NCBI RefSeq assembly: GCF_000719975.1
Contig: NZ_JOIJ01000003.1
Location: forward strand, 308,979-372,978
DNA length: 64,000 nt
From: Prauserella rugosa
GTDB taxonomy: Bacteria > Actinomycetota > Actinomycetes > Mycobacteriales > Pseudonocardiaceae
Direction of reading: 5' to 3'
The first letter of the stretch is position 1. Each line of letters begins with the position of its first letter. Positions 1-64,000 of this stretch are shown piece by piece. The notes under the pieces were generated by a model. It saw only the letters and a program-made list of their open reading frames with translations. It did not search any database and had not been told where the DNA came from. The position numbers and the translations under genes are program-made.

Positions 1-824
1 TGCGAGGCCACCGAAGGAGCCAGCAGGTAGAGCGGCCCCAGCACGGCCATGGCGGGGATGCCCAGCCAGCGCAGGAGCGCGGCCTGGACCGCAGCGAACG
101 CAGTGACGGTCAGGGCCAGGAAGCCCACGACCGCCCAGCCGAGGTCGAGCGAGGAGTCCCACAGCGCGAGGAATCCGACGAGTACCGCGGTGACGAGGGT
201 TCCGCTCAGCGCGAGGTGCGCCAACCGTGCGCCGATCCGCGGGCGCAGCGTGCCGCGGCGGACCTGCACCGCCAGCAGTGCGGCCCCGGCGAGCCCGCCG
301 ACCCACGCGAGCGCGCTGATGCCCAGGGGCGCCATTCGACCGGCTGCGCCCGTGTCGTGGACGGTCTCCGCACGCACCTGCGGTGCCGCGCCCGGCGGCA
401 GCTCGGCTCCGCCCTGCGCCGCCATGGCGGCGGCCAGCCGGTTGCCGGCCTCGGTGAGCACCTGTTGCGCCAGCTGCGTGCCCGTCGGGTTGACCGCACC
501 CGACGTCACGACGGTCACCGAGGCACCCTCCGGCCCCGACCCGAGTTCGAGTACGCCGTAGACGTCCTGGTTCTCCAGCATCGCCCGGCCGTCGGACCGT
601 CCGGCGACGTGCCAGTCGAGCGCGTCACCGCCCGCGTGCGCGACACGTTCGGCGGCCGCGGTCAGCTGTGGTGGCGCCTGGTCCGGCGTCGTCACTGCCA
701 CCGGCACCGCGTGGGGCCGCGACGTCGCCTGGGCGCCGAAGGTCAGCAACCCCAGCACGATCGCCGCGACGGCGCCGGCCACGGCCGTGGCGATGACAAG
801 CACCCCTGACCCGTTCCGCGTCAT
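1..824 (-). CDS. Multi-spanning membrane protein, C-terminus beyond the window
   Basis: The ATG is at 824 and the frame stays open to the left edge, so about 274 N-terminal residues are visible and the rest is missing. One hydrophobic helix near residues 8-28 is followed by about 130 polar residues, probably outside the cell, then by at least three further hydrophobic helices from about residue 160 on. This layout (one helix, a large external domain, then a helix bundle) resembles ABC-2/YhgE-type membrane proteins, but I see no motif that fixes a function. An inverted repeat just upstream suggests repressor control. It is transcribed divergently from the phosphatase gene. Confidence 0.6.
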   Translation of the reverse strand, partial: MTRNGSGVLVIATAVAGAVAAIVLGLLTFGAQATSRPHAVPVAVTTPDQAPPQLTAAAERVAHAGGDALDWHVAGRSDGRAMLENQDVYGVLELGSGPEGASVTVVTSGAVNPTGTQLAQQVLTEAGNRLAAAMAAQGGAELPPGAAPQVRAETVHDTGAAGRMAPLGISALAWVGGLAGAALLAVQVRRGTLRPRIGARLAHLALSGTLVTAVLVGFLALWDSSLDLGWAVVGFLALTVTAFAAVQAALLRWLGIPAMAVLGPLYLLAPSVAS

Positions 825-845
825 GTCGCCCCTCCCTCACATAAT

Positions 846-869
846 TCGTCGTCCGTTGAATTACGACGA
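846..869. promoter_or_regulatory. Inverted repeat in a divergent promoter region
   Basis: TCGTCGT (846-852) and ACGACGA (863-869) form a perfect 7-bp inverted repeat with a 10-bp spacer, 22 bp upstream of the membrane protein start at 824. The octamer GTTGAATT also occurs twice nearby (855-862 and 899-906). The spacing fits a TetR-type operator. The cognate regulator is not visible and may lie left of the window. Confidence 0.4.
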
Positions 870-928
870 TACGGCCTCCCATGGAGATGTCAACGCTTGT
901 TGAATTCACCTCGGATACCGTGTCCGGC

Positions 929-1630
929 GTGACTTCTCGCGCCACCGACGTGCTCGTGCTCTGGGACATCGATCTGACGCTCGTCGACCTGTCGGGAACG
1001 GGAGGCGCGTGGTATCGGCAGGCGTTGCAGACCGTCGCGGGCGTGACCCTCGACCGCATGCCCTCGTTTCCCGGCCGCACCGAACTGGCCATCACCACCG
1101 AGCTGCTCACCGCCCACGGCATCGAGCCCACGCCCGACCTGGTGGACGCGCTGTGGCGCGAACTCGTCGCGGTCGCCACGGCCACGTCACCGCTGCACGA
1201 GATGGGGACGGCCCTTCCCGGCGCGGCGGAGGTGCTCGCCGACCTCGCAGGCCGCGGCGGCGTGGTGCAGTCGCTCGTGACCGGCAACCTGCCGGAGATC
1301 GCGCACCACAAACTCGCCTCGTTCGGCCTGCACACCCATCTGGACTTCGACATCGGCGGATACGGCACGGTCTCGGCCCATCGCCCGGACCTCGTCGCCA
1401 AGGCCGTCGAACTGGCGGCAGGCAAACACGGCACGGCGCCCGGCGAGGTCGTCGTCATCGGGGACACGCCGCACGACGTGGCTGCCGCACTCGCGTGCGG
1501 GGCGACCGCGGTCGGCGTGGCCACGGGACGACACGACCGTGCGGCCTTGGCCGAGTCCGGAGCGCACGTGGTGCTGAGCGACCTGTCGGACACCGCGGCG
1601 GCGGTCGCCGCGATCCTCGGGCGGAGCTAG
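929..1630 (+). CDS. HAD-superfamily hydrolase (phosphatase)
   Basis: This is a predicted Mg-dependent phosphohydrolase with the four HAD motifs: DIDLTLVD near the N-terminus (nucleophile Asp and acid/base Asp), the Thr of VTGNLP, a Lys in the KAVELAAGK region, and GDTPHD (metal-binding Asp). A cap insertion between motifs I and II places it with the phosphoglycolate phosphatase/beta-phosphoglucomutase-like group; the substrate is unknown. GTG 929 gives a start just before motif I. GTG 920 and ATG 881 are in frame and possible. The TAG stop (1628-1630) is part of a CTAG that borders a MITE-like element. Confidence 0.75.
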   Translation: MTSRATDVLVLWDIDLTLVDLSGTGGAWYRQALQTVAGVTLDRMPSFPGRTELAITTELLTAHGIEPTPDLVDALWRELVAVATATSPLHEMGTALPGAAEVLADLAGRGGVVQSLVTGNLPEIAHHKLASFGLHTHLDFDIGGYGTVSAHRPDLVAKAVELAAGKHGTAPGEVVVIGDTPHDVAAALACGATAVGVATGRHDRAALAESGAHVVLSDLSDTAAAVAAILGRS

Positions 1631-1779
1631 GTCGTGTCTGATGATCCTCCGCCGTCGCGATCGGGGATCAGCGTGGCCCCTCGCAAGGCGGAGGGAGGTC
1701 CTCGTACCGGGTCGTACTCGGGCTTTCCGACAACGCAGCGAGGGGCCGCGCAGCAGGCGACGGGATTGTCAGACGCGAC
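1631..1779. mobile_element. 149-bp MITE-like element with IS5-type ends
   Basis: The left end GTCGTGTCTGATGATC (1631-1646) matches the reverse complement of the right end, GTCGCGTCTGACAATC, at 13 of 16 positions. The element is flanked by CTAG (1627-1630) and CTGG (1780-1783), a possible degraded 4-bp target duplication. The same GTGTCTGACAA end borders the transposase gene fragment at the right edge of the window. A 35-bp stretch at its right end (1747-1781) recurs at 63252-63286 with one mismatch. It has no coding capacity, so it would depend on a related transposase. Confidence 0.6.
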
Positions 1780-1795
1780 CTGGTCGCGGGAACCC

Positions 1796-2905
1796 TCAGG
1801 ACACGGGGCGCAGGGTCCGCAACATCTCGTTCAGCTGGTCCTGGTCCATGGCAGCGTGGTCGGCGTACACGACCAGGGCCGCCGACTCCCCGCCGCGCTC
1901 CTGTCCGGGCACCAGCGTCACCCCGACCCAGGCACGCTCCGGTACGCAGCCGCCCGGAGACGTCGGTGTCACCTCGGCGTAGGCGCTGGTCATGACGCGC
2001 ATGCCCTGACCCGCCTCGCCGAACGTGCCCACCGTGTACATCGACCGGCCGATCTCGGGCCGGGTGTCACCGTCGCTGTAGGCACGCTGCGCCACCTCGG
2101 TGAGCAACGCGTCGGCGGCCTTGGCGTTGCTCTCGCCCGCCTCCTCGGGCGGTGCGTACACCGCCACCCCGGCGCCGTTGCGGTGCGTGGCGTCGTCGCA
2201 CTCCCGGCCCGCGAAGGCGCTGGTACTCAGCGCCATCCGGTCGTCGTAGCCGGAACCGGCCTCCCAGCCGTGCACGGTCCCTGGCTTCGGCTGCCAGGCG
2301 GGCGGGACGTCGTAGGCGAACGCACCACTGGTGGCCACGACCGGCTGCCACCCCTCCACGACGGGCGCGACGTCGACCGGCGGTTCCGAAGTGGACGGTG
2401 ACGAACTCTGCTCCGTGGTCTCGACCGTGTCGGTGTCCCGCGCGTCGGAGTCCGCCGTGTCGTCGTCGTTGCGGGCGTTGCCGATGATCGTCGACACGAT
2501 CGCGACGATCACGACCAGACAGCCGATTCCCCCGCCACAGCCCTGTTTCGCCGACTTCCGGTTCTGCTGGGCCTGCGGGGACGCCTGACTCGGCTGCGCG
2601 CCGTACCCCTGAGCCTGCTGCCCCGGGTACGGCTGCTGTCCGGGGTATGACTGCTGCCCCGGATACGGCTGTTGTCCGGGAACCGTGCGGCCCGGATACG
2701 CCTGCCCGGGCGCCACCGATTCCGGGGACGAGGGCTGGGGGTACGTCTGGGCGCCCGCCCAGGGCGATCGGTGCGGTTCCGGCGGCCGGTAGGCGTCGTT
2801 CGGATCGGACGGTTCGTAGCCGCCGACCCCGTCGAGCGCGGCGTTGTCCCGATAGCCGTACTGCTCCGAACGCTGGTCGCGGTTGCGCCGCCGCCAGAAC
2901 ACCAT
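1796..2905 (-). CDS. Membrane-anchored protein with Pro/Gly/Gln-rich cytosolic repeats, function unknown
   Basis: This 369-residue protein has three parts. The first ~125 residues are low-complexity and contain repeated PGQQ(P/S)Y units and clusters of Pro, Gln and Tyr. A single membrane helix follows at about 128-148, preceded by Lys and Cys-Gly residues. An acidic Asp/Thr/Ser/Glu linker then leads to a globular extracytoplasmic domain (about 190-369) with two Cys residues that could form a disulfide. The layout is common among actinobacterial surface-sensing or secretion-associated proteins. It lies 7 bp downstream of proS on the same strand. I do not recognise the outer domain. Confidence 0.7.
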   Translation of the reverse strand: MVFWRRRNRDQRSEQYGYRDNAALDGVGGYEPSDPNDAYRPPEPHRSPWAGAQTYPQPSSPESVAPGQAYPGRTVPGQQPYPGQQSYPGQQPYPGQQAQGYGAQPSQASPQAQQNRKSAKQGCGGGIGCLVVIVAIVSTIIGNARNDDDTADSDARDTDTVETTEQSSSPSTSEPPVDVAPVVEGWQPVVATSGAFAYDVPPAWQPKPGTVHGWEAGSGYDDRMALSTSAFAGRECDDATHRNGAGVAVYAPPEEAGESNAKAADALLTEVAQRAYSDGDTRPEIGRSMYTVGTFGEAGQGMRVMTSAYAEVTPTSPGGCVPERAWVGVTLVPGQERGGESAALVVYADHAAMDQDQLNEMLRTLRPVS

Positions 2906-2912
2906 GCGCCGG

Positions 2913-4661
2913 TCAGCCGTGCACGAGGCCGGTCACGTGGTCGACGACCGCGTCCACCGGGATCTCGCTGCGCTCACCCGTCGCCCGGTCCTTGACCTCG
3001 ACGACCCCGTTCGCCAAGCCCTTGCCGACGACCACGATGGTGGGCACGCCGATCAGCTCGGCGTCGGCGAACTTCACGCCGGGAGAGGCCTTGCGGTCGT
3101 CGAACAGCACCGACACGCCGCGCCGGGACAGCTCGCCCGCGATCCGCTCGCCGCCCTCGAACACGGAGTCGTCCTTGCCCGCCACCACGAGGTGGACGTC
3201 CGCAGGAGACACCGAACGCGGCCACACCAGGCCGAGTTCGTCGTGGTGCTGCTCGGCGATCGCCGCCACGAGGCGGGACACGCCGATGCCGTACGACCCC
3301 ATCGTGATGCGCACGGGCTTGGAGTCCGGGCCCAGCGCGTCCAGTTCGAACGCGTCGGCGTACTTGCGGCCGAGCTGGAAGATGTGCCCGATCTCGATGC
3401 CGCGCGCGGCCACGAGGGTGCCGGCGCCGTCCGGCGAGGCGTCGCCTTCCCGGACCTCGGCGGCCTCGACGGTGCCATCCGGCGTGAAGTCGCGGCCGCA
3501 CACGAGGTCGACGACGTGGTGGTCGGCCTTGTCGGCGCCCGTGACCCAGGCCGTACCCGGCACGATGCGCGGGTCGACCAGGTAGCGCACGCCGTTGGCC
3601 TGCAGCGCTCCCGGTCCGATGTAGCCCTTGACCAGGAAGGGGTTCGCCGCGAAGTCGGCTTCCTCGAGCAGGGCGACCTCGGCGGGCTCGAGCGAGGCCT
3701 CGAGCCGCTTCATGTCCACCTCGCGGTCGCCGGGCACACCGACGGCGAGCAGCGTCCACTCCTTCTGCCCCGGCATGCGCGTCTTGACGAGCACGTTCTT
3801 CAACGTGTCGGCCGCGGTGAACTCGCGTCCGAGACCGGCGCCGTTGAGGAAGTCGACGAGCGTGTCGATGGTCGGTGTGTCGGGCGTGTGGTGCACCTGC
3901 GCCTCGGGCAGCCCCTCGATCGGGCGCGCGGGCGGTACGGGCGTGACGACCGCCTCGACGTTGGCGGCGAAGTCGGAACCGGTGCTGCGGACGTAGGTGT
4001 CCTCACCAGACTCGGCCACCGCGAGGAACTCCTCCGACGCCGAACCACCCATCGCACCGGACGTGGCCGCGACGATCACGTAGTCGAGTCCCAGCCGGTC
4101 GAAGATCTTGATGTAGGCGGCGCGGTGCTTCTGGTACGAGGCCTCGAGGCCCTCGTCGTCGAGGTCGAACGAGTACGAGTCCTTCATGACGAACTCGCGT
4201 CCGCGCAGCACGCCAGCACGGGGGCGCGCCTCGTCCCGGTACTTCGTCTGCACCTGGTACAGCATCACCGGGTAGTCCTTGTAGGAGCTGTACTCGCCCT
4301 TCACGGTGAGCGTGAACAGCTCCTCGTGCGTCGGGCCGAGCAGGTAGTCGGCACCCTTGCGGTCCTTGAGCCGGAACAGGGTGTCGCCGTACTCGCTCCA
4401 GCGGCCGGTGGCCTCGTAGGGCTCCTTCGGCAGCAGCGCGGGGAACTGGATCTCCTGCGCGCCGATGGCGTCCATCTCCTCGCGCACGACCCGTTCGATG
4501 TTGCGCAGCACGCGCAGACCGAGCGGCAACCAGGAGTAGCCGCCCGGAGCGGCACGGCGGACGTAGCCTGCGCGCACCAGCAGACGATGGCTGGGCACCT
4601 CGGCGTCCGCCGGGTCCTCACGCAGCGTGCGCAGGAACAACGACGACATCCTGGTGATCAC
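2913..4661 (-). CDS. proS: Prolyl-tRNA synthetase
   Basis: This class II aminoacyl-tRNA synthetase (582 residues) charges tRNA-Pro with proline in the cytosol. The N-terminal [16 protein letters not shown] matches the bacterial ProRS start. Class II motif 2 ([17 protein letters not shown]) and the motif 3 region ([11 protein letters not shown]) are clear. An editing (YbaK-like INS) domain lies between them, around residues 230-400, making this the long bacterial form. The C-terminal anticodon-binding domain ends near the stop. It is followed at 7 bp by the membrane-anchored protein gene and faces yaaA across a 111-bp gap that contains the promoter. Confidence 0.97.
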
Positions 4662-4772
4662 TTCTGGCTCCTAGGAAAAGAAGATGGTGATGGACGAAGG
4701 GTAATGGGCGGCCCTCGAGCTGCTCCAACCGGTTAATCGGCGCGCACCGGCCCGGCACTACCCTCGGACGGC

Positions 4773-5513
4773 GTGCTCGTTCTGTTGCCTCCCTCCGAGA
4801 CCAAGGCCGCGGGCGGCGACGGCGCCCCGCTGGACCTGGACGCCCTGTCGCTGCCCGAGCTGAACCCGGTCCGCCGCAAGCTGGCCGACGCGCTGGTGGA
4901 GCTGTCCGCCGACGTACCGGCGAGCCTGACGGCGCTCGGCCTGTCACCGCGGCAGTCCGGCGAGGTCGAGCGCAACGCGGCACTGTGGACGTCCCCGACG
5001 ATGCCCGCGCTGCACCGCTACACCGGCGTGCTCTACGACGCGCTCGACGCGGCGAACTTCACCGCCGCGCAGGCCGACCGCGCGGCAGGGCGGCTCGCGG
5101 TCGCCTCGGCCCTGTTCGGCGTGGTGCGGGCCCGCGACCCGATCCCGGCCTATCGGCTCTCCGGCGGCAGCACGCTGCCCGGCCTCGGGACGCTCCGGTC
5201 GGTGTGGCGGCCGGTTCTCGAACCGGCACTGAACACCGACGAGCTGGTCGTCGACCTGCGCTCGGGTGCCTACGCGGCGCTGGCGCGCATCCCCGATGCA
5301 GTGACGGTGCGTGTCGTGACCGAGGACGCCTCCGGTGCCCGCAAGACCGTGAGCCACCACAACAAGGCCTACAAGGGACGCCTCGCCGCGGCGCTCGCCA
5401 CAAGCCGCCGTGAGCCGTCCACTGTGGACGACGTCCGGTCCGTGGCGGAGGACGCGGACATGCGGATGGAACAGGCGGGCGAGACCGAGCTCGTGCTCGT
5501 CACCGATCACTGA
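4773..5513 (+). CDS. yaaA: YaaA-family (UPF0246) peroxide-stress protein
   Basis: The family markers are visible: LPPSETK at the N-terminus and HHNKAYKG near residue 195. At 246 residues it has the usual length. In E. coli, YaaA lowers intracellular free iron during peroxide stress and protects DNA. Its fold is a nucleic-acid-binding, cantaloupe-like scaffold, and biochemical detail in actinobacteria is inferred. GTG 4773 is the only start that retains LPPSETK. The 3' end overlaps the convergent FAD oxidoreductase gene by 14 bp. Confidence 0.85.
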   Translation: MLVLLPPSETKAAGGDGAPLDLDALSLPELNPVRRKLADALVELSADVPASLTALGLSPRQSGEVERNAALWTSPTMPALHRYTGVLYDALDAANFTAAQADRAAGRLAVASALFGVVRARDPIPAYRLSGGSTLPGLGTLRSVWRPVLEPALNTDELVVDLRSGAYAALARIPDAVTVRVVTEDASGARKTVSHHNKAYKGRLAAALATSRREPSTVDDVRSVAEDADMRMEQAGETELVLVTDH

Positions 5514-6654
5514 TCCCGGCGAAGCGGCCGGCCCGGAACATCTCGGGGATCCGCGGATCCCGCCCCAGGGCGGCGTCCGCGGCGAGACTCGACGCGTGCG
5601 GGCCGATCGTGAGGCCGCCCGCACCGAATCCGGTGAGCACAGTGACCTCGGGGTGCCCGGGCAGCGGTCCGATCACGGGCCTGCCGTCGGCACTCACGGG
5701 CCGGAAACCGACCCTGGTCTCCAGCAGGGTCGCCGCCGCCAGTCCCGGAGCGACCGCCAGTGCCTCGGCCAGCACCTCCCGCTGGCCGTCGGCGGTGACG
5801 CGGTGGTCGAATCCCGATCCGGTCTCCCGCGTGGCGCCCGCGACGACGCGCGCGTCGGGGAAGGCCAGCATGTAGTGCCCCGAACCGACCGGCGAGACCA
5901 CGGGCCACGAGGCCGTGTCACCTCCCCCGGCGAGCGCGGAGACCCCGAAGTGGCTGATCTGGCCGCGCTGCGGCTCCACCAGCAGCCGCACGCCCAGGGG
6001 TTCGACGAACGCACCGCTCCACGCACCCGCGGCGAGCACGACGCCGTCGGCCTCGATCCGCTCCCCTGCGACCCGCACCCCGGCGACCCGGTCGGCGCGC
6101 ACGTCGAGTTCGGCCGCTCCGTCCCTGAGCTGCGCGCCGCGTGCCGCGGCTCCGGCGAGGAACGCCTCCCGCAACCGCCTGCCGTCGACCCGGCCTCCGC
6201 CCGCGATGTGCACGGCTCCGAGCTCGGGAGCCAGCAACGGCATACGTTCCCTGGCCTGGGCCGGGTCCAGCAGCGTCACCTCGCCCGCCTCCGGCCAGCG
6301 CTCGGCGCGCTCGAGCGCCCGAGTGTGGAACTCGCGCAGCCACGCCTCGTCGGGCGAGACGACCAGTCCACCGACCACCGCGAAGGACGGGTCGGCTCCG
6401 CCGTCGGGGTCCGTGGCCAGGTCGGCGGCCAGCTCGGGGACGAAGCGCCGGTAGTAGGCCGCGCCCTCGGCGTGGAACGCCAGCTCCTCCCCCTCGAGCG
6501 ACCGCGAACTCCACGGCGACACGATCCCGGCACCGGCCGCCGTGGCGCGACCGGCCAGGTCCGCGTCGACGACGACCACCTCCGCGCCGCGGCGGGCCAG
6601 ATGCCACGCCGTTCCCGCACCCGCGATGCCCGATCCGATGATCACGATCCGCAT
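5500..6654 (-). CDS. FAD-dependent amino-acid oxidase/dehydrogenase (DAO family)
   Basis: This 384-residue flavoprotein begins with MRIVIIGSGIAGAGTAW, the Rossmann GxGxxG loop for FAD, followed at about residue 30 by the acidic VVVVDAD that binds ribose. The centre and C-terminus match the DAO fold, including the late FAD loop GFGAGGLTIGPHAS. Glycine oxidase/D-amino acid dehydrogenase-type activity (oxidative deamination of a small amine) is the likely class; the substrate is not decided by the sequence. ATG 6654 is chosen because longer starts only add sequence before the Rossmann strand. Confidence 0.8.
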   Translation of the reverse strand: MRIVIIGSGIAGAGTAWHLARRGAEVVVVDADLAGRATAAGAGIVSPWSSRSLEGEELAFHAEGAAYYRRFVPELAADLATDPDGGADPSFAVVGGLVVSPDEAWLREFHTRALERAERWPEAGEVTLLDPAQARERMPLLAPELGAVHIAGGGRVDGRRLREAFLAGAAARGAQLRDGAAELDVRADRVAGVRVAGERIEADGVVLAAGAWSGAFVEPLGVRLLVEPQRGQISHFGVSALAGGGDTASWPVVSPVGSGHYMLAFPDARVVAGATRETGSGFDHRVTADGQREVLAEALAVAPGLAAATLLETRVGFRPVSADGRPVIGPLPGHPEVTVLTGFGAGGLTIGPHASSLAADAALGRDPRIPEMFRAGRFAGISDR

Positions 6655-6779
6655 GGCCCCACTGTGCCCTACCGTGCGCCCCGCCGGGCCGAGCCTCCGG
6701 TCACCGCGGGCGCGGGTCGGCCACCCCGGCATCGACCTGCGAGAAGGGGCGGGACGCCGATCGGGTAGTCTGGACGATG

Positions 6780-6811
6780 CGCCGCGAGCCGGAAGGCTCC
6801 TTCACGCGGCG
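6780..6811 (+). promoter_or_regulatory. Hairpin in the long leader of the RNA helicase gene
   Basis: CGCCGCG (6780-6786) pairs with CGCGGCG (6805-6811), and the loop contains GAAGG/CCTTC. It lies 140 bp upstream of the helicase start in a leader of nearly 300 bp without another gene. Cold-inducible helicase genes often carry structured leaders. No U-tract follows, so this may be an mRNA structure and not a terminator. Confidence 0.35.
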
Positions 6812-6950
6812 ATCAGGTTTCCATCCATCCGTTTCCACCATGTGGCGCGCCGATCCGACCGCGCGCCGGGTTCGTCCTTGTGAACGCCCACCGCACGTCG
6901 TGTGCGACTTCCCGGGCCTCCTTGCGACGTGCCACGTCCGAGAGGCTTGT

Positions 6951-8408
6951 GTGAGCACCGACCTGTCCAGCACGTCCATGACCACCACCCCCACCGATTC
7001 GACCCCGTTCGCGGCACTCGACCTGCCCCGGCCGCTCGTGCGCGCCCTGGAGAAGGACGGCATGACCGACGCCTTCGCCATCCAGGCGGCCACGCTTCCC
7101 GACGCCCTCGCGGGCAGGGACGTCCTCGGCAGGGCACAGACCGGTTCGGGCAAGACCCTCGCCTTCGGGCTGGCGCTGCTGGCGCGGCTCGACGGCGGCA
7201 AGGCCCAGCCGAAGCGCCCGCGCGCGCTCGTCCTCGTGCCGACGCGCGAACTGGCGATGCAGGTCGCCGAGGTCCTGATCCCGCTGTCGAAGGCGCTCGG
7301 CCTGTGGTGCCGTACCGCCGTCGGCGGCATGGCCTTCAACCGCCAGGCCGACGCGCTCTCCCGCGGGGTCGATCTGCTGATCGCCACGCCGGGGCGGCTG
7401 TCCGACCACGTCCGCCAGGGCACCTGTGTGCTCGACGAGGTCGACTTCGTCGCGCTCGACGAGGCCGACCAGATGGCCGACATGGGCTTCCTCCCCCAGG
7501 TTCGCGAGATCCTCGACCTGACCCCGCGCGACGGACAGCGGTTGCTGTTCTCGGCCACGCTCGACGGCGACGTCTCCAAGCTCGTGCAGCGTTACCTGCA
7601 CGACCCGGTGACCCATTCGGTCGCGCCGGTGACCGCGTCGGTGAAGAACATGGACCACTACGTCCTGCAGCTCGCGCAGCCGGACAAGATGTCGGTCATC
7701 ACCGAGATCGGCGCCCGTGAGGGCAGGACGATCATGTTCGTCCGCACCAAGCACCACGTCGACCGGCTCACCACGAAGCTGCGCTCGCAGGGCGTGCCCG
7801 CGGGCGCGTTGCACGGCGGCAAGACGCAGGGCCAGCGCAACCGCGTGCTCGCCGACTTCAAGGAAGGCCGCACCACGGTGCTCGTGGCCACCGACGTCGC
7901 CGCGCGCGGCATCCACGTCGACGACGTCAGCCTCGTGCTGCACGTCGACCCGGCCGCCGACCACAAGGACTATCTGCACCGCGCGGGTCGCACCGCACGG
8001 GCAGGCGCGTCGGGCACGGTCGTCACGCTGATCACGCGGGACCAGCGTCGTCAGACGCTGCGGCTCACCGACAAGGCAGGCGTCAAGCCGAAGTCGCTGC
8101 TCGTGACGCCCGGCGATGCCGAGTTGGCCCGCATCACCGGCGCCCGCACCCCGAGCGGTGTCCCGCTGGCCGAGCGGAAGCCGAGCCAGGACCGGCCGCG
8201 ACCGGGACGTTCGCCGCGCGGTGGTCGTCCCGGCGGCGGTTACGGCGGTGGTCAGGGCGGCCCGCGCGGCCAGGGTGGCGGTCGGCGCGACGGTGGCCGA
8301 CGCGACGGCGGTGGCCGCGGTCGGGACACCGGCGGCCGCGGCGGCCAGCCGAGCGGCCGTGCCCAGGGCGGCGGCCGCGGCAAACCCCGCCGCCGCATCG
8401 ACGCCTGA
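6951..8408 (+). CDS. DEAD-box ATP-dependent RNA helicase with Gly/Arg-rich tail
   Basis: All core motifs are present: Q motif (FAIQAAT), I (AQTGSGKT), Ia (PTREL), Ib (TPGR), II (DEAD), III (SAT), V (TDVAARGIHV) and VI (HRAGRTARAG). The last ~75 residues form an RGG/GGR-rich tail of the kind that binds RNA nonspecifically. It resembles RhlE/CsdA-type cold-shock and ribosome-assembly helicases. GTG 6951 is preceded by GAGAGG at a good distance; ATG 6978 is the alternative. The long leader and hairpin suggest post-transcriptional control. Confidence 0.9.
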   Translation: MSTDLSSTSMTTTPTDSTPFAALDLPRPLVRALEKDGMTDAFAIQAATLPDALAGRDVLGRAQTGSGKTLAFGLALLARLDGGKAQPKRPRALVLVPTRELAMQVAEVLIPLSKALGLWCRTAVGGMAFNRQADALSRGVDLLIATPGRLSDHVRQGTCVLDEVDFVALDEADQMADMGFLPQVREILDLTPRDGQRLLFSATLDGDVSKLVQRYLHDPVTHSVAPVTASVKNMDHYVLQLAQPDKMSVITEIGAREGRTIMFVRTKHHVDRLTTKLRSQGVPAGALHGGKTQGQRNRVLADFKEGRTTVLVATDVAARGIHVDDVSLVLHVDPAADHKDYLHRAGRTARAGASGTVVTLITRDQRRQTLRLTDKAGVKPKSLLVTPGDAELARITGARTPSGVPLAERKPSQDRPRPGRSPRGGRPGGGYGGGQGGPRGQGGGRRDGGRRDGGGRGRDTGGRGGQPSGRAQGGGRGKPRRRIDA

Positions 8409-8418
8409 CCCACACGTG

Positions 8419-8555
8419 AAGCCCCCGAGGGCCCCATAGTTGCGTTGAACGCGACTTTTCTTCCCCTCGCACTATGCGGCCGCTCGCCGGCCCCCACTGG
8501 CGAGCGAAGGGAAGTTTGGTCGCGTTGAGCGCGACCACAGGGCCCTCGGGGGCTT
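8419..8555. terminator. 137-bp foldback element acting as bidirectional terminator
   Basis: AAGCCCCCGAGGGCCC (8419-8434) and its exact complement (8540-8555) form a 16-bp stem with TTTT after the right arm. Inside, related GCGTTGA(A/G)CGCGAC segments extend the pairing imperfectly, and CGCTCGCC (8481-8488)/GGCGAGCG (8499-8506) close an inner hairpin. It lies between two convergent genes, so it can terminate both. Its length and nested symmetry exceed a plain terminator. Confidence 0.7.
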
Positions 8556-8563
8556 TTCCGTGC

Positions 8564-9298
8564 CTACATGGGGATGAGTTCGAAGTTGCAGGCCAGTCCG
8601 CCGCCGAAGCGGGTGCCCGCTTCGGCGGCGGCCGCGCGGATGAAACTCGGGTCGGCCATCGACGCATCGCCGAGGCCCTCCAGATAGGCGCGGTGCTCCC
8701 GCAGCGACTCGACCGCGAGGTCGATCGTGGCGGTGATGTCCACGGCGTGCGTGGCCCGCGGTGAGGCGACCGCGGCGACCCACCGCACGCCGTCCCACGG
8801 TTCGAGTCCGTCGTCGAGCAACTCGCGGAACACCCATCGGTTCGCCGCGTCGCGCACCGCGTCCAACGTCGCGAGACCGACGTGGCGATGGTCGGCCATG
8901 TTCAGCCACGGCCCGCCGGGCCACGTGTCCCGATGGTTGGTCATGATCACCAACTCGGGGCGATGCCTGCGGATCGCGGCGGCGATGTCCCTGCGCAGTG
9001 GCAGGCCGTACTCGACGACGCCGTCGGCGTGGTCGAGAAACTCCACCGTCTCCACGCCCACCACGCGCGCCGCGGCGATCTGTTCCCGCTCACGCACGAG
9101 CGCGGCCTCCTCCGGCCGCATGCCGTCGATCCCGGCCTCCCCGCGGGTGGCGAGGGTGTAGACCACCGACCTGCCCTCCCGCGTCCAGCGCGCGACGGCG
9201 CCGGCGCCGCCGTACTCCAGGTCGTCCGGATGGGCGACCACCGCCAGCGCGCGCTGCCAGTCGTCGGGCATGACCTCGAGTTCCGCCGTGTCGGCCAC
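8564..9298 (-). CDS. PIG-L family deacetylase (LmbE-like)
   Basis: This zinc-dependent N-acetyl hydrolase family member (244 residues) has the signature AHPDDLEYGGAGA near residue 20 (metal ligands His-Pro-Asp-Asp) and a distal His in MADHRHVG. Relatives include the mycothiol enzymes MshB and Mca and antibiotic-tailoring deacetylases. The short length and lack of genomic partners leave the substrate open. GTG 9298 follows a strong GGGGAG ribosome site. It is divergent from the BioF-like gene across 45 bp. Confidence 0.85.
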   Translation of the reverse strand: MADTAELEVMPDDWQRALAVVAHPDDLEYGGAGAVARWTREGRSVVYTLATRGEAGIDGMRPEEAALVREREQIAAARVVGVETVEFLDHADGVVEYGLPLRRDIAAAIRRHRPELVIMTNHRDTWPGGPWLNMADHRHVGLATLDAVRDAANRWVFRELLDDGLEPWDGVRWVAAVASPRATHAVDITATIDLAVESLREHRAYLEGLGDASMADPSFIRAAAAEAGTRFGGGLACNFELIPM

Positions 9299-9343
9299 CC
9301 CTCGCTCCCCTCTCGTCACCCGCCTGGTGCGAGACTGCCAGCC

Positions 9344-10516
9344 GTGAACGCACCCGGTCCAGCTCTCCCACCCGACGAGGTCTTCGACTGGCTCGACACC
9401 GAGGCCGCCACCCGCGCCGAGGCCGGCCTCGAGCGCAGGCCACGCCAGCGCGCGGCAGGTCCCGCGCCGGGCACGATCGATCTGGAAGGCGACGACTACC
9501 TCGGACTGGCGCGGGACAAGCGCGTGGCGGGTGCGACGGCGGCCGCGGCGCTGAAGTGGGGTGCGGGTGCCGCGGGCGCCCGGCAGCTCGGCGGTTCGCT
9601 CGAACTGCACGCCGAACTGGAACACGAGCTCGCCCGGTTCGTCGGCGCGCAGGCCGCCGCCGTGTTCCCTTCGGCCTACACCGCGAACCTCGCGGCCGTG
9701 ACCGCGCTGTCCGGGGCGGAATCGGCGATCGTCAGCGACAAGTCCGTGCAGCCTGCCCTCGTCGACGGCTGCCGCCTGTCCCGCGGCGACATCGCCGCCG
9801 TGACCCACCTCGACACCGATGCCGTGGCGCACGCGTTGTCCACCCGCCGCAAGCCGCGGGCCCTCGTGGTCACCGAGTCGGTGTTCGGCGTCGACGGCGA
9901 CACGGCCGATCTGGGCCGGCTCGCCGAGGTGTGCCGCGCCCACGGTGCGGCACTGCTGGTGGACGACGCGCACGGGTTCGGGGTGCTCGGCGACGGCGGC
10001 CGCGGCGCGGTCCACGACGCCGGTCTCGCGTCCGCACCGGACGTGGTGACGACCGTGAGTCTGTCGGGCGCGCTCGGCACGCAGGGTGGAGCCGTGGTGG
10101 GTCCGCGGCGGGCGATCCGGCACGTCACCGAGGTCGCGCGGGCCTACGGCCACGACGCCGCGCTCGCTCCCGGCAATGCGTCCGCCGCGCTCGCCGCACT
10201 GGCTGCGCTGCGGGAGGAACCCGAGCTGCCGGGCAAGGCGGTCGCCGGTGCGCTCTCGCTCGCCCAGGGCCTGCGTGCCGCCGGACTGCGGACGAGCATG
10301 CCCGCGGCGGCGATCGTCTCGCTGCCCGCGCCCAGCGCCCAGGCCGCGGCCACGTGGGCGAGCACCTGCGCCGAGCACGGCGTGCACGTGGGCAGGATCT
10401 GCCCACCCATCGCCTCCGACGGTGTCACCCGACTGCGCCTGACCGCCCGCGCCACACTCACGGAGTCCGATGTGGACACGGCGGTCAAGGTCATCGCGGA
10501 GACCGCCCCGCGCTGA
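9344..10516 (+). CDS. BioF-like alpha-oxoamine synthase homologue lacking the PLP lysine
   Basis: The 390-residue chain aligns along its length with 8-amino-7-oxononanoate synthase (biotin pathway): DYLGL near the N-terminus, the GxRQLGGSLELHAELE region, DDAHGFGVLG, and the C-terminal TLTESDVD region. The position normally occupied by the Schiff-base lysine (in TLSKALG or TLGKALG) reads SLSGALG, encoded by CTGTCGGGCGCGCTC, so Lys is Gly. The conserved His that stacks on the cofactor (NHASL) is also gone (VQPAL). It is therefore probably not an active PLP enzyme. No other biotin gene is adjacent. A pseudo-enzyme or a new activity are both possible. Confidence 0.75.
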   Translation: MNAPGPALPPDEVFDWLDTEAATRAEAGLERRPRQRAAGPAPGTIDLEGDDYLGLARDKRVAGATAAAALKWGAGAAGARQLGGSLELHAELEHELARFVGAQAAAVFPSAYTANLAAVTALSGAESAIVSDKSVQPALVDGCRLSRGDIAAVTHLDTDAVAHALSTRRKPRALVVTESVFGVDGDTADLGRLAEVCRAHGAALLVDDAHGFGVLGDGGRGAVHDAGLASAPDVVTTVSLSGALGTQGGAVVGPRRAIRHVTEVARAYGHDAALAPGNASAALAALAALREEPELPGKAVAGALSLAQGLRAAGLRTSMPAAAIVSLPAPSAQAAATWASTCAEHGVHVGRICPPIASDGVTRLRLTARATLTESDVDTAVKVIAETAPR

Positions 10517-10545
10517 CGCGCTGCCGGCCGTCGGGACCGCGGTGG

Positions 10546-11658
10546 TCAGCCGGTCGTGTCCGCGACCGCCATCGGGACGTACCGCTCGGCTGCGGTGAAC
10601 GAACCGTGCTGGCCGACCAGAGCCGTCTCGCGGGGCTCGGCCCCGGATCGCACGAGTCCGACCGTTCCGCGTGCGGCGGCGACCACGTCGCCGATCCGTG
10701 GCCGCACGCGCTCGTCGACGTGTGGTCCGAACCAGCCCTGCGCGATCGCCTCGTCGCGCGAGCACACCCACCCGCGGTCCCCGAGCACCTCCCGCCACGC
10801 CGCGAGTACGTCGGCCTCGGCGCCCGGTTCGGGGTAGACGTGCCGGGCCCGCACCTCACCGCCGAACGCCCGCACTCCGGCACGCAGGCGGGGCTCGTCG
10901 TCCAGGTCGATCGTCTCCTCCACGCGCACCATGCCGTGATCGGCCACGATCGCGAGCACGGCACCCGCGGGCAGGCCGTCCACAACGGACTCGACGAGGC
11001 GGTCGACCTGACGCAGCTGCATCCGCCACGCGCCCGACCCCGGCCCGTACAGGTGCCCGACCAGGTCGAGATCGCTGTGATAGCCGTAGACGAAGGCCCG
11101 CGGCGGGCGCAGTGCCTCCAGCACCTCCGCCGCGAGGTCGCCGACGGCGTGCACCCCGACGTAGCGTCCTCCCCGCAACACCGCCCGCGTCAGGGCCGAA
11201 CCCGCGAACTGGGCCGACGAGACCACCCGAGTGGCCACGCCCGCCGCGGCCGCGCGTTCGAACGTCGTGGCGCGCGGCTGGACGTCCTCGGGGCGCAGCT
11301 GCTCGGTGAGATCCTCCCCGTCAGGGTGACGGCACCACCGCAGTGCGTTCACCACCCCGGTTCCCGGCACGGCGAAGCTGTATCCGGCCATGCCGTGCTC
11401 CCCGGACGGCACTCCCGTGCCGACGGCGGCCAGCCCTGCGGCGGTCGTCGCCGGGTAGCCGACCGAGAGCCGCTGCGCCCGCAGCGAGTGGAGCACGGGT
11501 GCGCAGTCGGCGTGCTCCGCGAGCAGGTCCCAGCCGAGTCCGTCGATCAACAGCACGCACGCGCGGGAGGCCTCGGGCAGCTCGAGTGTGCGGGTGAAAC
11601 CCGGGACGCCCAGCGCCGCGAGCATCGTCGGGGTCACCTGGCACAGGTGTGGCTCCAT
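10546..11658 (-). CDS. Type I phosphodiesterase/nucleotide pyrophosphatase-family protein
   Basis: This 370-residue alkaline-phosphatase-superfamily hydrolase shows the metal and nucleophile motifs LIDGLGWD (Asp), YPATTAAG (Thr nucleophile), YHSDLDLVGH (Asp/His), ADHGM (Asp-His) and a late GQHGS (His). It has no signal peptide or membrane helix, so it should act in the cytosol on phosphodiesters or pyrophosphates of unknown identity. ATG 11658 is preferred over an upstream in-frame ATG at 11676. It converges with the BioF-like gene. Confidence 0.85.
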   Translation of the reverse strand: MEPHLCQVTPTMLAALGVPGFTRTLELPEASRACVLLIDGLGWDLLAEHADCAPVLHSLRAQRLSVGYPATTAAGLAAVGTGVPSGEHGMAGYSFAVPGTGVVNALRWCRHPDGEDLTEQLRPEDVQPRATTFERAAAAGVATRVVSSAQFAGSALTRAVLRGGRYVGVHAVGDLAAEVLEALRPPRAFVYGYHSDLDLVGHLYGPGSGAWRMQLRQVDRLVESVVDGLPAGAVLAIVADHGMVRVEETIDLDDEPRLRAGVRAFGGEVRARHVYPEPGAEADVLAAWREVLGDRGWVCSRDEAIAQGWFGPHVDERVRPRIGDVVAAARGTVGLVRSGAEPRETALVGQHGSFTAAERYVPMAVADTTG

Positions 11659-11683
11659 GCCGTCAGCGTGGCCCACGACTCCC

Positions 11684-12250
11684 CTACGGGGCCAGACGCG
11701 CGAGGTGGCGATCGATCAGTGCCGTGGCACGCTCGGGGCTCCGATGTCCGACCAGGACGGCGTCCCCGAGGCCGCTGACGAGCGCCAGCAGCAGCTCCGC
11801 CTCCGGTTCGGCGTCGAGGGCCGGGGCGATGCGCCCCGCCTGCTGCTCGGCCGAGACCAGGGAGGCCACCAGGCCGACGAGGTCGTCGTGCCCCTCGCGG
11901 AACCGCCTGCCGATCTCGGGATCCTTCAGCGCGCGGGGAAGGAACGCGTTGGCCACGAGCGCCTCGGTACGCGCGTCCGCATCGAAGGGCAACATCGCCA
12001 CCAGCACGTCCCGCAACGCCATGGGCTCGCCGGGCATGCGGCGTTCGACCTGCCTACGCAGGGTCGAGGTCGCGAACCGCAGCATCTCGTCCTTGGTGGA
12101 GAAGTAGTGCTGCACCAAGCCTTTCGAGACGCCGGCCTCCGCCGCGACCTCACCGAGGCTCACGCCTTCGAGCCCGCGGTCGGCCGCGATCCGGCGAACC
12201 GCCTCGGCGATCGCGTGCCTGCGCTCGTCGTGGTCCACGACCTTTGGCAT
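11684..12250 (-). CDS. TetR-family transcriptional regulator
   Basis: This 188-residue repressor has an N-terminal helix-turn-helix (VSLGEVAAEAGVSKGLVQHYF, residues ~29-49) and an all-helical ligand-binding C-terminal domain. The start at ATG 12250 is fixed by GGAGGTG eight bases upstream. It is transcribed divergently from a hydrolase/membrane protein pair, and a long inverted repeat lies between them. It probably represses itself and that pair until a small hydrophobic ligand binds. Confidence 0.9.
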   Translation of the reverse strand: MPKVVDHDERRHAIAEAVRRIAADRGLEGVSLGEVAAEAGVSKGLVQHYFSTKDEMLRFATSTLRRQVERRMPGEPMALRDVLVAMLPFDADARTEALVANAFLPRALKDPEIGRRFREGHDDLVGLVASLVSAEQQAGRIAPALDAEPEAELLLALVSGLGDAVLVGHRSPERATALIDRHLARLAP

Positions 12251-12273
12251 CCGGGGCACCTCCACTCTTCATG

Positions 12274-12324
12274 ATACGACCGGATTGCCAAACCCAGCCG
12301 GCCCTCTTTACAATCCGATCGTAT
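12274..12324. promoter_or_regulatory. Probable TetR operator between divergent genes
   Basis: ATACGACCGGATTG (12274-12287) and CAATCCGATCGTAT (12311-12324) are inverted copies that differ at one of 14 positions. They lie between the repressor start (12250) and the hydrolase start (12349), with a 23-bp spacer. Each copy could bind one dimer pair, covering both promoters. Confidence 0.65.
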
Positions 12325-12348
12325 CGCCAAACCGGAGGGGGAACGCCG

Positions 12349-13254
12349 ATGAGGTCCGGGGGCTTGTCCGGAGGGTTCGTGTCGGCACGGGCCCGCGCCG
12401 ACTTCGACACCGCATACGACCGGGGGATGCGCGCGCTGCCCGAGCCCGATCGCCACTGGGACGTCCGGACCGGTTTCGGTAGCGCGCGGGTCTACCGGTT
12501 CGGCTCCGGCGACGGCCCGCCGCTGGTTCTGCTGCCGGGCAGGGCCGGAACCGTGGTGATGTGGGAACCGAACCTGCGGGCGCTGGCCGCACGCGCTCCG
12601 GTCTACGCCGTGGACCTCATCGGCGAACCGGGACGCAGCGAGCAGACCGCACCGATCCGCAGTGGTGCCGATCAGGCGTCCTGGCTCGCCGACGTACTGT
12701 CCGAACTGGACCTGTCCGGCGTCCACCTCGTCGGGTACTCCTTCGGCGGGTGGCTGGCGGCCAACCTGGCGGTACGCCGTCCGGAACGACTGGCCTCGCT
12801 CACCGTGCTCGATCCCGTGCAGACGTTCGCCCGCTTCCCGGCGGCGCTGATCGTGCGCAGCGCGCTCACCGTCGTGCCGGGCATCCGCGGGCGTGCGCGC
12901 GAGTCGTTCCTGCGCTGGATGTCCGGGGACGCCGATGCGGCGGCGGCAGGCTCGGACGATCCGGTCGTGCGCGTGATCGACGAGGGCATGCGAACCTATC
13001 GCATCGCACTGCCGACCCCGACCCTGCTGACCGGCACCCAACTGCGCAGGTTGCACCTGCCGGTGCTCGCGCTCATCGCGGGCCGCAGCGTGATCCACGA
13101 CGCCGGCCGCGCCGCGGACCGCGCACGCAGACTGCTGCCACACGCACGGGTCGAGGTGTGGCCGTCGGCCACCCACGCCATCGCCGGAGAGTTCCCCGAC
13201 GACGTCAGCACCCGCATCCTCACCTTCCTCGACGACCTGGAGGCCGCGCCATGA
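12349..13254 (+). CDS. Alpha/beta-fold hydrolase
   Basis: The 301-residue protein has the alpha/beta-hydrolase nucleophile elbow GYSFGG (Ser, near residue 128), an acid-bearing loop before ALIAGRSVIHDAG, and the late His in PSATHAIAG. The oxyanion region reads LLPGRAG in place of the common HGFPG. ATG 12349 follows GGAGGGGG. Its stop overlaps the next gene by 4 bp (ATGA), so the two are translated together under the divergent TetR regulator. An ester or lactone substrate is likely but unknown. Confidence 0.85.
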   Translation: MRSGGLSGGFVSARARADFDTAYDRGMRALPEPDRHWDVRTGFGSARVYRFGSGDGPPLVLLPGRAGTVVMWEPNLRALAARAPVYAVDLIGEPGRSEQTAPIRSGADQASWLADVLSELDLSGVHLVGYSFGGWLAANLAVRRPERLASLTVLDPVQTFARFPAALIVRSALTVVPGIRGRARESFLRWMSGDADAAAAGSDDPVVRVIDEGMRTYRIALPTPTLLTGTQLRRLHLPVLALIAGRSVIHDAGRAADRARRLLPHARVEVWPSATHAIAGEFPDDVSTRILTFLDDLEAAP

Positions 13255-13916
13255 CCGCCGGCGACCGCGGTGGCGTTCCGCCCCTCGTGTGGATGCTGCT
13301 CTGGGACGTGGGCGGGCCCCTCGCCGCCTACTACGGCTTGCGCGCCGCCGGCGTCGCCGAGCACCTCGCCCTGTTACTGGGCGCGCTGGTCGCCGCCGTG
13401 CGCGTGGCGTGGACGTTCGCGCGCACGCGGTCGTTCAACGGGTTCGCGGGCCTGATGGCCGCACTCCTCGGAGTGGGGCTACTGCTGACGCTCGTCTCGG
13501 GCGACAGCCGGTTCCTGCTGATGAAGGAGTCCATCGCCACCGGAGCGGCCGCGATCGCCCTGCTCGCGAGCTGCGCCGGACGCAATCCACTGCTCCTCGT
13601 GGTCGTCCGCGACGGCGCGAGTGCGTCCACACGCGACGAGATCGATCGGCTCTGCGACCGGATTCCCGAGTTCCGCCGCGCGTTCACCCGCATGACCGTC
13701 GTCTGGGCCGTCGCACTGCTGGCCGAGGCGGCGGTGCGGATCCCACTGGTGTACCTGCTGCCGGTCGACGTGATGGTGGTGCTGTCGATCGTGCTGCTGG
13801 GAGCGGTCGTGACGGTGCTGTCACTGTGGACGGCGTGGTACGCGGGCCGTGTCCAGGCGCGGCACGCACCGGCCGAAACCGGTGCCGCACCGTCGGACAC
13901 GGCCCGCGAGGGCTGA
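13251..13916 (+). CDS. VC0807-like polytopic membrane protein
   Basis: The 221-residue product has about five to six hydrophobic helices (near 13-35, 40-58, 66-85, 95-112, 145-165 and 172-195) and a basic, Ala/Pro-rich C-terminus. The layout matches the VC0807 family of integral membrane proteins, whose function is unknown. ATG 13251 overlaps the hydrolase stop. Co-regulation with a hydrolase under a TetR repressor suggests a part in detoxification or lipid modification, but this is inference. Confidence 0.7.
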   Translation: MTAGDRGGVPPLVWMLLWDVGGPLAAYYGLRAAGVAEHLALLLGALVAAVRVAWTFARTRSFNGFAGLMAALLGVGLLLTLVSGDSRFLLMKESIATGAAAIALLASCAGRNPLLLVVVRDGASASTRDEIDRLCDRIPEFRRAFTRMTVVWAVALLAEAAVRIPLVYLLPVDVMVVLSIVLLGAVVTVLSLWTAWYAGRVQARHAPAETGAAPSDTAREG

Positions 13917-13919
13917 CGC

Positions 13920-14660
13920 CTACTCGTCGAAACCGCGTCCGGCGAGCTCGGTGATCCGCTGCACGGCCTCCTCGGCCTGCGGACCGCTCGCCGACACGAC
14001 GATCGTGTCGCCCTTGCGCGCCGCCAGCGACATCAGCGAGAACACGCTCTTGCCGTCCGCCTCGGTACCGCCGTGGCTGATGCGCACGTCGGCGTCCAGA
14101 TCGGCGATCGACCGCGTCAGCAACGCCGCGGGCCGTGCGTGCAGACCGACCTCGTTCTCGAGCGTGATCTCCGCCCGTGCGCCACCGCCAGATGTACCTG
14201 CCGGCGCGGCGGCAGCAGCCGTACCTTCCTCGGTGCCGGTGTCCGTGCTCTCGGCGGCGTCTGCGGTGTCGGCGACCTCGGGGTGGCGGGCTGCGGATCG
14301 GGCCGCCTCGGCGACGGCCGAACGGTCCGATCCTCCCTGTGCGGCGACGGCCGCGGCGATCGCACCCTCGACCAGCGGCGCGTCGAGCACGACGGCCGTG
14401 TCCGGATCGGCCAGGGTCTCCACTGCCATCTCCGCGGTCATCTGCGCGCTGCCGAGGTCGTAGAGCACCACCACACCCGCACCGGAGTCGGCCTGCTCGA
14501 GCGCCGCCAACACGGACTCGTAGTCGGTGCCGATCTCCCCGCCCGGCAGGCCACCCGCCGCACGCACCGCGACGTCCGGGGCCATCTGCGCCGCGACCTC
14601 CACGACGCCGTCGGCGAGCTTGCCGCTGTGCGAGACGATCACCAGGCCGACGCCGCTCAC
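13920..14660 (-). CDS. dhaM: Dihydroxyacetone kinase phosphotransfer subunit DhaM (EIIA-HPr fusion)
   Basis: The first ~130 residues match the EIIA-like DhaM domain (VIVSHSGKLADG, phospho-accepting His10). An Ala/Thr/Glu linker follows, then an HPr domain from about 163 with the phosphorylation motif GLHARPA. DhaM relays phosphate from PTS enzyme I to DhaL-bound ADP, so the kinase uses phosphoenolpyruvate and not free ATP. The GTG start at 14660 overlaps the dhaL stop (GTGA). The EI domain present in some longer DhaM proteins is absent. Confidence 0.92.
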   Translation of the reverse strand: MSGVGLVIVSHSGKLADGVVEVAAQMAPDVAVRAAGGLPGGEIGTDYESVLAALEQADSGAGVVVLYDLGSAQMTAEMAVETLADPDTAVVLDAPLVEGAIAAAVAAQGGSDRSAVAEAARSAARHPEVADTADAAESTDTGTEEGTAAAAAPAGTSGGGARAEITLENEVGLHARPAALLTRSIADLDADVRISHGGTEADGKSVFSLMSLAARKGDTIVVSASGPQAEEAVQRITELAGRGFDE

Positions 14661-15286
14661 CGCGCCACCTCCGCCAGCGCCCGCAGCAGCAACGCGGTCG
14701 ACGTCGCACCCGGGTCGGCGTGCCCCACGCTGCGTTCGCCCAGATAGGACGCACGACCCTTGCGCGCGACGAGCGGGACGGTCGAGTCCGCGCCCTCCTT
14801 CGCCGCGTCGGCGGCCGCGCTCAGCACGGCCGCCGAGTCGCCGCCGTCGGCCTGAGCCCGTTCGGCGGCCTCCACCGCGGGCGACAACGCATCGACCATC
14901 GTGGCGTCGCCGACCTCGGCCTTACCCCGTGTGACGACGCCCTCGAGCGCCGCCCGCAGACCCGTCGCGATCGCCGCGCCGTCCAGTTCGGACACGTCGC
15001 CGAGTTTCGTCGCCGCGCGGAGGAACGCCGTACCGTACAGCGGGCCCGCGGCTCCGCCGACCTTCGAGATGAGCGTCGTGGCGGCGATCTTCAGCACCGC
15101 CCCCGGCGTCTCCGGAACGCCGGAGTCCAGGGTGGACACGATGGCCGCGAAACCCCGGTCGAGGTTCTCGCCGTGGTCGGCATCGCCGATGGCCCGGTCC
15201 AGATCGATCAACTCGGCCTTGTGCTCGGCCACGGTCGCCGCACCCGCGCGCAGCGCCTCGGCCACCCGTCCCACGTCGCAGCCCAT
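14657..15286 (-). CDS. dhaL: Dihydroxyacetone kinase ADP-binding subunit DhaL
   Basis: DhaL holds ADP/ATP with two Mg ions and passes phosphate from DhaM to DhaK-bound dihydroxyacetone. The motifs IGDADHGENLDRG (Mg-binding Asp residues), GGAAGPLYGTAF, GDATMVDAL and HADPGATS are all present, and the 209-residue length is normal. ATG 15286 makes a TGATG overlap with dhaK. It is the middle gene of dhaKLM. Confidence 0.94.
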   Translation of the reverse strand: MGCDVGRVAEALRAGAATVAEHKAELIDLDRAIGDADHGENLDRGFAAIVSTLDSGVPETPGAVLKIAATTLISKVGGAAGPLYGTAFLRAATKLGDVSELDGAAIATGLRAALEGVVTRGKAEVGDATMVDALSPAVEAAERAQADGGDSAAVLSAAADAAKEGADSTVPLVARKGRASYLGERSVGHADPGATSTALLLRALAEVAR

Positions 15287-16287
15287 CAGATACCCCACCG
15301 CAGCGCCGCCGTGTGCACCGGTGCGTCCCACAGCTGCGTCAGTTCGTCGTCCATGCGCAACAGCGTCACACTGATCCCCTGCATCTCCAGACTCGTGATG
15401 TACGGGCCGACCAGCCGCCGCGTCACGCGGATCCCGCGCTCGGCCAGCAGCCGTTCGGCGATGCCGTGTGCCAGGTAGGTCTCCATCGGCGGGGTGCCGC
15501 CCATGGAGTTCGTCATCAACAGGACCTCGTCGCCCTCGGCGAACGGCAGGTCGCCCGTCACCGCGTCGAGCATCCGCTCCACGAGGGCGTCGGCAGGCTC
15601 GGCGGAGATCCGCTCCCTGCCGGGCTCGCCGTGGATGCCGATCCCGAACTCGATCTCCTGCGCGCCGAGGTCGAAACTCGGTTCGCCCGCGTGCGGCACC
15701 GTGGGCGGCGACAGCGCCACGCCGATCGACCGCACCTGACCGACCACCTTCCGGGCCAGGGATTCGACGTCGTCGAGCGCATCGCCGCGCGCCGCCGCCG
15801 CACCCGCCAACTTCTCGAGCAGCACCGTGCCGCCGACGCCACGCCTGCCCGCGGTGAACGTCGAATCGGCGACCGCGACGTCGTCGTCGATCACCACGGT
15901 GCGCACGTCCAGACCCTCGGCGGCGGCGAGTTCGGCCGCCGTCTCGAAGTTCAGCACGTCTCCCGTGTAGTTCTTGACGACCAGCAGCGCGCCCGCCTCA
16001 CCCGTCGTGGCCGCGATCGCGGCCTGCACCGCGTCGGGCGTCGGCGAGGTGAACACCGGCCCTGGCACCGCGGCGTCGAGCATCCCCGCGCCCACGAAGC
16101 CCGTGTGCAGCGGTTCGTGACCGGACCCGCCGCCGGAGATCAACGCGACCTTGTCGGCGATCGGGGCCCCGACGCGCACGACATGGTCGGGGTCGTACTC
16201 CACGCGTACGAGATCGGCATGCGCCGCGGCCAGTCCTCGGAGCGATTCGGCGACCACCGTCGCCGGATCGTTGATGATCTTCTTCAC
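15286..16287 (-). CDS. dhaK: Dihydroxyacetone kinase substrate subunit DhaK
   Basis: DhaK binds dihydroxyacetone covalently through a histidine hemiaminal. The family hallmarks GGGSGHEPLH, the NYTGD loop and the substrate-binding His in GIHGEPG are present. GTG 16287 gives MKKIIND, the typical start; a GTG at 16299 adds four residues. With dhaL and dhaM it forms a complete PTS-dependent kinase that feeds dihydroxyacetone phosphate into glycolysis. A strong hairpin upstream separates it from the symporter operon. Confidence 0.94.
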   Translation of the reverse strand: MKKIINDPATVVAESLRGLAAAHADLVRVEYDPDHVVRVGAPIADKVALISGGGSGHEPLHTGFVGAGMLDAAVPGPVFTSPTPDAVQAAIAATTGEAGALLVVKNYTGDVLNFETAAELAAAEGLDVRTVVIDDDVAVADSTFTAGRRGVGGTVLLEKLAGAAAARGDALDDVESLARKVVGQVRSIGVALSPPTVPHAGEPSFDLGAQEIEFGIGIHGEPGRERISAEPADALVERMLDAVTGDLPFAEGDEVLLMTNSMGGTPPMETYLAHGIAERLLAERGIRVTRRLVGPYITSLEMQGISVTLLRMDDELTQLWDAPVHTAALRWGI

Positions 16288-16365
16288 GACTCGTCCCACT
16301 TTCCCTCGCCTGGGTCCGGCTCGAGCGCGACGCGCACGCTCGGGGCAACGCTAACGACAGAAGCA

Positions 16366-16402
16366 GGCCGGGCGCCACGCGAGTCTCGCGTGGCGCCCGG
16401 CC
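16366..16402 (-). terminator. Strong hairpin terminator after the symporter operon
   Basis: GGCCGGGCGCCACGCG (16366-16381) pairs perfectly with 16387-16402 around a five-base loop: a 16-bp, almost all-GC stem. It starts 24 bp past the stop of the small membrane protein gene and about 80 bp before dhaK, so it insulates the two operons. Confidence 0.8.
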
Positions 16403-16425
16403 CGAATCCTCATCTCGTGCGGGAC

Positions 16426-16728
16426 TCAGCTCTGCTGCGACGAGGCGGAGTCGCTCTCCTCCGCGTCCTCGTCGGTGACCGGCACCCTGAGCGGCCGCAG
16501 CTTCACCCACAGCAGGAACAACGCCGTGAAGACGAGCATGCCGATCCCGGCGACCAGGTTGATGTTCAGCCCGTCGGCCTTCGCGAGGTCGGCGTCGGAG
16601 GTGAACCCGAGCCCGAGCACGGTCAACACGATCCCGTACACGCCGATCAACAGTGCGATGACCAGCCGAACGTCGAACGCTCCGGCGGTGCGCTTAGGCG
16701 TCTCGCTGCCCACAGTCTCGTCACTCAT
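16426..16728 (-). CDS. Small two-helix membrane protein paired with the symporter
   Basis: The 100-residue product has two hydrophobic helices (about 22-45 and 55-77) and a Ser/Glu/Asp-rich tail. Small proteins of this kind commonly follow sodium/solute symporter genes in actinobacteria and are thought to help assembly or activity; I cannot assign a biochemical role. It begins 10 bp after the symporter stop and is followed by a terminator. Confidence 0.75.
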   Translation of the reverse strand: MSDETVGSETPKRTAGAFDVRLVIALLIGVYGIVLTVLGLGFTSDADLAKADGLNINLVAGIGMLVFTALFLLWVKLRPLRVPVTDEDAEESDSASSQQS

Positions 16729-16738
16729 GGGTCGCCTC

Positions 16739-18436
16739 CTAGAAGATGATGTTCAGGACGATCGTGAGGACCAGGACGATGCCCGCCAGCAGGCCCGGGT
16801 TGCGGTACCAGCCCGCATCCTCACCCACCGTCGAGCGCTTGAGCTGTTCCTTCGGGGTCAGCGAGTAGACGAGGCCGACCAACTGCGGCTCCGGCTTCGG
16901 CTGCGTCACCATTGTGACCACGACGCTGACCACGATGTCCACCACGAACGCCGCACCGGCACCGACGAACGAGGCGCCCTGACCCGGCAGGTCCCACACG
17001 CCGGTCTCGGCGAGCCCGAACACCGCGAAGGCCGAGAGCGTACCGGCGACCAGACCGGTCCAACCGGCCGTCGGCGTCATCCGCTTCCAGAACATACCGA
17101 GGATGAACGTGGCGAACAGCGGCGCGTTGAAGAACGAGAACAGCTGCTGGAGGTAGTCCATCAGGTTCGCGTACGTCGAGGCTATGAACGCCGTGCCGAT
17201 CGCCAGGATCGTGGCGCACGCGGTGACCACGCGACCGGTCCTGAGGTAGTACTCGTCCGAGCGGCCCTTCTTCACGTACGCCTGCCAGATGTCGTACGTG
17301 AACACGGTGTTGAACGAGCTGATGTTCGCCGCCATACCGGCCATGAAGGAGGCCAGCAGACCGGCGATGGCGATGCCGAGCATGCCGTTCGGCAACAGGT
17401 CGCGCATCAACAGCAGCAGTGCGTCGTTGAACGTCGCCCCACTCGGCGCGGGATCACCGGCCATGAGTGCGGCCTTGTTCTCACCGGCGAGCTCGGTGAC
17501 GCTCACGCCCGCGATCATGCCGGGGATGATCACGATGAACGGGACGAGCATCTTCGGGAACGCACCGATGATCGGCGTGCGCTGGGCGGCCGACATGCTC
17601 TTCGAGGCCATCGCGCGCTGCACCTCGACGAAGTTCGTCGTCCAGTAACCGAACGAGAGCACGAAGCCGAGACCGAACACGATGCCGAGCACCGACAGGA
17701 AGTTGTCGCCGAACCCGGTGAGCTGGTTGCCGGGCCACGAGCTGAGCTGTTCCTCGCCGCCCGGGCCGTTCGTGACCTGTTCGACCAGGCCCTCCCAGCC
17801 GCCGACCTTGTGCAGACCGACCAGCGTCAGCGGCAGCAGGGCCGCGACGATGACGAAGAACTGCAGCACCTCGTTGTAGATCGCCGCCGACAGACCGCCC
17901 AGCGCCGTGTAGGCGAGGACGATGACCGCCGCGAGGATGATCGACACCCAGATCGGCCAGCCGAGCAGCAGGTTCACCACGCTGGCGAGCAGGAACAGGT
18001 TCGCACCGGCGATCAGGATCTGCGCGAGCGCGAAGCTGAGGCCGTTGACGAGGTGGGCCGGTTTACCGAACCGCCGGAGCATGAACTCCGGAACACTGCG
18101 CACCTTCGAGCCGTAGTAGAACGGCATCATCACGATGGCCAGGAACAGCATGGCCGGAATGGCGCCGATCCAGAAGTAATGGACCGTCGGCAAGCCGTAC
18201 TGGGCACCGTTCGCCGACATGCCCATGACCTCGATCGCGCCCAAGTTGGCCGCGACGAACGCAAGGCCGGTCACCCACGCGGGAAGAGACCTGCCGGACA
18301 GGAAGAAGTCCAGGCTCGAGGACACCTGTTTCCGCGCGAGGTAACCGATACCGAGCACCAGGGCGAAGTAGAACGCGAGCAACAGATAGTCGATCGCGTT
18401 GGCGTCGAGCCGTAGATCCTGGGCTAGGACGGTCAT
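16739..18436 (-). CDS. Sodium/solute symporter (SSS family)
   Basis: The 565-residue protein has some 13-14 membrane helices and LeuT-fold SSS features, including the GLAFVAANLGAIEVMG segment in the first repeat and the unwound, Gly-rich helices. It resembles SglT/sugar-type members more than proline or pantothenate carriers, so a sugar or related polyol is plausible. ATG 18436 is chosen because GGAGGTGG lies just upstream; an in-frame ATG at 18475 has no such site. Location beside dhaKLM hints at uptake of a three-carbon or sugar substrate, which is unproven. Confidence 0.88.
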   Translation of the reverse strand: MTVLAQDLRLDANAIDYLLLAFYFALVLGIGYLARKQVSSSLDFFLSGRSLPAWVTGLAFVAANLGAIEVMGMSANGAQYGLPTVHYFWIGAIPAMLFLAIVMMPFYYGSKVRSVPEFMLRRFGKPAHLVNGLSFALAQILIAGANLFLLASVVNLLLGWPIWVSIILAAVIVLAYTALGGLSAAIYNEVLQFFVIVAALLPLTLVGLHKVGGWEGLVEQVTNGPGGEEQLSSWPGNQLTGFGDNFLSVLGIVFGLGFVLSFGYWTTNFVEVQRAMASKSMSAAQRTPIIGAFPKMLVPFIVIIPGMIAGVSVTELAGENKAALMAGDPAPSGATFNDALLLLMRDLLPNGMLGIAIAGLLASFMAGMAANISSFNTVFTYDIWQAYVKKGRSDEYYLRTGRVVTACATILAIGTAFIASTYANLMDYLQQLFSFFNAPLFATFILGMFWKRMTPTAGWTGLVAGTLSAFAVFGLAETGVWDLPGQGASFVGAGAAFVVDIVVSVVVTMVTQPKPEPQLVGLVYSLTPKEQLKRSTVGEDAGWYRNPGLLAGIVLVLTIVLNIIF

Positions 18437-18768
18437 CGGCCCACCTCCGGAATCAACAGTAGTCAACAGAAACACTCAGCGATTGAGCTGCGCGCGAACA
18501 TTACCGCACGCACTAGCGCAGCTTAATCCCGCTCACCCAACTACTTTCCGTCCGACATTCCGCACGGACCGTCATCGCATCGGGTCGTGTGCCGGCGATC
18601 CGTCAGCCCCGCGACAGGACGGGTGACCAGCGGGAACGGACCGATCCACATCGGAACCGCGAGCGGGGAACGCGAAGCACGGCACGCGTCAACGGCTTCG
18701 ACGGGCTTTCGACCGGCTTTCGCGGGCTTCCGATCGGCTTCGACCGGCTTCCGGCGTTCGCGCGGGCC
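18437..18768. other. Intergenic region with degenerate GGCTTTCGACC repeats
   Basis: This 332-bp stretch holds the symporter promoter region at its left. At 18694-18757 it has about six imperfect 10-11-bp units of the form GGCTT(T/C)CGAC(C/G). I see no convincing reading frame or RNA gene in it. Confidence 0.4.
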
Positions 18769-19428
18769 TCAGAACAAACGGAACTCGTCGGGTTCGATGC
18801 CGCGCAGGGCGTCGTAGTCCAGCGTCACGCACCGGATCCCACGGTCCTCGGCGAGTGTGCGGGCCTGCGGACGGATCTGCTGCGCGGCGAACACCCCCTG
18901 AACCGGCGCCAGGAGCGGATCACGATTCAGCAACTCCAGATAGCGCGTCAGCTGTTCGACCCCGTCGATCTCGCCGCGCCGCTTGATCTCCACGGCCACC
19001 GACGCCCCGGCCTCGTCGCGCGCGAGGATGTCGACCGGGCCGATCGCGGTCGGATACTCCCGCCGCACGAGCGAGTAGCCATCGCCGAGCGTCGTGATGT
19101 GCTCGGCCAGCAGCTCCTGCAGGTGCGCCTCCACACCGTCCTTCTGCAACCCCGGTTCGGCGCCAAGGTCGTGCGAGATCTCGTCGATGATCTGGTCGAT
19201 GGTGACCACGAGCTTCTCGCCGGCCTTGTTCTCCACGATCCACAGGTTGCCGTCCTCGATGAGCCAGCACGGTGGGCTCATCCAGTTCAACGGCTTGTAG
19301 GCGCGGTCGTCGGAGTGCACCGACACCGAACCGTCCGACTTGACCAACAGCAGCCGGGTGGCCATGGGCAGGTGGGCGGTGAGACGGCCGGCATAGTCGA
19401 CCTGGCACCGGGCAATGACCAATCGCAC
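18769..19428 (-). CDS. nucS: Mismatch-specific endonuclease NucS (EndoMS)
   Basis: NucS replaces MutS/MutL in many actinobacteria: it cuts both strands at mismatches and limits mutation. This 219-residue protein shows the N-terminal DNA-binding domain ([30 protein letters not shown]) and the C-terminal RecB-like nuclease core with GPVDILARD and VAVEIKRRG (catalytic Asp, Glu, Lys). GTG 19428 matches the family start. Divergent from the Nudix gene by 35 bp. Confidence 0.95.
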
Positions 19429-19463
19429 CCGGCAGAGATTAGGGGACTTGGCACACTCGTTGT

Positions 19464-20003
19464 GTGGACCCCATTGAGCGCGTGTCGAGCCGCGAGGTGT
19501 ACCGCAACGACTGGATGACCGTCCGCGAGGACGAGATCGTGCGGCCGGACGGAAGCCCCGGCATTTACGGAGTCGTCGACAAACCGCACTATGCGCTGGT
19601 CATCCCCTATGACGGCGAGCGCCTGCACCTCGTGGAGCAGTACCGGTACCCGCTGGGCCTGCGCCGCTGGGAGTTCCCGCAAGGCACGGCACCGAACCGG
19701 CAGGACCTCGACCCTGCCGAGCTGGCCGCGCGGGAGCTGCGCGAGGAGACCGGCCTGCGCGCCGGTTCGATGGTCGCCCTCGGCACCATCGACGTCGCCC
19801 CGGGACTGAGCAGCCAGCGCGGCACGGCCTACCTCGCCACCGAGCTGACCGAGGGCGCCCACGAGCGCGAGCTCGAGGAACAGGACATGACCACCGCGTG
19901 GTTCGCGCGCGAGGAGTTCGAGAAGATGGTCCGTGCCGGCGAGATCACCGACGCACAGTCCCTCGCCGCGTGGACACTCCTGCTGCTCCACGAGCGCGGA
20001 TAG
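19464..20003 (+). CDS. Nudix hydrolase, ADP-ribose pyrophosphatase-like
   Basis: The Nudix box (Gly at the start of GTAPNRQDL, then [11 protein letters not shown]) is intact, giving the Glu residues that bind Mg. A preceding RWEFPQG matches the ADP-sugar pyrophosphatase subfamily, which hydrolyses ADP-ribose or related nucleotide sugars to AMP and a phosphate ester. 179 residues, GTG start at 19464, convergent with the RibD-like gene 3 bp away. Confidence 0.85.
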
Positions 20004-20006
20004 CGC

Positions 20007-20543
20007 CTACCTGCGCACGCGGAAACGGAGCGTCGTGACCGCGCCCGCGCGCGTGGTGGCGACCGGCTCCAGGTCGATCCTGCCGAGGGTCGCGGGCGCG
20101 AAGCGGACGCCGTCCCCCAGCAGGAGCGGCAACACGTACACCAGAACCTCGTCGACGAGCCCCCGCTGCAGACACTGCGCGGCCACGTCGGCACCCAGGA
20201 TCTCCAGATTCCTGCCACCGGCGGCACCGCGCGCCGTGGCGACGGCCTCCTCGACCCCGCACGTCAGGAAGGTGACCGCGGGGTCGGGCTCGTCCGGAGG
20301 GCGGTGGGTGAGCACGAACTGGCTTCCGCCGTCGTAGGCGGTGCCCTGATCGGGCATGCGCCTGGCGACGTCGTACGTGCCTCTGCCGACGAGCATCGCG
20401 CCCGTGGCAGCCATGACGTCCCGGACCGCGTCCACCGGAAGGAGCTCGGCCACCCAGTCCATCGCGTGACCTCGGCCGGCGATGAAGCCGTCCAGCGACA
20501 TCGCCCTGTTCACGACCACTGCGCCGCTGCCCACACCGTTCAT
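20007..20543 (-). CDS. RibD C-terminal/dihydrofolate-reductase-like protein
   Basis: The 178-residue single-domain protein begins with VVVNRAMSLDGFIA, typical of the DHFR-like RibD_C family, and ends with LGDGVRFAP, also typical. Such stand-alone proteins bind NADPH and reduce unidentified substrates; they are not part of riboflavin synthesis unless fused to a deaminase. ATG 20543 removes a weak upstream start at 20555. Confidence 0.8.
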   Translation of the reverse strand: MNGVGSGAVVVNRAMSLDGFIAGRGHAMDWVAELLPVDAVRDVMAATGAMLVGRGTYDVARRMPDQGTAYDGGSQFVLTHRPPDEPDPAVTFLTCGVEEAVATARGAAGGRNLEILGADVAAQCLQRGLVDEVLVYVLPLLLGDGVRFAPATLGRIDLEPVATTRAGAVTTLRFRVRR

Positions 20544-20613
20544 GCGTGTCCCCACTCGTCGCCCGCGATGCGGAACCCGGCCACGGTGCCCGGCCGGGCG
20601 GTTGTGCCGCGTG

Positions 20614-21480
20614 TCAGTCCGGCCACTCGGGTTGGCGTTTCTCCAGGAACGCGGCCATGCCTTCGCGGGCGCCGGGCAGCTGGGAGGCCGCCGCCATCAC
20701 CTCGACGGCGATCGCGTACGCGTCGTCCTCGGGCCGGTCCAACTGGGCGTACAGCGTCTGTTTGCCGAGCGCCTTGGCCGCCCTGCTGCCCCGCGTGGCA
20801 CGAGCCAGCAGGTCGGCGACCGCCTCGTCGAGCCGGTCGTCGGGCACGACCCGGTTGACCAGCCCCCAGTCGAGCGCGGTCGCCGCATCGATCGGATCGC
20901 CGGTGAGTGCCAACTCCATGAGGCGCTTCCTGCCGACCGACCGCGCCACCGGCACCGCAGGCGTGTGGCAGAACCAGCCGCCCTTGCCGCCGGGAAGGGC
21001 GAACCCCGCCGACTCGGCCGCCACCGCCAGATCGCACGAGGCGACCAGCTGACATCCCGCCGCCGTCGCGAGCCCGTGCACCCGGGCGACGACGACCTGC
21101 GGCATCGAATGGATCGTGCGCATCAGCTCCGTGCAGACGAGCAGCAGCTCGCGCACACCCGTCAGATCACGTCCCGCGACGTCCCCGAAATCGTGGCCTG
21201 CCGAGAACACGGGCCCGTCCCCGGCCAGCACCACGCCGGTCGCGTCGGTGTCGGCGGTCTCCCGCAGCGCCCTCGTCAGTTCCCGCAGATGGTCCTCGGT
21301 CAACGAGTTGCGGCGTGCAGCCCGGTTCATCGTCACCGTGACCGTGTCGCCCTCGCGGTCGACGAGCAGATGCTCGAACTCCGAGCGCTGCCCGGGCTCC
21401 CCCGAAGGACCCGAAGGCCCCGGTTTCCCTGTGGATCCGGATACCGCTGCTGCCGTCGATGCCGCGCCGTTGTCGGTCAT
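20614..21480 (-). CDS. Enoyl-CoA hydratase/isomerase family protein
   Basis: This crotonase-fold protein (288 residues) has the oxyanion-hole segments FSAGHDFGDV and HGLATAAGCQLVASCD. The usual second catalytic Glu after the GGLGL-like loop is replaced by Phe/His (GKGGWFCHTPA), so classical hydration is not certain. A ~32-residue Gly/Pro/Ser-rich N-terminal extension is unusual. It is transcribed alone, downstream of the ehu operon with a 53-bp gap. Confidence 0.82.
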   Translation of the reverse strand: MTDNGAASTAAAVSGSTGKPGPSGPSGEPGQRSEFEHLLVDREGDTVTVTMNRAARRNSLTEDHLRELTRALRETADTDATGVVLAGDGPVFSAGHDFGDVAGRDLTGVRELLLVCTELMRTIHSMPQVVVARVHGLATAAGCQLVASCDLAVAAESAGFALPGGKGGWFCHTPAVPVARSVGRKRLMELALTGDPIDAATALDWGLVNRVVPDDRLDEAVADLLARATRGSRAAKALGKQTLYAQLDRPEDDAYAIAVEVMAAASQLPGAREGMAAFLEKRQPEWPD

Positions 21481-21533
21481 GCCTGCGACCGTAGCGCCGC
21501 GGGCGCCCCGGCGTCGACGGTGCGGGGGCCGCG

Positions 21534-22313
21534 TCAGGTCTCGTCGATCACCGAACGGAGGAAGTCCTGCGTGCGCTCCTCCTCCGGCTCGTTGAACAGC
21601 TTCTCCGGCGTGCCGTCCTCGATGATCTTGCCCTCGTTGAACATCAGCACCCGGTGCGAGACGTCGCGGGCGAACTTCATCGCGTGGGTCACCAGCAACA
21701 TCGTGGTGTCGGTCGACCTGGCGATGTCGCGCAGCACGTCGAGCACCTCCGCGGCGATCTCCGGGTCGAGCGCCGAGGTGACCTCGTCGAGCAAGAGCAC
21801 GTCCGGATCCACCGCCAGCGCCCGCGCGATCGCGACACGCTGCTGCTGACCACCGGACAGCTGCGAAGGGTGGGCGCCCAACTTGTCGCCCAGCCCCACC
21901 ATCTCCAGCAGCTCCTTGCCGCGCTCCTCGGCCTCGTCCTTCGACTTGCCCAGCACGTGGATCGGCGCCTCGGTGACGTTGCGCAGCACCTTCATGTTCG
22001 GGAACAGGTTGAAGTGCTGGAACACCATCGTGATGCGCTGGCGCACCTTGCGGATGTGCGCCTCCGAGGCCGGGACGAGCTCGTCACCGCGCTTCTCGTG
22101 GTACAGGTAGTCGCCGTCGACGCCGATGGTGCCGCGGTCGGGCCGCGTCAGCGTCATCAGCATCCGCAGAATGGTGGTCTTGCCCGAGCCGCTCGGGCCG
22201 ATCAGGGTGACGCGTTCACCCGAGGCGACCGAGAACGAGAGGTCGTCGAGCACCACGTTCTTCCCGAAGGCCTTGTGCACGCCTTCGAACGTGATGAAGT
22301 CTTCGCCAGTCAA
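21534..22313 (-). CDS. ehuA: Ectoine-type amino-acid ABC importer, ATPase subunit EhuA
   Basis: ABC ATPase with Walker A GPSGSGKTT, signature LSGGQQQRVAIARAL, Walker B LLLDEVTSAL and the H-loop LVTHAM. The insertion between Walker A and the signature (YLYHEKRGDELVPA) is typical of the Ehu/GlnQ polar amino acid group. Last gene of ehuB-C-D-A. It powers uptake of ectoine/hydroxyectoine or a similar compatible solute; the assignment rests mainly on the binding protein. Confidence 0.88.
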   Translation of the reverse strand: MTGEDFITFEGVHKAFGKNVVLDDLSFSVASGERVTLIGPSGSGKTTILRMLMTLTRPDRGTIGVDGDYLYHEKRGDELVPASEAHIRKVRQRITMVFQHFNLFPNMKVLRNVTEAPIHVLGKSKDEAEERGKELLEMVGLGDKLGAHPSQLSGGQQQRVAIARALAVDPDVLLLDEVTSALDPEIAAEVLDVLRDIARSTDTTMLLVTHAMKFARDVSHRVLMFNEGKIIEDGTPEKLFNEPEEERTQDFLRSVIDET

Positions 22314-22376
22314 CGAACTATTCCTCTCCTAGTGCCGTCTGTTCGGGGTTGTTTGACGTTCTCCGGACACGCGGCA

Positions 22377-23042
22377 CTAAACCCGAACCTGCCCGTACCG
22401 GCGCTCGACAATGCGCGCCAGCCAGGCCATCACCAGAGCAACGACCAGGTACACCAGACCCGCCGCGGCCACGGGCTCGGAGTACCGGAAGGTCTCCGAC
22501 CCGATCGCCACCGCCGCGCCGAGCATCTCCACGACCGTGATGGCCAGCAACTGCGGCGTGTCCTTGAACATCGCGATCACGTAGTTCGCCAGCGCCGGCA
22601 CCACCCGCGGGATCGCCTGCGGCAGGATGACCGCCGTCCACGTGCGACGCCGCGAGAAGTTCAGCGCCCGCGCCGCCTCCCACTGACCGGGCGGCACACC
22701 GTCGATACCCGAGCGATACACCTCCGACGTGTACGTCGCGTAGTGCAGGCCGAGCGCGAACGCACCCGTCGCCAGCGGCGAGACGCTGATCCCGATCAGC
22801 GGCAACACGTAGAAGAAGAAGAACAACTGCACCAGCAGCGGCGTGGAACGGATGAACTCCACGACGAACCCGACCGGCATGCTGACCCACCGGTTGTTGC
22901 TGCGCCGCAACAGCGCGAACAGCAGCCCGAGGACCAGCGCGATCACATAGCCGATGAGCGTGGCCTGCAACGCGACGACAAGGCCGTCGAGCATCGTCGG
23001 CATCGCGTCCCAGACACGACTCCACTCGAACATCTCGTTCAC
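22377..23042 (-). CDS. ehuD: Ectoine-type ABC importer permease EhuD
   Basis: HisM/GlnP-type permease of about 221 residues with five membrane helices and the EAA loop region (GQWEAARALNFSRRRTWTAVILPQA), which docks on the ATPase. GTG 23042 is preceded by GGAGG at the right distance; the more distal ATG 23072 is less likely. It is the second of two permease genes, which probably form a heterodimer. Confidence 0.87.
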   Translation of the reverse strand: MNEMFEWSRVWDAMPTMLDGLVVALQATLIGYVIALVLGLLFALLRRSNNRWVSMPVGFVVEFIRSTPLLVQLFFFFYVLPLIGISVSPLATGAFALGLHYATYTSEVYRSGIDGVPPGQWEAARALNFSRRRTWTAVILPQAIPRVVPALANYVIAMFKDTPQLLAITVVEMLGAAVAIGSETFRYSEPVAAAGLVYLVVALVMAWLARIVERRYGQVRV

Positions 23043-23088
23043 ACGGCCTCCTTCACGAACGAGGCTCCGCAAGCTCCGCGATGGTCGT

Positions 23089-23772
23089 TCATGCGGCCTC
23101 CTTCTTCGCGAACAGGCCCTTCGGGACCTGCCTGCCCAGCCGCTTCGCCGCCATCCGCTCCAGCAGGCGCATGATCGTGGTCAGCACCAGCGCGATCAGG
23201 CCGTAACCCACGAGCAGGCCGAGGAACACGAGCGTCGTCTCCCCCGTCGACGCGCGGACCAGCTGCGCCGCGAACGTCAGGTCGGAGATGTAGACCAGCG
23301 ACACCAGCGACGTCGCCTTCAGCAGCTCGATGAGGTTGTTCGAGAACGGCGGGATCATCGCCACGATCGCCTGCGGCAGCACGACCTTGCGCATCCGCTG
23401 CATCGGCGTGAAGTTCAGCGCCACGGCGGCCTCGAGCTGGCCCGGCGGCACCGACTTCACCGCACCGCGCACCACCTCGGCGGCGTAGGCCCCGATGTTC
23501 AGGGCCAACGCCAGGATGCCCGCGAACAGCGTGTTCAGCTGGTATCCGAACTGCGGCAGGATGAAGATCAACGCGAACAGCAGCACCAGCGAAGGGAACC
23601 CACGGAAGACCTCCGTGTACACCATCGCGATACCGCGGACCACCTTGCGGTCGCTCGAGCGACCGAGTCCTGCGATGAAGGCGAAGACGAGACCCAGCAG
23701 CGCACCGAACACGGTGAGCATGAGGGTGACGCCCAGTCCCTCCCAGACATAGGCCATCAGGCCGGCAGACAT
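23089..23772 (-). CDS. ehuC: Ectoine-type ABC importer permease EhuC
   Basis: Polar amino acid permease (227 residues, about five helices) with the EAA loop GQLEAAVALNFTPMQRMRKVVLPQA. It pairs with EhuD. The start at 23772 lies 10 bp after the binding-protein stop, so the genes are co-transcribed. Confidence 0.88.
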   Translation of the reverse strand: MSAGLMAYVWEGLGVTLMLTVFGALLGLVFAFIAGLGRSSDRKVVRGIAMVYTEVFRGFPSLVLLFALIFILPQFGYQLNTLFAGILALALNIGAYAAEVVRGAVKSVPPGQLEAAVALNFTPMQRMRKVVLPQAIVAMIPPFSNNLIELLKATSLVSLVYISDLTFAAQLVRASTGETTLVFLGLLVGYGLIALVLTTIMRLLERMAAKRLGRQVPKGLFAKKEAA

Positions 23773-23782
23773 GAATGGCCTC

Positions 23783-24700
23783 CTACGACGCGGTTCCGGC
23801 GCACAGATCGGCAGCCGTCAGGTCGGTCATTTCCTCCTGCGCGAAGCCGAACGGCTTGGTCAGTTTCAAGATCTCGCCCGACCGCTGCATCGAGGCGAGC
23901 TCGCGGTTGAAGGCGTCGACGATGGCCGTCTCACCCTTCCGGAAACCGAAACCACCGGCACCGAACATCTCCTCACCGTTGACCACGGGAACGAACGGCT
24001 CACCGATCTCCAACGGCATTCCGCGCCGTTGCTGCAACGCCGAGTTCAGCGACAGGCGCGTCAGCATCAGACAGTCCGACCGGCCCGCGGCGACGCCGTC
24101 GATGCCGGACGACTGATCCGGATACACCACGATGCGGTTGCCGGGAAGTCCGATATCGGCGGCATAACCCTCTTCGACCGAGCCGGTCAGCACGCCGATC
24201 CGCGCGCCCGATTCCTCGATGCTCTGCAGATCGGAAAGATTGCGCGGGTTGCCCTCGGGCAACAGCAATGCGGCGGGCGCGTTGTAGTCGGGATTGGTGA
24301 ACTCGATCTCGGCGCAGCGGTCGGGCGTTATGTACATGCCGGCCGCGATCACGTCGAACAGACCGGCCTTCAATCCCGGGATCAGCGAGCTGAAGTCCGC
24401 CAGTTTCGGCTCGAACGACTCGACGCCCAACCTGCGGAAGATCTCCTTGCCGACCTCGGGTGCCTCGCCGGTGAGGTCGCCCTGTCCGTTGATGAAACCG
24501 AAGGGGCGCTCATTGGCGAATCCCATGCGCACCGTGCCCGAACCGCGAAGCCGTTCGAGCAGGTCTCCGCCCCCGCTGTCGGCCGACACGTTGATCGACG
24601 TGCAGCCCGCGGTCAGCGCACCGCCGCCCACCGCGACACCGAGGGTGAGTCCTGATGCCCCGCGGAGAAAACCGCGCCTACTCAGCCTGGAGTTGTTCAC
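23783..24700 (-). CDS. ehuB: Ectoine-type ABC importer substrate-binding lipoprotein EhuB
   Basis: The N-terminus has a twin-arginine motif (SRRGFLRG) followed by a hydrophobic stretch and the lipobox LTAGC, so it should be Tat-exported and lipid-anchored. The mature part has family-3 binding-protein features; VRMGFANERPFGF, EAPEVGKEIFRRLG and LIPGLKAGLFDVIAAGMYI match EhuB strongly. It captures ectoine/hydroxyectoine outside the membrane. First gene of ehuBCDA; salt-responsive expression is usual in the family but no operator is evident here. Confidence 0.9.
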   Translation of the reverse strand: MNNSRLSRRGFLRGASGLTLGVAVGGGALTAGCTSINVSADSGGGDLLERLRGSGTVRMGFANERPFGFINGQGDLTGEAPEVGKEIFRRLGVESFEPKLADFSSLIPGLKAGLFDVIAAGMYITPDRCAEIEFTNPDYNAPAALLLPEGNPRNLSDLQSIEESGARIGVLTGSVEEGYAADIGLPGNRIVVYPDQSSGIDGVAAGRSDCLMLTRLSLNSALQQRRGMPLEIGEPFVPVVNGEEMFGAGGFGFRKGETAIVDAFNRELASMQRSGEILKLTKPFGFAQEEMTDLTAADLCAGTAS

Positions 24701-25126
24701 GTGCTCTTAGCTCCTGTCTGGACATCAGCGCCGGCAGGCGGCACCGGTTTCCCACTCCGGGCCACCGCCATCGCGATTGGCCGCTCACCCTAGGCACGTC
24801 ACCCGAATGTGCGCAATCGATCACGCAATTCCCTCCGGCGCACGCCACTCGAACGAGACCCTCGGATACCACGATGACGTGGGAAAACAACATTCCGGAC
24901 ACGCACGTAAAATCCTCGAGTCGTTCGGCGTGTTCCCGTGGTCGGAGTTGAGCCGCGCGTTTCACCAATTCCCGGAGCCCTTCTCCGGGTGCCGTCCCGC
25001 ACCATTCGGCGGCCGCTGTCGATCATGCACCCTGAGTGCCCAGCCGCTCGCCCTGCGAAAACAGGGTCTGTGACGTTCAGCCGGACGAGCGGGTCCGCGG
25101 CCGCGCATGGCATACCGTGAGACGTC
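24701..25126. other. Intergenic region upstream of ehuB and lysE-like gene
   Basis: About 425 bp between divergent genes. It must hold both promoters, and it is less GC-rich than its flanks around 24820-24920. I see no RNA gene, repeat or credible reading frame here. Confidence 0.35.
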
Positions 25127-25750
25127 GTGACGTGGAGTTCCTACAGCAGCTACCTGGTCCTGACGATCCTCGTCGTCATCGCGCCGGGCCCGGACACGCT
25201 GGTGACGCTCAAGAACGCCTTCGCGGGCGGGTTCCGCGGCGGCATGCTCGCGACGTTCGGCATCGCGGTCGGCAACCTGTTCCAGGGCACGCTCGTCGCG
25301 CTGGGCCTCGGCACGCTCATCGTGCAGTCGCAGCCGGTCTTCACCACGATCCGCTGGGCAGGCGTGCTCTACCTGTGCTACCTCGGCATCCAGTCACTGC
25401 GCTCGGCGTGGCGCGGCGACTACGCCGCGATGGACGCCGAAGGTGCCGCGGCGAGCGGCTTCCGCCGGTTCCGCGAGGGATTCCTGTCCAACGTCACCAA
25501 CCCGAAGGTGCTCGCGCTGTACCTGTCGGTGCTGCCCCAGTTCCTCGACCCGGTGCGCAGCACCCCGTTCGACGCGCTGTTGCTCGCCTACACCGTCGCC
25601 GTGCTGGGCGCGTTGTGGCTGGTGCTGCTGCTGGTGTTCGTGCACCGCGTGCGGGCGTGGCTGCGGCGCAGGCGGGTGCGCAGGGCGCTCGACGTCGCCA
25701 CCGGTGGCACGCTCATCGGCTTCGGCGTCTCACTCGCCGCGGGCGGCTGA
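25127..25750 (+). CDS. LysE/RhtB-family amino-acid exporter
   Basis: The 207-residue protein has six predicted helices and the LysE/RhtB N-terminal signature IAPGPDTLVTLKNAFAGG, with the central NPKVLALYLSVLPQF. Such proteins export amino acids or their analogues by proton antiport. GTG 25127. It is a single gene convergent with murA. Confidence 0.87.
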   Translation: MTWSSYSSYLVLTILVVIAPGPDTLVTLKNAFAGGFRGGMLATFGIAVGNLFQGTLVALGLGTLIVQSQPVFTTIRWAGVLYLCYLGIQSLRSAWRGDYAAMDAEGAAASGFRRFREGFLSNVTNPKVLALYLSVLPQFLDPVRSTPFDALLLAYTVAVLGALWLVLLLVFVHRVRAWLRRRRVRRALDVATGGTLIGFGVSLAAGG

Positions 25751-25802
25751 GCGCGGGCACCTGAGAGTGCGACGCAACCGGCCCGCGCCGGGACGCGGTG
25801 CG

Positions 25803-27074
25803 TCACTCGCCCGAGGGCGTCCCCACGCGGTCGATGCGGGCGCCGAGCCGGTTCAGGTTCTCGACGAAGTGCGGATACCCCCGGTCGATGTGGAACACGT
25901 CCCACACCTCCGTGACCCCGTCCGCGCACAAGCCCGCGAGGACCAGACCCGCCCCGGCGCGGATGTCCGAGGCCCACACCGGGGCGCTGGAGAGCCGCTC
26001 GACGCCGCGGACGACGGCGTGGTGGCCGTCGGTGCGCGCGTCGGCGCCGAGCCGCACCATCTCCTCGATGAACCGGAACCGCGCCTCGTAGACGTTCTCG
26101 GTGATCATCGACGTGCCCTCCGACACCGAGGACAGCGCCACGGCGAACGGCTGCAGGTCGGTGGCGAACCCCGGGTACGGCAGGGTCACGAAGTCGACCG
26201 CCTGGGGGCGCTCGGACTGATTCACCCGGAACCCCTTGCCGTCGTAGGTCGTGACCTCCGCGCCAGCCAGGCGCAGCTTCTCGAGAACCAGTTCCAGGTG
26301 GTGCGGGTCGACACCGGTCACGGTGACGTCGCCTCGGGTCATCGCCGCGGCGAACGCCCACGTGGCGCCCACGATGCGGTCGCCGATCACGCGGTGCTCG
26401 GTCGGCTTGAGCTCCGAGACGCCCTCCACGGTCAGCGTCGAGGTGCCCGCGCCCTCGATCCTCGCGCCCATCTCGGTGAGCATCGCGACGATGTCGGCGA
26501 TCTCGGGCTCGCGAGCGGCATTGTCGATCACCGTCGTGCCCTCGGCGAGTACGGCGGCCATGAGGATGTTCTCGGTCGCGCCCACGCTGGGGAAGTCGAG
26601 CCAGATCTGCGCGCCGTGCAGCCCGTCGGCCTCGGCCACCACGCAGCCGTGCTCGATCGAGCTCGTCGCGCCGAGCTTGCGCAGGCCGTTCTGGTGCATG
26701 TCCAGGGGGCGCGAGCCGATCGCGTCGCCACCGGGCAGGGCCACCACGGCCTTCTTCAGCTTCCCGACCAGGGGGCCGAGCACGCACACCGACGCACGCA
26801 GCCTGCTCATCGCCGCGGAATCCGCGCGATGCGACAGCTCGGCGGGCGTCGTGATGCGCACGACGTCGTCCTCGATCTCGACGTGGCAACCGACACTGCG
26901 CAACACGTCCGCCATCAGCGGGACGTCGAGGATCCGCGGGCAGTTCGTGATCGTCGTGGTGCCCTCGGCAAGCAGCGCGGCCGCCATGAGCTTCAACACG
27001 CTGTTCTTGGCTCCGACGACCTCGACCTCGCCGGTCAGACGCGCACCACCGTGCACGTCGAAGTGCTCGCTCAT
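25803..27074 (-). CDS. murA: UDP-N-acetylglucosamine 1-carboxyvinyltransferase
   Basis: MurA transfers enolpyruvate from PEP to UDP-GlcNAc, the first committed step of peptidoglycan synthesis. The 423-residue chain starts at ATG 27074 ([14 protein letters not shown]) and contains the mobile-loop motif [14 protein letters not shown]. The Cys found in most bacteria is Asp at residue 117, the same change as in Mycobacterium tuberculosis MurA, which makes the enzyme insensitive to fosfomycin. Divergent from the adenosyltransferase gene, as in other actinobacteria. Confidence 0.96.
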
Positions 27075-27221
27075 GCCGACATCTTGCCCCGCCCGGCCCG
27101 GAACGCTGCGAAGGGGCACGCTTACGGCAAGCGTGGTCACAATCGACGCAGGACACGAAACGGACGATCTCCCCGCGGCGATGCGGCCCGCGGCGGCGGA
27201 CGCTGACGTAGCCTCGAGCTC

Positions 27222-27794
27222 ATGCCTGTACGGATCAACCGCGTGTACACCAAAGTCGGCGACAGCGGGAGCACGGCACTCGGCGACGGCTCGCGTGTGC
27301 CGAAGACCGACCCGCGCCTCGGTGCCTACGCCGACGTCGACGAGACGAACTCGGTCATCGGCGTGGCCATCGCCCTCGGCGGGCTCACCGACGAGATCGC
27401 CGACGTGCTCAGGGCCGTCCAGAACGACCTGTTCGACGTCGGAGCCGACCTGTGCGCGCCCGTCGTTCCCGACCCGGAGTTCCCTCCGCTGCGGGTGAGC
27501 GAACCGTACATCGAACGCCTCGAAGGCTGGTGCGACGAGTTCAACGAGCGGCTCGGGAAGCTGACGTCGTTCATCCTGCCAGGGGGCACCGCGGGTGCTG
27601 CGCTGTTGCACCAGGCGCGCACCGTGGCCCGGAGGGCCGAACGTTCCGGCTGGGAACTGGTCGAGGCCGACGCCGATCGCACCAACGTGCTCGCCGTGAA
27701 GTACCTGAACCGGCTGTCGGACCTGTTGTTCATCCTCGCGCGCCTGGCCAACCCGGACGGCGACGTCCTGTGGAAGCCGGGCGGGGACCGCTGA
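27222..27794 (+). CDS. Cob(I)alamin adenosyltransferase, PduO type
   Basis: Converts cob(I)alamin and ATP to adenosylcobalamin. The PduO signature is present: [19 protein letters not shown] at the N-terminus for ATP binding, [11 protein letters not shown], and the C-terminal TFRL-like segment with ARRAERS and [15 protein letters not shown]. It has 190 residues. The location next to murA and the atp operon is conserved in actinobacteria. Confidence 0.94.
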
Positions 27795-27816
27795 CGGCCG
27801 ATCCGCCGGCACCGTG

Positions 27817-27849
27817 GTGGGTTCCCGCGCGCACCGAGCGCGGGCCCAC
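27817..27849. terminator. Bidirectional hairpin between convergent genes
   Basis: GTGGG + TT bulge + CCCGCGC (27817-27830) pairs with GCGCGGG + CCCAC (27838-27849) around a seven-base loop. It follows the adenosyltransferase stop by 22 bp and lies about 105 bp past the convergent DUF2550 stop. Confidence 0.6.
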
Positions 27850-27861
27850 TGCGACGCGCTG

Positions 27862-27893
27862 AGAGTCGATCGCCGCTCAGAGTCGATCGCCGC
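27862..27893. repeat. Two 15-bp direct repeats
   Basis: AGAGTCGATCGCCGC occurs at 27862-27876 and again at 27879-27893 (period 17 bp). They lie in the short convergent intergenic region just after the hairpin. Confidence 0.7.
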
Positions 27894-27954
27894 GGGGCGG
27901 GCTCAGGGATCGGACACGGGGCCTCGGCTCACCGCCCCGGTTCGGCGACTCCGA

Positions 27955-28389
27955 TCAGGAGGCGCGGCGCATCCGCCTGCCGGGCGGAGCGGATTCGAGC
28001 CAGGACAGAAAGCCCGTGAGCGCGTCCGGGCCCATGGCGACCTCGATCGGTTCGCCCTGCGCGGGCTGACATCGCAGCACGGTCGAACCGGAAGGAACAG
28101 CGTAGGACTCGGTGCCGACGGGGTCGCGGCGGTCGGCGATCTCGAGGCCTTCCCTGGCGAACGTCCGGTCCGGGCCGGTCCGCAGACTCCACACGCGGTA
28201 CCAGAGGAACTCCTCGCCGTGGTAGCGCGCGATCCCGAGATGCCAGCCCGAACGCTCCCGGTCCGGGTCCCAGCGCAGCGCCACGCTCACCCCGCCGCGG
28301 CGGCGCATCCCGAACCAGCGCAGGCCGTACCAGAGCGCGACGGCGAGCAGCACCAGCAGGAGGGCTGAGACGATGATCGCTGCCTCCAT
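27955..28389 (-). CDS. DUF2550 membrane-anchored protein downstream of the ATP synthase genes
   Basis: The 144-residue protein has one N-terminal membrane helix (about 5-25), a basic patch RRRGG, and a cytosolic beta-rich domain with the WLESAPPGRRMRR end. DUF2550 proteins sit directly after atpC in many actinobacteria (as in M. tuberculosis Rv1312). The role is unknown. It is probably the last gene of the atp operon, 26 bp after atpC. Confidence 0.85.
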   Translation of the reverse strand: MEAAIIVSALLLVLLAVALWYGLRWFGMRRRGGVSVALRWDPDRERSGWHLGIARYHGEEFLWYRVWSLRTGPDRTFAREGLEIADRRDPVGTESYAVPSGSTVLRCQPAQGEPIEVAMGPDALTGFLSWLESAPPGRRMRRAS

Positions 28390-28415
28390 GCCGGTCCCCT
28401 GCTGGTCTCTGCTCG

Positions 28416-28781
28416 TCAGACCGTCTGACCCGCTGCGCGGAGTTTGGCGGTTGCTCTCTCGCGTTCCACCTCGTCGTCGGCGGACAGCGACGCACGGGCC
28501 GCCTCGACGTCCACCTCGTCGCCGAGTTCAGCGGTCTCGGCCAGCACGCTCACGCGCTCGGCGGTGACCGACAGGAAGCCACCGTGCACCGCCGCGGTGA
28601 TCGTCTCACCGTCGGTGGTCGTCACCTTCACGACGCCACCCTCGACCAGCTGGCCGAGCATGGGCTCGTGGCTCGGCAGGATGCCGATCTCGCCCTCGGT
28701 GGTCTGCGCGACGACGAACGAGGCCTGGCCGGACCACAGCCGCCGCTCGACGGCGACGAGCTCGACGGACATCTCAGCCAC
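28416..28781 (-). CDS. atpC: ATP synthase F1 epsilon subunit
   Basis: Central-stalk subunit that links c-ring rotation to F1 and can inhibit ATP hydrolysis. The 121-residue chain has the beta-sandwich start ([14 protein letters not shown]), the conserved [16 protein letters not shown], and a C-terminal helical hairpin that is short, as in actinobacteria. An inverted repeat lies between it and atpD. Confidence 0.95.
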
Positions 28782-28855
28782 GTGGGGTCTCCTTCTTCAT
28801 CAGCGCTGGCGCCAGTGTAACCGCCGCGCTGTCGTTGCCGGGGGTGAATGCGGGA

Positions 28856-28894
28856 GCGACGGGACCGGACGCCGCAGCGGCCCGGTCCCGTCGC
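28856..28894 (-). promoter_or_regulatory. Perfect 13-bp hairpin between atpD and atpC
   Basis: GCGACGGGACCGG (28856-28868) pairs exactly with 28882-28894 around a 13-base loop. It lies inside the operon, after atpD and 75 bp before atpC, in an intergenic gap (136 bp) larger than most others in the operon. It may attenuate transcription or protect the 3' end of the upstream message. Confidence 0.6.
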
Positions 28895-28917
28895 CGTGGA
28901 TCACTCCTGAACCGAGA

Positions 28918-30345
<1,428 letters not shown>

Positions 30346-31293
30346 TCAGTCATCACTTCCTACAGCGGCGAGCGCATCAGCTCCACCGACGATTTCGCTG
30401 ATCTCCTGGGTGATCTGGGCCTGGCGGGCCTGGTTCGCCAGCCGGGTGTAGGTCTCCACGAGCTCGCTCGCGTTGTCCGACGCCGACTTCATCGCGTTCC
30501 GCTGCGCCGCCAGCTCGGAGGCCGCCGATTCCAGCAACGCCGCGAAGATCCGCGTGTTGATGTACTTCGGCAGGAGCGCTCCGAGCAGCGCCTCCGGGTT
30601 CGGCTCGAACTCGTAGGCGGGCGTGATCTCGCCGTCGGACGTGGCGGCCTGACCGCCCTCGCCCTCCTCGTCGGCGTACTCCACCTCGAGCGGGGCCATG
30701 CGCTTGGCCACCGGCGTCTGGGTGAGCATCGAACGGAACTCGGTGTAGACGATGTGGAGCTCGTCGACCGGCTCGCCCGATCCCGTGGACGCGTCGTCGT
30801 CACCGGCCAGGAAGGCGTCGACCAGGGTCTGCCCGACCTCGGCCGCGTTCTCGTAGCGCGGCTGCTGGGAGAACCCGGTCCAGCTGCCGGCCAGCTGACG
30901 CTCGCGGAACTTGTAGTAGTTCACGCCCTTGCCGCCGATGACGTAGAGCTGCGGCTCCTTGCCCTGCTCGCGCAGCAGCGAGAGCAGTTCCTCGGTGGCC
31001 CGCAGGACGTTGGCGTTGTAGCCACCGCACAGTCCCTTGTCACTGGTCACGACGAGCACGGCGACGCGGCGCGGCTGCTCGCGCTCGACCAGCAGGGAGT
31101 GGTCGAGATTGGTCGAGGCGCTCGCCAACGCCGAGAGCACCTTGGTGATCTCCGTGGCGTACGGACGGGCGGCCTCGACCCTCGCCTGCGCCTTGCTGAT
31201 GCGCGACGTGGCGATGAGCTCCATCGCCTTGGTGATCTTGCCGATGTTCTTGGTTGACCGGATCTTCGACCGGAGCTCACGAAGCTGTGCCAT
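30346..31293 (-). CDS. atpG: ATP synthase F1 gamma subunit
   Basis: Central rotor shaft, made of N- and C-terminal helices ([28 protein letters not shown] and the end [26 protein letters not shown] in part) around a Rossmann-like core with [10 protein letters not shown]. At 315 residues it is longer than the enterobacterial form; an acidic insert near 210-235 resembles the mycobacterial gamma-loop region. Confidence 0.96.
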
Positions 31294-31305
31294 GGCTACC
31301 GCCCA

Positions 31306-32946
31306 CTACTTCTTCGGAGCCGGACGGTTCACCTTCACGGATTCCTGTCCGACGTGCTCAGCGTCCATGGCGTCGGCCTCGACCTCATTGAGCTGCTTGC
31401 CCTCGGAGGTGGTGAAGCCCTTCTTGAACTCCGTGGCTGCGGCGGCGACCTTCTCGGCCAGCTCGTCGCTCCACTTGCCCGTCTCGCGGATCTCGGTCAG
31501 GACGTCCTCGTGCTTGTGGCGCATGTTCTCCAGCAGCTCGCTGTTGAACCGCGCGGTGTCCTCGATCGGCACGTCGTCGAAGTGCCCGTTGGTGCCGAGG
31601 TACACGGTGACGACCTGCTGCTCGACCGGGACCGGCGAGTACTGCGGCTGCTTGAGCAGCTCGTACAGGCGGGAACCACGGTCCAGCTGTGCCTTCGACG
31701 CGGCGTCGAGGTCCGAGGCGAAGGCGGAGAACGCCTTGAGCTCCTCGTACTGCGACAGGTCGATACGCAACGTACCGGAGACCTTCTTCATGGCCTTCGT
31801 CTGCGCGTCACCACCGACTCGCGACACCGACGTGGTCACGTCGACCGCGGGGCGCTGGCCGGAGTTGAACAGGTCCGACTGGAAGAAGCACTGGCCGTCG
31901 GTGATCGAGATGACGTTCGTCGGGACGTAGGCCGAGATGTCGTTGGCCTTCGTCTCGATGACCGGCAGACCGGTCAGCGAACCGCCACCCAGCTTGTCCG
32001 AGAGCTTGGCGCAGCGCTCGAGCAGACGCGAGTGCAAGTAGAAGACGTCACCGGGGAACGCCTCGCGGCCCGGCGGACGACGCAGCAGCAGCGAGATCGC
32101 TCGGTAGGCCTCGGCCTGCTTGGTGAGGTCGTCGAAGACGATCAGGACGTGCTTGCCCTGGTACATCCAGTGCTGGCCCAGCGCCGAACCCGAGTAGGGC
32201 GCCAGCCACTTGTAACCGGCCGGGTCCGAGGCGGGTGCGGCGACGATCGTCGTGTAGTCCAGGGCGCCCGCGTCCTCGAGGGACTTGCGCACCGAGGCGA
32301 TCGTCGAGCCCTTCTGGCCGACGGCGACGTAGATGCAGCGGACCTGCTTGTTCGGGTCGCCGCTCTCCCAGTTCGCCTTCTGGTTGATGATCGTGTCGAC
32401 GCAGACCGCGGTCTTACCGGTCTTGCGGTCACCGATGATCAGCTGACGCTGTCCACGGCCGATCGGCGTCATCGCGTCGATCGCCGTGATGCCCGTCGCG
32501 AGCGGCTCGTCCACCGGCTGGCGCTCGACCACCGAGGCGGCCTGCAGCTCCAGGGCGCGACGCTCGCTGGACTCGATGTCACCGAGGCCGTCGATCGGGT
32601 TGCCGAGCGGGTCGATGACGCGACCGAGGAAGTTCTCGCCGACCGGCACCGACAGGATCTGCCCGGTGCGCTTGACCTCCTGGCCCTCTTCGACCTTCTC
32701 GAAGTCGCCGAGGAGCACGACACCGATCTGCCGCGGCTCGAGGTTCTGCGCGACACCGTAGACGCCGCCGGCGAACTCCAGCAGCTCGTTGGCCATGGTC
32801 GAAGGCAGGCCCTCGACGTGGGCGACACCGTCACCGGTGTCGACGACGACGCCGACCTCTTCCCGGCTTACCTCCGGGGAGTAACTCGAGACGTAGTTCT
32901 CGATCGCACTGCGGATCTCATCCGAGGAGATCGTCAGCTCCGTCAT
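31306..32946 (-). CDS. atpA: ATP synthase F1 alpha subunit
   Basis: Non-catalytic nucleotide-binding subunit with P-loop GDRKTGKT and a C-terminal extension rich in Lys/Pro, a trait of mycobacterial and related alpha subunits that restrains ATP hydrolysis. The start ATG 32946 ([15 protein letters not shown]) is standard; the upstream ATG at 32985 adds 13 unrelated residues. Confidence 0.97.
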
Positions 32947-33006
32947 GTCGTTCCCGCTCTCACTTCGTGTCTTGCCACTGTGCAAAGTTTGTGTGTGTGC
33001 GCGCCG

Positions 33007-33828
33007 TCAGCTGGCGAGCTGCCTGCGCAGCGCTTCGATGCGGCCCGCGACGCTCCCGTCGATGACCTCGTCGCCGACGCGGATGACGAGTCCGGCACCG
33101 ACCGACTGGTCGAGCTGGACGTGCAACGCCATCGGCCGTCCGTAGATCTGCTCGAGCCGTGCGCTCAGCTGGTCGCGCTGGCCTCCGGTCAGCTCGGTCG
33201 CGCTCCTGACGTAGGCGACCGAGCGGGAACGGTAGGCCGCGGCCTGCTCGACCAGCTCGTCGATGCCGAACACGACGCCACGGCCTCGCGGCCGTGATAC
33301 CACTTGTTCGACCAGCACGAGCGTCACCGCGTCGACCTTCTCGCCGACGAGGCTGCGCACGAGCGCACGCCGACCGGCGGCGGGACCGACCTGGTCGGAC
33401 AGCGCCCGTTCGAGCTCCGGTTCGGCTTCCACGATACGGGCGACGGAGAACAACTCCCCCTCGACCGTGTCCAGCTTCCCGGCCTTGTCGGCGCTGACCA
33501 GCAGCGCCTTGCGCGCCACGGTCTCCAGGCCGTCCAGCAGCTCACGCGGGCTGGACCAACGGCTGCCCACCACGGTGTCGAGCACGCCGAGGGCGGGTTC
33601 GGACACCTTGCCTTGCAGCAACGACCTGACGAGCCGCTTGCGGGCCTCCGGATCGGACGAGCCGTCACCGACGGACCGTCGCAACCCGACCTCCCTGGTG
33701 AGCAGATCCACCACGGAGAGCAGCTCTTCCCCGACGGCGGACGGGTTCGTGCCCGCGTCGCCGAGCACCTCGTCGAGACGGGTCTCGGCGAAGCCAAGAG
33801 CGTCCCGGCTCGCAGCATGCAGCGTCAT
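33007..33828 (-). CDS. atpH: ATP synthase F1 delta subunit
   Basis: Peripheral-stalk subunit tying b to the alpha3beta3 head. The 273-residue protein is longer than the usual ~180 and retains the C-terminal VDQS... GDEVIDGSVAGRIEALRRQL signature. Unlike in mycobacteria, b and delta are separate genes here. 12 bp after atpF. Confidence 0.93.
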   Translation of the reverse strand: MTLHAASRDALGFAETRLDEVLGDAGTNPSAVGEELLSVVDLLTREVGLRRSVGDGSSDPEARKRLVRSLLQGKVSEPALGVLDTVVGSRWSSPRELLDGLETVARKALLVSADKAGKLDTVEGELFSVARIVEAEPELERALSDQVGPAAGRRALVRSLVGEKVDAVTLVLVEQVVSRPRGRGVVFGIDELVEQAAAYRSRSVAYVRSATELTGGQRDQLSARLEQIYGRPMALHVQLDQSVGAGLVIRVGDEVIDGSVAGRIEALRRQLAS

Positions 33829-33840
33829 GTGCGCCTACTC

Positions 33841-34380
33841 CTAGTTCCTGGCTCCGGCACCGTTGGCACCGGCGTCGAGTTCGGCGAGGAACCGGTCGAC
33901 GGTGCCGCGCCTGCGGGCCTCGTCCTCCAGCGACTCACCGACGATCCGGCTGGCCAACGCCACCGAGTTCTGGCCGAGCTCGGCGCGCAGCTCAGCAACG
34001 ATCTGCGCACGCTGCGCCTGCAGCTGCGCCTCGCCCTGAGCGACGATCCGGGCCGACTCCTGCTCGGCTTCGGCGCGCAGTTCGGCCTTGATCTGCTCGG
34101 CCTCGAGCCGTGCGTCGTCGCGGATCTTGGCGGCCTCGGTCCGTGCCTCGGCGAGCTGAGCCTTGTACTGCTCGAGCGCCTTCTCGGCCTCGGCCTGAGC
34201 CTTCTCCGCCTTCTCGATGCCGCCCTCGATCTTCGCGGCCCGTTCCTCGTACAGCTTCTCGAAGCGGGGCACCACGAACTTGCGCAGCACCCACAGCAGA
34301 AGCAGGAACGCGATCAGGCCGATGATCACCTCGGCCAGGTGCGGCATCACCGGGTTGTACTCTTCAGCCGCCAGAATCAT
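33841..34380 (-). CDS. atpF: ATP synthase F0 b subunit
   Basis: One membrane helix (about 15-35) followed by a long Ala/Glu/Lys/Arg-rich coiled coil that forms the peripheral stalk. ATG 34380 gives a sensible MILAAEEYNPV start; the ATG at 34392 adds four residues. 179 residues. Confidence 0.95.
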   Translation of the reverse strand: MILAAEEYNPVMPHLAEVIIGLIAFLLLLWVLRKFVVPRFEKLYEERAAKIEGGIEKAEKAQAEAEKALEQYKAQLAEARTEAAKIRDDARLEAEQIKAELRAEAEQESARIVAQGEAQLQAQRAQIVAELRAELGQNSVALASRIVGESLEDEARRRGTVDRFLAELDAGANGAGARN

Positions 34381-34431
34381 CGTCGTCTCCACTTCGTCCT
34401 GTCGTCATTCCGACGTCGGCAGATGCCGACG

Positions 34432-34677
34432 TCAGCCCGCGAGGAAGAAGAGAACGAAGCCCAGCAGCGCCAGAACCTCGACCAGGGCGAAGGTGGTGAA
34501 GCCGATGTTCATCAGCTTGCCCTGGGCCTCCGGCTGACGGGCGGTGCCGCTGATGACGGAGGAGAAGATCATGCCGACGCCGATACCACCACCGATGGCA
34601 CCGAGGCCGTAGCCGACAACGGCGAGGCCCGAGTTGATGCTGGTCTCAGCGGCCTGGGCGAGAACAATGGAGCTCAC
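34432..34677 (-). CDS. atpE: ATP synthase F0 c subunit
   Basis: Two helices (81 residues) joined by the polar loop TARQPEA; the second helix has the proton-binding Glu in TFALVEVLAL. The first helix carries the Gly-rich GLGAIGGGIGVG that packs the ring. Confidence 0.97.
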   Translation of the reverse strand: MSSIVLAQAAETSINSGLAVVGYGLGAIGGGIGVGMIFSSVISGTARQPEAQGKLMNIGFTTFALVEVLALLGFVLFFLAG

Positions 34678-34790
34678 GTGTTTTCCCTTTCCAACTTCGT
34701 CCGTGTTCGGTAACGGATGCTTGTCTGTGGGTTCGGACGGACGTCATCGTCTCGCGTGAGCCGTCCGGGATCTGTGGGTGTCGGTCGGTT

Positions 34791-35573
34791 CTAGTGGTCC
34801 TCGGCCAGTGCCGCGCCGATGTAGTTGGCGGACAGCAGGGCGAAGATGAAGGCCTGGATCGACATGATCAGCACCTCGATGAACGTCATCGCGAGCGCTC
34901 CGCCGAAGGAGAAGACGGAGAAGATCTTCGTGATGCCGTCACCGTGGAGGAGCAGGAACTCCGCCGAGATGCCGAACAGCATGATCAGCAGGTGACCCGC
35001 GAACATGGCCGCGAAAACTCGGATCGCGAGCGTCAGCGGGTTCATGATGAACTTCGTGAAGAACTCGATCGGCGTCAACAGGATGTACACCGGCTTCGGC
35101 GCACCCGGCGGAATCAGCTGGTTCTTCAGGTAGCCACCGAGACCGTGCTTGCGGATGCCCGCGTAGTGATAGACGGGGTAGACCACGAGCACGGAGAGCG
35201 CCAGCGGGAAGCCGATGTGCGACATCGTCGGGAACTGCAGGAACGGAACGATCCCGAACAGGTTGTTCACGAGGACGAAGCTGAACAGAGCCAGAATCAG
35301 CGGCAGAAAGCGCAGGAAGTCCCTCGAGCCGATCTGCTCGCGCGCGATGTTGTTGCGCCCGAAGTCGTAGAAGGACTCGACGAGGAACTGTCCCTTGCCC
35401 GGCACGATGCTGAGCTTCCTGCTGGACAGCAGGAAGAAACCGATGATCAGGATCACCGACAGCACGAGCAGCAGCATGGGTTTGGTGACCCAGCCGAAAA
35501 TGGGTGGCAGATTAAACGCGTCTGCCGTCGGCGGCGTGAATTCGTCACCCGCGGCTAGTACCAGCGCGCCCAA
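34791..35573 (-). CDS. atpB: ATP synthase F0 a subunit
   Basis: Membrane stator with about six helices; the essential Arg is in NPLTLAIRVFAAMFAGHLL. The start is best placed at TTG 35573, with AAGGAG five bases upstream, giving MGALVLAAGDEFTPP, similar to other actinobacterial AtpB starts. An ATG at 35630 would add 19 charged residues of unlikely use. 260 residues. Confidence 0.95.
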   Translation of the reverse strand: MGALVLAAGDEFTPPTADAFNLPPIFGWVTKPMLLLVLSVILIIGFFLLSSRKLSIVPGKGQFLVESFYDFGRNNIAREQIGSRDFLRFLPLILALFSFVLVNNLFGIVPFLQFPTMSHIGFPLALSVLVVYPVYHYAGIRKHGLGGYLKNQLIPPGAPKPVYILLTPIEFFTKFIMNPLTLAIRVFAAMFAGHLLIMLFGISAEFLLLHGDGITKIFSVFSFGGALAMTFIEVLIMSIQAFIFALLSANYIGAALAEDH

Positions 35574-35643
35574 CTGGGCTCCTTCCGGTTCTCCCGGCCG
35601 GCGTTCACTCCGCCGGGGGAATCGTTGCAACTGGACATAACGT

Positions 35644-35661
35644 ACCGGATGCAGATCCGGT
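35644..35661 (-). promoter_or_regulatory. 7-bp hairpin in the atpI-atpB gap
   Basis: ACCGGAT (35644-35650) and ATCCGGT (35655-35661) pair around GCAG. A second small hairpin, CCTTGC/GCAAGG, lies at 35676-35691. Both are in the 237-bp gap before atpB, probably the operon leader. Confidence 0.35.
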
Positions 35662-35810
35662 GCTATGTGGGGTCCCCTTGCTGGAGCAAGGCGATCCTTG
35701 GCGGGGACGGTATCAGGGGCGTTTCGGGGCCAGCCGTACGGGCATACTTCTTCGAAACAAACCGGCCTCTACCTGGCACTACTGACCGTCGTAGGCCGAC
35801 GTGGAACGAT

Positions 35811-36515
35811 TCAGCCGGTTCGTTCCGAATCTGCCCGCCCGGATGTGCTGGTCGTCACATTCTCGGCAGTCGTTTCACCGCGGGTGCTCGACTCGTCCCG
35901 AAGGTCGGAATCATCCGTTTCCGCAGTGTCTTCGCGGCCGTGGTCCTCGCGACCGTGGGTGTCCTCGAGATCGTCGAGGTCGTCACCGCCGAGGGGTTGC
36001 GACGGTGGGACGACGAGCGTCGGTGTCCTGGTCTTCTGGAAGGCGGTCACCTCGCCCGCGGCCCACGCGACGACGACCACGAGCATGCCGAACGCCAATG
36101 CGGTCCGGTTGAACCCGTCGACGTCGCGCAACAACAGCATGACCACGAGCAGGGCCGTCATCTTGAGGGCGTAGCCGCCGAGTGCGAACCCCATCAGCGA
36201 GCTGGGTCCGCGGGTGGCGGCCATCCGCATCATCGTGATGGTGACGAGCGCCGAGCCCTGCCCGAGTACGACACCGAAGGCCGCGCCCACCAGGCCCGGT
36301 CGGCCCGCGAGCACGGTGGCGACCCCGACGACCACGAGACTGGCCGGCAGCGACAGCATCAGGCCCCAGCGCTGCATCGCGTCGGCGAGGCGATACACCG
36401 AACGGGCGTGCTCGCGCGCGACCGCGACGGCCGGGTCCTCGGCCTGACCGGCGGCCGGAGCCGGGGACGTGGAGGCGGGGCCTCGGCCAGGCTCGGACGT
36501 GCGCTGGGAGTTCAT
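35811..36515 (-). CDS. atpI: AtpI-like membrane protein of the ATP synthase operon
   Basis: Four hydrophobic helices between about residues 50 and 155, after a Pro/Ala-rich N-terminus, and a long Asp/Glu/Thr-rich tail. It corresponds to the gene between wecA and atpB in actinobacteria (Rv1303 in M. tuberculosis), thought to assist c-ring assembly. ATG 36515 follows AAGG; ATG 36572 overlaps the wecA stop (ATGA) and is the competing start, adding 19 mostly basic residues. Confidence 0.8.
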   Translation of the reverse strand: MNSQRTSEPGRGPASTSPAPAAGQAEDPAVAVAREHARSVYRLADAMQRWGLMLSLPASLVVVGVATVLAGRPGLVGAAFGVVLGQGSALVTITMMRMAATRGPSSLMGFALGGYALKMTALLVVMLLLRDVDGFNRTALAFGMLVVVVAWAAGEVTAFQKTRTPTLVVPPSQPLGGDDLDDLEDTHGREDHGREDTAETDDSDLRDESSTRGETTAENVTTSTSGRADSERTG

Positions 36516-36568
36516 GCGGGGCCTTCGCGGTCGGCGGCGGATCGGACGTGCCCCGCCCGCGGGCGAGG

Positions 36569-37732
36569 TCATCGACGCGCGGAGGGGCCTTCCCGTTGTC
36601 GTTTCAGTCTAGGGACTCCCGAGACCAGCGCGGCGAGGAGCAGCCCGGTGCAGGTCAGCCAGAACACCACGGCGGTGTCGAACAGGGTCACCGCGACGGC
36701 GCCGAAGGCCAGCAGCCCGGCCCACAGGTAGATCAGCAGCACGGCACGGCGCTGGGAGTGGCCGATCTCCAGGAGCCGGTGGTGCAGGTGCATCTTGTCG
36801 GCCGCGAACGGGCTCTCGCCGCGCCGAGTGCGCCGCACCACGGCCATCACCAGGTCGAGCAGCGGGAGGAACAGCACCGCGGCGACGACGAACAGCGGCG
36901 AGAGCAGGGCGACGACGTCGGTGGCGTCGAACGACGTGTAGTTGATCTTCCCGGACGCGGACGTGCTGGCCGCCGCGAGCATCAGGCCGATCATCATCGA
37001 TCCGGAATCGCCCATGAAGATCCGCGCGGGCTGGAAGTTGTGCGGCAGGAAGCCCAGACACGCGCCCGCCAGCGTCGCCGCGATGAGCGCGGGTGGGTAG
37101 GTGCTGACGTCCCCGCCCGACGAGTCGAGCAGTCCCAGCGAGAAGGCGCACGTCGCGGCGGCGGCGATGAACCCGAGGCCGCCCGCGAGGCCGTCGAGCC
37201 CGTCGACGAAGTTCATGGCGTTGACCATGACCACGACCAGCAGCACCGCGAGCAGGCCGCCCTGGTTTCGGTCGAGGATGAGCACCTGGCCGAGCGCCGC
37301 GCCGTCCCCACCCCAGGGCACCCAGAACGACACCCACTGGAGGCCGAACAGCACGAGGATGCCCGCGCACATCACCTGGCCGGCGAGTTTGGTCCAGGCA
37401 TCGAGCTCGAACCGGTCGTCGAGCGCGCCGATCAGGACGATGACGCCACCGCCGATCAGGACGGCCACCGGGTCGTAGGAGTACTCGAACGCGCGCCGCA
37501 GCACCGGCAGTTGGTGCGCCAGTGCCATGCCTCCGACGACGCCGAAGTACATCGCGAGCCCGCCCATCCGCGGGATCGGCACGACGTGCACGTCGCGTTG
37601 CCGCGGTACGGCGACCGCTCCCGTCTTCATTGCGAACTTCCGCACGAGCGCGGTGAGCAGGAACGTCACGGCCGCGGACACGAGCGCGACCAGAATGTAC
37701 TCGCGGATCGGCAAGCCCGCCGTGGGTGTCAC
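36569..37732 (-). CDS. wecA: Decaprenyl-phosphate GlcNAc-1-phosphate transferase
   Basis: Integral membrane transferase (387 residues, about 11 helices) that moves GlcNAc-1-P onto decaprenyl phosphate, starting the linker between peptidoglycan and arabinogalactan. MraY/WecA motifs: LIGALDDR, NAMNFVDGLDGLAGG, FMGDSGS, and HLHHRLLEIG. Lies between the threonylcarbamoyl-AMP synthase gene and atpI, the usual actinobacterial position. Confidence 0.92.
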   Translation of the reverse strand: MTPTAGLPIREYILVALVSAAVTFLLTALVRKFAMKTGAVAVPRQRDVHVVPIPRMGGLAMYFGVVGGMALAHQLPVLRRAFEYSYDPVAVLIGGGVIVLIGALDDRFELDAWTKLAGQVMCAGILVLFGLQWVSFWVPWGGDGAALGQVLILDRNQGGLLAVLLVVVMVNAMNFVDGLDGLAGGLGFIAAAATCAFSLGLLDSSGGDVSTYPPALIAATLAGACLGFLPHNFQPARIFMGDSGSMMIGLMLAAASTSASGKINYTSFDATDVVALLSPLFVVAAVLFLPLLDLVMAVVRRTRRGESPFAADKMHLHHRLLEIGHSQRRAVLLIYLWAGLLAFGAVAVTLFDTAVVFWLTCTGLLLAALVSGVPRLKRQREGPSARR

Positions 37733-37798
37733 GGGCGCTCCGTCCTGGCCAGTCGGTGCGAGATCACGGCGCGCAACGCTATCGCCACCGCGGCGCGA

Positions 37799-38449
37799 TC
37801 ATTCCTTCGGGCCGAGCTCGACACCCAGCACCTCGGACACGGCCTCCGCACTCACCGCGCCCTCCCGCAGCAGGACGGGCGACAAACCGGTCAGGTCGAC
37901 GATCGTGGACGGAACGGGCGCCCCGCTCGGGCCGCCGTCGAGGTAGACCGACACCGAGTCCTGGAGCTGTTCCTTCGCGTCCTGCGCGTTGGCGGCGGGC
38001 GGCCTGCCGGAGACGTTCGCGCTGGAGACCGCCATCGGGCCGACCTCGCGGAGCAGCTCGAGCGCGACCGGGTGCAGCGGCATGCGCAGCAGGACCGTGC
38101 CGCGGGTGCTGCCGAGGTCCCAGTTGAGACTGGGTGCGTGCGGCAGGACGATCGACAGGTCGCCCGGCCAGAAGGCTTCGATGAGCGCCCTCGCCTGCTG
38201 CGGCACACCCAGGACCAGGCCGTCCACTGTGGACCAGGAGCCGACGAGCACACCGACCGGCATGTCGGGACCGCGATGCTTGGCCTGCAGGAGCGCACGC
38301 ACGGCGGCGGAGTCGAAGGCGTCCGCGCCGATGCCGTACACGGTGTCGGTGGGAAGCACCACGAGCCGTCCGGAACGGACCGCCGCGGCTGCGGCCTTGA
38401 GGCCGTCGGTGCGGGAATCCGGGTCACTGCAGTCGTAGACCACGCTCAT
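37799..38449 (-). CDS. tsaC: L-threonylcarbamoyladenylate synthase
   Basis: Makes threonylcarbamoyl-AMP, the first step of the t6A modification at position 37 of ANN-decoding tRNAs. The Sua5/YrdC fold is clear: VLPTDTVYGIGADAF, KHRGPDMPVGVLVG and VSSANVSGRP. At 216 residues it is the YrdC-length form with no extra Sua5 domain. Confidence 0.93.
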   Translation of the reverse strand: MSVVYDCSDPDSRTDGLKAAAAAVRSGRLVVLPTDTVYGIGADAFDSAAVRALLQAKHRGPDMPVGVLVGSWSTVDGLVLGVPQQARALIEAFWPGDLSIVLPHAPSLNWDLGSTRGTVLLRMPLHPVALELLREVGPMAVSSANVSGRPPAANAQDAKEQLQDSVSVYLDGGPSGAPVPSTIVDLTGLSPVLLREGAVSAEAVSEVLGVELGPKE

Positions 38450-38584
38450 GGCCGCCCAGCTTAGACCCGGCCACGATCAGCAGGAGCCGGAGGTCGCCGG
38501 CGAGTCTCACGAAGAACGTCGCACCACGCCGAGACGTCGAAACCGCTTGTCGACCAACGCGCTCGTTCCGGCGGGACGCCTGTG

Positions 38585-38668
38585 CCCTGAAGGCGCAACA
38601 CGGGTCCCTGGGCGTGCAACACGGGTCCCCGAAGGCGCAACACGAGACCCTGAAAGCGCAACACGGGT
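38585..38668. repeat. Four tandem 21-bp repeats downstream of prmC
   Basis: Units begin at 38585, 38606, 38627 and 38648; the consensus is CCCTGAAGGCGCAACACGGG plus T. Unit 2 differs mainly in the GGCGT part and unit 3 at its end. They fill the gap between the prmC stop (38677) and tsaC (starts at 38449). The exact 21-bp period suggests recent slippage or selection. Confidence 0.85.
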
Positions 38669-38676
38669 CGGGGGCG

Positions 38677-39540
38677 TCAGCCTCGCAGGGCTGTGGCGAA
38701 TCGCGGCCTGCCGGCCAAGTCCTGGTGGCCGCGCACGTCGGTGAGCACCTTGCGGCTGCGCAGCAGTTCCGGCACGGCCGAGCCCTGGGTGTCGTCGTGT
38801 TCCATCGCCACGCCGCCACCGGGCCGCAGGAGCCTGGCGGCCATGCCGACGATGTGCCGGATCACGGCGAGCCCGCCACCCGGTGCGAACACGGCCTGGG
38901 GCGGGTCGTGGTCGGCGACCTCGCGGGGCACCTGCGTACCCTCCGGCACGTAGGGCGGGTTGCAGAGCACGAGGTCGACGAGTCCGTCCAGCTCGGCGAA
39001 CACCGTGTGGTCGGTGACGTCGCCCGAGTACAGGCGGATCGGGGTGTCGCCCGCGGCGGCGCGGGCGTCGGCGTTGTGCCGTGCCCAGGCCAGCGCGGTG
39101 GCGTCGTTGTCGACGGCGTACACGACGGCGTCGGGACGGGCGTGCGCGACGGCCAGCGCCAACGCGCCCGACCCGGTGCACAGGTCGACCACGACGGGGT
39201 ACTCCCGGCCCTTGAGCAACTTCAGACCCCACTCGAGCAGCAACTCGGTCTCCGGGCGCGGCACGAACACCCCTGCGCCGACGTTCACGGTGATGTCGCC
39301 GAGCGCGGCCCAGCCGGTGAGATGCTGCAGCGGTACGCGCTTCGACCGCTGCTCCACGAGACGGCGCATCGATTCGACGACGGGAGGATCGACGAGCGGT
39401 GTGAGCGGCAGGCGTCCCCGTTCGACGCCGAGCACGTGGGCGGCGATGAGTTCCGCGTCGTTGCGCGGGGATGCCACACCGGCCTGTTCGAGGATGCGCG
39501 TCGCTTCCAGGATCGCCAGGCGGAGAGGCTGTCTGTTCAC
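38677..39540 (-). CDS. prmC: Peptide chain release factor N5-glutamine methyltransferase
   Basis: SAM-dependent enzyme that methylates the Gln of the GGQ motif in release factors. The signature NPPYVPEG and the SAM-binding region VVDLCTGSGALALAVA are intact, with a PrmC N-terminal helical domain. 287 residues from GTG 39540; ATG 39558 is also in frame. The usual upstream partner prfA is not next to it here: a MerR gene is. Confidence 0.93.
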   Translation of the reverse strand: MNRQPLRLAILEATRILEQAGVASPRNDAELIAAHVLGVERGRLPLTPLVDPPVVESMRRLVEQRSKRVPLQHLTGWAALGDITVNVGAGVFVPRPETELLLEWGLKLLKGREYPVVVDLCTGSGALALAVAHARPDAVVYAVDNDATALAWARHNADARAAAGDTPIRLYSGDVTDHTVFAELDGLVDLVLCNPPYVPEGTQVPREVADHDPPQAVFAPGGGLAVIRHIVGMAARLLRPGGGVAMEHDDTQGSAVPELLRSRKVLTDVRGHQDLAGRPRFATALRG

Positions 39541-39561
39541 CCTTCCACCCTGGCACATCGA

Positions 39562-39909
39562 TCACTCGCCGGGCGGTACATACCCCGCGAGCGCGGCGCG
39601 TGTGCGCTGCATCGCATCGATCCGGTCGTCCATGGCCGACAGTTCCCTGCGGAGGGTGGCGACGAGCTCCGGGCACGGCTTCAGGTCCGGCACGTCGCCC
39701 ACCGCGCAGGGCAGCAACGTGCGGATCACCTCGCTCGACAGCCCGGCCGCGAGCAGGGCCCGGATCTGCCGGACCGTCGTGACGGCCTCGTCGTCGTAGC
39801 GGCGGTAACCGTTGGTACCGCGGGTCGCGCCGAGCAGCCCCTGGTCCTCGTAGTACCGCAGCAGACGTGGGCTCACGCCCGTGCGCGCGGCGAGTTCACC
39901 GATCAGCAT
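39562..39909 (-). CDS. MerR-family transcriptional regulator
   Basis: A 115-residue protein with the winged helix (MLIGELAARTGVSPRLLRYYEDQ), a coiled-coil dimer helix and Cys residues (Cys in LPCAVGDVPD and KPCPEL) that could bind a metal or redox ligand. It is divergent from a hydrolase/flavin monooxygenase pair, which it probably controls. It is also only about 20 bp upstream of prmC on the same strand, so it may affect prmC transcription. Confidence 0.88.
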   Translation of the reverse strand: MLIGELAARTGVSPRLLRYYEDQGLLGATRGTNGYRRYDDEAVTTVRQIRALLAAGLSSEVIRTLLPCAVGDVPDLKPCPELVATLRRELSAMDDRIDAMQRTRAALAGYVPPGE

Positions 39910-39927
39910 TGCGTGCCCTTCCCGGGA

Positions 39928-39951
39928 GTTGACCTTCACACCGGTGTCAAC
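39928..39951. promoter_or_regulatory. MerR-type operator-promoter with long spacer
   Basis: GTTGAC (39928-39933) and GTCAAC (39946-39951) flank a central ACACCGGTGT palindrome. On the plus strand TTGACC (39929-39934) and TAACGT (39955-39960) are separated by 20 bp, the long spacing on which MerR activators act by twisting DNA. The TSS would fall near ATG 39967, so the transcript may be leaderless. Confidence 0.65.
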
Positions 39952-39966
39952 TTCTAACGTCGCGGC

Positions 39967-40746
39967 ATGAGCCGGAATTTCCGTTCGACGATTCGCGGGC
40001 ACGGCCCGGGTCTGGTGCTCGCCCACGGTGCGGGCGGTGGCATCGAGGCCAATTTCGGACCGCTGATCGACGACCTCGCACGCACCCACACCGTCATCGG
40101 CGCCGACTATCCGGGCGCCGGGGCGACGCCGCGCAGCACCGAGTCTCTCGACCTCGACACCCTCGCCGACGAGCTCGCCGGCGTCGCGGTCGCCGCCGGG
40201 GTGCAGCGGTGGACGGTGCTGGGTTACTCGCTCGGCACCGCGGTCGCGGTGCGGATGGCCACGCGCCATCCCGGCCGCGTCGACGGCGTGATCCTCACGG
40301 CCGGGTTCGCGAAGCCGGACAACCGCATGCGACTGGCGCTGGACATCTGGGCCGAGCTCCTGCACGGCGATCGCCGGCTGCTGGCGAAGTTCCTGACCTT
40401 CGCCGCCTCCGGCCCGTCCACCCTGAACGCAGTCCCACCGGCGGAACTCGACGCGCTGATCGACGAGGCCGCCGCGTCCATCCCGGAAGGCAGTCCCGAA
40501 CACGTCGCCCTCGGCGCGGAGGTCGACATTCGCGCGGAGCTGCGCCACGTCCGCGCGCCGACCCTGGTCGTCGCGACGACGGCGGACGGACTGACCGGAC
40601 CGTCGCTGTCCCGGCAGCTGGCCGACGGGATCGCCGGTGCCCGGCTCGTCGAGGTCGACACCGGACATCTGATCGGTGCCGAAGCTCCGGGCCCGTGGCT
40701 CGAGGCGATCCGGAGTTTCCTCGAGGAGAAGGAGTCCGCCGCGTGA
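39967..40746 (+). CDS. Alpha/beta-fold hydrolase
   Basis: 259-residue hydrolase: oxyanion region AHGAGGG, nucleophile elbow GYSLGT (Ser), a late Asp (TTADGL) and His (VDTGHLIG). First gene of a two-gene unit under the MerR operator. Substrate unknown; esters or epoxides of electrophilic compounds would fit the paired monooxygenase. Confidence 0.85.
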   Translation: MSRNFRSTIRGHGPGLVLAHGAGGGIEANFGPLIDDLARTHTVIGADYPGAGATPRSTESLDLDTLADELAGVAVAAGVQRWTVLGYSLGTAVAVRMATRHPGRVDGVILTAGFAKPDNRMRLALDIWAELLHGDRRLLAKFLTFAASGPSTLNAVPPAELDALIDEAAASIPEGSPEHVALGAEVDIRAELRHVRAPTLVVATTADGLTGPSLSRQLADGIAGARLVEVDTGHLIGAEAPGPWLEAIRSFLEEKESAA

Positions 40747-41558
40747 TCGACCTGGACGTCGTGCTGCCCGACGAGGATCCCGACATGGAACCGGCGGCGC
40801 TCGTGGAACTCGCCGTGCGGGCCGACCAGCTCGGATTCCGGACCGCGTGGCTGCCGGACCACCTCCTGCCACCCGGTCCGTTCGGCGAGGTCTACGGCGG
40901 TGCGTTCGAACCGCTGGTCACCCTGGCGCACCTCGCTGCGCACACCAGTCGCATCCGGCTCGGCACGTCGGTGCTGGTGTTGCCGTTGCGGGATCCGTTC
41001 ACCGTCGCGAAGCAGGCGGCGACGCTGCATCGGCTGTCGGGTGACCGGTTGACGCTCGGCGTCGGAACGGGCTGGGACGCCGCGGAGTTCGCGGCCGTGG
41101 GCGCCGACTTCCCGGCCAGGGGCGCGACCACCGACGATGCGCTCGCGCTGCTGCGCTCCCTCTTCACAGGCCGGGCGCCGGACGGCCACGTGTTCGAGCC
41201 CCTCCCCCGCACGCCGGTGCAGCTGATGATCGGCGGCGGCTCCGACCGCGCGCTGCACAGGGCCGCGCGGTTCGGCGACGAGTGGCAGGCCGTGCGCGTC
41301 GATCCCGACGAGTTCGGGCGCCGTGCCGCACGGCTCCGGGAGGTCGCGGAGGGACGTTCCGTGCGCGCGACGGTGCGCACGGACTGTCCCGACGACGCAG
41401 CGGTCACCGGCGCGGCGGACCGGATATCGGCCTTCGCCGGCGCGGGAGCCACCGCCGTGGCCGTGCATTTCGGCGCGGTGGACGGCTTCGGCGAGCGCAT
41501 GGAGCGCTTGGCCGCGGCACTCGGGCCATCCGGGTCCACACCGCACGGGTCCCAGTGA
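40743..41558 (+). CDS. LLM-class flavin (possibly F420)-dependent oxidoreductase
   Basis: A 271-residue TIM-barrel of the luciferase-like family: early RADQLGFRTAWLPDHLL, central LGTSVLVLPLRDP, GVGTGWDAAEF (cofactor loop), and MIGGGSDRALHRAARFGD. Members use FMN or F420. GTG 40743 overlaps the hydrolase stop (GTGA), so both are translated from one message. Confidence 0.85.
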   Translation: MIDLDVVLPDEDPDMEPAALVELAVRADQLGFRTAWLPDHLLPPGPFGEVYGGAFEPLVTLAHLAAHTSRIRLGTSVLVLPLRDPFTVAKQAATLHRLSGDRLTLGVGTGWDAAEFAAVGADFPARGATTDDALALLRSLFTGRAPDGHVFEPLPRTPVQLMIGGGSDRALHRAARFGDEWQAVRVDPDEFGRRAARLREVAEGRSVRATVRTDCPDDAAVTGAADRISAFAGAGATAVAVHFGAVDGFGERMERLAAALGPSGSTPHGSQ

Positions 41559-41603
41559 GAACCGAGTAACCCGACACAGATGCGCACCCGGTGGGCACTG
41601 CCC

Positions 41604-42770
41604 TCAGGTCACGACGACGGCGCGGCGACGGAACACCACGAGCGCGAGGCCGAGCACGACGACGGCCATCCCGCCGATCACCAGCACCTCCGACCACACG
41701 TCGGCGATGCCGGTGCCCGGCTCGCTCAAGGTCAGCAGTGCGTCCATGCCCCACGAATGTGGGAAGAGGTAGCCGATCGTGTTCAGCGGTTCGCCCGCCA
41801 CCTCGCGTGGCCACAGACAACCACCGAGCATGCCCAGCACGATGCCGAGCGGCGGTCCGATCGCGGGAGCCTGCTGCGGTGACCGCACGAGCGCGCCGAC
41901 GAGCATCGCGGCACCGGTCGCGACGAGGCTGAACGCGCACACGACCGCGGCCACACCGACGGGATCACCCCAGACGACCCCGAACAGCGCCCAGCTGACG
42001 ACGATGATCAGCAACGACTGCGCCAGCGCGACCACGAACCTGCTCACCGCCTCCCCGAGCAGGATCCGGCCGCTGCCGAGCGGTGCGGCGACGGACCGGC
42101 GGACCATGCCGAGTCGTCTGCTCTCGACGAGTGCGGCGGCCACGGCCATCGAGTTGATGAACGTGAACAGCAACAGGTTCGCCGGTGCGGTGTAGGCGAA
42201 CCCGGTGGGCGTGTCGGCCTCGCCCCTCGCCCCGTCGCCTCGGATCGTGACCGACCCGTCGACCCCGCGCTGCTGTGCCTGCTCGACGTACCGCTTCGCC
42301 TGGTCGGGTGTCGCCCCGGCCTTGCGGGCAGCGCGTTCGGCCTCGAGGACGGCCGCGGTCCTGCCGACAGCGGCGTCGATCTCGCTGCGTGCGGCCATGC
42401 TCGTGCCGGTGTTCTGCGCCATGACGAGGTCGAGGTCGCTGCCGTCTCGCGGGATCACGAGGCCCGCGACCGCCCCTCCGGTACGCACCTCGTCGCGCAC
42501 CTCCTCCTCGGAGTCGGCGGCCACGACCCGCACCTTGTCCCCGCGTTCGAGTTCGGCCACCACGGCCGTCGTGGTCGGGTCGCCGCCGGGACCGTGGACG
42601 GCGACGGGGAGCTCGTCGTCGCCGGAAGCACCGCCCATCGCCATACCGACGAACAGGATCGTCACGAACGGCATGACGACCATGAAGAAGAGGCCGACCT
42701 TGTCTCGTGCCTGCCGAAGCAGGTTCGCCACGACCAGCGCGACGATCGGGCGTGGCTGGTTCGGCCTCAT
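41604..42770 (-). CDS. ABC exporter permease (ABC-2 type)
   Basis: 388 residues: an N-terminal helix, a ~170-residue extracytoplasmic domain, then five helices. Typical of ABC-2 type drug exporters that come as a pair. ATG overlaps the stop of the other permease by 4 bp (ATGA). Last gene of the long biosynthetic operon; it should help export the final product or confer resistance. Confidence 0.88.
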   Translation of the reverse strand: MRPNQPRPIVALVVANLLRQARDKVGLFFMVVMPFVTILFVGMAMGGASGDDELPVAVHGPGGDPTTTAVVAELERGDKVRVVAADSEEEVRDEVRTGGAVAGLVIPRDGSDLDLVMAQNTGTSMAARSEIDAAVGRTAAVLEAERAARKAGATPDQAKRYVEQAQQRGVDGSVTIRGDGARGEADTPTGFAYTAPANLLLFTFINSMAVAAALVESRRLGMVRRSVAAPLGSGRILLGEAVSRFVVALAQSLLIIVVSWALFGVVWGDPVGVAAVVCAFSLVATGAAMLVGALVRSPQQAPAIGPPLGIVLGMLGGCLWPREVAGEPLNTIGYLFPHSWGMDALLTLSEPGTGIADVWSEVLVIGGMAVVVLGLALVVFRRRAVVVT

Positions 42771-43957
42771 GCGAACCGTCCCTTCGAGAAACGCAGGAAC
42801 GCGGGGACGCCCGCCACGACACCGATGCCGAGCAGCACCACGATCGGGAGCGCGACGTCGCCCACGCCGGATCCGGCCACGGCGAGCTCACCGAGTCCCC
42901 GCGACACCCAGCCGTTGGGGGTCACGAGCGCCGCGGCCTGCAGGACGTCGGGCAGGTCGTAGACCGGCACGATGCTGCCGCCGAGCAGCGCGAGCACGAA
43001 GGCCAGCCCCAGCACGTACCCGTCGACCTGGGCGTCGGTGCGGGCTCTGCTGGCCACGAGCAGCACGAGCATGGTCGCTGCGAACACGTGGGCGAGCAGG
43101 AGCAGCAGTACCGCGGCCGGTGCTCCCCAGCTCACCCCGAAGATCAGCTCGGAGGACAGCCACGTGGTGCACATGCTGACGAGCGCGAGCAGAAAGCCCA
43201 CCACGGCCTTGCCCGCGAGCGGTGCCCACGCGGGCACCGGGGCGGCGCGCATCCGGTCGAGGGTGCCGAGCTGACGATCGGTGAGCAGGGCCCGCGCCGA
43301 CGTGCCCGCCACGAAGAACGCGAACATCACGGCCATACCCGCGCCGTAGTGGACGGTCATGCCCACCTCCGCGCCGGCGACCGTGTCGTCGGACAGGGTC
43401 AGCGCCGGGCCGTCGGCACCGTTCTCGTGGACGAAGTCGGCCACGCGGTCGGGCGGCACGCCCGCGGCGAGCGACACGTCGACCGCCAGGGTGCGGGCGC
43501 CGACGAGCGAGGAGACCTGGTCGACGAGGCTGCGGGCGACCACCCCTGCGTAAGGCGCCTCGTTGGACTCGAGGACCGCCACCTCGCCGCCGCGGCCCGA
43601 GCTGACGCTGTCGCTGAACCCCGCGTCGAAGACGATCGCCGCGCCGACGGAGCCCTCGTCGACCGCGTGCCTGGCCGAGGCGGTGTCGGGAAGGCGCTCG
43701 AACCGAAGCATGTCGCGCAGCTGGTCGTTGTCCATGGCCTCGCGCTGGACGGCTGCGGGGATGTCACCGCCGTCGTTGTCGACGACGCCGATCGTCGTGT
43801 CGAGCGGCTGATCGTCCTCTCCGCCCAGAGCGACACCGAACAGCGTCGCCAGCACGACCGGTGCGACGAAGGCGATCAGCACCGCCGTGCCGTCGCGCAG
43901 GCGCGCCCTGATCTCGTGCCCTGCGACCACCGCGAGCGCCGCGAGTTTCGTCGACAC
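42767..43957 (-). CDS. ABC exporter permease (ABC-2 type)
   Basis: 396 residues with the same layout as its neighbour: one helix near 20-40, a large external domain (~45-215), then about five helices. The two permeases diverge enough to form a heterodimer. Follows the ATPase gene at 51 bp. Confidence 0.88.
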   Translation of the reverse strand: MSTKLAALAVVAGHEIRARLRDGTAVLIAFVAPVVLATLFGVALGGEDDQPLDTTIGVVDNDGGDIPAAVQREAMDNDQLRDMLRFERLPDTASARHAVDEGSVGAAIVFDAGFSDSVSSGRGGEVAVLESNEAPYAGVVARSLVDQVSSLVGARTLAVDVSLAAGVPPDRVADFVHENGADGPALTLSDDTVAGAEVGMTVHYGAGMAVMFAFFVAGTSARALLTDRQLGTLDRMRAAPVPAWAPLAGKAVVGFLLALVSMCTTWLSSELIFGVSWGAPAAVLLLLLAHVFAATMLVLLVASRARTDAQVDGYVLGLAFVLALLGGSIVPVYDLPDVLQAAALVTPNGWVSRGLGELAVAGSGVGDVALPIVVLLGIGVVAGVPAFLRFSKGRFA

Positions 43958-44008
43958 CTACCGACAACCCCTTACGTGTTCCGTCCCGGCGCGTTCCGTC
44001 CGGACATG

Positions 44009-44943
<935 letters not shown>

Positions 44944-44947
<4 letters not shown>

Positions 44948-45984
44948 ACCGTCCCCTGTGGCGCATGGTCGTCGAGTTGTGCGGGCTCGGACGTGCCGAT
45001 CACGTTGTTGCGGAACCGCTGGGCCGACGGGTCGGTCGCGACCAGCGCGTCGAACGGTTCGTTACCGGTGATCGTGTTCCATTCGAGGGTATTGTCCACC
45101 GCGTCGGAGCCGCCCCAGTCCGCGGAGCTGGCCAGGACGACGGCGCCCGGCATGACGGTCTCGCCGGTCGGCCGGTGATCGTGGACGTGGTTACCGACGA
45201 CGGTGACCCGTTGCGTGCCGATCGCGGCGATCCCGACCCCGGAGATCGGCGGGCCCGCCGCCCCGAGTGCGTCGGGCGCCTCGCCACCGGCGGCGAGGGT
45301 GTTGGCCCGAACGTCGTTGTCCGAGACGAGGCAGTCCCGGACGCCTCCGGGCAGTTCGCCTTCGTAGGTCTGGTGCAGCAGCAGGATTCCCGCGGCGTTG
45401 CCGTGACACCGGTTGCCGACGACCCGCACCCCGCTGGAGTTGTCGACGAACACGCCGAACGCGGACCCGGTGGCTTCGGTTCCGGTGACCACTCCGTCGG
45501 CCGCGGCGCAGAACGCGAACGCCACGCCTGCGTACTGGCTTCCGCGCGCGCTGCAGGACTCCACGCGCAGATCGGCGGACTCGCGCAGGTACAGACCCCA
45601 CACGCGGTCGCCGTCGGCCTCCACGTCGGTGAGGCGCACGCCGTGGCAGCTGTGGGCGTAGACGCCGGCACCGCTGAACCCGCGGACGGTGAGCCCCTCG
45701 ATCGCGATGTCGCGCACGCCGTGGAGCGCGATGCCGCTGACCACGTCGGCAGGCGCGTCGTGCAGCGGCGGGATCGACGTCGCCGTCGTGGTGGCGCCGG
45801 GCACCAGTACCGTCCGCCCGCTGCCCGCACCGACCAGGCGTACGCCCGAGGTGGTCACCGACAGGTTCTCGGCGAACGTGCCCTCGCCGAGCCGGACGAC
45901 GGTCCCCTCCCCCGCGGTGTCGAGTGCGGCCTGCACGGACTCGCCCGCGGCGACGAGGATCTCGGAATCGGTCGATGTGGTCAT
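44944..45984 (-). CDS. Right-handed parallel beta-helix protein without signal peptide
   Basis: 346 residues. The first ~70 resemble the start of pectate-lyase-like helices (ILVAAGESVQAALDTAGEGTVVRLGEGTF). From ~90 to ~320 there are regular ~22-residue coils such as IEGLTVRGFSGAGVYAHS and VSDNDVRANTL. There is no signal peptide or membrane helix, so it works in the cytosol, unlike polysaccharide lyases. It is embedded between the AcpS and ABC genes with 4-bp overlaps on both sides. In this context it may be an epimerase, lyase or cyclase acting on the polyketide; the activity is unknown. Confidence 0.85.
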
Positions 45985-46475
45985 GAGGACTCCTTCGCTG
46001 TTGTCGGGACGAGGACGGCGAGGGCGACGACGGTGTCGTCCCTGCGTCCCCAACGCGCCACGCCGGCCACGGACGGCCCGTCCGTGGCGGTGACACCGAG
46101 CCGGGCGAGAGCCGCGTCGTGGCTGGCGCCGCGGATTCGGTAGGTGCACTGCGCGCCGAGGGTGATGCCGGTGTCCCGGGTGATCTGCGGGGCGAGCTCA
46201 CCGAGCAACCGACTCGATTCCGGAAGGTCGGGGGGATTCGGCCGACGGGCGAAGTCGTGCCAGGTGAAGCCGGGTGGGCGGCCGCCCACGGCTTTGATCA
46301 ACGCTTCCTTGACCGCCACCGTCGCCGCCGTGGCCACCGCGACGTCCGGGTCCGGCAACAGTTCGTCGTCGGCTGCCACGTGGCGGACGTACGCGCTTCC
46401 GCTGTAGTCGATGGCCCGGACGATCCTGCGGATGTCGAGCACGTCGACACCGAACAACACCGTGCCGGCCGTCAC
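45981..46475 (-). CDS. Holo-ACP synthase (AcpS-type phosphopantetheinyl transferase)
   Basis: Adds the 4'-phosphopantetheine arm of CoA to the ACP serine. AcpS motifs are intact: FGVDVLDI (Asp11, Mg ligand) and VAVKEALIKAVG (Glu57, Lys61). 164 residues, slightly longer than usual. GTG 46475 overlaps the hydrolase stop. It probably activates the cluster's own ACP. Confidence 0.85.
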   Translation of the reverse strand: MTAGTVLFGVDVLDIRRIVRAIDYSGSAYVRHVAADDELLPDPDVAVATAATVAVKEALIKAVGGRPPGFTWHDFARRPNPPDLPESSRLLGELAPQITRDTGITLGAQCTYRIRGASHDAALARLGVTATDGPSVAGVARWGRRDDTVVALAVLVPTTAKESS

Positions 46476-47245
46476 GGGGCGACCCGGTCCAGGAACCGGA
46501 CGAGGTGCCCGGTGTAGGTCTCGCGGCGTTCGACCATCGGGATGTGCCCGCATTCGGCGACGGTCACGAACTCGGCCCGGTCCTGCTCGGCCACGAGCTC
46601 GGCCCATGGGTCCACCGGGGTCATGCGGTCGTGGGCTCCCCACACGTACAGCGAAGGGCACTGCACCTTGTCCAGCCCCGCCGGTACGGCGTAGGTGCGG
46701 GTCGCGCGCAGGCTGCGGGCCATCGCGACCATGGCCGATCCGGTGCCGAGCAGCTCTCCGGTCTCCTGGATCTGCTGTTCGGTGAACAGGGGCTCGCCGT
46801 GGAAGAGGGCCGCGAGCATCCGCTCGCGGAACTGGTCGGATGCCAGTTTCACACTGCCCCTGCGGTCCATGCTCAATCCGACGTCGGGTTCGGTGCTGAG
46901 CCCGGGGGCACCGCTGACGACGATGCCCCGTACCCGCTCGGGACAGCGGCCCGCGAGGTCGATGGCGACGAGGCCGCCGAGGGAGTTCGCGCAGACGACC
47001 ACGTCCCGTGCGCCTGCCTCGTCACATGCGGCGAGCAGCTCGTCGCCGAGCCGTTCGATCGAGCCTGCCACCTTCGGTTCGACCGCGCAGATCGCCTCGT
47101 TGATCCGCAGGACGGGGTGTCCGGCCCGATCGAGTTCGGTGAACGGGTGGTCCCAGATCCACTTGCCGGCGAACAGCGCGGACATGAACACCACCAGCGG
47201 CCTGTCCCCCGTGGGGTTGCGATGTTCTGCGGTGAAGACGGACAC
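46472..47245 (-). CDS. Alpha/beta-fold hydrolase of the biosynthetic operon
   Basis: 257 residues with the nucleophile elbow CANSLGG (Ser), an acid loop (VWGAHDRMTP) and the late His (CGHIPMVE). No typical thioesterase gene exists in the operon, so this may release the chain from the ACP, or open a lactone or ester. The oxyanion region is VFMSALFAGKWIW, not HGxP. Coupled to AcpS by GTGA. Confidence 0.82.
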   Translation of the reverse strand: MSVFTAEHRNPTGDRPLVVFMSALFAGKWIWDHPFTELDRAGHPVLRINEAICAVEPKVAGSIERLGDELLAACDEAGARDVVVCANSLGGLVAIDLAGRCPERVRGIVVSGAPGLSTEPDVGLSMDRRGSVKLASDQFRERMLAALFHGEPLFTEQQIQETGELLGTGSAMVAMARSLRATRTYAVPAGLDKVQCPSLYVWGAHDRMTPVDPWAELVAEQDRAEFVTVAECGHIPMVERRETYTGHLVRFLDRVAP

Positions 47246-47249
47246 GGGG

Positions 47250-48137
47250 TCACTCCTCGGGTCGCGGGAACAGGGGGCCGGCCTGCGGTGGGGCGTTGCG
47301 GTCGCGCTCGCTGTCGCCGCCGCCTGCGCAGCTGCAGGTCTGATCGGCCGACACCACCCCGTGACAGACGGGGCAGCGCAGGTAGAGGCTGTCGCGCTCG
47401 AGCGACCACACGCTGGTGTAGGCCCCGGTGCAGAGTCCGCCGCGGAAGAACCGCCGCATGGCGCGCTGGTGGGGTCGTGCGTGTACCGCGCGGACCGCGG
47501 ACAGCGAGTCGAAGACGCTCAGGGTGTACCGGCGGTCGCCGATCTCGAAGATCGCCGCCCCGAGGAACCCCTTGCTGTGCCGCAGCGACTTGACGACCTC
47601 GTAGGTGAGCTGGTTGACGTCGGCGCCCTCCGCCTCATCGGCGACGTCGAGCCAGGTGAGGGTCAGCGCGCCGGGAGCGATCGCACGTCCGGTGCCTGCG
47701 CCCATGCTGATGCCGTACTGGAAGCCGTCGGCGGTGCGCGGAAGGAACCGCGCGGCGTGGCCGAGCGACTCGGCGAGCGCGAGCCGGTCGAAGTGGCGCG
47801 TGACCGCGACCCGCTCGCCCACTCTCCGCAGCACGTCGACGCCGCTGACCGAGGCATGCCCTCCGGCAGCCGGCATGCCGAGGTACGTGCCGCGCTGCGC
47901 GGCGGTGACGGTCCAGTCGAGCACGATCGTGTGTTCGGTGGCCGCCGCGGCGGCCGGGTCGGCCTCCATCTGCCTCTGGGGAAAACGGTCGAACACAGCC
48001 TCCAGATGGGCCTCGAGCCGCGCTCCCGACAGTGCCCCGCCGGTGTCCGGGTCCGAAAAGGACTCCGTCAGCGCGAGGACGTCCGCGACGTTGCCCGCGC
48101 GCCAGGCATCCAGCCACCGCCGTGCCAGGTCCCTCAT
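47250..48137 (-). CDS. SnoaL-like protein with C-terminal Cys-rich (zinc-ribbon-like) tail
   Basis: 295 residues in three parts. 1-125 matches the SnoaL/NTF2-like alpha+beta barrel (polyketide cyclase or hydroxylase folds). 140-245 resembles an ABM/dimeric alpha-beta-barrel monooxygenase (VNQLTYEVVKSLRHSKGFLGAAIF). The last 50 include CPVC (Cys255, Cys258) and CSC (Cys268, Cys270), which could bind zinc or an Fe-S centre. I know of no standard enzyme with this order. Coupled to the preceding PPTase gene by ATGA. Confidence 0.75.
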   Translation of the reverse strand: MRDLARRWLDAWRAGNVADVLALTESFSDPDTGGALSGARLEAHLEAVFDRFPQRQMEADPAAAAATEHTIVLDWTVTAAQRGTYLGMPAAGGHASVSGVDVLRRVGERVAVTRHFDRLALAESLGHAARFLPRTADGFQYGISMGAGTGRAIAPGALTLTWLDVADEAEGADVNQLTYEVVKSLRHSKGFLGAAIFEIGDRRYTLSVFDSLSAVRAVHARPHQRAMRRFFRGGLCTGAYTSVWSLERDSLYLRCPVCHGVVSADQTCSCAGGGDSERDRNAPPQAGPLFPRPEE

Positions 48138-48586
48138 CGCCGCACCTGCCCGTCTCCGTCGGGTTCGGTGTCCTCGGGCAGCAGCGCGGATTCCAAGGCG
48201 ACGGCCACGGCAATCCCGGATCCGTGGCTGATCGACACTCCGACCCGGCGGCCAGGCGCGACACGATCCCGCAGAACTCCGGTCAACCGCACCGCGGGCG
48301 GGTGCCCGTGCGCGCACGCGGCGGTGCGCCGGCACATCGGCGACGGACGTGGCAGGACCTCGACCGCACCGAGCGCCTGCTCCCCGACGGGCACGCCGAG
48401 CAACCGCAGCACCGCGTACTTCGCCGCGAGCCGGCCCGCCCAGTGCTGCACGGTCCTGCCCCGGCCCGACCTCAGCCGCTCGGCTCGCGTGAAGACGTGT
48501 TCCACCGGCATCGGCGCGACGAGCTCGACCGGCCCGCGCACGTCGTCGAACGGCACCGCGGCACTGGCGCTTCCCGGGCAGCTCAT
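48134..48586 (-). CDS. Degenerate AcpS-like phosphopantetheinyl transferase homologue
   Basis: 150 residues that keep the AcpS/PPTase C-terminal signature VSISHGSGIAVAVAL and the helical RLAAKYAVLRLLG. The N-terminal Mg-binding Asp segment is missing, and the active-site Glu of (F/W)AAKEA is Tyr57. It should not be catalytic by the AcpS mechanism. It may help ACP binding or be a partner of the intact AcpS two genes away. Coupled to the malonyltransferase stop by ATGA. Confidence 0.65.
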   Translation of the reverse strand: MSCPGSASAAVPFDDVRGPVELVAPMPVEHVFTRAERLRSGRGRTVQHWAGRLAAKYAVLRLLGVPVGEQALGAVEVLPRPSPMCRRTAACAHGHPPAVRLTGVLRDRVAPGRRVGVSISHGSGIAVAVALESALLPEDTEPDGDGQVRR

Positions 48587-49494
48587 CGGGCACCACCCGG
48601 GATCAGTCGGCGCAGCGCGCCCGGGTCGGACATGCTCACGCAGCGGACACCGACGGTTCGGAACATGCCGGTGAGTGCCTTGCTGTCGCCCACCTCCACG
48701 CACCGATCCACAGTGGACATCGCGGAGAAGGCGGTCATCGTGCGCGTCCACTGGACCCTGGCGACCAGTTGGTCGATCAGTGCGTCGGTGATGACCCGCA
48801 GGTCTGTGGTCGGTTCGCCGGTGGCGTTCGGTACGACGGGGATCCGCGGCGGCCGCAACGGCGCTGCCCGTACGGTCTCGGCCCACGCGTCGACGGCGCC
48901 CGCCATGAGCGGAGAGTGGAACGCGTGGCTGACCTTCAACGCCGTGATACTGCGCGCGTCGGTGGCCGCAGCCGTGAACCGCTCGAGTGCCTCCGGCGCA
49001 CCGGAGACCACCACCTGGTCCTCGGCGTTGTCGAGGCCGACCACCAACGGCTCGCCCGGCCGGGATGCCTCCCCGGCCAGTTCCTCGACCCTGGCCACCG
49101 GAAGTCCCAGGACCGAGCTCATGACGCCGCGGCCGGGCAGCTGTGCCATCAACTCCGAGCGGTCGGCGACCAGGCGCAGCGTCTCGCCCAGCTCGAGTAC
49201 GCCCGCGGCGCAGAGCGCGCTCAGCTCGCCGACACTGTGACCCGCCACGACGTCGGGAGCCACGCCCCGGTCGCGCAGCACCGCCAGCGCGGCCAGGTTG
49301 CACGCCGTCACGGCCGGCTGGGCGTTGCGAGTGTCGACCAGCCTGGCCAACGGGCCACGCGAACACAGCCGTGTCAGATCGTCTCCGGTCTCGTCGGCCT
49401 GTGTCCACACGGGAGCCGCGGCGGCCTCCTTGCGTAACCATCCACCCATGCCGACGCGCACGGTCCCCTGGCCGGGGAACACGAAACCGATCAC
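48583..49494 (-). CDS. Malonyl-CoA:ACP transacylase (FabD-like)
   Basis: 303 residues with GHSVGE (Ser87), the carboxylate-binding Arg112 (VADRSELM) and HAFHS (His193). HAFH is the malonyl-specifying version, so the extender unit should be malonyl and not methylmalonyl. The usual GQGSQ is GQGTV. A dedicated malonyltransferase is not always present in type II clusters and suggests that this ACP is loaded inside the operon. Confidence 0.92.
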   Translation of the reverse strand: MIGFVFPGQGTVRVGMGGWLRKEAAAAPVWTQADETGDDLTRLCSRGPLARLVDTRNAQPAVTACNLAALAVLRDRGVAPDVVAGHSVGELSALCAAGVLELGETLRLVADRSELMAQLPGRGVMSSVLGLPVARVEELAGEASRPGEPLVVGLDNAEDQVVVSGAPEALERFTAAATDARSITALKVSHAFHSPLMAGAVDAWAETVRAAPLRPPRIPVVPNATGEPTTDLRVITDALIDQLVARVQWTRTMTAFSAMSTVDRCVEVGDSKALTGMFRTVGVRCVSMSDPGALRRLIPGGAR

Positions 49495-49513
49495 CGCAGC
49501 CCTCCCCTGCCGG

Positions 49514-50398
49514 TCACAGCCTGCGCCGGCGGGACGGCGCCGCGGCCGATCGCATCGAGCCGAGGAAACCGCGCAGGAGGTCGGTGGTCAGCGCGGGCTG
49601 GTCGAGCGGGATCCAGTGTCCGGCGTCCTCGACCCGTTCGTAGCGCCACGGGCCCTTGACGAACTTCTGCGAGCCCGTCATGCCCTCCTCCAGCAGCGCC
49701 TGGTCGCCCGTCGACCAGACCCCGAGTGTCGGGGCCAGCACCGGCGGGAAGTTCCGCTCGACACGCAGTTCGGACTCCGGGGACCGGTTCGCCCGGTACC
49801 AGTTCAGTGCCGCCGTGAGCGCACCCGGCTTGGCGAGTTCCCTCGGATACCGGCGGTGGTCGCCGTCACTGCCGATGATCTCCTTGAACAGGCGCCATCC
49901 GTTGCGGCGCAACAGTTCCTCACTGACACCGGGGAACTGGTAGAAGAGCATGTACCAGCTGGCCTTGCGCTGTTCGATCGTCGGCGTGGCGAACACGCCC
50001 GGATGACCGACCGAGAACACGGCGAGGTGGTCCACCCGACGCGGCATCAGGAACGCGTACATCCAGGCGATCGCCGCTCCCCAGTCGTGTCCGACCAGGT
50101 GTGCCCTGCTGATCCCGAGGTGCTGGGTCAGACCCACGATGTCGTTGACGAGGGTGCGCATGTCGTAGGACTCGACGTCCTGCGGTTTGCTCGACTCCCC
50201 GAAACCACGCTGATCGGGCACGATCACGCGGTGTCCCGCCTCCACGAGCGGGTCGATCTGGTGGCGCCACAGGTAGTGCGAGTCGGGAAAGCCGTGCAGC
50301 AGGACCACCGGGTCGCCCTCGCCCTTGTCGACGTAGGCGATGTCGACCCCGTTGACGTGCACGGAATCGGTGAGCAACGACTGCGTGGTGCTGGTCAT
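49514..50398 (-). CDS. Epoxide hydrolase/haloalkane-dehalogenase-like alpha/beta hydrolase
   Basis: 294 residues: HGFPDS (oxyanion), GHDWG with nucleophile Asp105, an acid in WSTGDQAL and the late His in DAGHWIP. Asp as nucleophile separates it from ester hydrolases and fits epoxide ring opening. Next to it are an FAD oxidoreductase and a nitroreductase, so it may open an epoxide that one of them makes. Coupled to the FAD gene by ATGA. Confidence 0.85.
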   Translation of the reverse strand: MTSTTQSLLTDSVHVNGVDIAYVDKGEGDPVVLLHGFPDSHYLWRHQIDPLVEAGHRVIVPDQRGFGESSKPQDVESYDMRTLVNDIVGLTQHLGISRAHLVGHDWGAAIAWMYAFLMPRRVDHLAVFSVGHPGVFATPTIEQRKASWYMLFYQFPGVSEELLRRNGWRLFKEIIGSDGDHRRYPRELAKPGALTAALNWYRANRSPESELRVERNFPPVLAPTLGVWSTGDQALLEEGMTGSQKFVKGPWRYERVEDAGHWIPLDQPALTTDLLRGFLGSMRSAAAPSRRRRL

Positions 50399-51639
50399 AC
50401 CGTCTCCCTGAACAGACGCTCGACGAAGAACTCGCTGAAGCCGAACTCCGGGACTTCCTCCGGCGGGACCATGTTGAGCAGGCCGAGAACCTGAGCGGCC
50501 GAGTTCTCGTCCATGAGTGCGCGAACCCGCCTCCTGCGCGCGGTGGCCTCGGGACCGAACTCGCACTGCAGCCGGGATATGACCGAGGCGCCGAACACCA
50601 GGCGCTCCATCCGGAAGCGCCGTTCGTCCTGATAGGACCGGAAGATCTCCGGGGTCCATTCGCTCTCGGCGAGCAGGATGTCGGACACGATCCGCACGTC
50701 CCGCATTGCGCACGACAGCCCGACGCCGAGCACGGTGTCGGATGTTCCGGCCTCGTCGCCGACCAGCACGACGCCGTCGGTCACGATGTCGCGCTGGGGC
50801 CGGTAGGTGATCGCGGGCCACTCCTTCAGCGGCCCGATCGGGCGGGCCGCTGCGTACACGGACTTGCCACCGTCGGGAAGGGAATCCAACGCGAAGCCGG
50901 CCAGGAACCGCTCGACTCCCCCGTCGCCGCGGTACTGGTGACGCCTGCTCGTCGGATAGTTGAGGTACAGCCGGGCCAACCCGTCGCCCTGCGGGAAGAC
51001 CATGAAGTTGCGCTCGCCCTCGGTGCCCATCGCCTGCACGTCCATGGGCCAGTCGGCGAGGCCCTCGACCCGCAGACCCGCACCCCAGTGGTCGACCGTG
51101 GTGCTCATCGGCAGGCCGACCTGCCTGCCGACGCGGCAGTTGGTCCCGGTGGCGCCGACCACGATTCGGGCGTGCAGCTCGACGTGCTCACCGTCCGCGC
51201 GGTAGCGGACGACCGGCTCCGGGCCGGCCTCGACGGTGCAGTCGGCGGCACCCATGACGATCTCGGCACCGCTCTCGGCGGCCTGCTCGGCGATGGCCTC
51301 GCACACCAGATGATGCGGGAAGCCCCGCGGGCCGCCGGCTCCGGGGACGAAACCGGTCATGTCGACGGTGACGGCCTCGTCCGGTGCGACGACCTCGTCC
51401 CACTGCGTCCACTCGCGGATCTCCCACCCGCCCCCGAACGCAACGGCCTCGTCGACGCCGAGGCGTTGCGCCTCCTGCACGCCCCAGGGGGCGAACCACT
51501 CGCCCCGCACGAGGTCGGAGTAGGCCTCCTGCCGTTCCAGCAGAACCACCGAGAGGCCGTTCGCGCTCAGGTATGCCGCGGCCGCCGTGCCGGCGACTCC
51601 GCCCCCGACGATCGCCACGTCGCAGTTCGCCGTCGTCAT
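50395..51639 (-). CDS. FAD-dependent monooxygenase/oxidoreductase
   Basis: 414 residues starting MTTANCDVAIVGGGVAGTAA (Rossmann GxGxxG). VRGEWFAPWGVQE near residue 45 and VLVGDEAGTSDTVLGVG near 290 are typical of PHBH-fold monooxygenases and related reductases. ATG 51639 is chosen because it gives an ATGA overlap with the nitroreductase stop; ATG 51648 is three codons further. A hydroxylase, epoxidase or desaturase of the polyketide would fit. Confidence 0.82.
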   Translation of the reverse strand: MTTANCDVAIVGGGVAGTAAAAYLSANGLSVVLLERQEAYSDLVRGEWFAPWGVQEAQRLGVDEAVAFGGGWEIREWTQWDEVVAPDEAVTVDMTGFVPGAGGPRGFPHHLVCEAIAEQAAESGAEIVMGAADCTVEAGPEPVVRYRADGEHVELHARIVVGATGTNCRVGRQVGLPMSTTVDHWGAGLRVEGLADWPMDVQAMGTEGERNFMVFPQGDGLARLYLNYPTSRRHQYRGDGGVERFLAGFALDSLPDGGKSVYAAARPIGPLKEWPAITYRPQRDIVTDGVVLVGDEAGTSDTVLGVGLSCAMRDVRIVSDILLAESEWTPEIFRSYQDERRFRMERLVFGASVISRLQCEFGPEATARRRRVRALMDENSAAQVLGLLNMVPPEEVPEFGFSEFFVERLFRETV

Positions 51640-52355
51640 GCCTGCCATCCCTCCCAGCTCGTGCGGGAGGCAGCCGGACGCCGCTTCGCCGGTGCGAAGT
51701 CACCGCCGACGGTGTGGGCGACGGGCACCATGCACACCTGGGTGACGCCGCCGGGGATGCCGAGCAGCTCGGCGACCCGGCGTTCGAACGGCAGGTGCAT
51801 GCAGGTGATGGTGCTGCCGAGGCCCCGGCTGCGGAGAGCGAGCTGGAACGACCAGATCGCGGGGAAGATCGACCCGTAGAACGTGCTGGCACGCATCGCC
51901 CCGAGCCGGACGTCCTGGCGGGCGGTCTGCTCGTCCTGCGGACGGCTGCGGAGCCATTCCGCATCGACCTCGCAGATGTCCGGCGGCCTGCCGAGCACAC
52001 ACGGGATCACGAGAACCGGAACGCGGGCGATGTTCCTCGCGAGCGTCTCGGCCGACTCGTTGTTGCGCTGTGCCGCGCGGCTGGTCCTACGCCTGCCCGA
52101 GTTGGTCCAGACCTCACGCCGGTGGAACCGCCACGAGGTGTCGAAGACCTCCGACAGCTCCTGCTTCAGCGTGTCGTCGGTGACGACCACCCACCGCCAC
52201 GACTGGTGGTCGTTGGCGTTCGGCGCCTGCACCGCGACCTCGAGGGCCTCCTCGATCAGCTCGCGTGCCACCGGCCGGTCGAGGTCGAGCCTGCGCCGTA
52301 CCGACCGGGTCGTCGACAGCAGCCGATCGGTCTCGGCGACGTCGAAGCCCGTCAT
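51636..52355 (-). CDS. Nitroreductase-family FMN protein
   Basis: 239 residues: TRSVRRRLDLDRPV at the start and APNANDHQSWRWVVV, with the FMN-binding Arg and Asn residues. Members in biosynthetic operons act as dehydrogenases or oxidases (for example, oxazoline oxidation or enone reduction). The substrate is not evident. Coupled to the KS gene stop and to the FAD gene by 4-bp overlaps. Confidence 0.83.
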   Translation of the reverse strand: MTGFDVAETDRLLSTTRSVRRRLDLDRPVARELIEEALEVAVQAPNANDHQSWRWVVVTDDTLKQELSEVFDTSWRFHRREVWTNSGRRRTSRAAQRNNESAETLARNIARVPVLVIPCVLGRPPDICEVDAEWLRSRPQDEQTARQDVRLGAMRASTFYGSIFPAIWSFQLALRSRGLGSTITCMHLPFERRVAELLGIPGGVTQVCMVPVAHTVGGDFAPAKRRPAASRTSWEGWQA

Positions 52356-54508
52356 ACGGCCTCCAGCAACGTGGCGCCCCGCACCGAGCCGGGGGCCGAC
52401 CCCAGCACCAGGGCGGACGCCACCGTCGGGTCACCGCCTGCCGGGGCGGTCGCGGGAGCCACGCCGTCCCGGATCGCCAGTGCACCCACCGCCAGGTCGA
52501 GTGCCCCCGTAACCGACCGCAGGTCGCCCGTCAGCGCAGCCGAGCCCGTGACCGGTGCAGCAGGCAACGCGGCCGCGACGGCCTCCTGCTCCGCCGGGTC
52601 GCCGAGGTGCGCCCCCGAGGCGACGACGAGGTCGGCCGCATGCGCCCCGACCGCACCGATGCCGCGTTCGACGAGGCCGCGTTCGTGCTCACCGATCACC
52701 GACGCGTGGGCGGATCCGCGCACCCGGGCATAGGGCACGTTGCCACGCGAGGCGCTGTGCTCGGCCGACTCCACCACCAGGCAGACCGCGCCCGGACCGT
52801 CCGGCGCCTCGTCCGCGGCGACGACGAGCACCACATCGGCCTTGCCGCAGCGCATCGCCTCGACGGCACAATCGAGGGCGATCGAGGCGGACGCGTTGCC
52901 GTTGCAGATCGTCGTCGTCACACCCCGCAGGCCCAGGGTCTGGCACACGGCACCGCCGGTCGCGTTGAGCACGACGTTGGAGAAGCTCAGCACCGCGGGC
53001 TTCGTCGGATTGGCCAACACGCTCTCGTCGAAGCCGAACGTGCTCTCCACCGAGCCCGCCGCCGTCGCGAACACGACGCCGACGTTCTCCAGCCCGGCCC
53101 TGCCGAGCTTCAGTCCCGCGTCGTCCCAGGCGAGTCGCGAGGCGGCGATGGCCATGCGGGACAACCGATTCATGTGCCGCCAGACCGACCGCGGGGCGAA
53201 CGTGCGGCCCTCGAGCGACGGTTCGCCGCCGTGCACGCGGCGCCGCTCGCCGAGCGCCGTCGACAACTCGTCCACGCCGATGCCGAGCGAAAGCACCGGC
53301 CCCAGTCCGGTCACGACGACGTCCGGTTCCGGCAGCTCGTCGAAATCCCGCTGCGGACCCGGTGTGCGCAGGACGAGGGACGCGTTGTTGCCCCCGAACG
53401 CGTAGTTGTTGGACACGACGACATCCATGTCCAGCTCACGTGCGGTGTTGGGTACGAAGTCGAGGGGTGCGGAGGCCACGTCCTCCTCGCCGAACCCGAT
53501 CGTCGGCGGCGCCGTGCCGTTGCGCAGGGCCAGCACGCTGGCGACCGCCTCGACCGCACCCGCAGCGCCGAGGGTGTGCCCGATGAACGACTTGATGCTG
53601 CTCGTGGGCACCGACGCGGCGCGCTCGCCGAAGACGGTCCGCATGACCTTCTTCTCCATGGCGTCGTTGGCCGGGGTGCCGGTGCCGTGGCCGTTGACGT
53701 AGTCGACGTCGTCGGCGCCCAGCCCCGCGTCCGCGAGCGCGCGGCGCACCGCGCTCGTGCCGCCGCGTCCGGTCGGATCCGGCGCGGTCGCGTGGTAGGC
53801 GTCGGCGGACAACCCGTACCCCGCGACCTCGGCGAGCGGCTCCGCTCCCCGTGCGAGCGCGGCGTCGAGCGGCTCGACGACCACGAACGCCGCACCCTCG
53901 CCAAGGTTCAACCCTTCCGAGCGGCTGTACGGGGCGCACGGACCCGTGCTGAGCGCCTGCAGGCCCGCGAATCCGGCGTACGTGCCGAACAGCAGCGGGT
54001 CGACCCCGCCTGCGAGCACCACGTCGGCCTCTCCGGTGAGGATCTTGTCCCTGGCCAGTCCCACCGCGTTGCCGCCTGCTGCGCACGCGGTCGAGACGAG
54101 GATCCGTGGCCCGCCCGCCGCCAGTCTGCCGGCCACGATGTCGGCCGTGGCGTGCATCGGCTGATACGCGCCGTCCCCTGCCGGCGTCGCCTGGCACTTG
54201 CCGAGCACCACTCCGAACCGGTCGGAGGGCACGTCGGCCAGGCCCGCGTGTGTGACGGACTGCCGTGCGGCGACGAGTGCGAGGCGCGCCGTGCGGTCGA
54301 GTTCGTGGTCGGCCGCGGGCAGCTGGTCGTCGATCCACTCGTCGGGTACCTGGCCGGCGAACCGGGCGTCGAACGCGGCGAACCGCTCGTCCCGGACGGC
54401 CGAGATCCCCGACTCGCCCGCGACCAGCGTCTGCCAGAACTCGCCGGAGTCGCGACCGGCCGCACAGATGACGCCGACCCCCGTGATCACGACAGGGCGC
54501 AACACCAT
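52352..54508 (-). CDS. Single-chain ketosynthase-chain-length-factor fusion
   Basis: 718 residues hold two thiolase-fold ketosynthase domains. Domain 1 (1-~385) has a full KS triad: Cys142 in STACAAGG, His274 in NGHGTGTP and His311 in SFIGHTLGAAG. Domain 2 (~395-718) is shorter and lacks both histidines, although Cys535 lies where the nucleophile Cys would (TTICNGNAS). This is the profile of a KSalpha-KSbeta (CLF) pair, which in type II systems is made from two genes. Here the two are joined by a ~15-residue linker (PGPQRDFDELPEPD). With KR and DH in the same operon it should build a reduced, probably polyene chain. Confidence 0.9.
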   Translation of the reverse strand: MVLRPVVITGVGVICAAGRDSGEFWQTLVAGESGISAVRDERFAAFDARFAGQVPDEWIDDQLPAADHELDRTARLALVAARQSVTHAGLADVPSDRFGVVLGKCQATPAGDGAYQPMHATADIVAGRLAAGGPRILVSTACAAGGNAVGLARDKILTGEADVVLAGGVDPLLFGTYAGFAGLQALSTGPCAPYSRSEGLNLGEGAAFVVVEPLDAALARGAEPLAEVAGYGLSADAYHATAPDPTGRGGTSAVRRALADAGLGADDVDYVNGHGTGTPANDAMEKKVMRTVFGERAASVPTSSIKSFIGHTLGAAGAVEAVASVLALRNGTAPPTIGFGEEDVASAPLDFVPNTARELDMDVVVSNNYAFGGNNASLVLRTPGPQRDFDELPEPDVVVTGLGPVLSLGIGVDELSTALGERRRVHGGEPSLEGRTFAPRSVWRHMNRLSRMAIAASRLAWDDAGLKLGRAGLENVGVVFATAAGSVESTFGFDESVLANPTKPAVLSFSNVVLNATGGAVCQTLGLRGVTTTICNGNASASIALDCAVEAMRCGKADVVLVVAADEAPDGPGAVCLVVESAEHSASRGNVPYARVRGSAHASVIGEHERGLVERGIGAVGAHAADLVVASGAHLGDPAEQEAVAAALPAAPVTGSAALTGDLRSVTGALDLAVGALAIRDGVAPATAPAGGDPTVASALVLGSAPGSVRGATLLEAV

Positions 54509-54536
54509 GGTGTCTCCTCGATCCGTGAACAGCCCG

Positions 54537-55631
54537 TCAGATGATCGGGGTGCTCCAGCTCTTCGGCGTGACGTACGGACTGGTCAATGTCGTCACCTCG
54601 GCGTCGCCGACGGTCAGCGTCAGCCCTGCCGCCGCGAGGTCGGGAGTCACCCTGGCGAGACCGAGGGTCGTGCCCAGCGCGACGCTGTGCACGGCGTGCA
54701 CCACCTCGCCCACGACCTCACCGCCAGCCAGCACTGCCGCGCCCCGCTCGGGCAGGGACGTGGAGCCGGAGAAGCCGACCGTGCGTTTGGTGTCCGGCGA
54801 CGCGAAGGCTGCCTGGACGGCGTCCTTGCCGACGAAGTCGTCCTTGGTGATGTCGACGAGCCAGCCTGCTCCCATCTCGACGACGTCGGCCCCGGCCGCC
54901 TCGAAGCGCGTGATCGGCTGGCGCACCTCGAGCATCGCCAGTTCCAGTGCCTCGTATCCCGCCGGCGTGGCCTCGGCGGTCGCGAGGGTCCACAACTTCT
55001 CGACGGCATCGGCGGCGACGAGCACCTTGTAGCCGTATTCCGCGGTCGCACCGGTGCGGGCGAACACGATGTCCACGCCGTCCCACGATGCGTCCACAAC
55101 GGACTCGAACGGCAGCGCGGCGAGCTCGCCGTCGATGAGCCGTCCGACGACACCCCACGCGTAGGGGCCCTCGAAGGCCAACAGCGCCAGCTCGTCCGAT
55201 CGATCGGTGATGCTCACCCCGTTGCCGGCCTCGGCGTGGAGGTGCTCCAGCAGTCGTGGCCCCGCGCCCACCGACCCCGCCAGCAGCAGACCGTCCTCCC
55301 TGCCCCACACCTCGACCTGGTCGACGACCGCACCGTCGGCGGTGAGCACCAGGCTGGTCATGCAGCGCTCGGCGGTGAGGAACTCGACGTCCCTGCCCAG
55401 GACCCGCTGGGCGAAGTCGGTGGCGTCATCGCCGGTGATCTCGATCAGCGGCGTGCCTGCGAGGTCGAACACGGCGCTGCGATGCCGGATCGCCTCGTAC
55501 TCGTCGGCCAGTGCCGCGTAACGCATCGCGACGACGGCGTCCCCCACCGCGCCGTACACCGTCGTGTCCGGGTACGTACCGCTCAGCGGCGACGTGGGGC
55601 TCGGGGAGGCGCTGCTCTGGGTCTCAGACAT
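54537..55631 (-). CDS. GcvT-like (aminomethyltransferase family) folate-binding protein
   Basis: 364 residues with the GcvT/DmdA/LigM fold: Asp104 in LTADGAVVDQV matches the catalytic Asp of the GGxxDD motif. The C-terminal barrel ends with GEVVHAVHSVALGTTLGLARV. Members bind tetrahydrofolate and move a one-carbon unit, in glycine cleavage, O-demethylation or DMSP demethylation. No gcvH/gcvP genes are adjacent, so it is not part of a glycine cleavage complex. It sits between the dehydratase and KS genes and is probably specific to the pathway. Actual reaction unknown. Confidence 0.85.
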   Translation of the reverse strand: MSETQSSASPSPTSPLSGTYPDTTVYGAVGDAVVAMRYAALADEYEAIRHRSAVFDLAGTPLIEITGDDATDFAQRVLGRDVEFLTAERCMTSLVLTADGAVVDQVEVWGREDGLLLAGSVGAGPRLLEHLHAEAGNGVSITDRSDELALLAFEGPYAWGVVGRLIDGELAALPFESVVDASWDGVDIVFARTGATAEYGYKVLVAADAVEKLWTLATAEATPAGYEALELAMLEVRQPITRFEAAGADVVEMGAGWLVDITKDDFVGKDAVQAAFASPDTKRTVGFSGSTSLPERGAAVLAGGEVVGEVVHAVHSVALGTTLGLARVTPDLAAAGLTLTVGDAEVTTLTSPYVTPKSWSTPII

Positions 55632-55637
55632 GGGTTG

Positions 55638-56147
55638 TCACACCTTTCCGTTGGTCGCGGACGGATCGGCGAGGGTGATCGACCCCTCCGCGACCACCGA
55701 ACCGTCCACTCGCGCGCTGACCTTGTACTCGCAGAATCCGCGCCCGCCCGCGGACCGCTCCGTCGCGAGGCGCAGCGCATCGCCAGGACGGACGGGGCGG
55801 CGGAACCGCATCGACCGCACCCCGGTGAGGTAACCGATGGGTCCTGCGCCGGCGAGTGCGAACACCACGCCCGACAGCTGGGCCAGGGACTCCGTCACCA
55901 ACACGCCGGGGAACACGGCCTCGTCCGGGAAATGCCCCTGGAACCACGGTTCGGTGGCCGCCACGTTCTTCACCCCGGTGGCACGCAGACCCGGCTCGAC
56001 CCGTTCGACGCGGTCCACCAGCAGCATCGGCCACCGGTGCGGCAGGATCTCCCGGATCCGTTCGTTACCGAGGTCGGTCAGCACCTCCGGCACTGCGGAT
56101 GCCTCGCTCACAGCTGTGCCTGACACGGAATCCCGGTCGCGTGTCAT
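55638..56147 (-). CDS. FabZ-like 3-hydroxyacyl-ACP dehydratase
   Basis: 169 residues; PHRWPMLLVDRV and GHFPDEAVFPGVLVTESLAQ. His72 and Glu86 (14 apart) are the hot-dog-fold dehydratase pair. It removes water from the 3-hydroxyacyl-ACP to give the trans-enoyl chain. With no enoyl reductase in the operon, double bonds should remain and accumulate. Coupled to the ACP gene by ATGA. Confidence 0.92.
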   Translation of the reverse strand: MTRDRDSVSGTAVSEASAVPEVLTDLGNERIREILPHRWPMLLVDRVERVEPGLRATGVKNVAATEPWFQGHFPDEAVFPGVLVTESLAQLSGVVFALAGAGPIGYLTGVRSMRFRRPVRPGDALRLATERSAGGRGFCEYKVSARVDGSVVAEGSITLADPSATNGKV

Positions 56148-56455
56148 ACCGCGGACGCCGCGCCGGGCTCGGTCTTCGGCAACGACGGATCGACGTGCTC
56201 GGCCAGCCGCGACACGGAACCGAACACCGACATGTCGCTGTCGTAGAGCGCGACGTCGAACTCGGCCTCGATGGCGACGTAGAGCTCGAGCACGTCAAGG
56301 CTGTCGAGTTCCAGTCCCCGGCCGAACAGCGGCTGGTCGTCGGTGATCCAGTCCGCGTCGATGGGCAGGTCGAGGCGGGACACGATCATCTTCTTGATCC
56401 GCGAGCACGTCTGCTGCCGGGCGGCGGCCGCGGCACGGAGTTCGTCGATGGTCAC
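56144..56455 (-). CDS. Acyl carrier protein
   Basis: 103 residues; the 4'-phosphopantetheine site is Ser52 in LELDSLDVLE. The N-terminal ~20 residues and the C-terminal ~15 are extensions compared with fatty-acid ACPs. It is expected to carry the growing chain in the pathway. 45 bp after the ketoreductase gene. Confidence 0.93.
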   Translation of the reverse strand: MTIDELRAAAAARQQTCSRIKKMIVSRLDLPIDADWITDDQPLFGRGLELDSLDVLELYVAIEAEFDVALYDSDMSVFGSVSRLAEHVDPSLPKTEPGAASAV

Positions 56456-56500
56456 AGGTCTCCTCCGAAGGTGCTGGACTGATCGGAAATGCCGGGGTGG

Positions 56501-57247
56501 TCAGCCGAGTCCGCCGCCGTTGGCGATGAAGGTCTCGCTGGTGATGTAGGACGCCTTGTCCGAGGCCAGGAAGGTCACGAGGTGGGCGATCTCCTCGGGT
56601 TTGCCCATGCGTCCCAGGCGAATCCGCGAGGCGTACGTCTCGCGCAGCTTCGCCGGGATCGCCTTCGTCATGTCGGTCTCCACGAAGCCGGGGGCCACCG
56701 CGTTGACCCGCACGCCGTACGGCGCGGCCTCGTACGAGAGCGCCTTGCTGAACGCGATGATCGCGCCCTTCGAGGCCACGTAGTTGGTCTGTCCCGGGAA
56801 CCCGCCGTCGAGCCCGCTCGCCGAACTGAGCGTCACGATGGAGCCGCTGCGCTGATGCTGCATGATGCGCATCGCCTCGCGGCACGCATGGAACGTGCCC
56901 TTCATGTTGATGTCCATCGTTTCGTCGAACTGCTCGCCGCTCATCGCGACCAGGTGCCGGTCGCGCGTGATCCCCGCGCTCGTGACGAGGACGTCGAGGC
57001 GGCCGTGTTCACCACGTACGGAGCGGAACATCTCGCGCACGGCCGTTTCGTCGGTGACGTCGGCCCGCACGGCCGATGCCGAACCGCCCTCGGCCTCGAT
57101 GCGCGCGACGAGCTGCGTGGCCGAATCCTCCGAACGCGAGTAGTTGACCACCACGTGGTTCCCGTGCGCGGCCAGGTCCAAGGCGACCGCCTTGCCCAGT
57201 CCGCGGGAACCTCCGGTGACCAGAGCCACCGAACCAGCTGCGAACAT
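56501..57247 (-). CDS. 3-ketoacyl-ACP reductase (FabG-like SDR)
   Basis: 248 residues with the NADPH loop TGGSRGLG and the catalytic Asn114, Ser141/142, Tyr156 and Lys160 (YVASK). It reduces the 3-keto group after each condensation, which makes the polyketide reduced and not aromatic. First gene of the 17-gene minus-strand run; the promoter lies in the 177-bp gap with the FAD hydroxylase gene. Confidence 0.93.
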   Translation of the reverse strand: MFAAGSVALVTGGSRGLGKAVALDLAAHGNHVVVNYSRSEDSATQLVARIEAEGGSASAVRADVTDETAVREMFRSVRGEHGRLDVLVTSAGITRDRHLVAMSGEQFDETMDINMKGTFHACREAMRIMQHQRSGSIVTLSSASGLDGGFPGQTNYVASKGAIIAFSKALSYEAAPYGVRVNAVAPGFVETDMTKAIPAKLRETYASRIRLGRMGKPEEIAHLVTFLASDKASYITSETFIANGGGLG

Positions 57248-57424
57248 TCACGTCTCCACGGGGGACATCCGGTACGGGGACACTGCCGCCCCGCATCGCT
57301 GATGCCCGGATGTGCTGTCGGGCCGAACTGCTGTCGCCGAACGTACTGCGCGCGGTTTTCACCGCGTTATCACGCGAATATCAGCATCTTGACCCCGTCG
57401 GCCGGACTGCTCCAGGCTCGCTTC
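57248..57424. promoter_or_regulatory. Divergent promoter region of the core operon and the hydroxylase gene
   Basis: 177 bp between starts of the ketoreductase (minus) and hydroxylase (plus) genes. TGCTGTCG occurs at 57313-57320 and 57329-57336, and GCCGAAC at 57322-57328 and 57336-57342, making a partial direct repeat. The period of 14-16 bp is not the 11/22 bp typical for SARP sites, so I only mark the region. Confidence 0.4.
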
Positions 57425-59059
57425 ATGGCTGACATCGAGGTGGACGTGCTCATCGTCGGCGGCGGACCGGTCGGCTTGAGCGCCTCGCTGGAGTGCTCGC
57501 GGCACGGACTGACCTCGCTGCTGGTCGAGAAGCATGCGGGAACGTCCATCTTCCCCAAGGCACGGCTGGTGTCCACCCGCACCATGGAACTGCTGCGGTC
57601 GTGGGGACTTCAGGACGAGGTGGAGCGTGCCGGTCTGCCCAGAGAGGACAGTCTCGCCGTCGGTGTCGGAACCTCGCTCACCGCCGACGACTTCCACCGG
57701 GAGACCGCGCCGATCGCGGCGGACGCGCCGCAGAGCCCCACCTACGCCTACATCTGCGCCCAGGACGAACTCGAGGTGATCCTCAAGCGCACGGCGGAGA
57801 CCCTCCCGGGCGCCGATGTCCGCTTCGCGACCACGATGACCGCGTTCTCCCAGGACGGAGACGGGGTGTCGGCGACGATCGAGTCGTCCGGTGCCACGGC
57901 CGAGGTGCGCAGCGCCTACGTGATCGCCGCGGACGGGGCGCGCAGTTCGATCCGAGAGCGACTCGCCATCGGAGTCGACGGCCCGCCTCCCATCGGGCAC
58001 ATGATCAGCATCATGTTCGAGGCCGACATCGGAGATCTGCTTCACGATCGCAGGTGTGCGCTCTACTTCCTCCGCAGCACGATCCCCTGCGCGGTCGAGG
58101 CCGTCGACAACGACCGCAGGTGGCTCGTCCAAACCGGATACGACCCGGCCGAGGGTGGCAGCGCCGACGACTTCACCCCCGAGTTCTGCACCGAGATCGT
58201 CCGGGAGGCCGTGGGCATCGGCGAACTGGACGTGACACTGATCGCGACGATGCCGTGGCTGCAACAGGCCGTGACCGCACGGAGCTACCGCGACGGCCGG
58301 ATATTCCTCGCCGGGGACTCGGCACACGTGAGCACCCCCCAGGGCGGTTTCGGGATGAACTGCGGCATTCAGGACGCCCACAACCTCGTGTGGAAGATCG
58401 CCGCCGTCCACAAGGGGCACGCCGGGGAGGGTCTGCTCGACACCTACGGCCCCGAACGCCGGCCGATCGGTGAGCGCACCGTGGGTGAGAGCCTCACCAA
58501 CGCGCTGATCACCTTCCGCATGATGGAGGGCGAACTGACCATGGCCGAGGCCATCGCGCTGCAGGCAGGGCGCCGTAGCAGCGAAGGACTCGTCCTCGGC
58601 TTCCACTACGACTCCGCGGCGGTCGTCGGCGACGGTTCGCCGCCGCCTCAGCCCGACGACCCGTATCGCACCTATGTCCCGACCGCCCGTCCGGGGCACC
58701 GCGCGCCCCATGTGACCGTGCATCGCGCAGGCGCACGAATGTCCACTCTGGACCTCCTCGGCACCGGGTTCACGCTGTTCACGACGCCGGGCAGTGGCTG
58801 GTCGGACATCGCCGCCGACGTGGCCGCCCGCACCGGTGACCACGTCGTGCCCGTGGAACTCGACCCCGGCCTGCCGACGGGAGGCGGACTCTGCGCACCC
58901 GGCTGGACGGAGGCGTACGGCACGTCGACGACGGGGGCCGTACTCGTGCGCCCCGACGGACACGTCGCGTGGCGTTACGCCGGCACCGACGGGAACGTCC
59001 TCGACGGGCGGCGCGCGCTCGTCGAGGCCCTCGACGACGTCCTGAGCCGGAGCCACTGA
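57425..59059 (+). CDS. Class A flavoprotein aromatic hydroxylase
   Basis: 544 residues of the RdmE/PgaE/MhpA type: VDVLIVGGGPVGLSAS (FAD), the DG region AADGARSSIR, GDSAHVSTPQGGFGMN (FAD/substrate loop), and a C-terminal thioredoxin-like domain. It uses NAD(P)H and O2 to hydroxylate a ring or polyene end. ATG 57425 starts right before the Rossmann strand. It is the only core-region gene on the plus strand besides the aminotransferase. Confidence 0.9.
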   Translation: MADIEVDVLIVGGGPVGLSASLECSRHGLTSLLVEKHAGTSIFPKARLVSTRTMELLRSWGLQDEVERAGLPREDSLAVGVGTSLTADDFHRETAPIAADAPQSPTYAYICAQDELEVILKRTAETLPGADVRFATTMTAFSQDGDGVSATIESSGATAEVRSAYVIAADGARSSIRERLAIGVDGPPPIGHMISIMFEADIGDLLHDRRCALYFLRSTIPCAVEAVDNDRRWLVQTGYDPAEGGSADDFTPEFCTEIVREAVGIGELDVTLIATMPWLQQAVTARSYRDGRIFLAGDSAHVSTPQGGFGMNCGIQDAHNLVWKIAAVHKGHAGEGLLDTYGPERRPIGERTVGESLTNALITFRMMEGELTMAEAIALQAGRRSSEGLVLGFHYDSAAVVGDGSPPPQPDDPYRTYVPTARPGHRAPHVTVHRAGARMSTLDLLGTGFTLFTTPGSGWSDIAADVAARTGDHVVPVELDPGLPTGGGLCAPGWTEAYGTSTTGAVLVRPDGHVAWRYAGTDGNVLDGRRALVEALDDVLSRSH

Positions 59060-59119
59060 CCGCGAAACCCGCCACCCTCGCACCTCCTCCGGCCTACGGG
59101 GAGGCGAGCCCGCGCGCCG

Positions 59120-60613
59120 CTAGGACATCCCCGCCGCGGCCCGGCGCAGCGACAACGGATTGCCGCCCGCCATCCCGGCCAGCCGACCCGCCGTGTGGGG
59201 GCTGCTGTCGACCCAGCTCCGGCCGAGCAACAGCGCGAGCAGTTCCCGTGATTCGCCCGGCTGCAAGGGCCCCAACGGCAGCCGTGCCGAACCTTGCCGC
59301 ACGACCAGTTCGTCGAGTCGCTCGCGGCTGGTCACCAGGACGCGGGTTCCCGAACAACCGGGCAGCAACGGCAGCACCTGACTCTCGCAGGCCGCGTCGT
59401 CGAGCACGACCAGCATCCGGCGGCGGGCCACGGTGCTGCGGTACAACGCGATCCGTTCCTGGAGATCCGCGGGAATGGCGTGCTCGGCGATCCCCATCGC
59501 TCGCAGGGAACGTTCGAGTACGGTCCCGGCCGCCACGGGCCTGCCCTGGTCGTCGCGCAAGGTCGCGAACAGCTGGCCGTCGGGGAATCGGCCGGCTCGC
59601 TGGTGCGCCCAGGTCAGCGACAGTGCGGTCTTGCCGACGTCGGCCGGGCCACTGACGACGATCGTGCCCGCCGTCTCTTCCGAGCCGCACAGCGCATCGT
59701 CCAGTTCACCCAGCTCGTCCCTGCGGCCGGCGAACGGGACCGGCCGCCGTGGCAGTTGCGACGGAACGCCTGCGCGGTCCGCCCGCTCGGCCGGGCCGGA
59801 CCGGGCCGAGGGCCCCACCCCGGTCGCGTTGCCGGTGCGGGACGCGGCCTCGATGCCCGGCCTGGCCAACGTGGGTGCATCCCTCAGGATGCGCTCGTGC
59901 AGTTCTCGCAGATGCGGACCGGGCTCGAGGCCGATCTGCTCGACGAGCACCCGGCGCGCGTCCTGATACGTGCGCAGCGCATCGGCGCGGCGGCCGGCCC
60001 GGTACTGCGCGAGCATCAGCTGTGCCCTGGCCCGTTCCCTCAGCGGCTGGTCGGCCACGACCGCCGAGAGGTCGGCGACGACCCGCTCGTGCCTGCCGAG
60101 GTCGAGCTCCAGCTCCGCACACGTCTCGATCGCGTCGAGCCGCGCCTCGTGCAGCCGGTGTGCCTCGATCCGCAACCCGGGAAGGTCGTCGAACGGCATG
60201 CCCTCCCACAGCTGCAACGCCTCCCGCATCAGGGCCACCGCGGCGAGCTTGTCGCCCGCCGTGGTCTTCGCCGCGGCCCTGCCCGTCAGCGAACCGAACC
60301 GCAGCCAGTCCGCCGCGTCGTCCTCGAGCCGCATCAGGTAGCCGGGACTCGCCGTCGTGACCGCCGTGTCGAGGCCGACGCCCCTGAGCGCCCTGCGCAA
60401 CCGCGACACACAGATCGCGACCTGGTTCCGCGCGCTCGAGGGCGCATCCCCTCCCCAGATCGCACCGATGAGCCGGTCGACACTGACGACCCGGTTCGCT
60501 TCGAGGACCAGGCTGGCGAGTACCGCCTTTTCCCTGGCACCACCGAGCCGAACCTCGCTGCCTCCACTCAGGACGCGAACGGGTCCCATGATCCGGATCT
60601 CGGCACCGGTCAT
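59120..60613 (-). CDS. SARP-family activator with NB-ARC domain
   Basis: 497 residues: an OmpR-like winged helix (EIRIMGPVRVLSGGSEVRLGG ... VVSVDRLIGAIWG, 1-~95), a bacterial transcriptional-activation (BTAD) domain (~100-250), and an NB-ARC-type ATPase domain with P-loop SGPADVGKT. Ends without the TPR repeats of full-length AfsR. Cluster-situated SARPs usually activate biosynthetic genes. It overlaps the glycosyltransferase stop (TGATG), so it may be made from the same message. Confidence 0.9.
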   Translation of the reverse strand: MTGAEIRIMGPVRVLSGGSEVRLGGAREKAVLASLVLEANRVVSVDRLIGAIWGGDAPSSARNQVAICVSRLRRALRGVGLDTAVTTASPGYLMRLEDDAADWLRFGSLTGRAAAKTTAGDKLAAVALMREALQLWEGMPFDDLPGLRIEAHRLHEARLDAIETCAELELDLGRHERVVADLSAVVADQPLRERARAQLMLAQYRAGRRADALRTYQDARRVLVEQIGLEPGPHLRELHERILRDAPTLARPGIEAASRTGNATGVGPSARSGPAERADRAGVPSQLPRRPVPFAGRRDELGELDDALCGSEETAGTIVVSGPADVGKTALSLTWAHQRAGRFPDGQLFATLRDDQGRPVAAGTVLERSLRAMGIAEHAIPADLQERIALYRSTVARRRMLVVLDDAACESQVLPLLPGCSGTRVLVTSRERLDELVVRQGSARLPLGPLQPGESRELLALLLGRSWVDSSPHTAGRLAGMAGGNPLSLRRAAAGMS

Positions 60614-61824
60614 CAGAGTCCGCCGATCACGTCGGCGGCCCGCTCGGCGCCGCCTGCCTCGGCGATGACCGTGCGAAACCGGTTCGCGGTCGCTGCGGCC
60701 ACCGGGTCGGACAGGACCGCCTCGACAGCCTCGGCCAACGTGGCGGGATCGAGCCGTTCCGGGTCGACGAGCCTGCCGAGTCCGAGGTCCCGGATGCGCC
60801 AGCCCGTCGGCCGGTCGAGCGCGGACGTCGGTACGCACACCAGCGGCGTCCCGCAGCTCAGCGCCTCCAGCACCGTGCCCATCCCGCCGTGCGTGACGCA
60901 CAGTGCGGCGTGCCGGAGAACGGCAACGTGCGGCACCCAGCGATGCACCTCGACGTTCGGGGGAAGCTCGCCCAGTTCGGCTGGTTCGATGCCGTCGGCC
61001 ACGGTCACGACCGCGTGCCAGTCGCGCCCGCGGAACGCGTCGATGCACCGCGCGAAGATGTCCCGGTGCTCGTTGAACACCGCGCCGAGGGAGACCAGCA
61101 CGATCGGGGTGTCTCCCGCGGGCGGCTCCCACTCGCCGAGGAATCCTCGGTCACCGATGCACGGTCCGGTGAACACGAAGCGGTCGTCGAACGAGTCCCC
61201 CTCGTACTGGAACTCCCGCGGCAGTGTCACCACGCTGCGGTCGGGGACCTCGAACCACAGTTCGTGCGGCGCGACGTCGAGTCCGTACCGGGCGCACAGG
61301 GTGCCGATCCGCACCATCGTGGTGGTGACCCACTCCGGCATCTCGGTGGGCCGCTGTTCGGCTGGCCGCTGGCCACCCTCGTCGTTGTACATCGCGTTGA
61401 GGTACGAGAACTTCTCGTTCGAGGCGAAGAACGGGACGGTCTGCACCGCCTCGCAGTCCCAGACCCGCGCCAGCACGCGTCCCGCGTACAGCACCGAGGT
61501 GTCGTAGACGACGCAGTCGACGGGACCGAGGCCGGCCGAGTCGGATCCGTCCGCCAGTGCCGCCTCGAGGATCGCCTCGCTCTCGTCCAGCAGCACCGAC
61601 ATCAGGTATCCGGGGTCGTTCTCGAGCTCGGTGAAGTCGGCGTCGCGATAACGCGACTCGTATGTGGCGACGGCGGCACCCGTACCGGCGACGACGTCCC
61701 GCATGCTCGGCGCCGTCAGGTAGGTCACGTCGTGACCGCGGCGCACCAGTTCCGCCGCCATCGCCAACGTCGGCACCACGTGCCCGTGATCGGGGTGGCA
61801 CACAAACAGAATCGTGCTCGTCAT
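60613..61824 (-). CDS. GT1-family natural-product glycosyltransferase
   Basis: 403 residues with GT-B fold: CHPDHGHVVPTLAMA at the start and the nucleotide-sugar-binding THGGMGTVLEALSCGTPLVCVP. Members attach NDP-deoxysugars to polyketide or macrolide aglycones. The sugar is not fixed by the sequence; the nearby aminotransferase suggests an aminosugar. Confidence 0.9.
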   Translation of the reverse strand: MTSTILFVCHPDHGHVVPTLAMAAELVRRGHDVTYLTAPSMRDVVAGTGAAVATYESRYRDADFTELENDPGYLMSVLLDESEAILEAALADGSDSAGLGPVDCVVYDTSVLYAGRVLARVWDCEAVQTVPFFASNEKFSYLNAMYNDEGGQRPAEQRPTEMPEWVTTTMVRIGTLCARYGLDVAPHELWFEVPDRSVVTLPREFQYEGDSFDDRFVFTGPCIGDRGFLGEWEPPAGDTPIVLVSLGAVFNEHRDIFARCIDAFRGRDWHAVVTVADGIEPAELGELPPNVEVHRWVPHVAVLRHAALCVTHGGMGTVLEALSCGTPLVCVPTSALDRPTGWRIRDLGLGRLVDPERLDPATLAEAVEAVLSDPVAAATANRFRTVIAEAGGAERAADVIGGL

Positions 61825-61921
61825 GCGGAAAGAACCTCAGTTCGGCTCGGGTGGTCGGGGGACCGTGCGGCTACACCACGAGCGGTGCCGTCACCGTAGA
61901 AGTGCCCGCGCGCGATCGAGT

Positions 61922-62034
61922 ACCCCTAACCGCCGCGAAAGCCGCGTCGCACGGCGGATTGCGCGATCCGGAGTAGTGGTCTGAACCGTCCGGGCCTGTT
62001 CCGAGGCAGGCACCCCAGTGGGCGGGTTAGGGGT
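61922..62034. promoter_or_regulatory. Divergent promoter region with inverted CCCCTAACC repeats
   Basis: ACCCCTAACCGCC (61922-61934) and GGCGGGTTAGGGGT (62021-62034) are inverted, apart from one extra base. A third CCCCTA lies at 62055-62060. The pair lies between the glycosyltransferase (minus) and aminotransferase (plus) starts and may be a binding site for a cluster regulator. Confidence 0.45.
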
Positions 62035-62095
62035 TGCCCGAGGCGGCCCGTGCGCCCCTAGGCTGGCGCCACCACGCGCGAGCCGAAGGATGACG

Positions 62096-63208
62096 ATGGC
62101 GACCACCCTGGTCTGGGACTATCTCAACGAGTACCGCGACGAGCGCGAGGACATCCTCGACGCCGTCGAGACCGTCTTCTCCTCCGGCCGGCTCGTGCTC
62201 GGCGAGAGCGTCTCGTCGTTCGAACGGGAATTCGCCGAGTACCACGGCACGGCGCACTGTGTCGGTGTCGACAACGGCACCAATGCCGTCGCCCTCGGCC
62301 TGCGCGCGCTCGGGGTCGGCCCCGGCGACGAGGTGATCACCGTGTCCAACACGGCCGCGCCCACCGTCGTGGCCATCGACGCCGTCGGCGCCACGCCGGT
62401 GTTCGTCGACGTCGACGAGAGCACCTATCTCATGGACACCGGCCAGGTGGCCGATGCGATCACCGACCGGACCCGATGCCTGCTGCCCGTGCACCTGTAC
62501 GGCCAGTGTGTCGACATGCAGCCCCTGCGGCGGCTCGCCGATACCCACGGCCTGGTCGTGCTCGAGGACTGCGCACAGGCTCACGGCGCCCGCGCGGCGG
62601 GCACGGTTGCCGGGTCGATGGGTGATGCGGCCGCGTTCTCGTTCTACCCGACGAAGGTGCTGGGCGCCTACGGCGACGGGGGTGCGGTGCTCACCGGGCG
62701 CGACGACGTCGACGCCGCACTACGGCGCCTGCGCTACTACGGGATGGAGAAGACCTACTACGTCGTCGAGACGCCCGGCCACAACAGCAGGCTCGACGAG
62801 GTACAGGCCGAGATCCTCCGGCGCAAACTCGTCCGACTCGACGACTACATCGCCCGTAGGCAGGCCATCGCCGACCGGTACGCCGCAGGGCTGGCCGACT
62901 CGGGACTCGTTCTTCCCACCGTGGCCGACGGCAACAGCCACGTGTACTACCTCTACGTCGTGCGGCACCCGCGGCGCGACGACATCCTGGAGGCGCTGGC
63001 CGGCCACGACATTCGCCTGAACGTCAGCTATCCGTGGCCGGTGCACACCATGAAGGGTTTCGCCCACCTCGGCTACGGCACCGGCAGCCTGCCGGTCACC
63101 GAGCGGCTGTCCGGTGAGATCTTCTCGCTGCCCATGTACCCCTCCCTGCCGGCCGACACCCAGGACCGGGTGATCGATGCTCTCCGGTCGGTGCTGGCGT
63201 CCCTGTAG
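62096..63208 (+). CDS. DegT/DnrJ/EryC1/StrS-family sugar aminotransferase
   Basis: 370 residues. The PLP Lys187 is in [15 protein letters not shown], and the [19 protein letters not shown] and [15 protein letters not shown] segments are typical. Converts a 3- or 4-keto-NDP-sugar to the amino sugar. ATG 62096 has GAAGGA five bases upstream. No dehydratase, epimerase or N-methyltransferase for a deoxysugar is in the window. Confidence 0.9.
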
Positions 63209-63284
63209 GCCCCAGCGGGAGCTGCGGCACTGCTCGGGGCCGCGCTGGTCCCGCGCAGCAGGCGACGGGATTGTCGGACGCGAC
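63209..63284. mobile_element. Truncated right end of the MITE-like element
   Basis: 63252-63286 matches 1747-1781 at 34 of 35 bases, including the right terminal repeat (reverse complement GTCGCGTCCGACAATC, ending at 63284). No left end is visible, so only a fragment remains. It begins right after the aminotransferase stop. Confidence 0.6.
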
Positions 63285-63288
63285 CTAC

Positions 63289-63304
63289 AGCGTGTCTGAC
63301 AAAC
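63289..63304 (+). mobile_element. Isolated IS5-like left end
   Basis: AGCGTGTCTGACAAAC (63289-63304) differs little from the IS end at 63906 (TGCGTGTCTGACAATG). It abuts the MITE fragment at CTAC (63285-63288), probably a decayed CTAG target. No right end or transposase follows within 600 bp, so it may be the remains of a deletion. Confidence 0.45.
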
Positions 63305-63363
63305 GGTTCCATGGTGTGCTGTGGGCCTGAGGTGGTATCGCGATTTCAGGTGCTCGCGAGTGC

Positions 63364-63558
63364 TCAGCGGTCGATGATCGAGGTGATGGTGCCGAGTCCG
63401 ACAGGTTCGAGCCACCACGCAGGCCATTCGTAGCTCGCGACCTCGTGGTGTACGGGGCGGGGCGGACGGCGAGCTCGGTGTGTGACAAGTGCGACGCTGT
63501 CGTAGCGTTTCCAGGTGGCGAAGTAGCCTTGGGATAACCGAGGATGGACGAATGCCAA
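63364..63558 (-). pseudogene. Short orphan reading frame, possible gene remnant
   Basis: 64 codons, rich in Trp/Tyr/Arg/His and ending with WWLEPVGLGTITSIIDR. It lies in a stretch flanked by IS ends and overlaps the tautomerase-like gene start by seven bases. I do not recognise it. It could be a fragment of a longer gene cut off on its left by the IS end at 63289. Confidence 0.3.
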
Positions 63559-63905
63559 TCATTGATGTTACCTGTGGCGACCGTGTCGGCCGCCGAACAA
63601 GGCAGGACCTCGCCCAAACCCTTCCGCACAGCGTTTCTCTGGCAGTTGAGTGTCCAGAGGAGCCGTACGATGGCGATTTACAGGGCGGTGACGTAGTTCT
63701 GCGGTTCCATGACGTCGGCCCGATTGACCGGTTTGAACTCGACGTGCTCATCGAGGTGAAGTCGAAGTGGTTTCCGTCCCGAGCAGGAGACCGTCAGAGG
63801 CGCGTTGACGACATTCTGGACCGTGCGAAGGAAACCTTGCCCAACGACTTCCATGTCGGTGTGTATCTCGCTCTTCCGGTCGCGTCATGGGCTGAACCGG
63901 ACTAG
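63552..63905 (+). CDS. Tautomerase-like small protein
   Basis: 117 residues beginning MPIIDVTCGDR; after Met removal, Pro-1 is the catalytic base in the 4-oxalocrotonate tautomerase superfamily. Its length suggests a two-unit (cis-CaaD-like) member, or a relative that only shares the N-terminus. The TAG stop is formed by the CTAG (63902-63905) at which the IS5-like element starts. Base composition is lower in GC than the flanking cluster. Confidence 0.5.
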   Translation: MPIIDVTCGDRVGRRTRQDLAQTLPHSVSLAVECPEEPYDGDLQGGDVVLRFHDVGPIDRFELDVLIEVKSKWFPSRAGDRQRRVDDILDRAKETLPNDFHVGVYLALPVASWAEPD

Positions 63906-64000
63906 TGCGTGTCTGACAATGTTTTGGTCCAGGTGGTCACGGCGTGGAGGACGACCGCTGATCGGTAGATGGTGGCGAGTTTGTCGTAGCGCGTGGCCAG
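63902..64000 (-). mobile_element. C-terminal end of an IS5-family transposase
   Basis: Read on the minus strand, the last 98 bp give LATRYDKLATIYRSAVVLHA followed by VTTWTKTLSDTH and TAG. This is the typical C-terminus of actinobacterial IS5-type DDE transposases (TRYDKLATIYR). The terminal repeat TGCGTGTCTGACAATG starts at 63906 and is inside the coding sequence. The stop codon is supplied by the CTAG flank. The element continues outside the window. Confidence 0.8.

Follow-up and report, generated by a model that had tools for sequence, protein, structure and literature searches.

The window analysed here, a stretch of 64,000 nucleotides of DNA from the soil-type actinobacterium Prauserella rugosa, carries a gene in which a ketosynthase (KS) is joined to a chain length factor (CLF). 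The original prediction, placed at 52352..57247, took it for a highly reducing type II polyketide synthase (PKS) with a single-chain KS-CLF that makes a polyene. Which kind of synthase does such a protein serve, and with which partners? Translation of the window gives an uninterrupted frame for 718 aa at 52352-54508 (minus strand) without internal stop. In the Pfam scan, residues 4-339 correspond to the N and C domains of ketoacyl-synt, and another ketoacyl-synt N stretch passes independently. According to the alignment of both halves, the KS half carries Cys142, His274, Lys306 and His311, whereas the CLF half of the window protein holds Asn, Ser, Ala and Asp in these columns. This agrees with the predicted order of a full KS triad followed by a second KS-fold domain lacking the histidines. 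Cys142, His274 and His311 are invariant in the 19 rows of one alignment and in all 29 fused KS halves of another. Among distant fused CLF halves, P0095 and P0096 still have the Cys together with one His at the corresponding positions, and P0097 shares this His.

The KS-CLF gene sits in a tightly packed operon, with the following genes in and around it:

41604..44947, minus strand: ABC exporter, ATPase and two permeases (ATPase 44009-44947 and permease 42767-43957 from the scan; 41604-42770 from its neighbours)
44944..45984, minus strand: right-handed beta-helix protein, start approximate (family scans, sequence)
46472..47245, minus strand: alpha/beta hydrolase, possible chain-release enzyme (family scan, sequence)
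47250..48140, minus strand: SnoaL-like domain with C-terminal extension, start approximate (family scans)
48134..48586, minus strand: small ORF, by eye probably a phosphopantetheinyl transferase; no Pfam or NCBIfam match, similar ORF in relatives
48583..49494, minus strand: malonyl-CoA:ACP transacylase-like protein (MAT) with GHSVG; best model FabD, 204.4, below the cut-off of 260.9
49514..50395, minus strand: alpha/beta hydrolase of the epoxide hydrolase group (GHDWG motif with Asp at the nucleophile position; epoxide hydrolase 5ng7, 1.2e-56), exact start not settled
50395..51648, minus strand: protein of the FAD-dependent monooxygenase/halogenase/GG-reductase superfamily; best PDB matches, both weak, are halogenase PltA and squalene monooxygenase
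51636..52355, minus strand: nitroreductase-family flavoprotein (family scan)
52352..54508, minus strand: fused KS-CLF, 718 aa, KS about 1-384 and CLF about 395-718
54537..55631, minus strand: GcvT-fold protein ("pseudo-GcvT") without the T-protein residues Asp96, Glu195 and Arg231 (Thermotoga maritima numbering)
55638..56147, minus strand: FabZ-type dehydratase (DH), NCBIfam FabZ 141.1 against a cut-off of 113 bits; GHFP His and downstream Glu, which we take to be the catalytic motif, in the sequence
56144..56455, minus strand: acyl carrier protein (ACP), DSL serine present (Pfam PP-binding; sequence)
56501..57247, minus strand: ketoreductase (KR), FabG-like SDR; 3-oxoacyl-ACP reductase models best, FabG subfamily NF009466 234.1 against a cut-off of 222
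57425..59059, plus strand: aromatic-hydroxylase-type FAD monooxygenase, start approximate (nearest models RdmE/DnrF, below cut-off)
59120..60541, minus strand: SARP-type regulator (Trans_reg_C and BTAD)
60613..61824, minus strand: glycosyltransferase, MGT family (over cut-off)
62018..63208, plus strand: DegT/DnrJ/EryC1 sugar aminotransferase (family models)

All four expected partners, KR, FabZ-like DH, ACP and malonyltransferase, are found in one operon, the last in the same gene run as KS-CLF yet outside 52352..57247. Pfam and NCBIfam scans of the operon genes recognised no dedicated enoyl reductase, with nitroreductase and FAD monooxygenase-like genes following, and no aromatase was found among the operon genes scanned. 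The predicted lack of an aromatase agrees with this. The conserved nitroreductase could be an enoyl reductase, though the Bacillota loci searched gave no match to it. For the cyclase the prediction does not quite hold as worded, as the SnoaL-like protein at 47250-48140 belongs to the same gene run. It could be a cyclase; the SnoaL-like fold serves reactions other than cyclisation too. The original prediction had passed over this protein, as well as the sugar genes and the epoxide hydrolase.

The grouping recurs far beyond the window. KR, ACP, DH, GcvT-like protein and KS-CLF co-occur in 40/40 orthologous loci and MAT in 38/40, the other two being truncated by contig ends, which puts the association beyond chance. 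The actinobacterial gene set occurs in 40 loci of named species, and the literature searched contained no product assignment for it. The same six-part core of MAT, KR, ACP, DH, GcvT-like protein and fused KS-CLF occurs in Herbivorax, on a Priestia megaterium plasmid, in Tumebacillus (L090) and in the genomes G396 (L094) and G850 (L104); the core of fused KS-CLF and GcvT-like protein spans two bacterial phyla. Glycosyltransferase and DegT aminotransferase are present in just 24 of the 40 orthologous loci, which leaves a sugar outside the core. Genes for an NDP-hexose 2,3-dehydratase and a C-methyltransferase lie upstream in two relatives.

Regarding its descent, the whole KS-CLF protein scores 363.9 against the NCBIfam FabF model, below the cut-off of 493.75, and in the PDB sequence search several FabF chains outscore the ishigamide KS, with up to 240 bits against 202. 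In the KS tree, which contained no ishigamide KS/CLF sequence, the fused KS halves group with CLF-partnered type II KSs (Tumebacillus, Bacillus and the E. coli aryl-polyene KS, presumably ApeO) and with PDB 9s5h chain B. Joining the 29 fused KS halves in one clade with B. subtilis FabF was rejected (p-AU 2e-8). For the KS halves, the tree does not show the placement with FabF-like KSs that would have spoken against the original prediction. The system shares with highly reducing type II PKSs (ishigamide, aryl polyene) the KS Cys/His/His, an inactive CLF partner and discrete KR, FabZ-like DH and ACP; no dedicated enoyl reductase was recognised in it either, although the nitroreductase may take that role. 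It differs from them in the GcvT-fold protein of the core and in the single KS-CLF chain, the two being separate proteins that form a heterodimer there. It is set apart from aromatic type II PKSs by the lack of an aromatase among the operon genes scanned, and the aromatic KS of S. lavendulae falls outside the 36-member group with the fused KSs (support 99/95); the SnoaL-like protein may still provide a cyclase.

The AlphaFold2 model of KS-CLF (pTM 0.94) has as its top Foldseek match in the PDB the KS-CLF didomain of PfaC from polyunsaturated fatty acid synthases (6riw; 890 columns, TMq 0.82, rmsd 6.9, 20% identity), with both domains covered. The 50 rows listed by VIA-align cover the KS half, and 6riw is absent among the matches listed. 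A covalent KS-CLF is accordingly not unique to the present family, being already known from PfaC. There, too, the KS is followed by the CLF; in our case, however, the chain ends after the CLF and the DH is a separate FabZ gene, whereas PfaC is, as we understand it, part of a multidomain synthase. Owing to the single 718-aa chain and a model resembling fused PfaC, we class the system as a variant and not as a plain member of the highly reducing type II PKSs.

Among the alternatives, a dedicated fatty-acid or lipid synthase is unlikely but fares best. It would draw its enoyl reduction from a housekeeping enzyme or from the nitroreductase/FAD proteins and deliver a saturated or mono-unsaturated lipid. 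FAS-type models match KR, DH, ACP and MAT alike, and the nitroreductase gene, which shares 4 bases with that of KS-CLF, is found in 39/40 orthologous loci, including two Nonomuraea loci without FAD and FMO genes. This reading is at odds with the CLF-type second half and with the tree position of the KS away from FabF. Furthermore, no nitroreductase match was obtained in the Bacillota loci L045, L074, L090 and L094 despite the same core.

Somewhat less probable is a system of the cispentacin type, in which a KS and a degenerate "cyclization factor" would perform one C2 extension towards a small ring, the FabZ-like protein serving as cyclising decarboxylase. The Amc KS is reported to have a motif-less partner, the pair being predicted to form a KS-CLF-like dimer, and this AmcF-AmcG (KS-CYF) couple works with small discrete enzymes (PMC10698177). 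The NCBIfam models of the pathway do respond to our proteins, AmcF to the KS half (237.1 bits), AmcE to the DH (63.5) and AmcB to the ACP (30.4), but all remain below their curated cut-offs (325, 140 and 80), while the DH exceeds that of FabZ. The scan of the operon genes brought up no adenylating enzyme of the AmcH type, MAT and FabG-like KR fit repeated use of malonyl units, and AmcF and AmcG are encoded by separate genes instead of one chain.

The GcvT-fold gene between DH and KS-CLF lies within 52352..57247, although the original prediction made no mention of it. It adjoins KS-CLF in 40/40 actinobacterial loci and in Priestia, Herbivorax and Tumebacillus; in the 40 orthologous loci the gap between both matches is 14-103 bases. 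The protein has the T-protein fold. That it still works with folate, placing a one-carbon unit on the polyketide chain or taking one off, is an alternative that we consider improbable. None of the 41 actinobacterial orthologues keeps Asp96, Glu195 or Arg231, and Asp96 and Glu195 are also absent in 7/7 more distant GcvT-like proteins but retained in 7/7 true GcvT sequences or domains. The PDB titles of 3a8k (T-protein, D97N) and 3gsi (dimethylglycine oxidase, D552A) name a mutated Asp, which we assume to be the position of Asp96. In the proteins of Priestia (L074) and L100, Glu replaces Asp96 and Arg231 is kept, making the loss of the folate role less clear there. Instead, a new set of Tyr199, Tyr201, Arg237 and Glu244 (window protein) is invariant across 44 aligned proteins, with the outlier L091 lacking the Arg. 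Judged by these residues, the protein seems to have lost its former T-protein function. It is a core partner and most likely acts on the chain bound to the ACP, either during growth or once complete, as cyclase, isomerase or chain-handling subunit.

KS and CLF are joined in one polypeptide by a real fusion, as predicted for a single chain among discrete KR, DH, ACP and MAT. An assembly or annotation artefact with a stop missed between two genes, which 5 of the first 92 relatives listed (< 600 aa) and the 396-aa KS P0205 might evoke, is refuted for practical purposes by the one-frame fusion in 39/40 orthologous loci (the remaining locus is truncated by a contig end), by lengths of 676-850 aa in the other 87 relatives and by its occurrence in Bacillota and plasmid records. 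The short forms look like fragments, since P0205 (84% identity in the KS-half search) stops inside the KS-CLF linker and P0206 and some others are records named partial.

We regard as the likely explanation a discrete reducing type II PKS that has its KS-CLF in one chain and a pseudo-GcvT as partner. Its unsaturated product would then undergo oxidation, export and, in this case, probably glycosylation. The computation itself shows the fusion, the identities of the domains, which residues are retained or lost, how far the core is conserved and the predicted fold; the polyunsaturated product, its glycosylation, the role of the GcvT-fold protein and the order of tailoring we infer. MAT would place malonyl on the ACP and the KS half would condense malonyl units, while the CLF half, packed on the KS half as in KS-CLF complexes, would bound the chain pocket. 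Each beta-keto step would be processed by KR and FabZ-type DH, and as the set includes no dedicated enoyl reductase, double bonds should remain in the product. Encoded directly upstream of KS-CLF, the GcvT-fold protein most likely takes part in handling the chain on the ACP. In the lineage of the window, FAD enzymes would oxidise the chain, epoxides would then be opened, and the modified chain would be exported, probably glycosylated with a deoxy-aminosugar. GcvT-fold partner, SnoaL-like protein, epoxide hydrolase and sugar genes point to an end product of greater complexity than a simple polyene acid.

Fused KS-CLFs also form another group, free of GcvT-fold proteins, in Paenibacillus, Brevibacillus and Streptomyces plasmids. 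This group likewise combines a single-chain KS-CLF with discrete reducing enzymes, and its KS half falls in the same wider group (82/89). In contrast, the GcvT place is held by an upstream KS-like protein, without active-site Cys in the three examined, and a KSIII is present in 11/14 loci. A broader proposal, which to us seems evenly balanced, is that single-chain reducing type II PKSs form a family spanning two phyla and have recruited the GcvT fold as a folate-independent core part, acting on the ACP-bound chain as cyclase, isomerase or partner for chain length or geometry, in the place held by the KS-like protein in the sister group.

The open-access literature searched contained no description of a discrete fused KS-CLF with a GcvT-fold partner, and the gene cluster seems to represent a type of PKS that has been overlooked, probably one for unsaturated chains. 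Engineering of type II PKSs is hard, partly because KS and CLF need co-production and correct pairing. A KS-CLF that occurs in nature as one chain, together with discrete KR, DH, ACP and MAT, would be a simple in vitro system for chain-length control by the CLF, and Priestia megaterium DSM 1804, a tractable host, has the same core on a plasmid. Should the conserved GcvT-fold partner act on the chain, it would bring a new fold to polyketide chemistry and would, to our knowledge, be the first component of a PKS with the fold of the glycine-cleavage T-protein.

The fused ketosynthase (KS) and chain-length factor (CLF) and the gene that precedes it in the run are located as follows:

52352-54508, minus strand: fused KS-CLF protein
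54537-55631, minus strand: GcvT-like protein (glycine-cleavage T-protein fold), between the DH and KS-CLF genes

The KS-CLF ORF is open over 718 codons; Pfam reports a full beta-ketoacyl synthase at residues 4-339 and also a second ketoacyl-synt N stretch. For the comparison of residues, 29 fused proteins were split into halves and aligned alongside stand-alone KSs and CLFs. The window's KS half exhibits Cys142, His274, Lys306 and His311, which are present in all KS halves (29/29), and its second half shows Asn, Ser, Ala and Asp in the same columns. With the open ORF and the triad only in the first half, the original prediction of a KS and a second KS-like domain in one chain could be confirmed. 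The first His is kept in none of the 29 CLF halves; among the related proteins, P0095 and P0096 have retained the second His as well as the Cys at the corresponding positions, and P0097 has retained the second His. Cys535 of the CLF half was dropped as a retained active-site Cys, as the catalytic position in the alignment is Asn538, three residues later.

KR, ACP and FabZ-like DH were found as originally described, and the malonyltransferase (MAT) likewise, further down the gene run. From KR through the alpha/beta hydrolase at 46472 the genes are spaced by -13 to +45 bases, as in one operon. The GcvT-like protein, overlooked in the original prediction, comprises 364 aa with GCV_T and GCV_T_C domains (Pfam) and matched none of the PADLOC families. 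KS-CLF is followed by a nitroreductase-family protein, a FAD monooxygenase-like protein (matched weakly in the PDB by PltA halogenase and squalene monooxygenase), an epoxide hydrolase (PDB match 5ng7, 1.2e-56), MAT, a small ORF, a SnoaL-like protein and the alpha/beta hydrolase. An intergenic stretch of 322 bases or more then separates this run from the genes for a beta-helix protein and an ABC exporter; it is probably longer, as we expect a later start for the beta-helix gene.

48134-48586: small ORF, 150 aa, with similar ORFs in relatives
44944-45984: right-handed beta-helix protein; its gene, matched in 35 of the 40 orthologous loci, shares 4 bases with that of the ABC ATPase

The small ORF gave no Pfam or NCBIfam match and by eye resembles a holo-ACP synthase or phosphopantetheinyl transferase. 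Divergent from this run or beyond it lie genes for a ring-hydroxylase-type monooxygenase, a SARP regulator, an MGT-family glycosyltransferase and a DegT aminotransferase; the window ends with its contig. Past DegT, the loci of Prauserella isguenensis (L068) and genome G105 (L069) include a LuxR regulator, an NDP-sugar C-methyltransferase and an NDP-hexose 2,3-dehydratase, with gene families scanned in L068 alone. On these grounds, a C-methylated deoxy-aminosugar is a fair guess for the lineage of the window.

With the CLF half as query, 119 related proteins were found; the first 92 have identities of 46-77%, and 87 of these have a length of 676-850 aa. Scanning genomes (one per species) by two exact peptide patterns, so that all locus counts are lower bounds, revealed 55 loci, 40 of which are close orthologues, all actinobacterial. 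In whole-genome samples, own genome included, a match above 1,200 bits occurred in 13/200 genomes of the family and 6/394 of the class. KR, ACP, DH, GcvT-like protein and KS-CLF are present in all 40 orthologous loci, with 14-103 bases between the GcvT-like and KS-CLF matches. MAT, epoxide hydrolase, SnoaL-like protein and hydrolase were each found in 38 (L013 and L026 are cut), FMO also in 38, and the glycosyltransferase and DegT in 24. The FAD gene is matched in 37 loci, including L013, whose match is elsewhere only and at 36%. A single fused ORF occurs in 39 of the 40 loci, L026 running off its contig; a missed stop between the domains, or another artefact, was thus rejected. From this conservation of ORF and gene set we conclude that the fusion is real and that the gene set is under long-term selection. 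In the divergent gene sets of Nonomuraea cypriaca and N. longispora (L036, L041) the FAD, FMO and beta-helix genes are unmatched, and they therefore belong to tailoring, outside the core. The residue alignment of GcvT-like proteins is without a match from L064 and does not contain L066.

The trees were built without ishigamide sequences. None contains the E. coli ApeC fragment (240 aa), and the KS-only tree also lacks L058_KS409, ApeR_Ec, L047_KS2, L070_KS2 and L071_KS2. In the joint KS and CLF tree, a 48-row group (support 100/100) comprises all KS rows together with the aromatic CLF of S. lavendulae, and the fused CLF halves, all 29 of them, fall outside it. By this placement, the fusion brought together a KS and a CLF that had diverged before, and it did not arise from recent tandem duplication. 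In the KS-only tree the KS halves group with CLF-partnered KSs of Tumebacillus, Bacillus and the E. coli aryl-polyene system, together with chain B of PDB 9s5h, an entry whose two chains suggest a KS/CLF pair. A tandem of FabF-like KSs, the other outcome that would have spoken against the prediction, was rejected: a clade of the 29 KS halves with B. subtilis FabF gave a p-AU of 2e-8. A single clade uniting the KS halves of all 29 fused proteins lacks support in the KS-only tree (47/8) and is not rejected (p-AU 0.476); the 28 without Lachnospira group with 82/89 in the KS-only and 86/93 in the joint tree, and the GcvT-type group reaches 99/98 in the former. The KS search also gave some separate-looking KSs at about 50% identity (P0208, P0211).

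In 14 other loci a KS-like protein is matched directly ahead of the fused KS-CLF:

L043, L044, L046, L047, L070-L072, L092, L093, L101-L103, L106, L107: loci with KS-like partner

It has Ala or Ser at the Cys position in the three of these that were aligned. KSIII is matched in 11 of these loci and unmatched in three, two of which have short flanks; a GcvT-like match was found in none of the 14 within the DNA examined. A GcvT-fold protein in one group and a KS-like protein in the other thus occupy the position beside the fused KS-CLF, and both may act as partners of the synthase. Among the members viewed (L070, L071, L072, L043, L047), the Streptomyces plasmids carry ester-cyclase genes as well, and L071 sugar genes. 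Lachnospira eligens, an anaerobe with a minimal single-chain system, shows a third arrangement, in which an ACP gene precedes the fused KS-CLF:

L073:11245-17327: Lachnospira eligens plasmid; ACP, fused KS-CLF, KR, FabZ, MAT, acetyl-CoA carboxylase subunit

Beyond Actinomycetota, MAT, KR, ACP, DH, GcvT-like protein and a fused KS-CLF of ~810 aa occur together in Herbivorax (L045, two ABC genes between DH and GcvT), Tumebacillus (L090, about 3.3 kb between DH and GcvT), genome G396 (L094) and, in compact form, Priestia megaterium:

L074:6806-14436: Priestia megaterium DSM 1804 plasmid operon; KR, thioesterase, PPTase, MAT, KR, ACP, FabZ, GcvT-like protein, fused KS-CLF

Its last two genes are annotated as 'glycine cleavage T C-terminal barrel domain-containing protein' and 'beta-ketoacyl-[acyl-carrier-protein] synthase family protein'. 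More distant GcvT and KS-CLF neighbours were detected in genomes G850 (L104, with MAT), G030 (L091) and G859 (L105), the latter two without a MAT match within the 19.5 kb examined. The Priestia GcvT-like protein was matched at 1e-38 in 10 of 398 genomes of the phylum of Tumebacillus, and in two of those 10 a fused KS-CLF adjoins the match within the DNA fetched. Tumebacillus permanentifrigoris has a separate KS/CLF set (L048:7061-11209) besides its single-chain KS-CLF with GcvT-like protein (L090).

Taken together, we consider it probable that the system is a single-chain reducing type II PKS with a pseudo-GcvT partner, making an unsaturated chain that is oxidised and exported. Judged from the gene families, a set that has KR and DH but no recognised dedicated enoyl reductase would leave the chain unsaturated, unless the conserved nitroreductase reduces it. 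Oxidases and epoxide hydrolase would oxidise double bonds, the glycosyltransferase and sugar genes would give a glycoside in part of the family, and the ABC genes would serve export. The nitroreductase, present in 39/40 orthologous loci (L026 is cut by a contig end), lowers our confidence in this reading and raises that in a dedicated fatty-acid or lipid synthase, which we nevertheless regard as unlikely. An ordinary aromatic type II PKS was rejected. For the single-chain reducing PKS, lentzeosides, diene and monoene glycosides of Lentzea sp. H45, may be a product; three Lentzea loci (L005, L006, L008) hold the gene set. A genome note, however, places lentzeosides on a 40.7 kb oligosaccharide cluster with 3% similarity to known ones (PMC13151722).

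According to the cispentacin paper, highly reducing type II PKSs are KS-CLF heterodimers with KR and DH, and KS-CYF forms a further subfamily (PMC10698177). Literature matches for fused KS-CLFs concern PUFA synthesis, as far as titles and abstract openings tell, and the available portions of PMC10132072, PMC12664062 and PMC9582728 mention no fused type II KS-CLF. Among the matches listed, in a coverage outside which most subscription journals lie, there was neither a type II system with KS and CLF in one chain nor a GcvT-fold PKS partner. Listed matches for PDB 9s5h were of unrelated content only, those for pBM600 lacked the name, and a search on T-protein residues gave no match. Covalent KS-CLFs as such are already known from PUFA synthases; the discrete type II version described here has a new, unexplained partner. 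Priestia megaterium DSM 1804 offers a tractable host for the core system.
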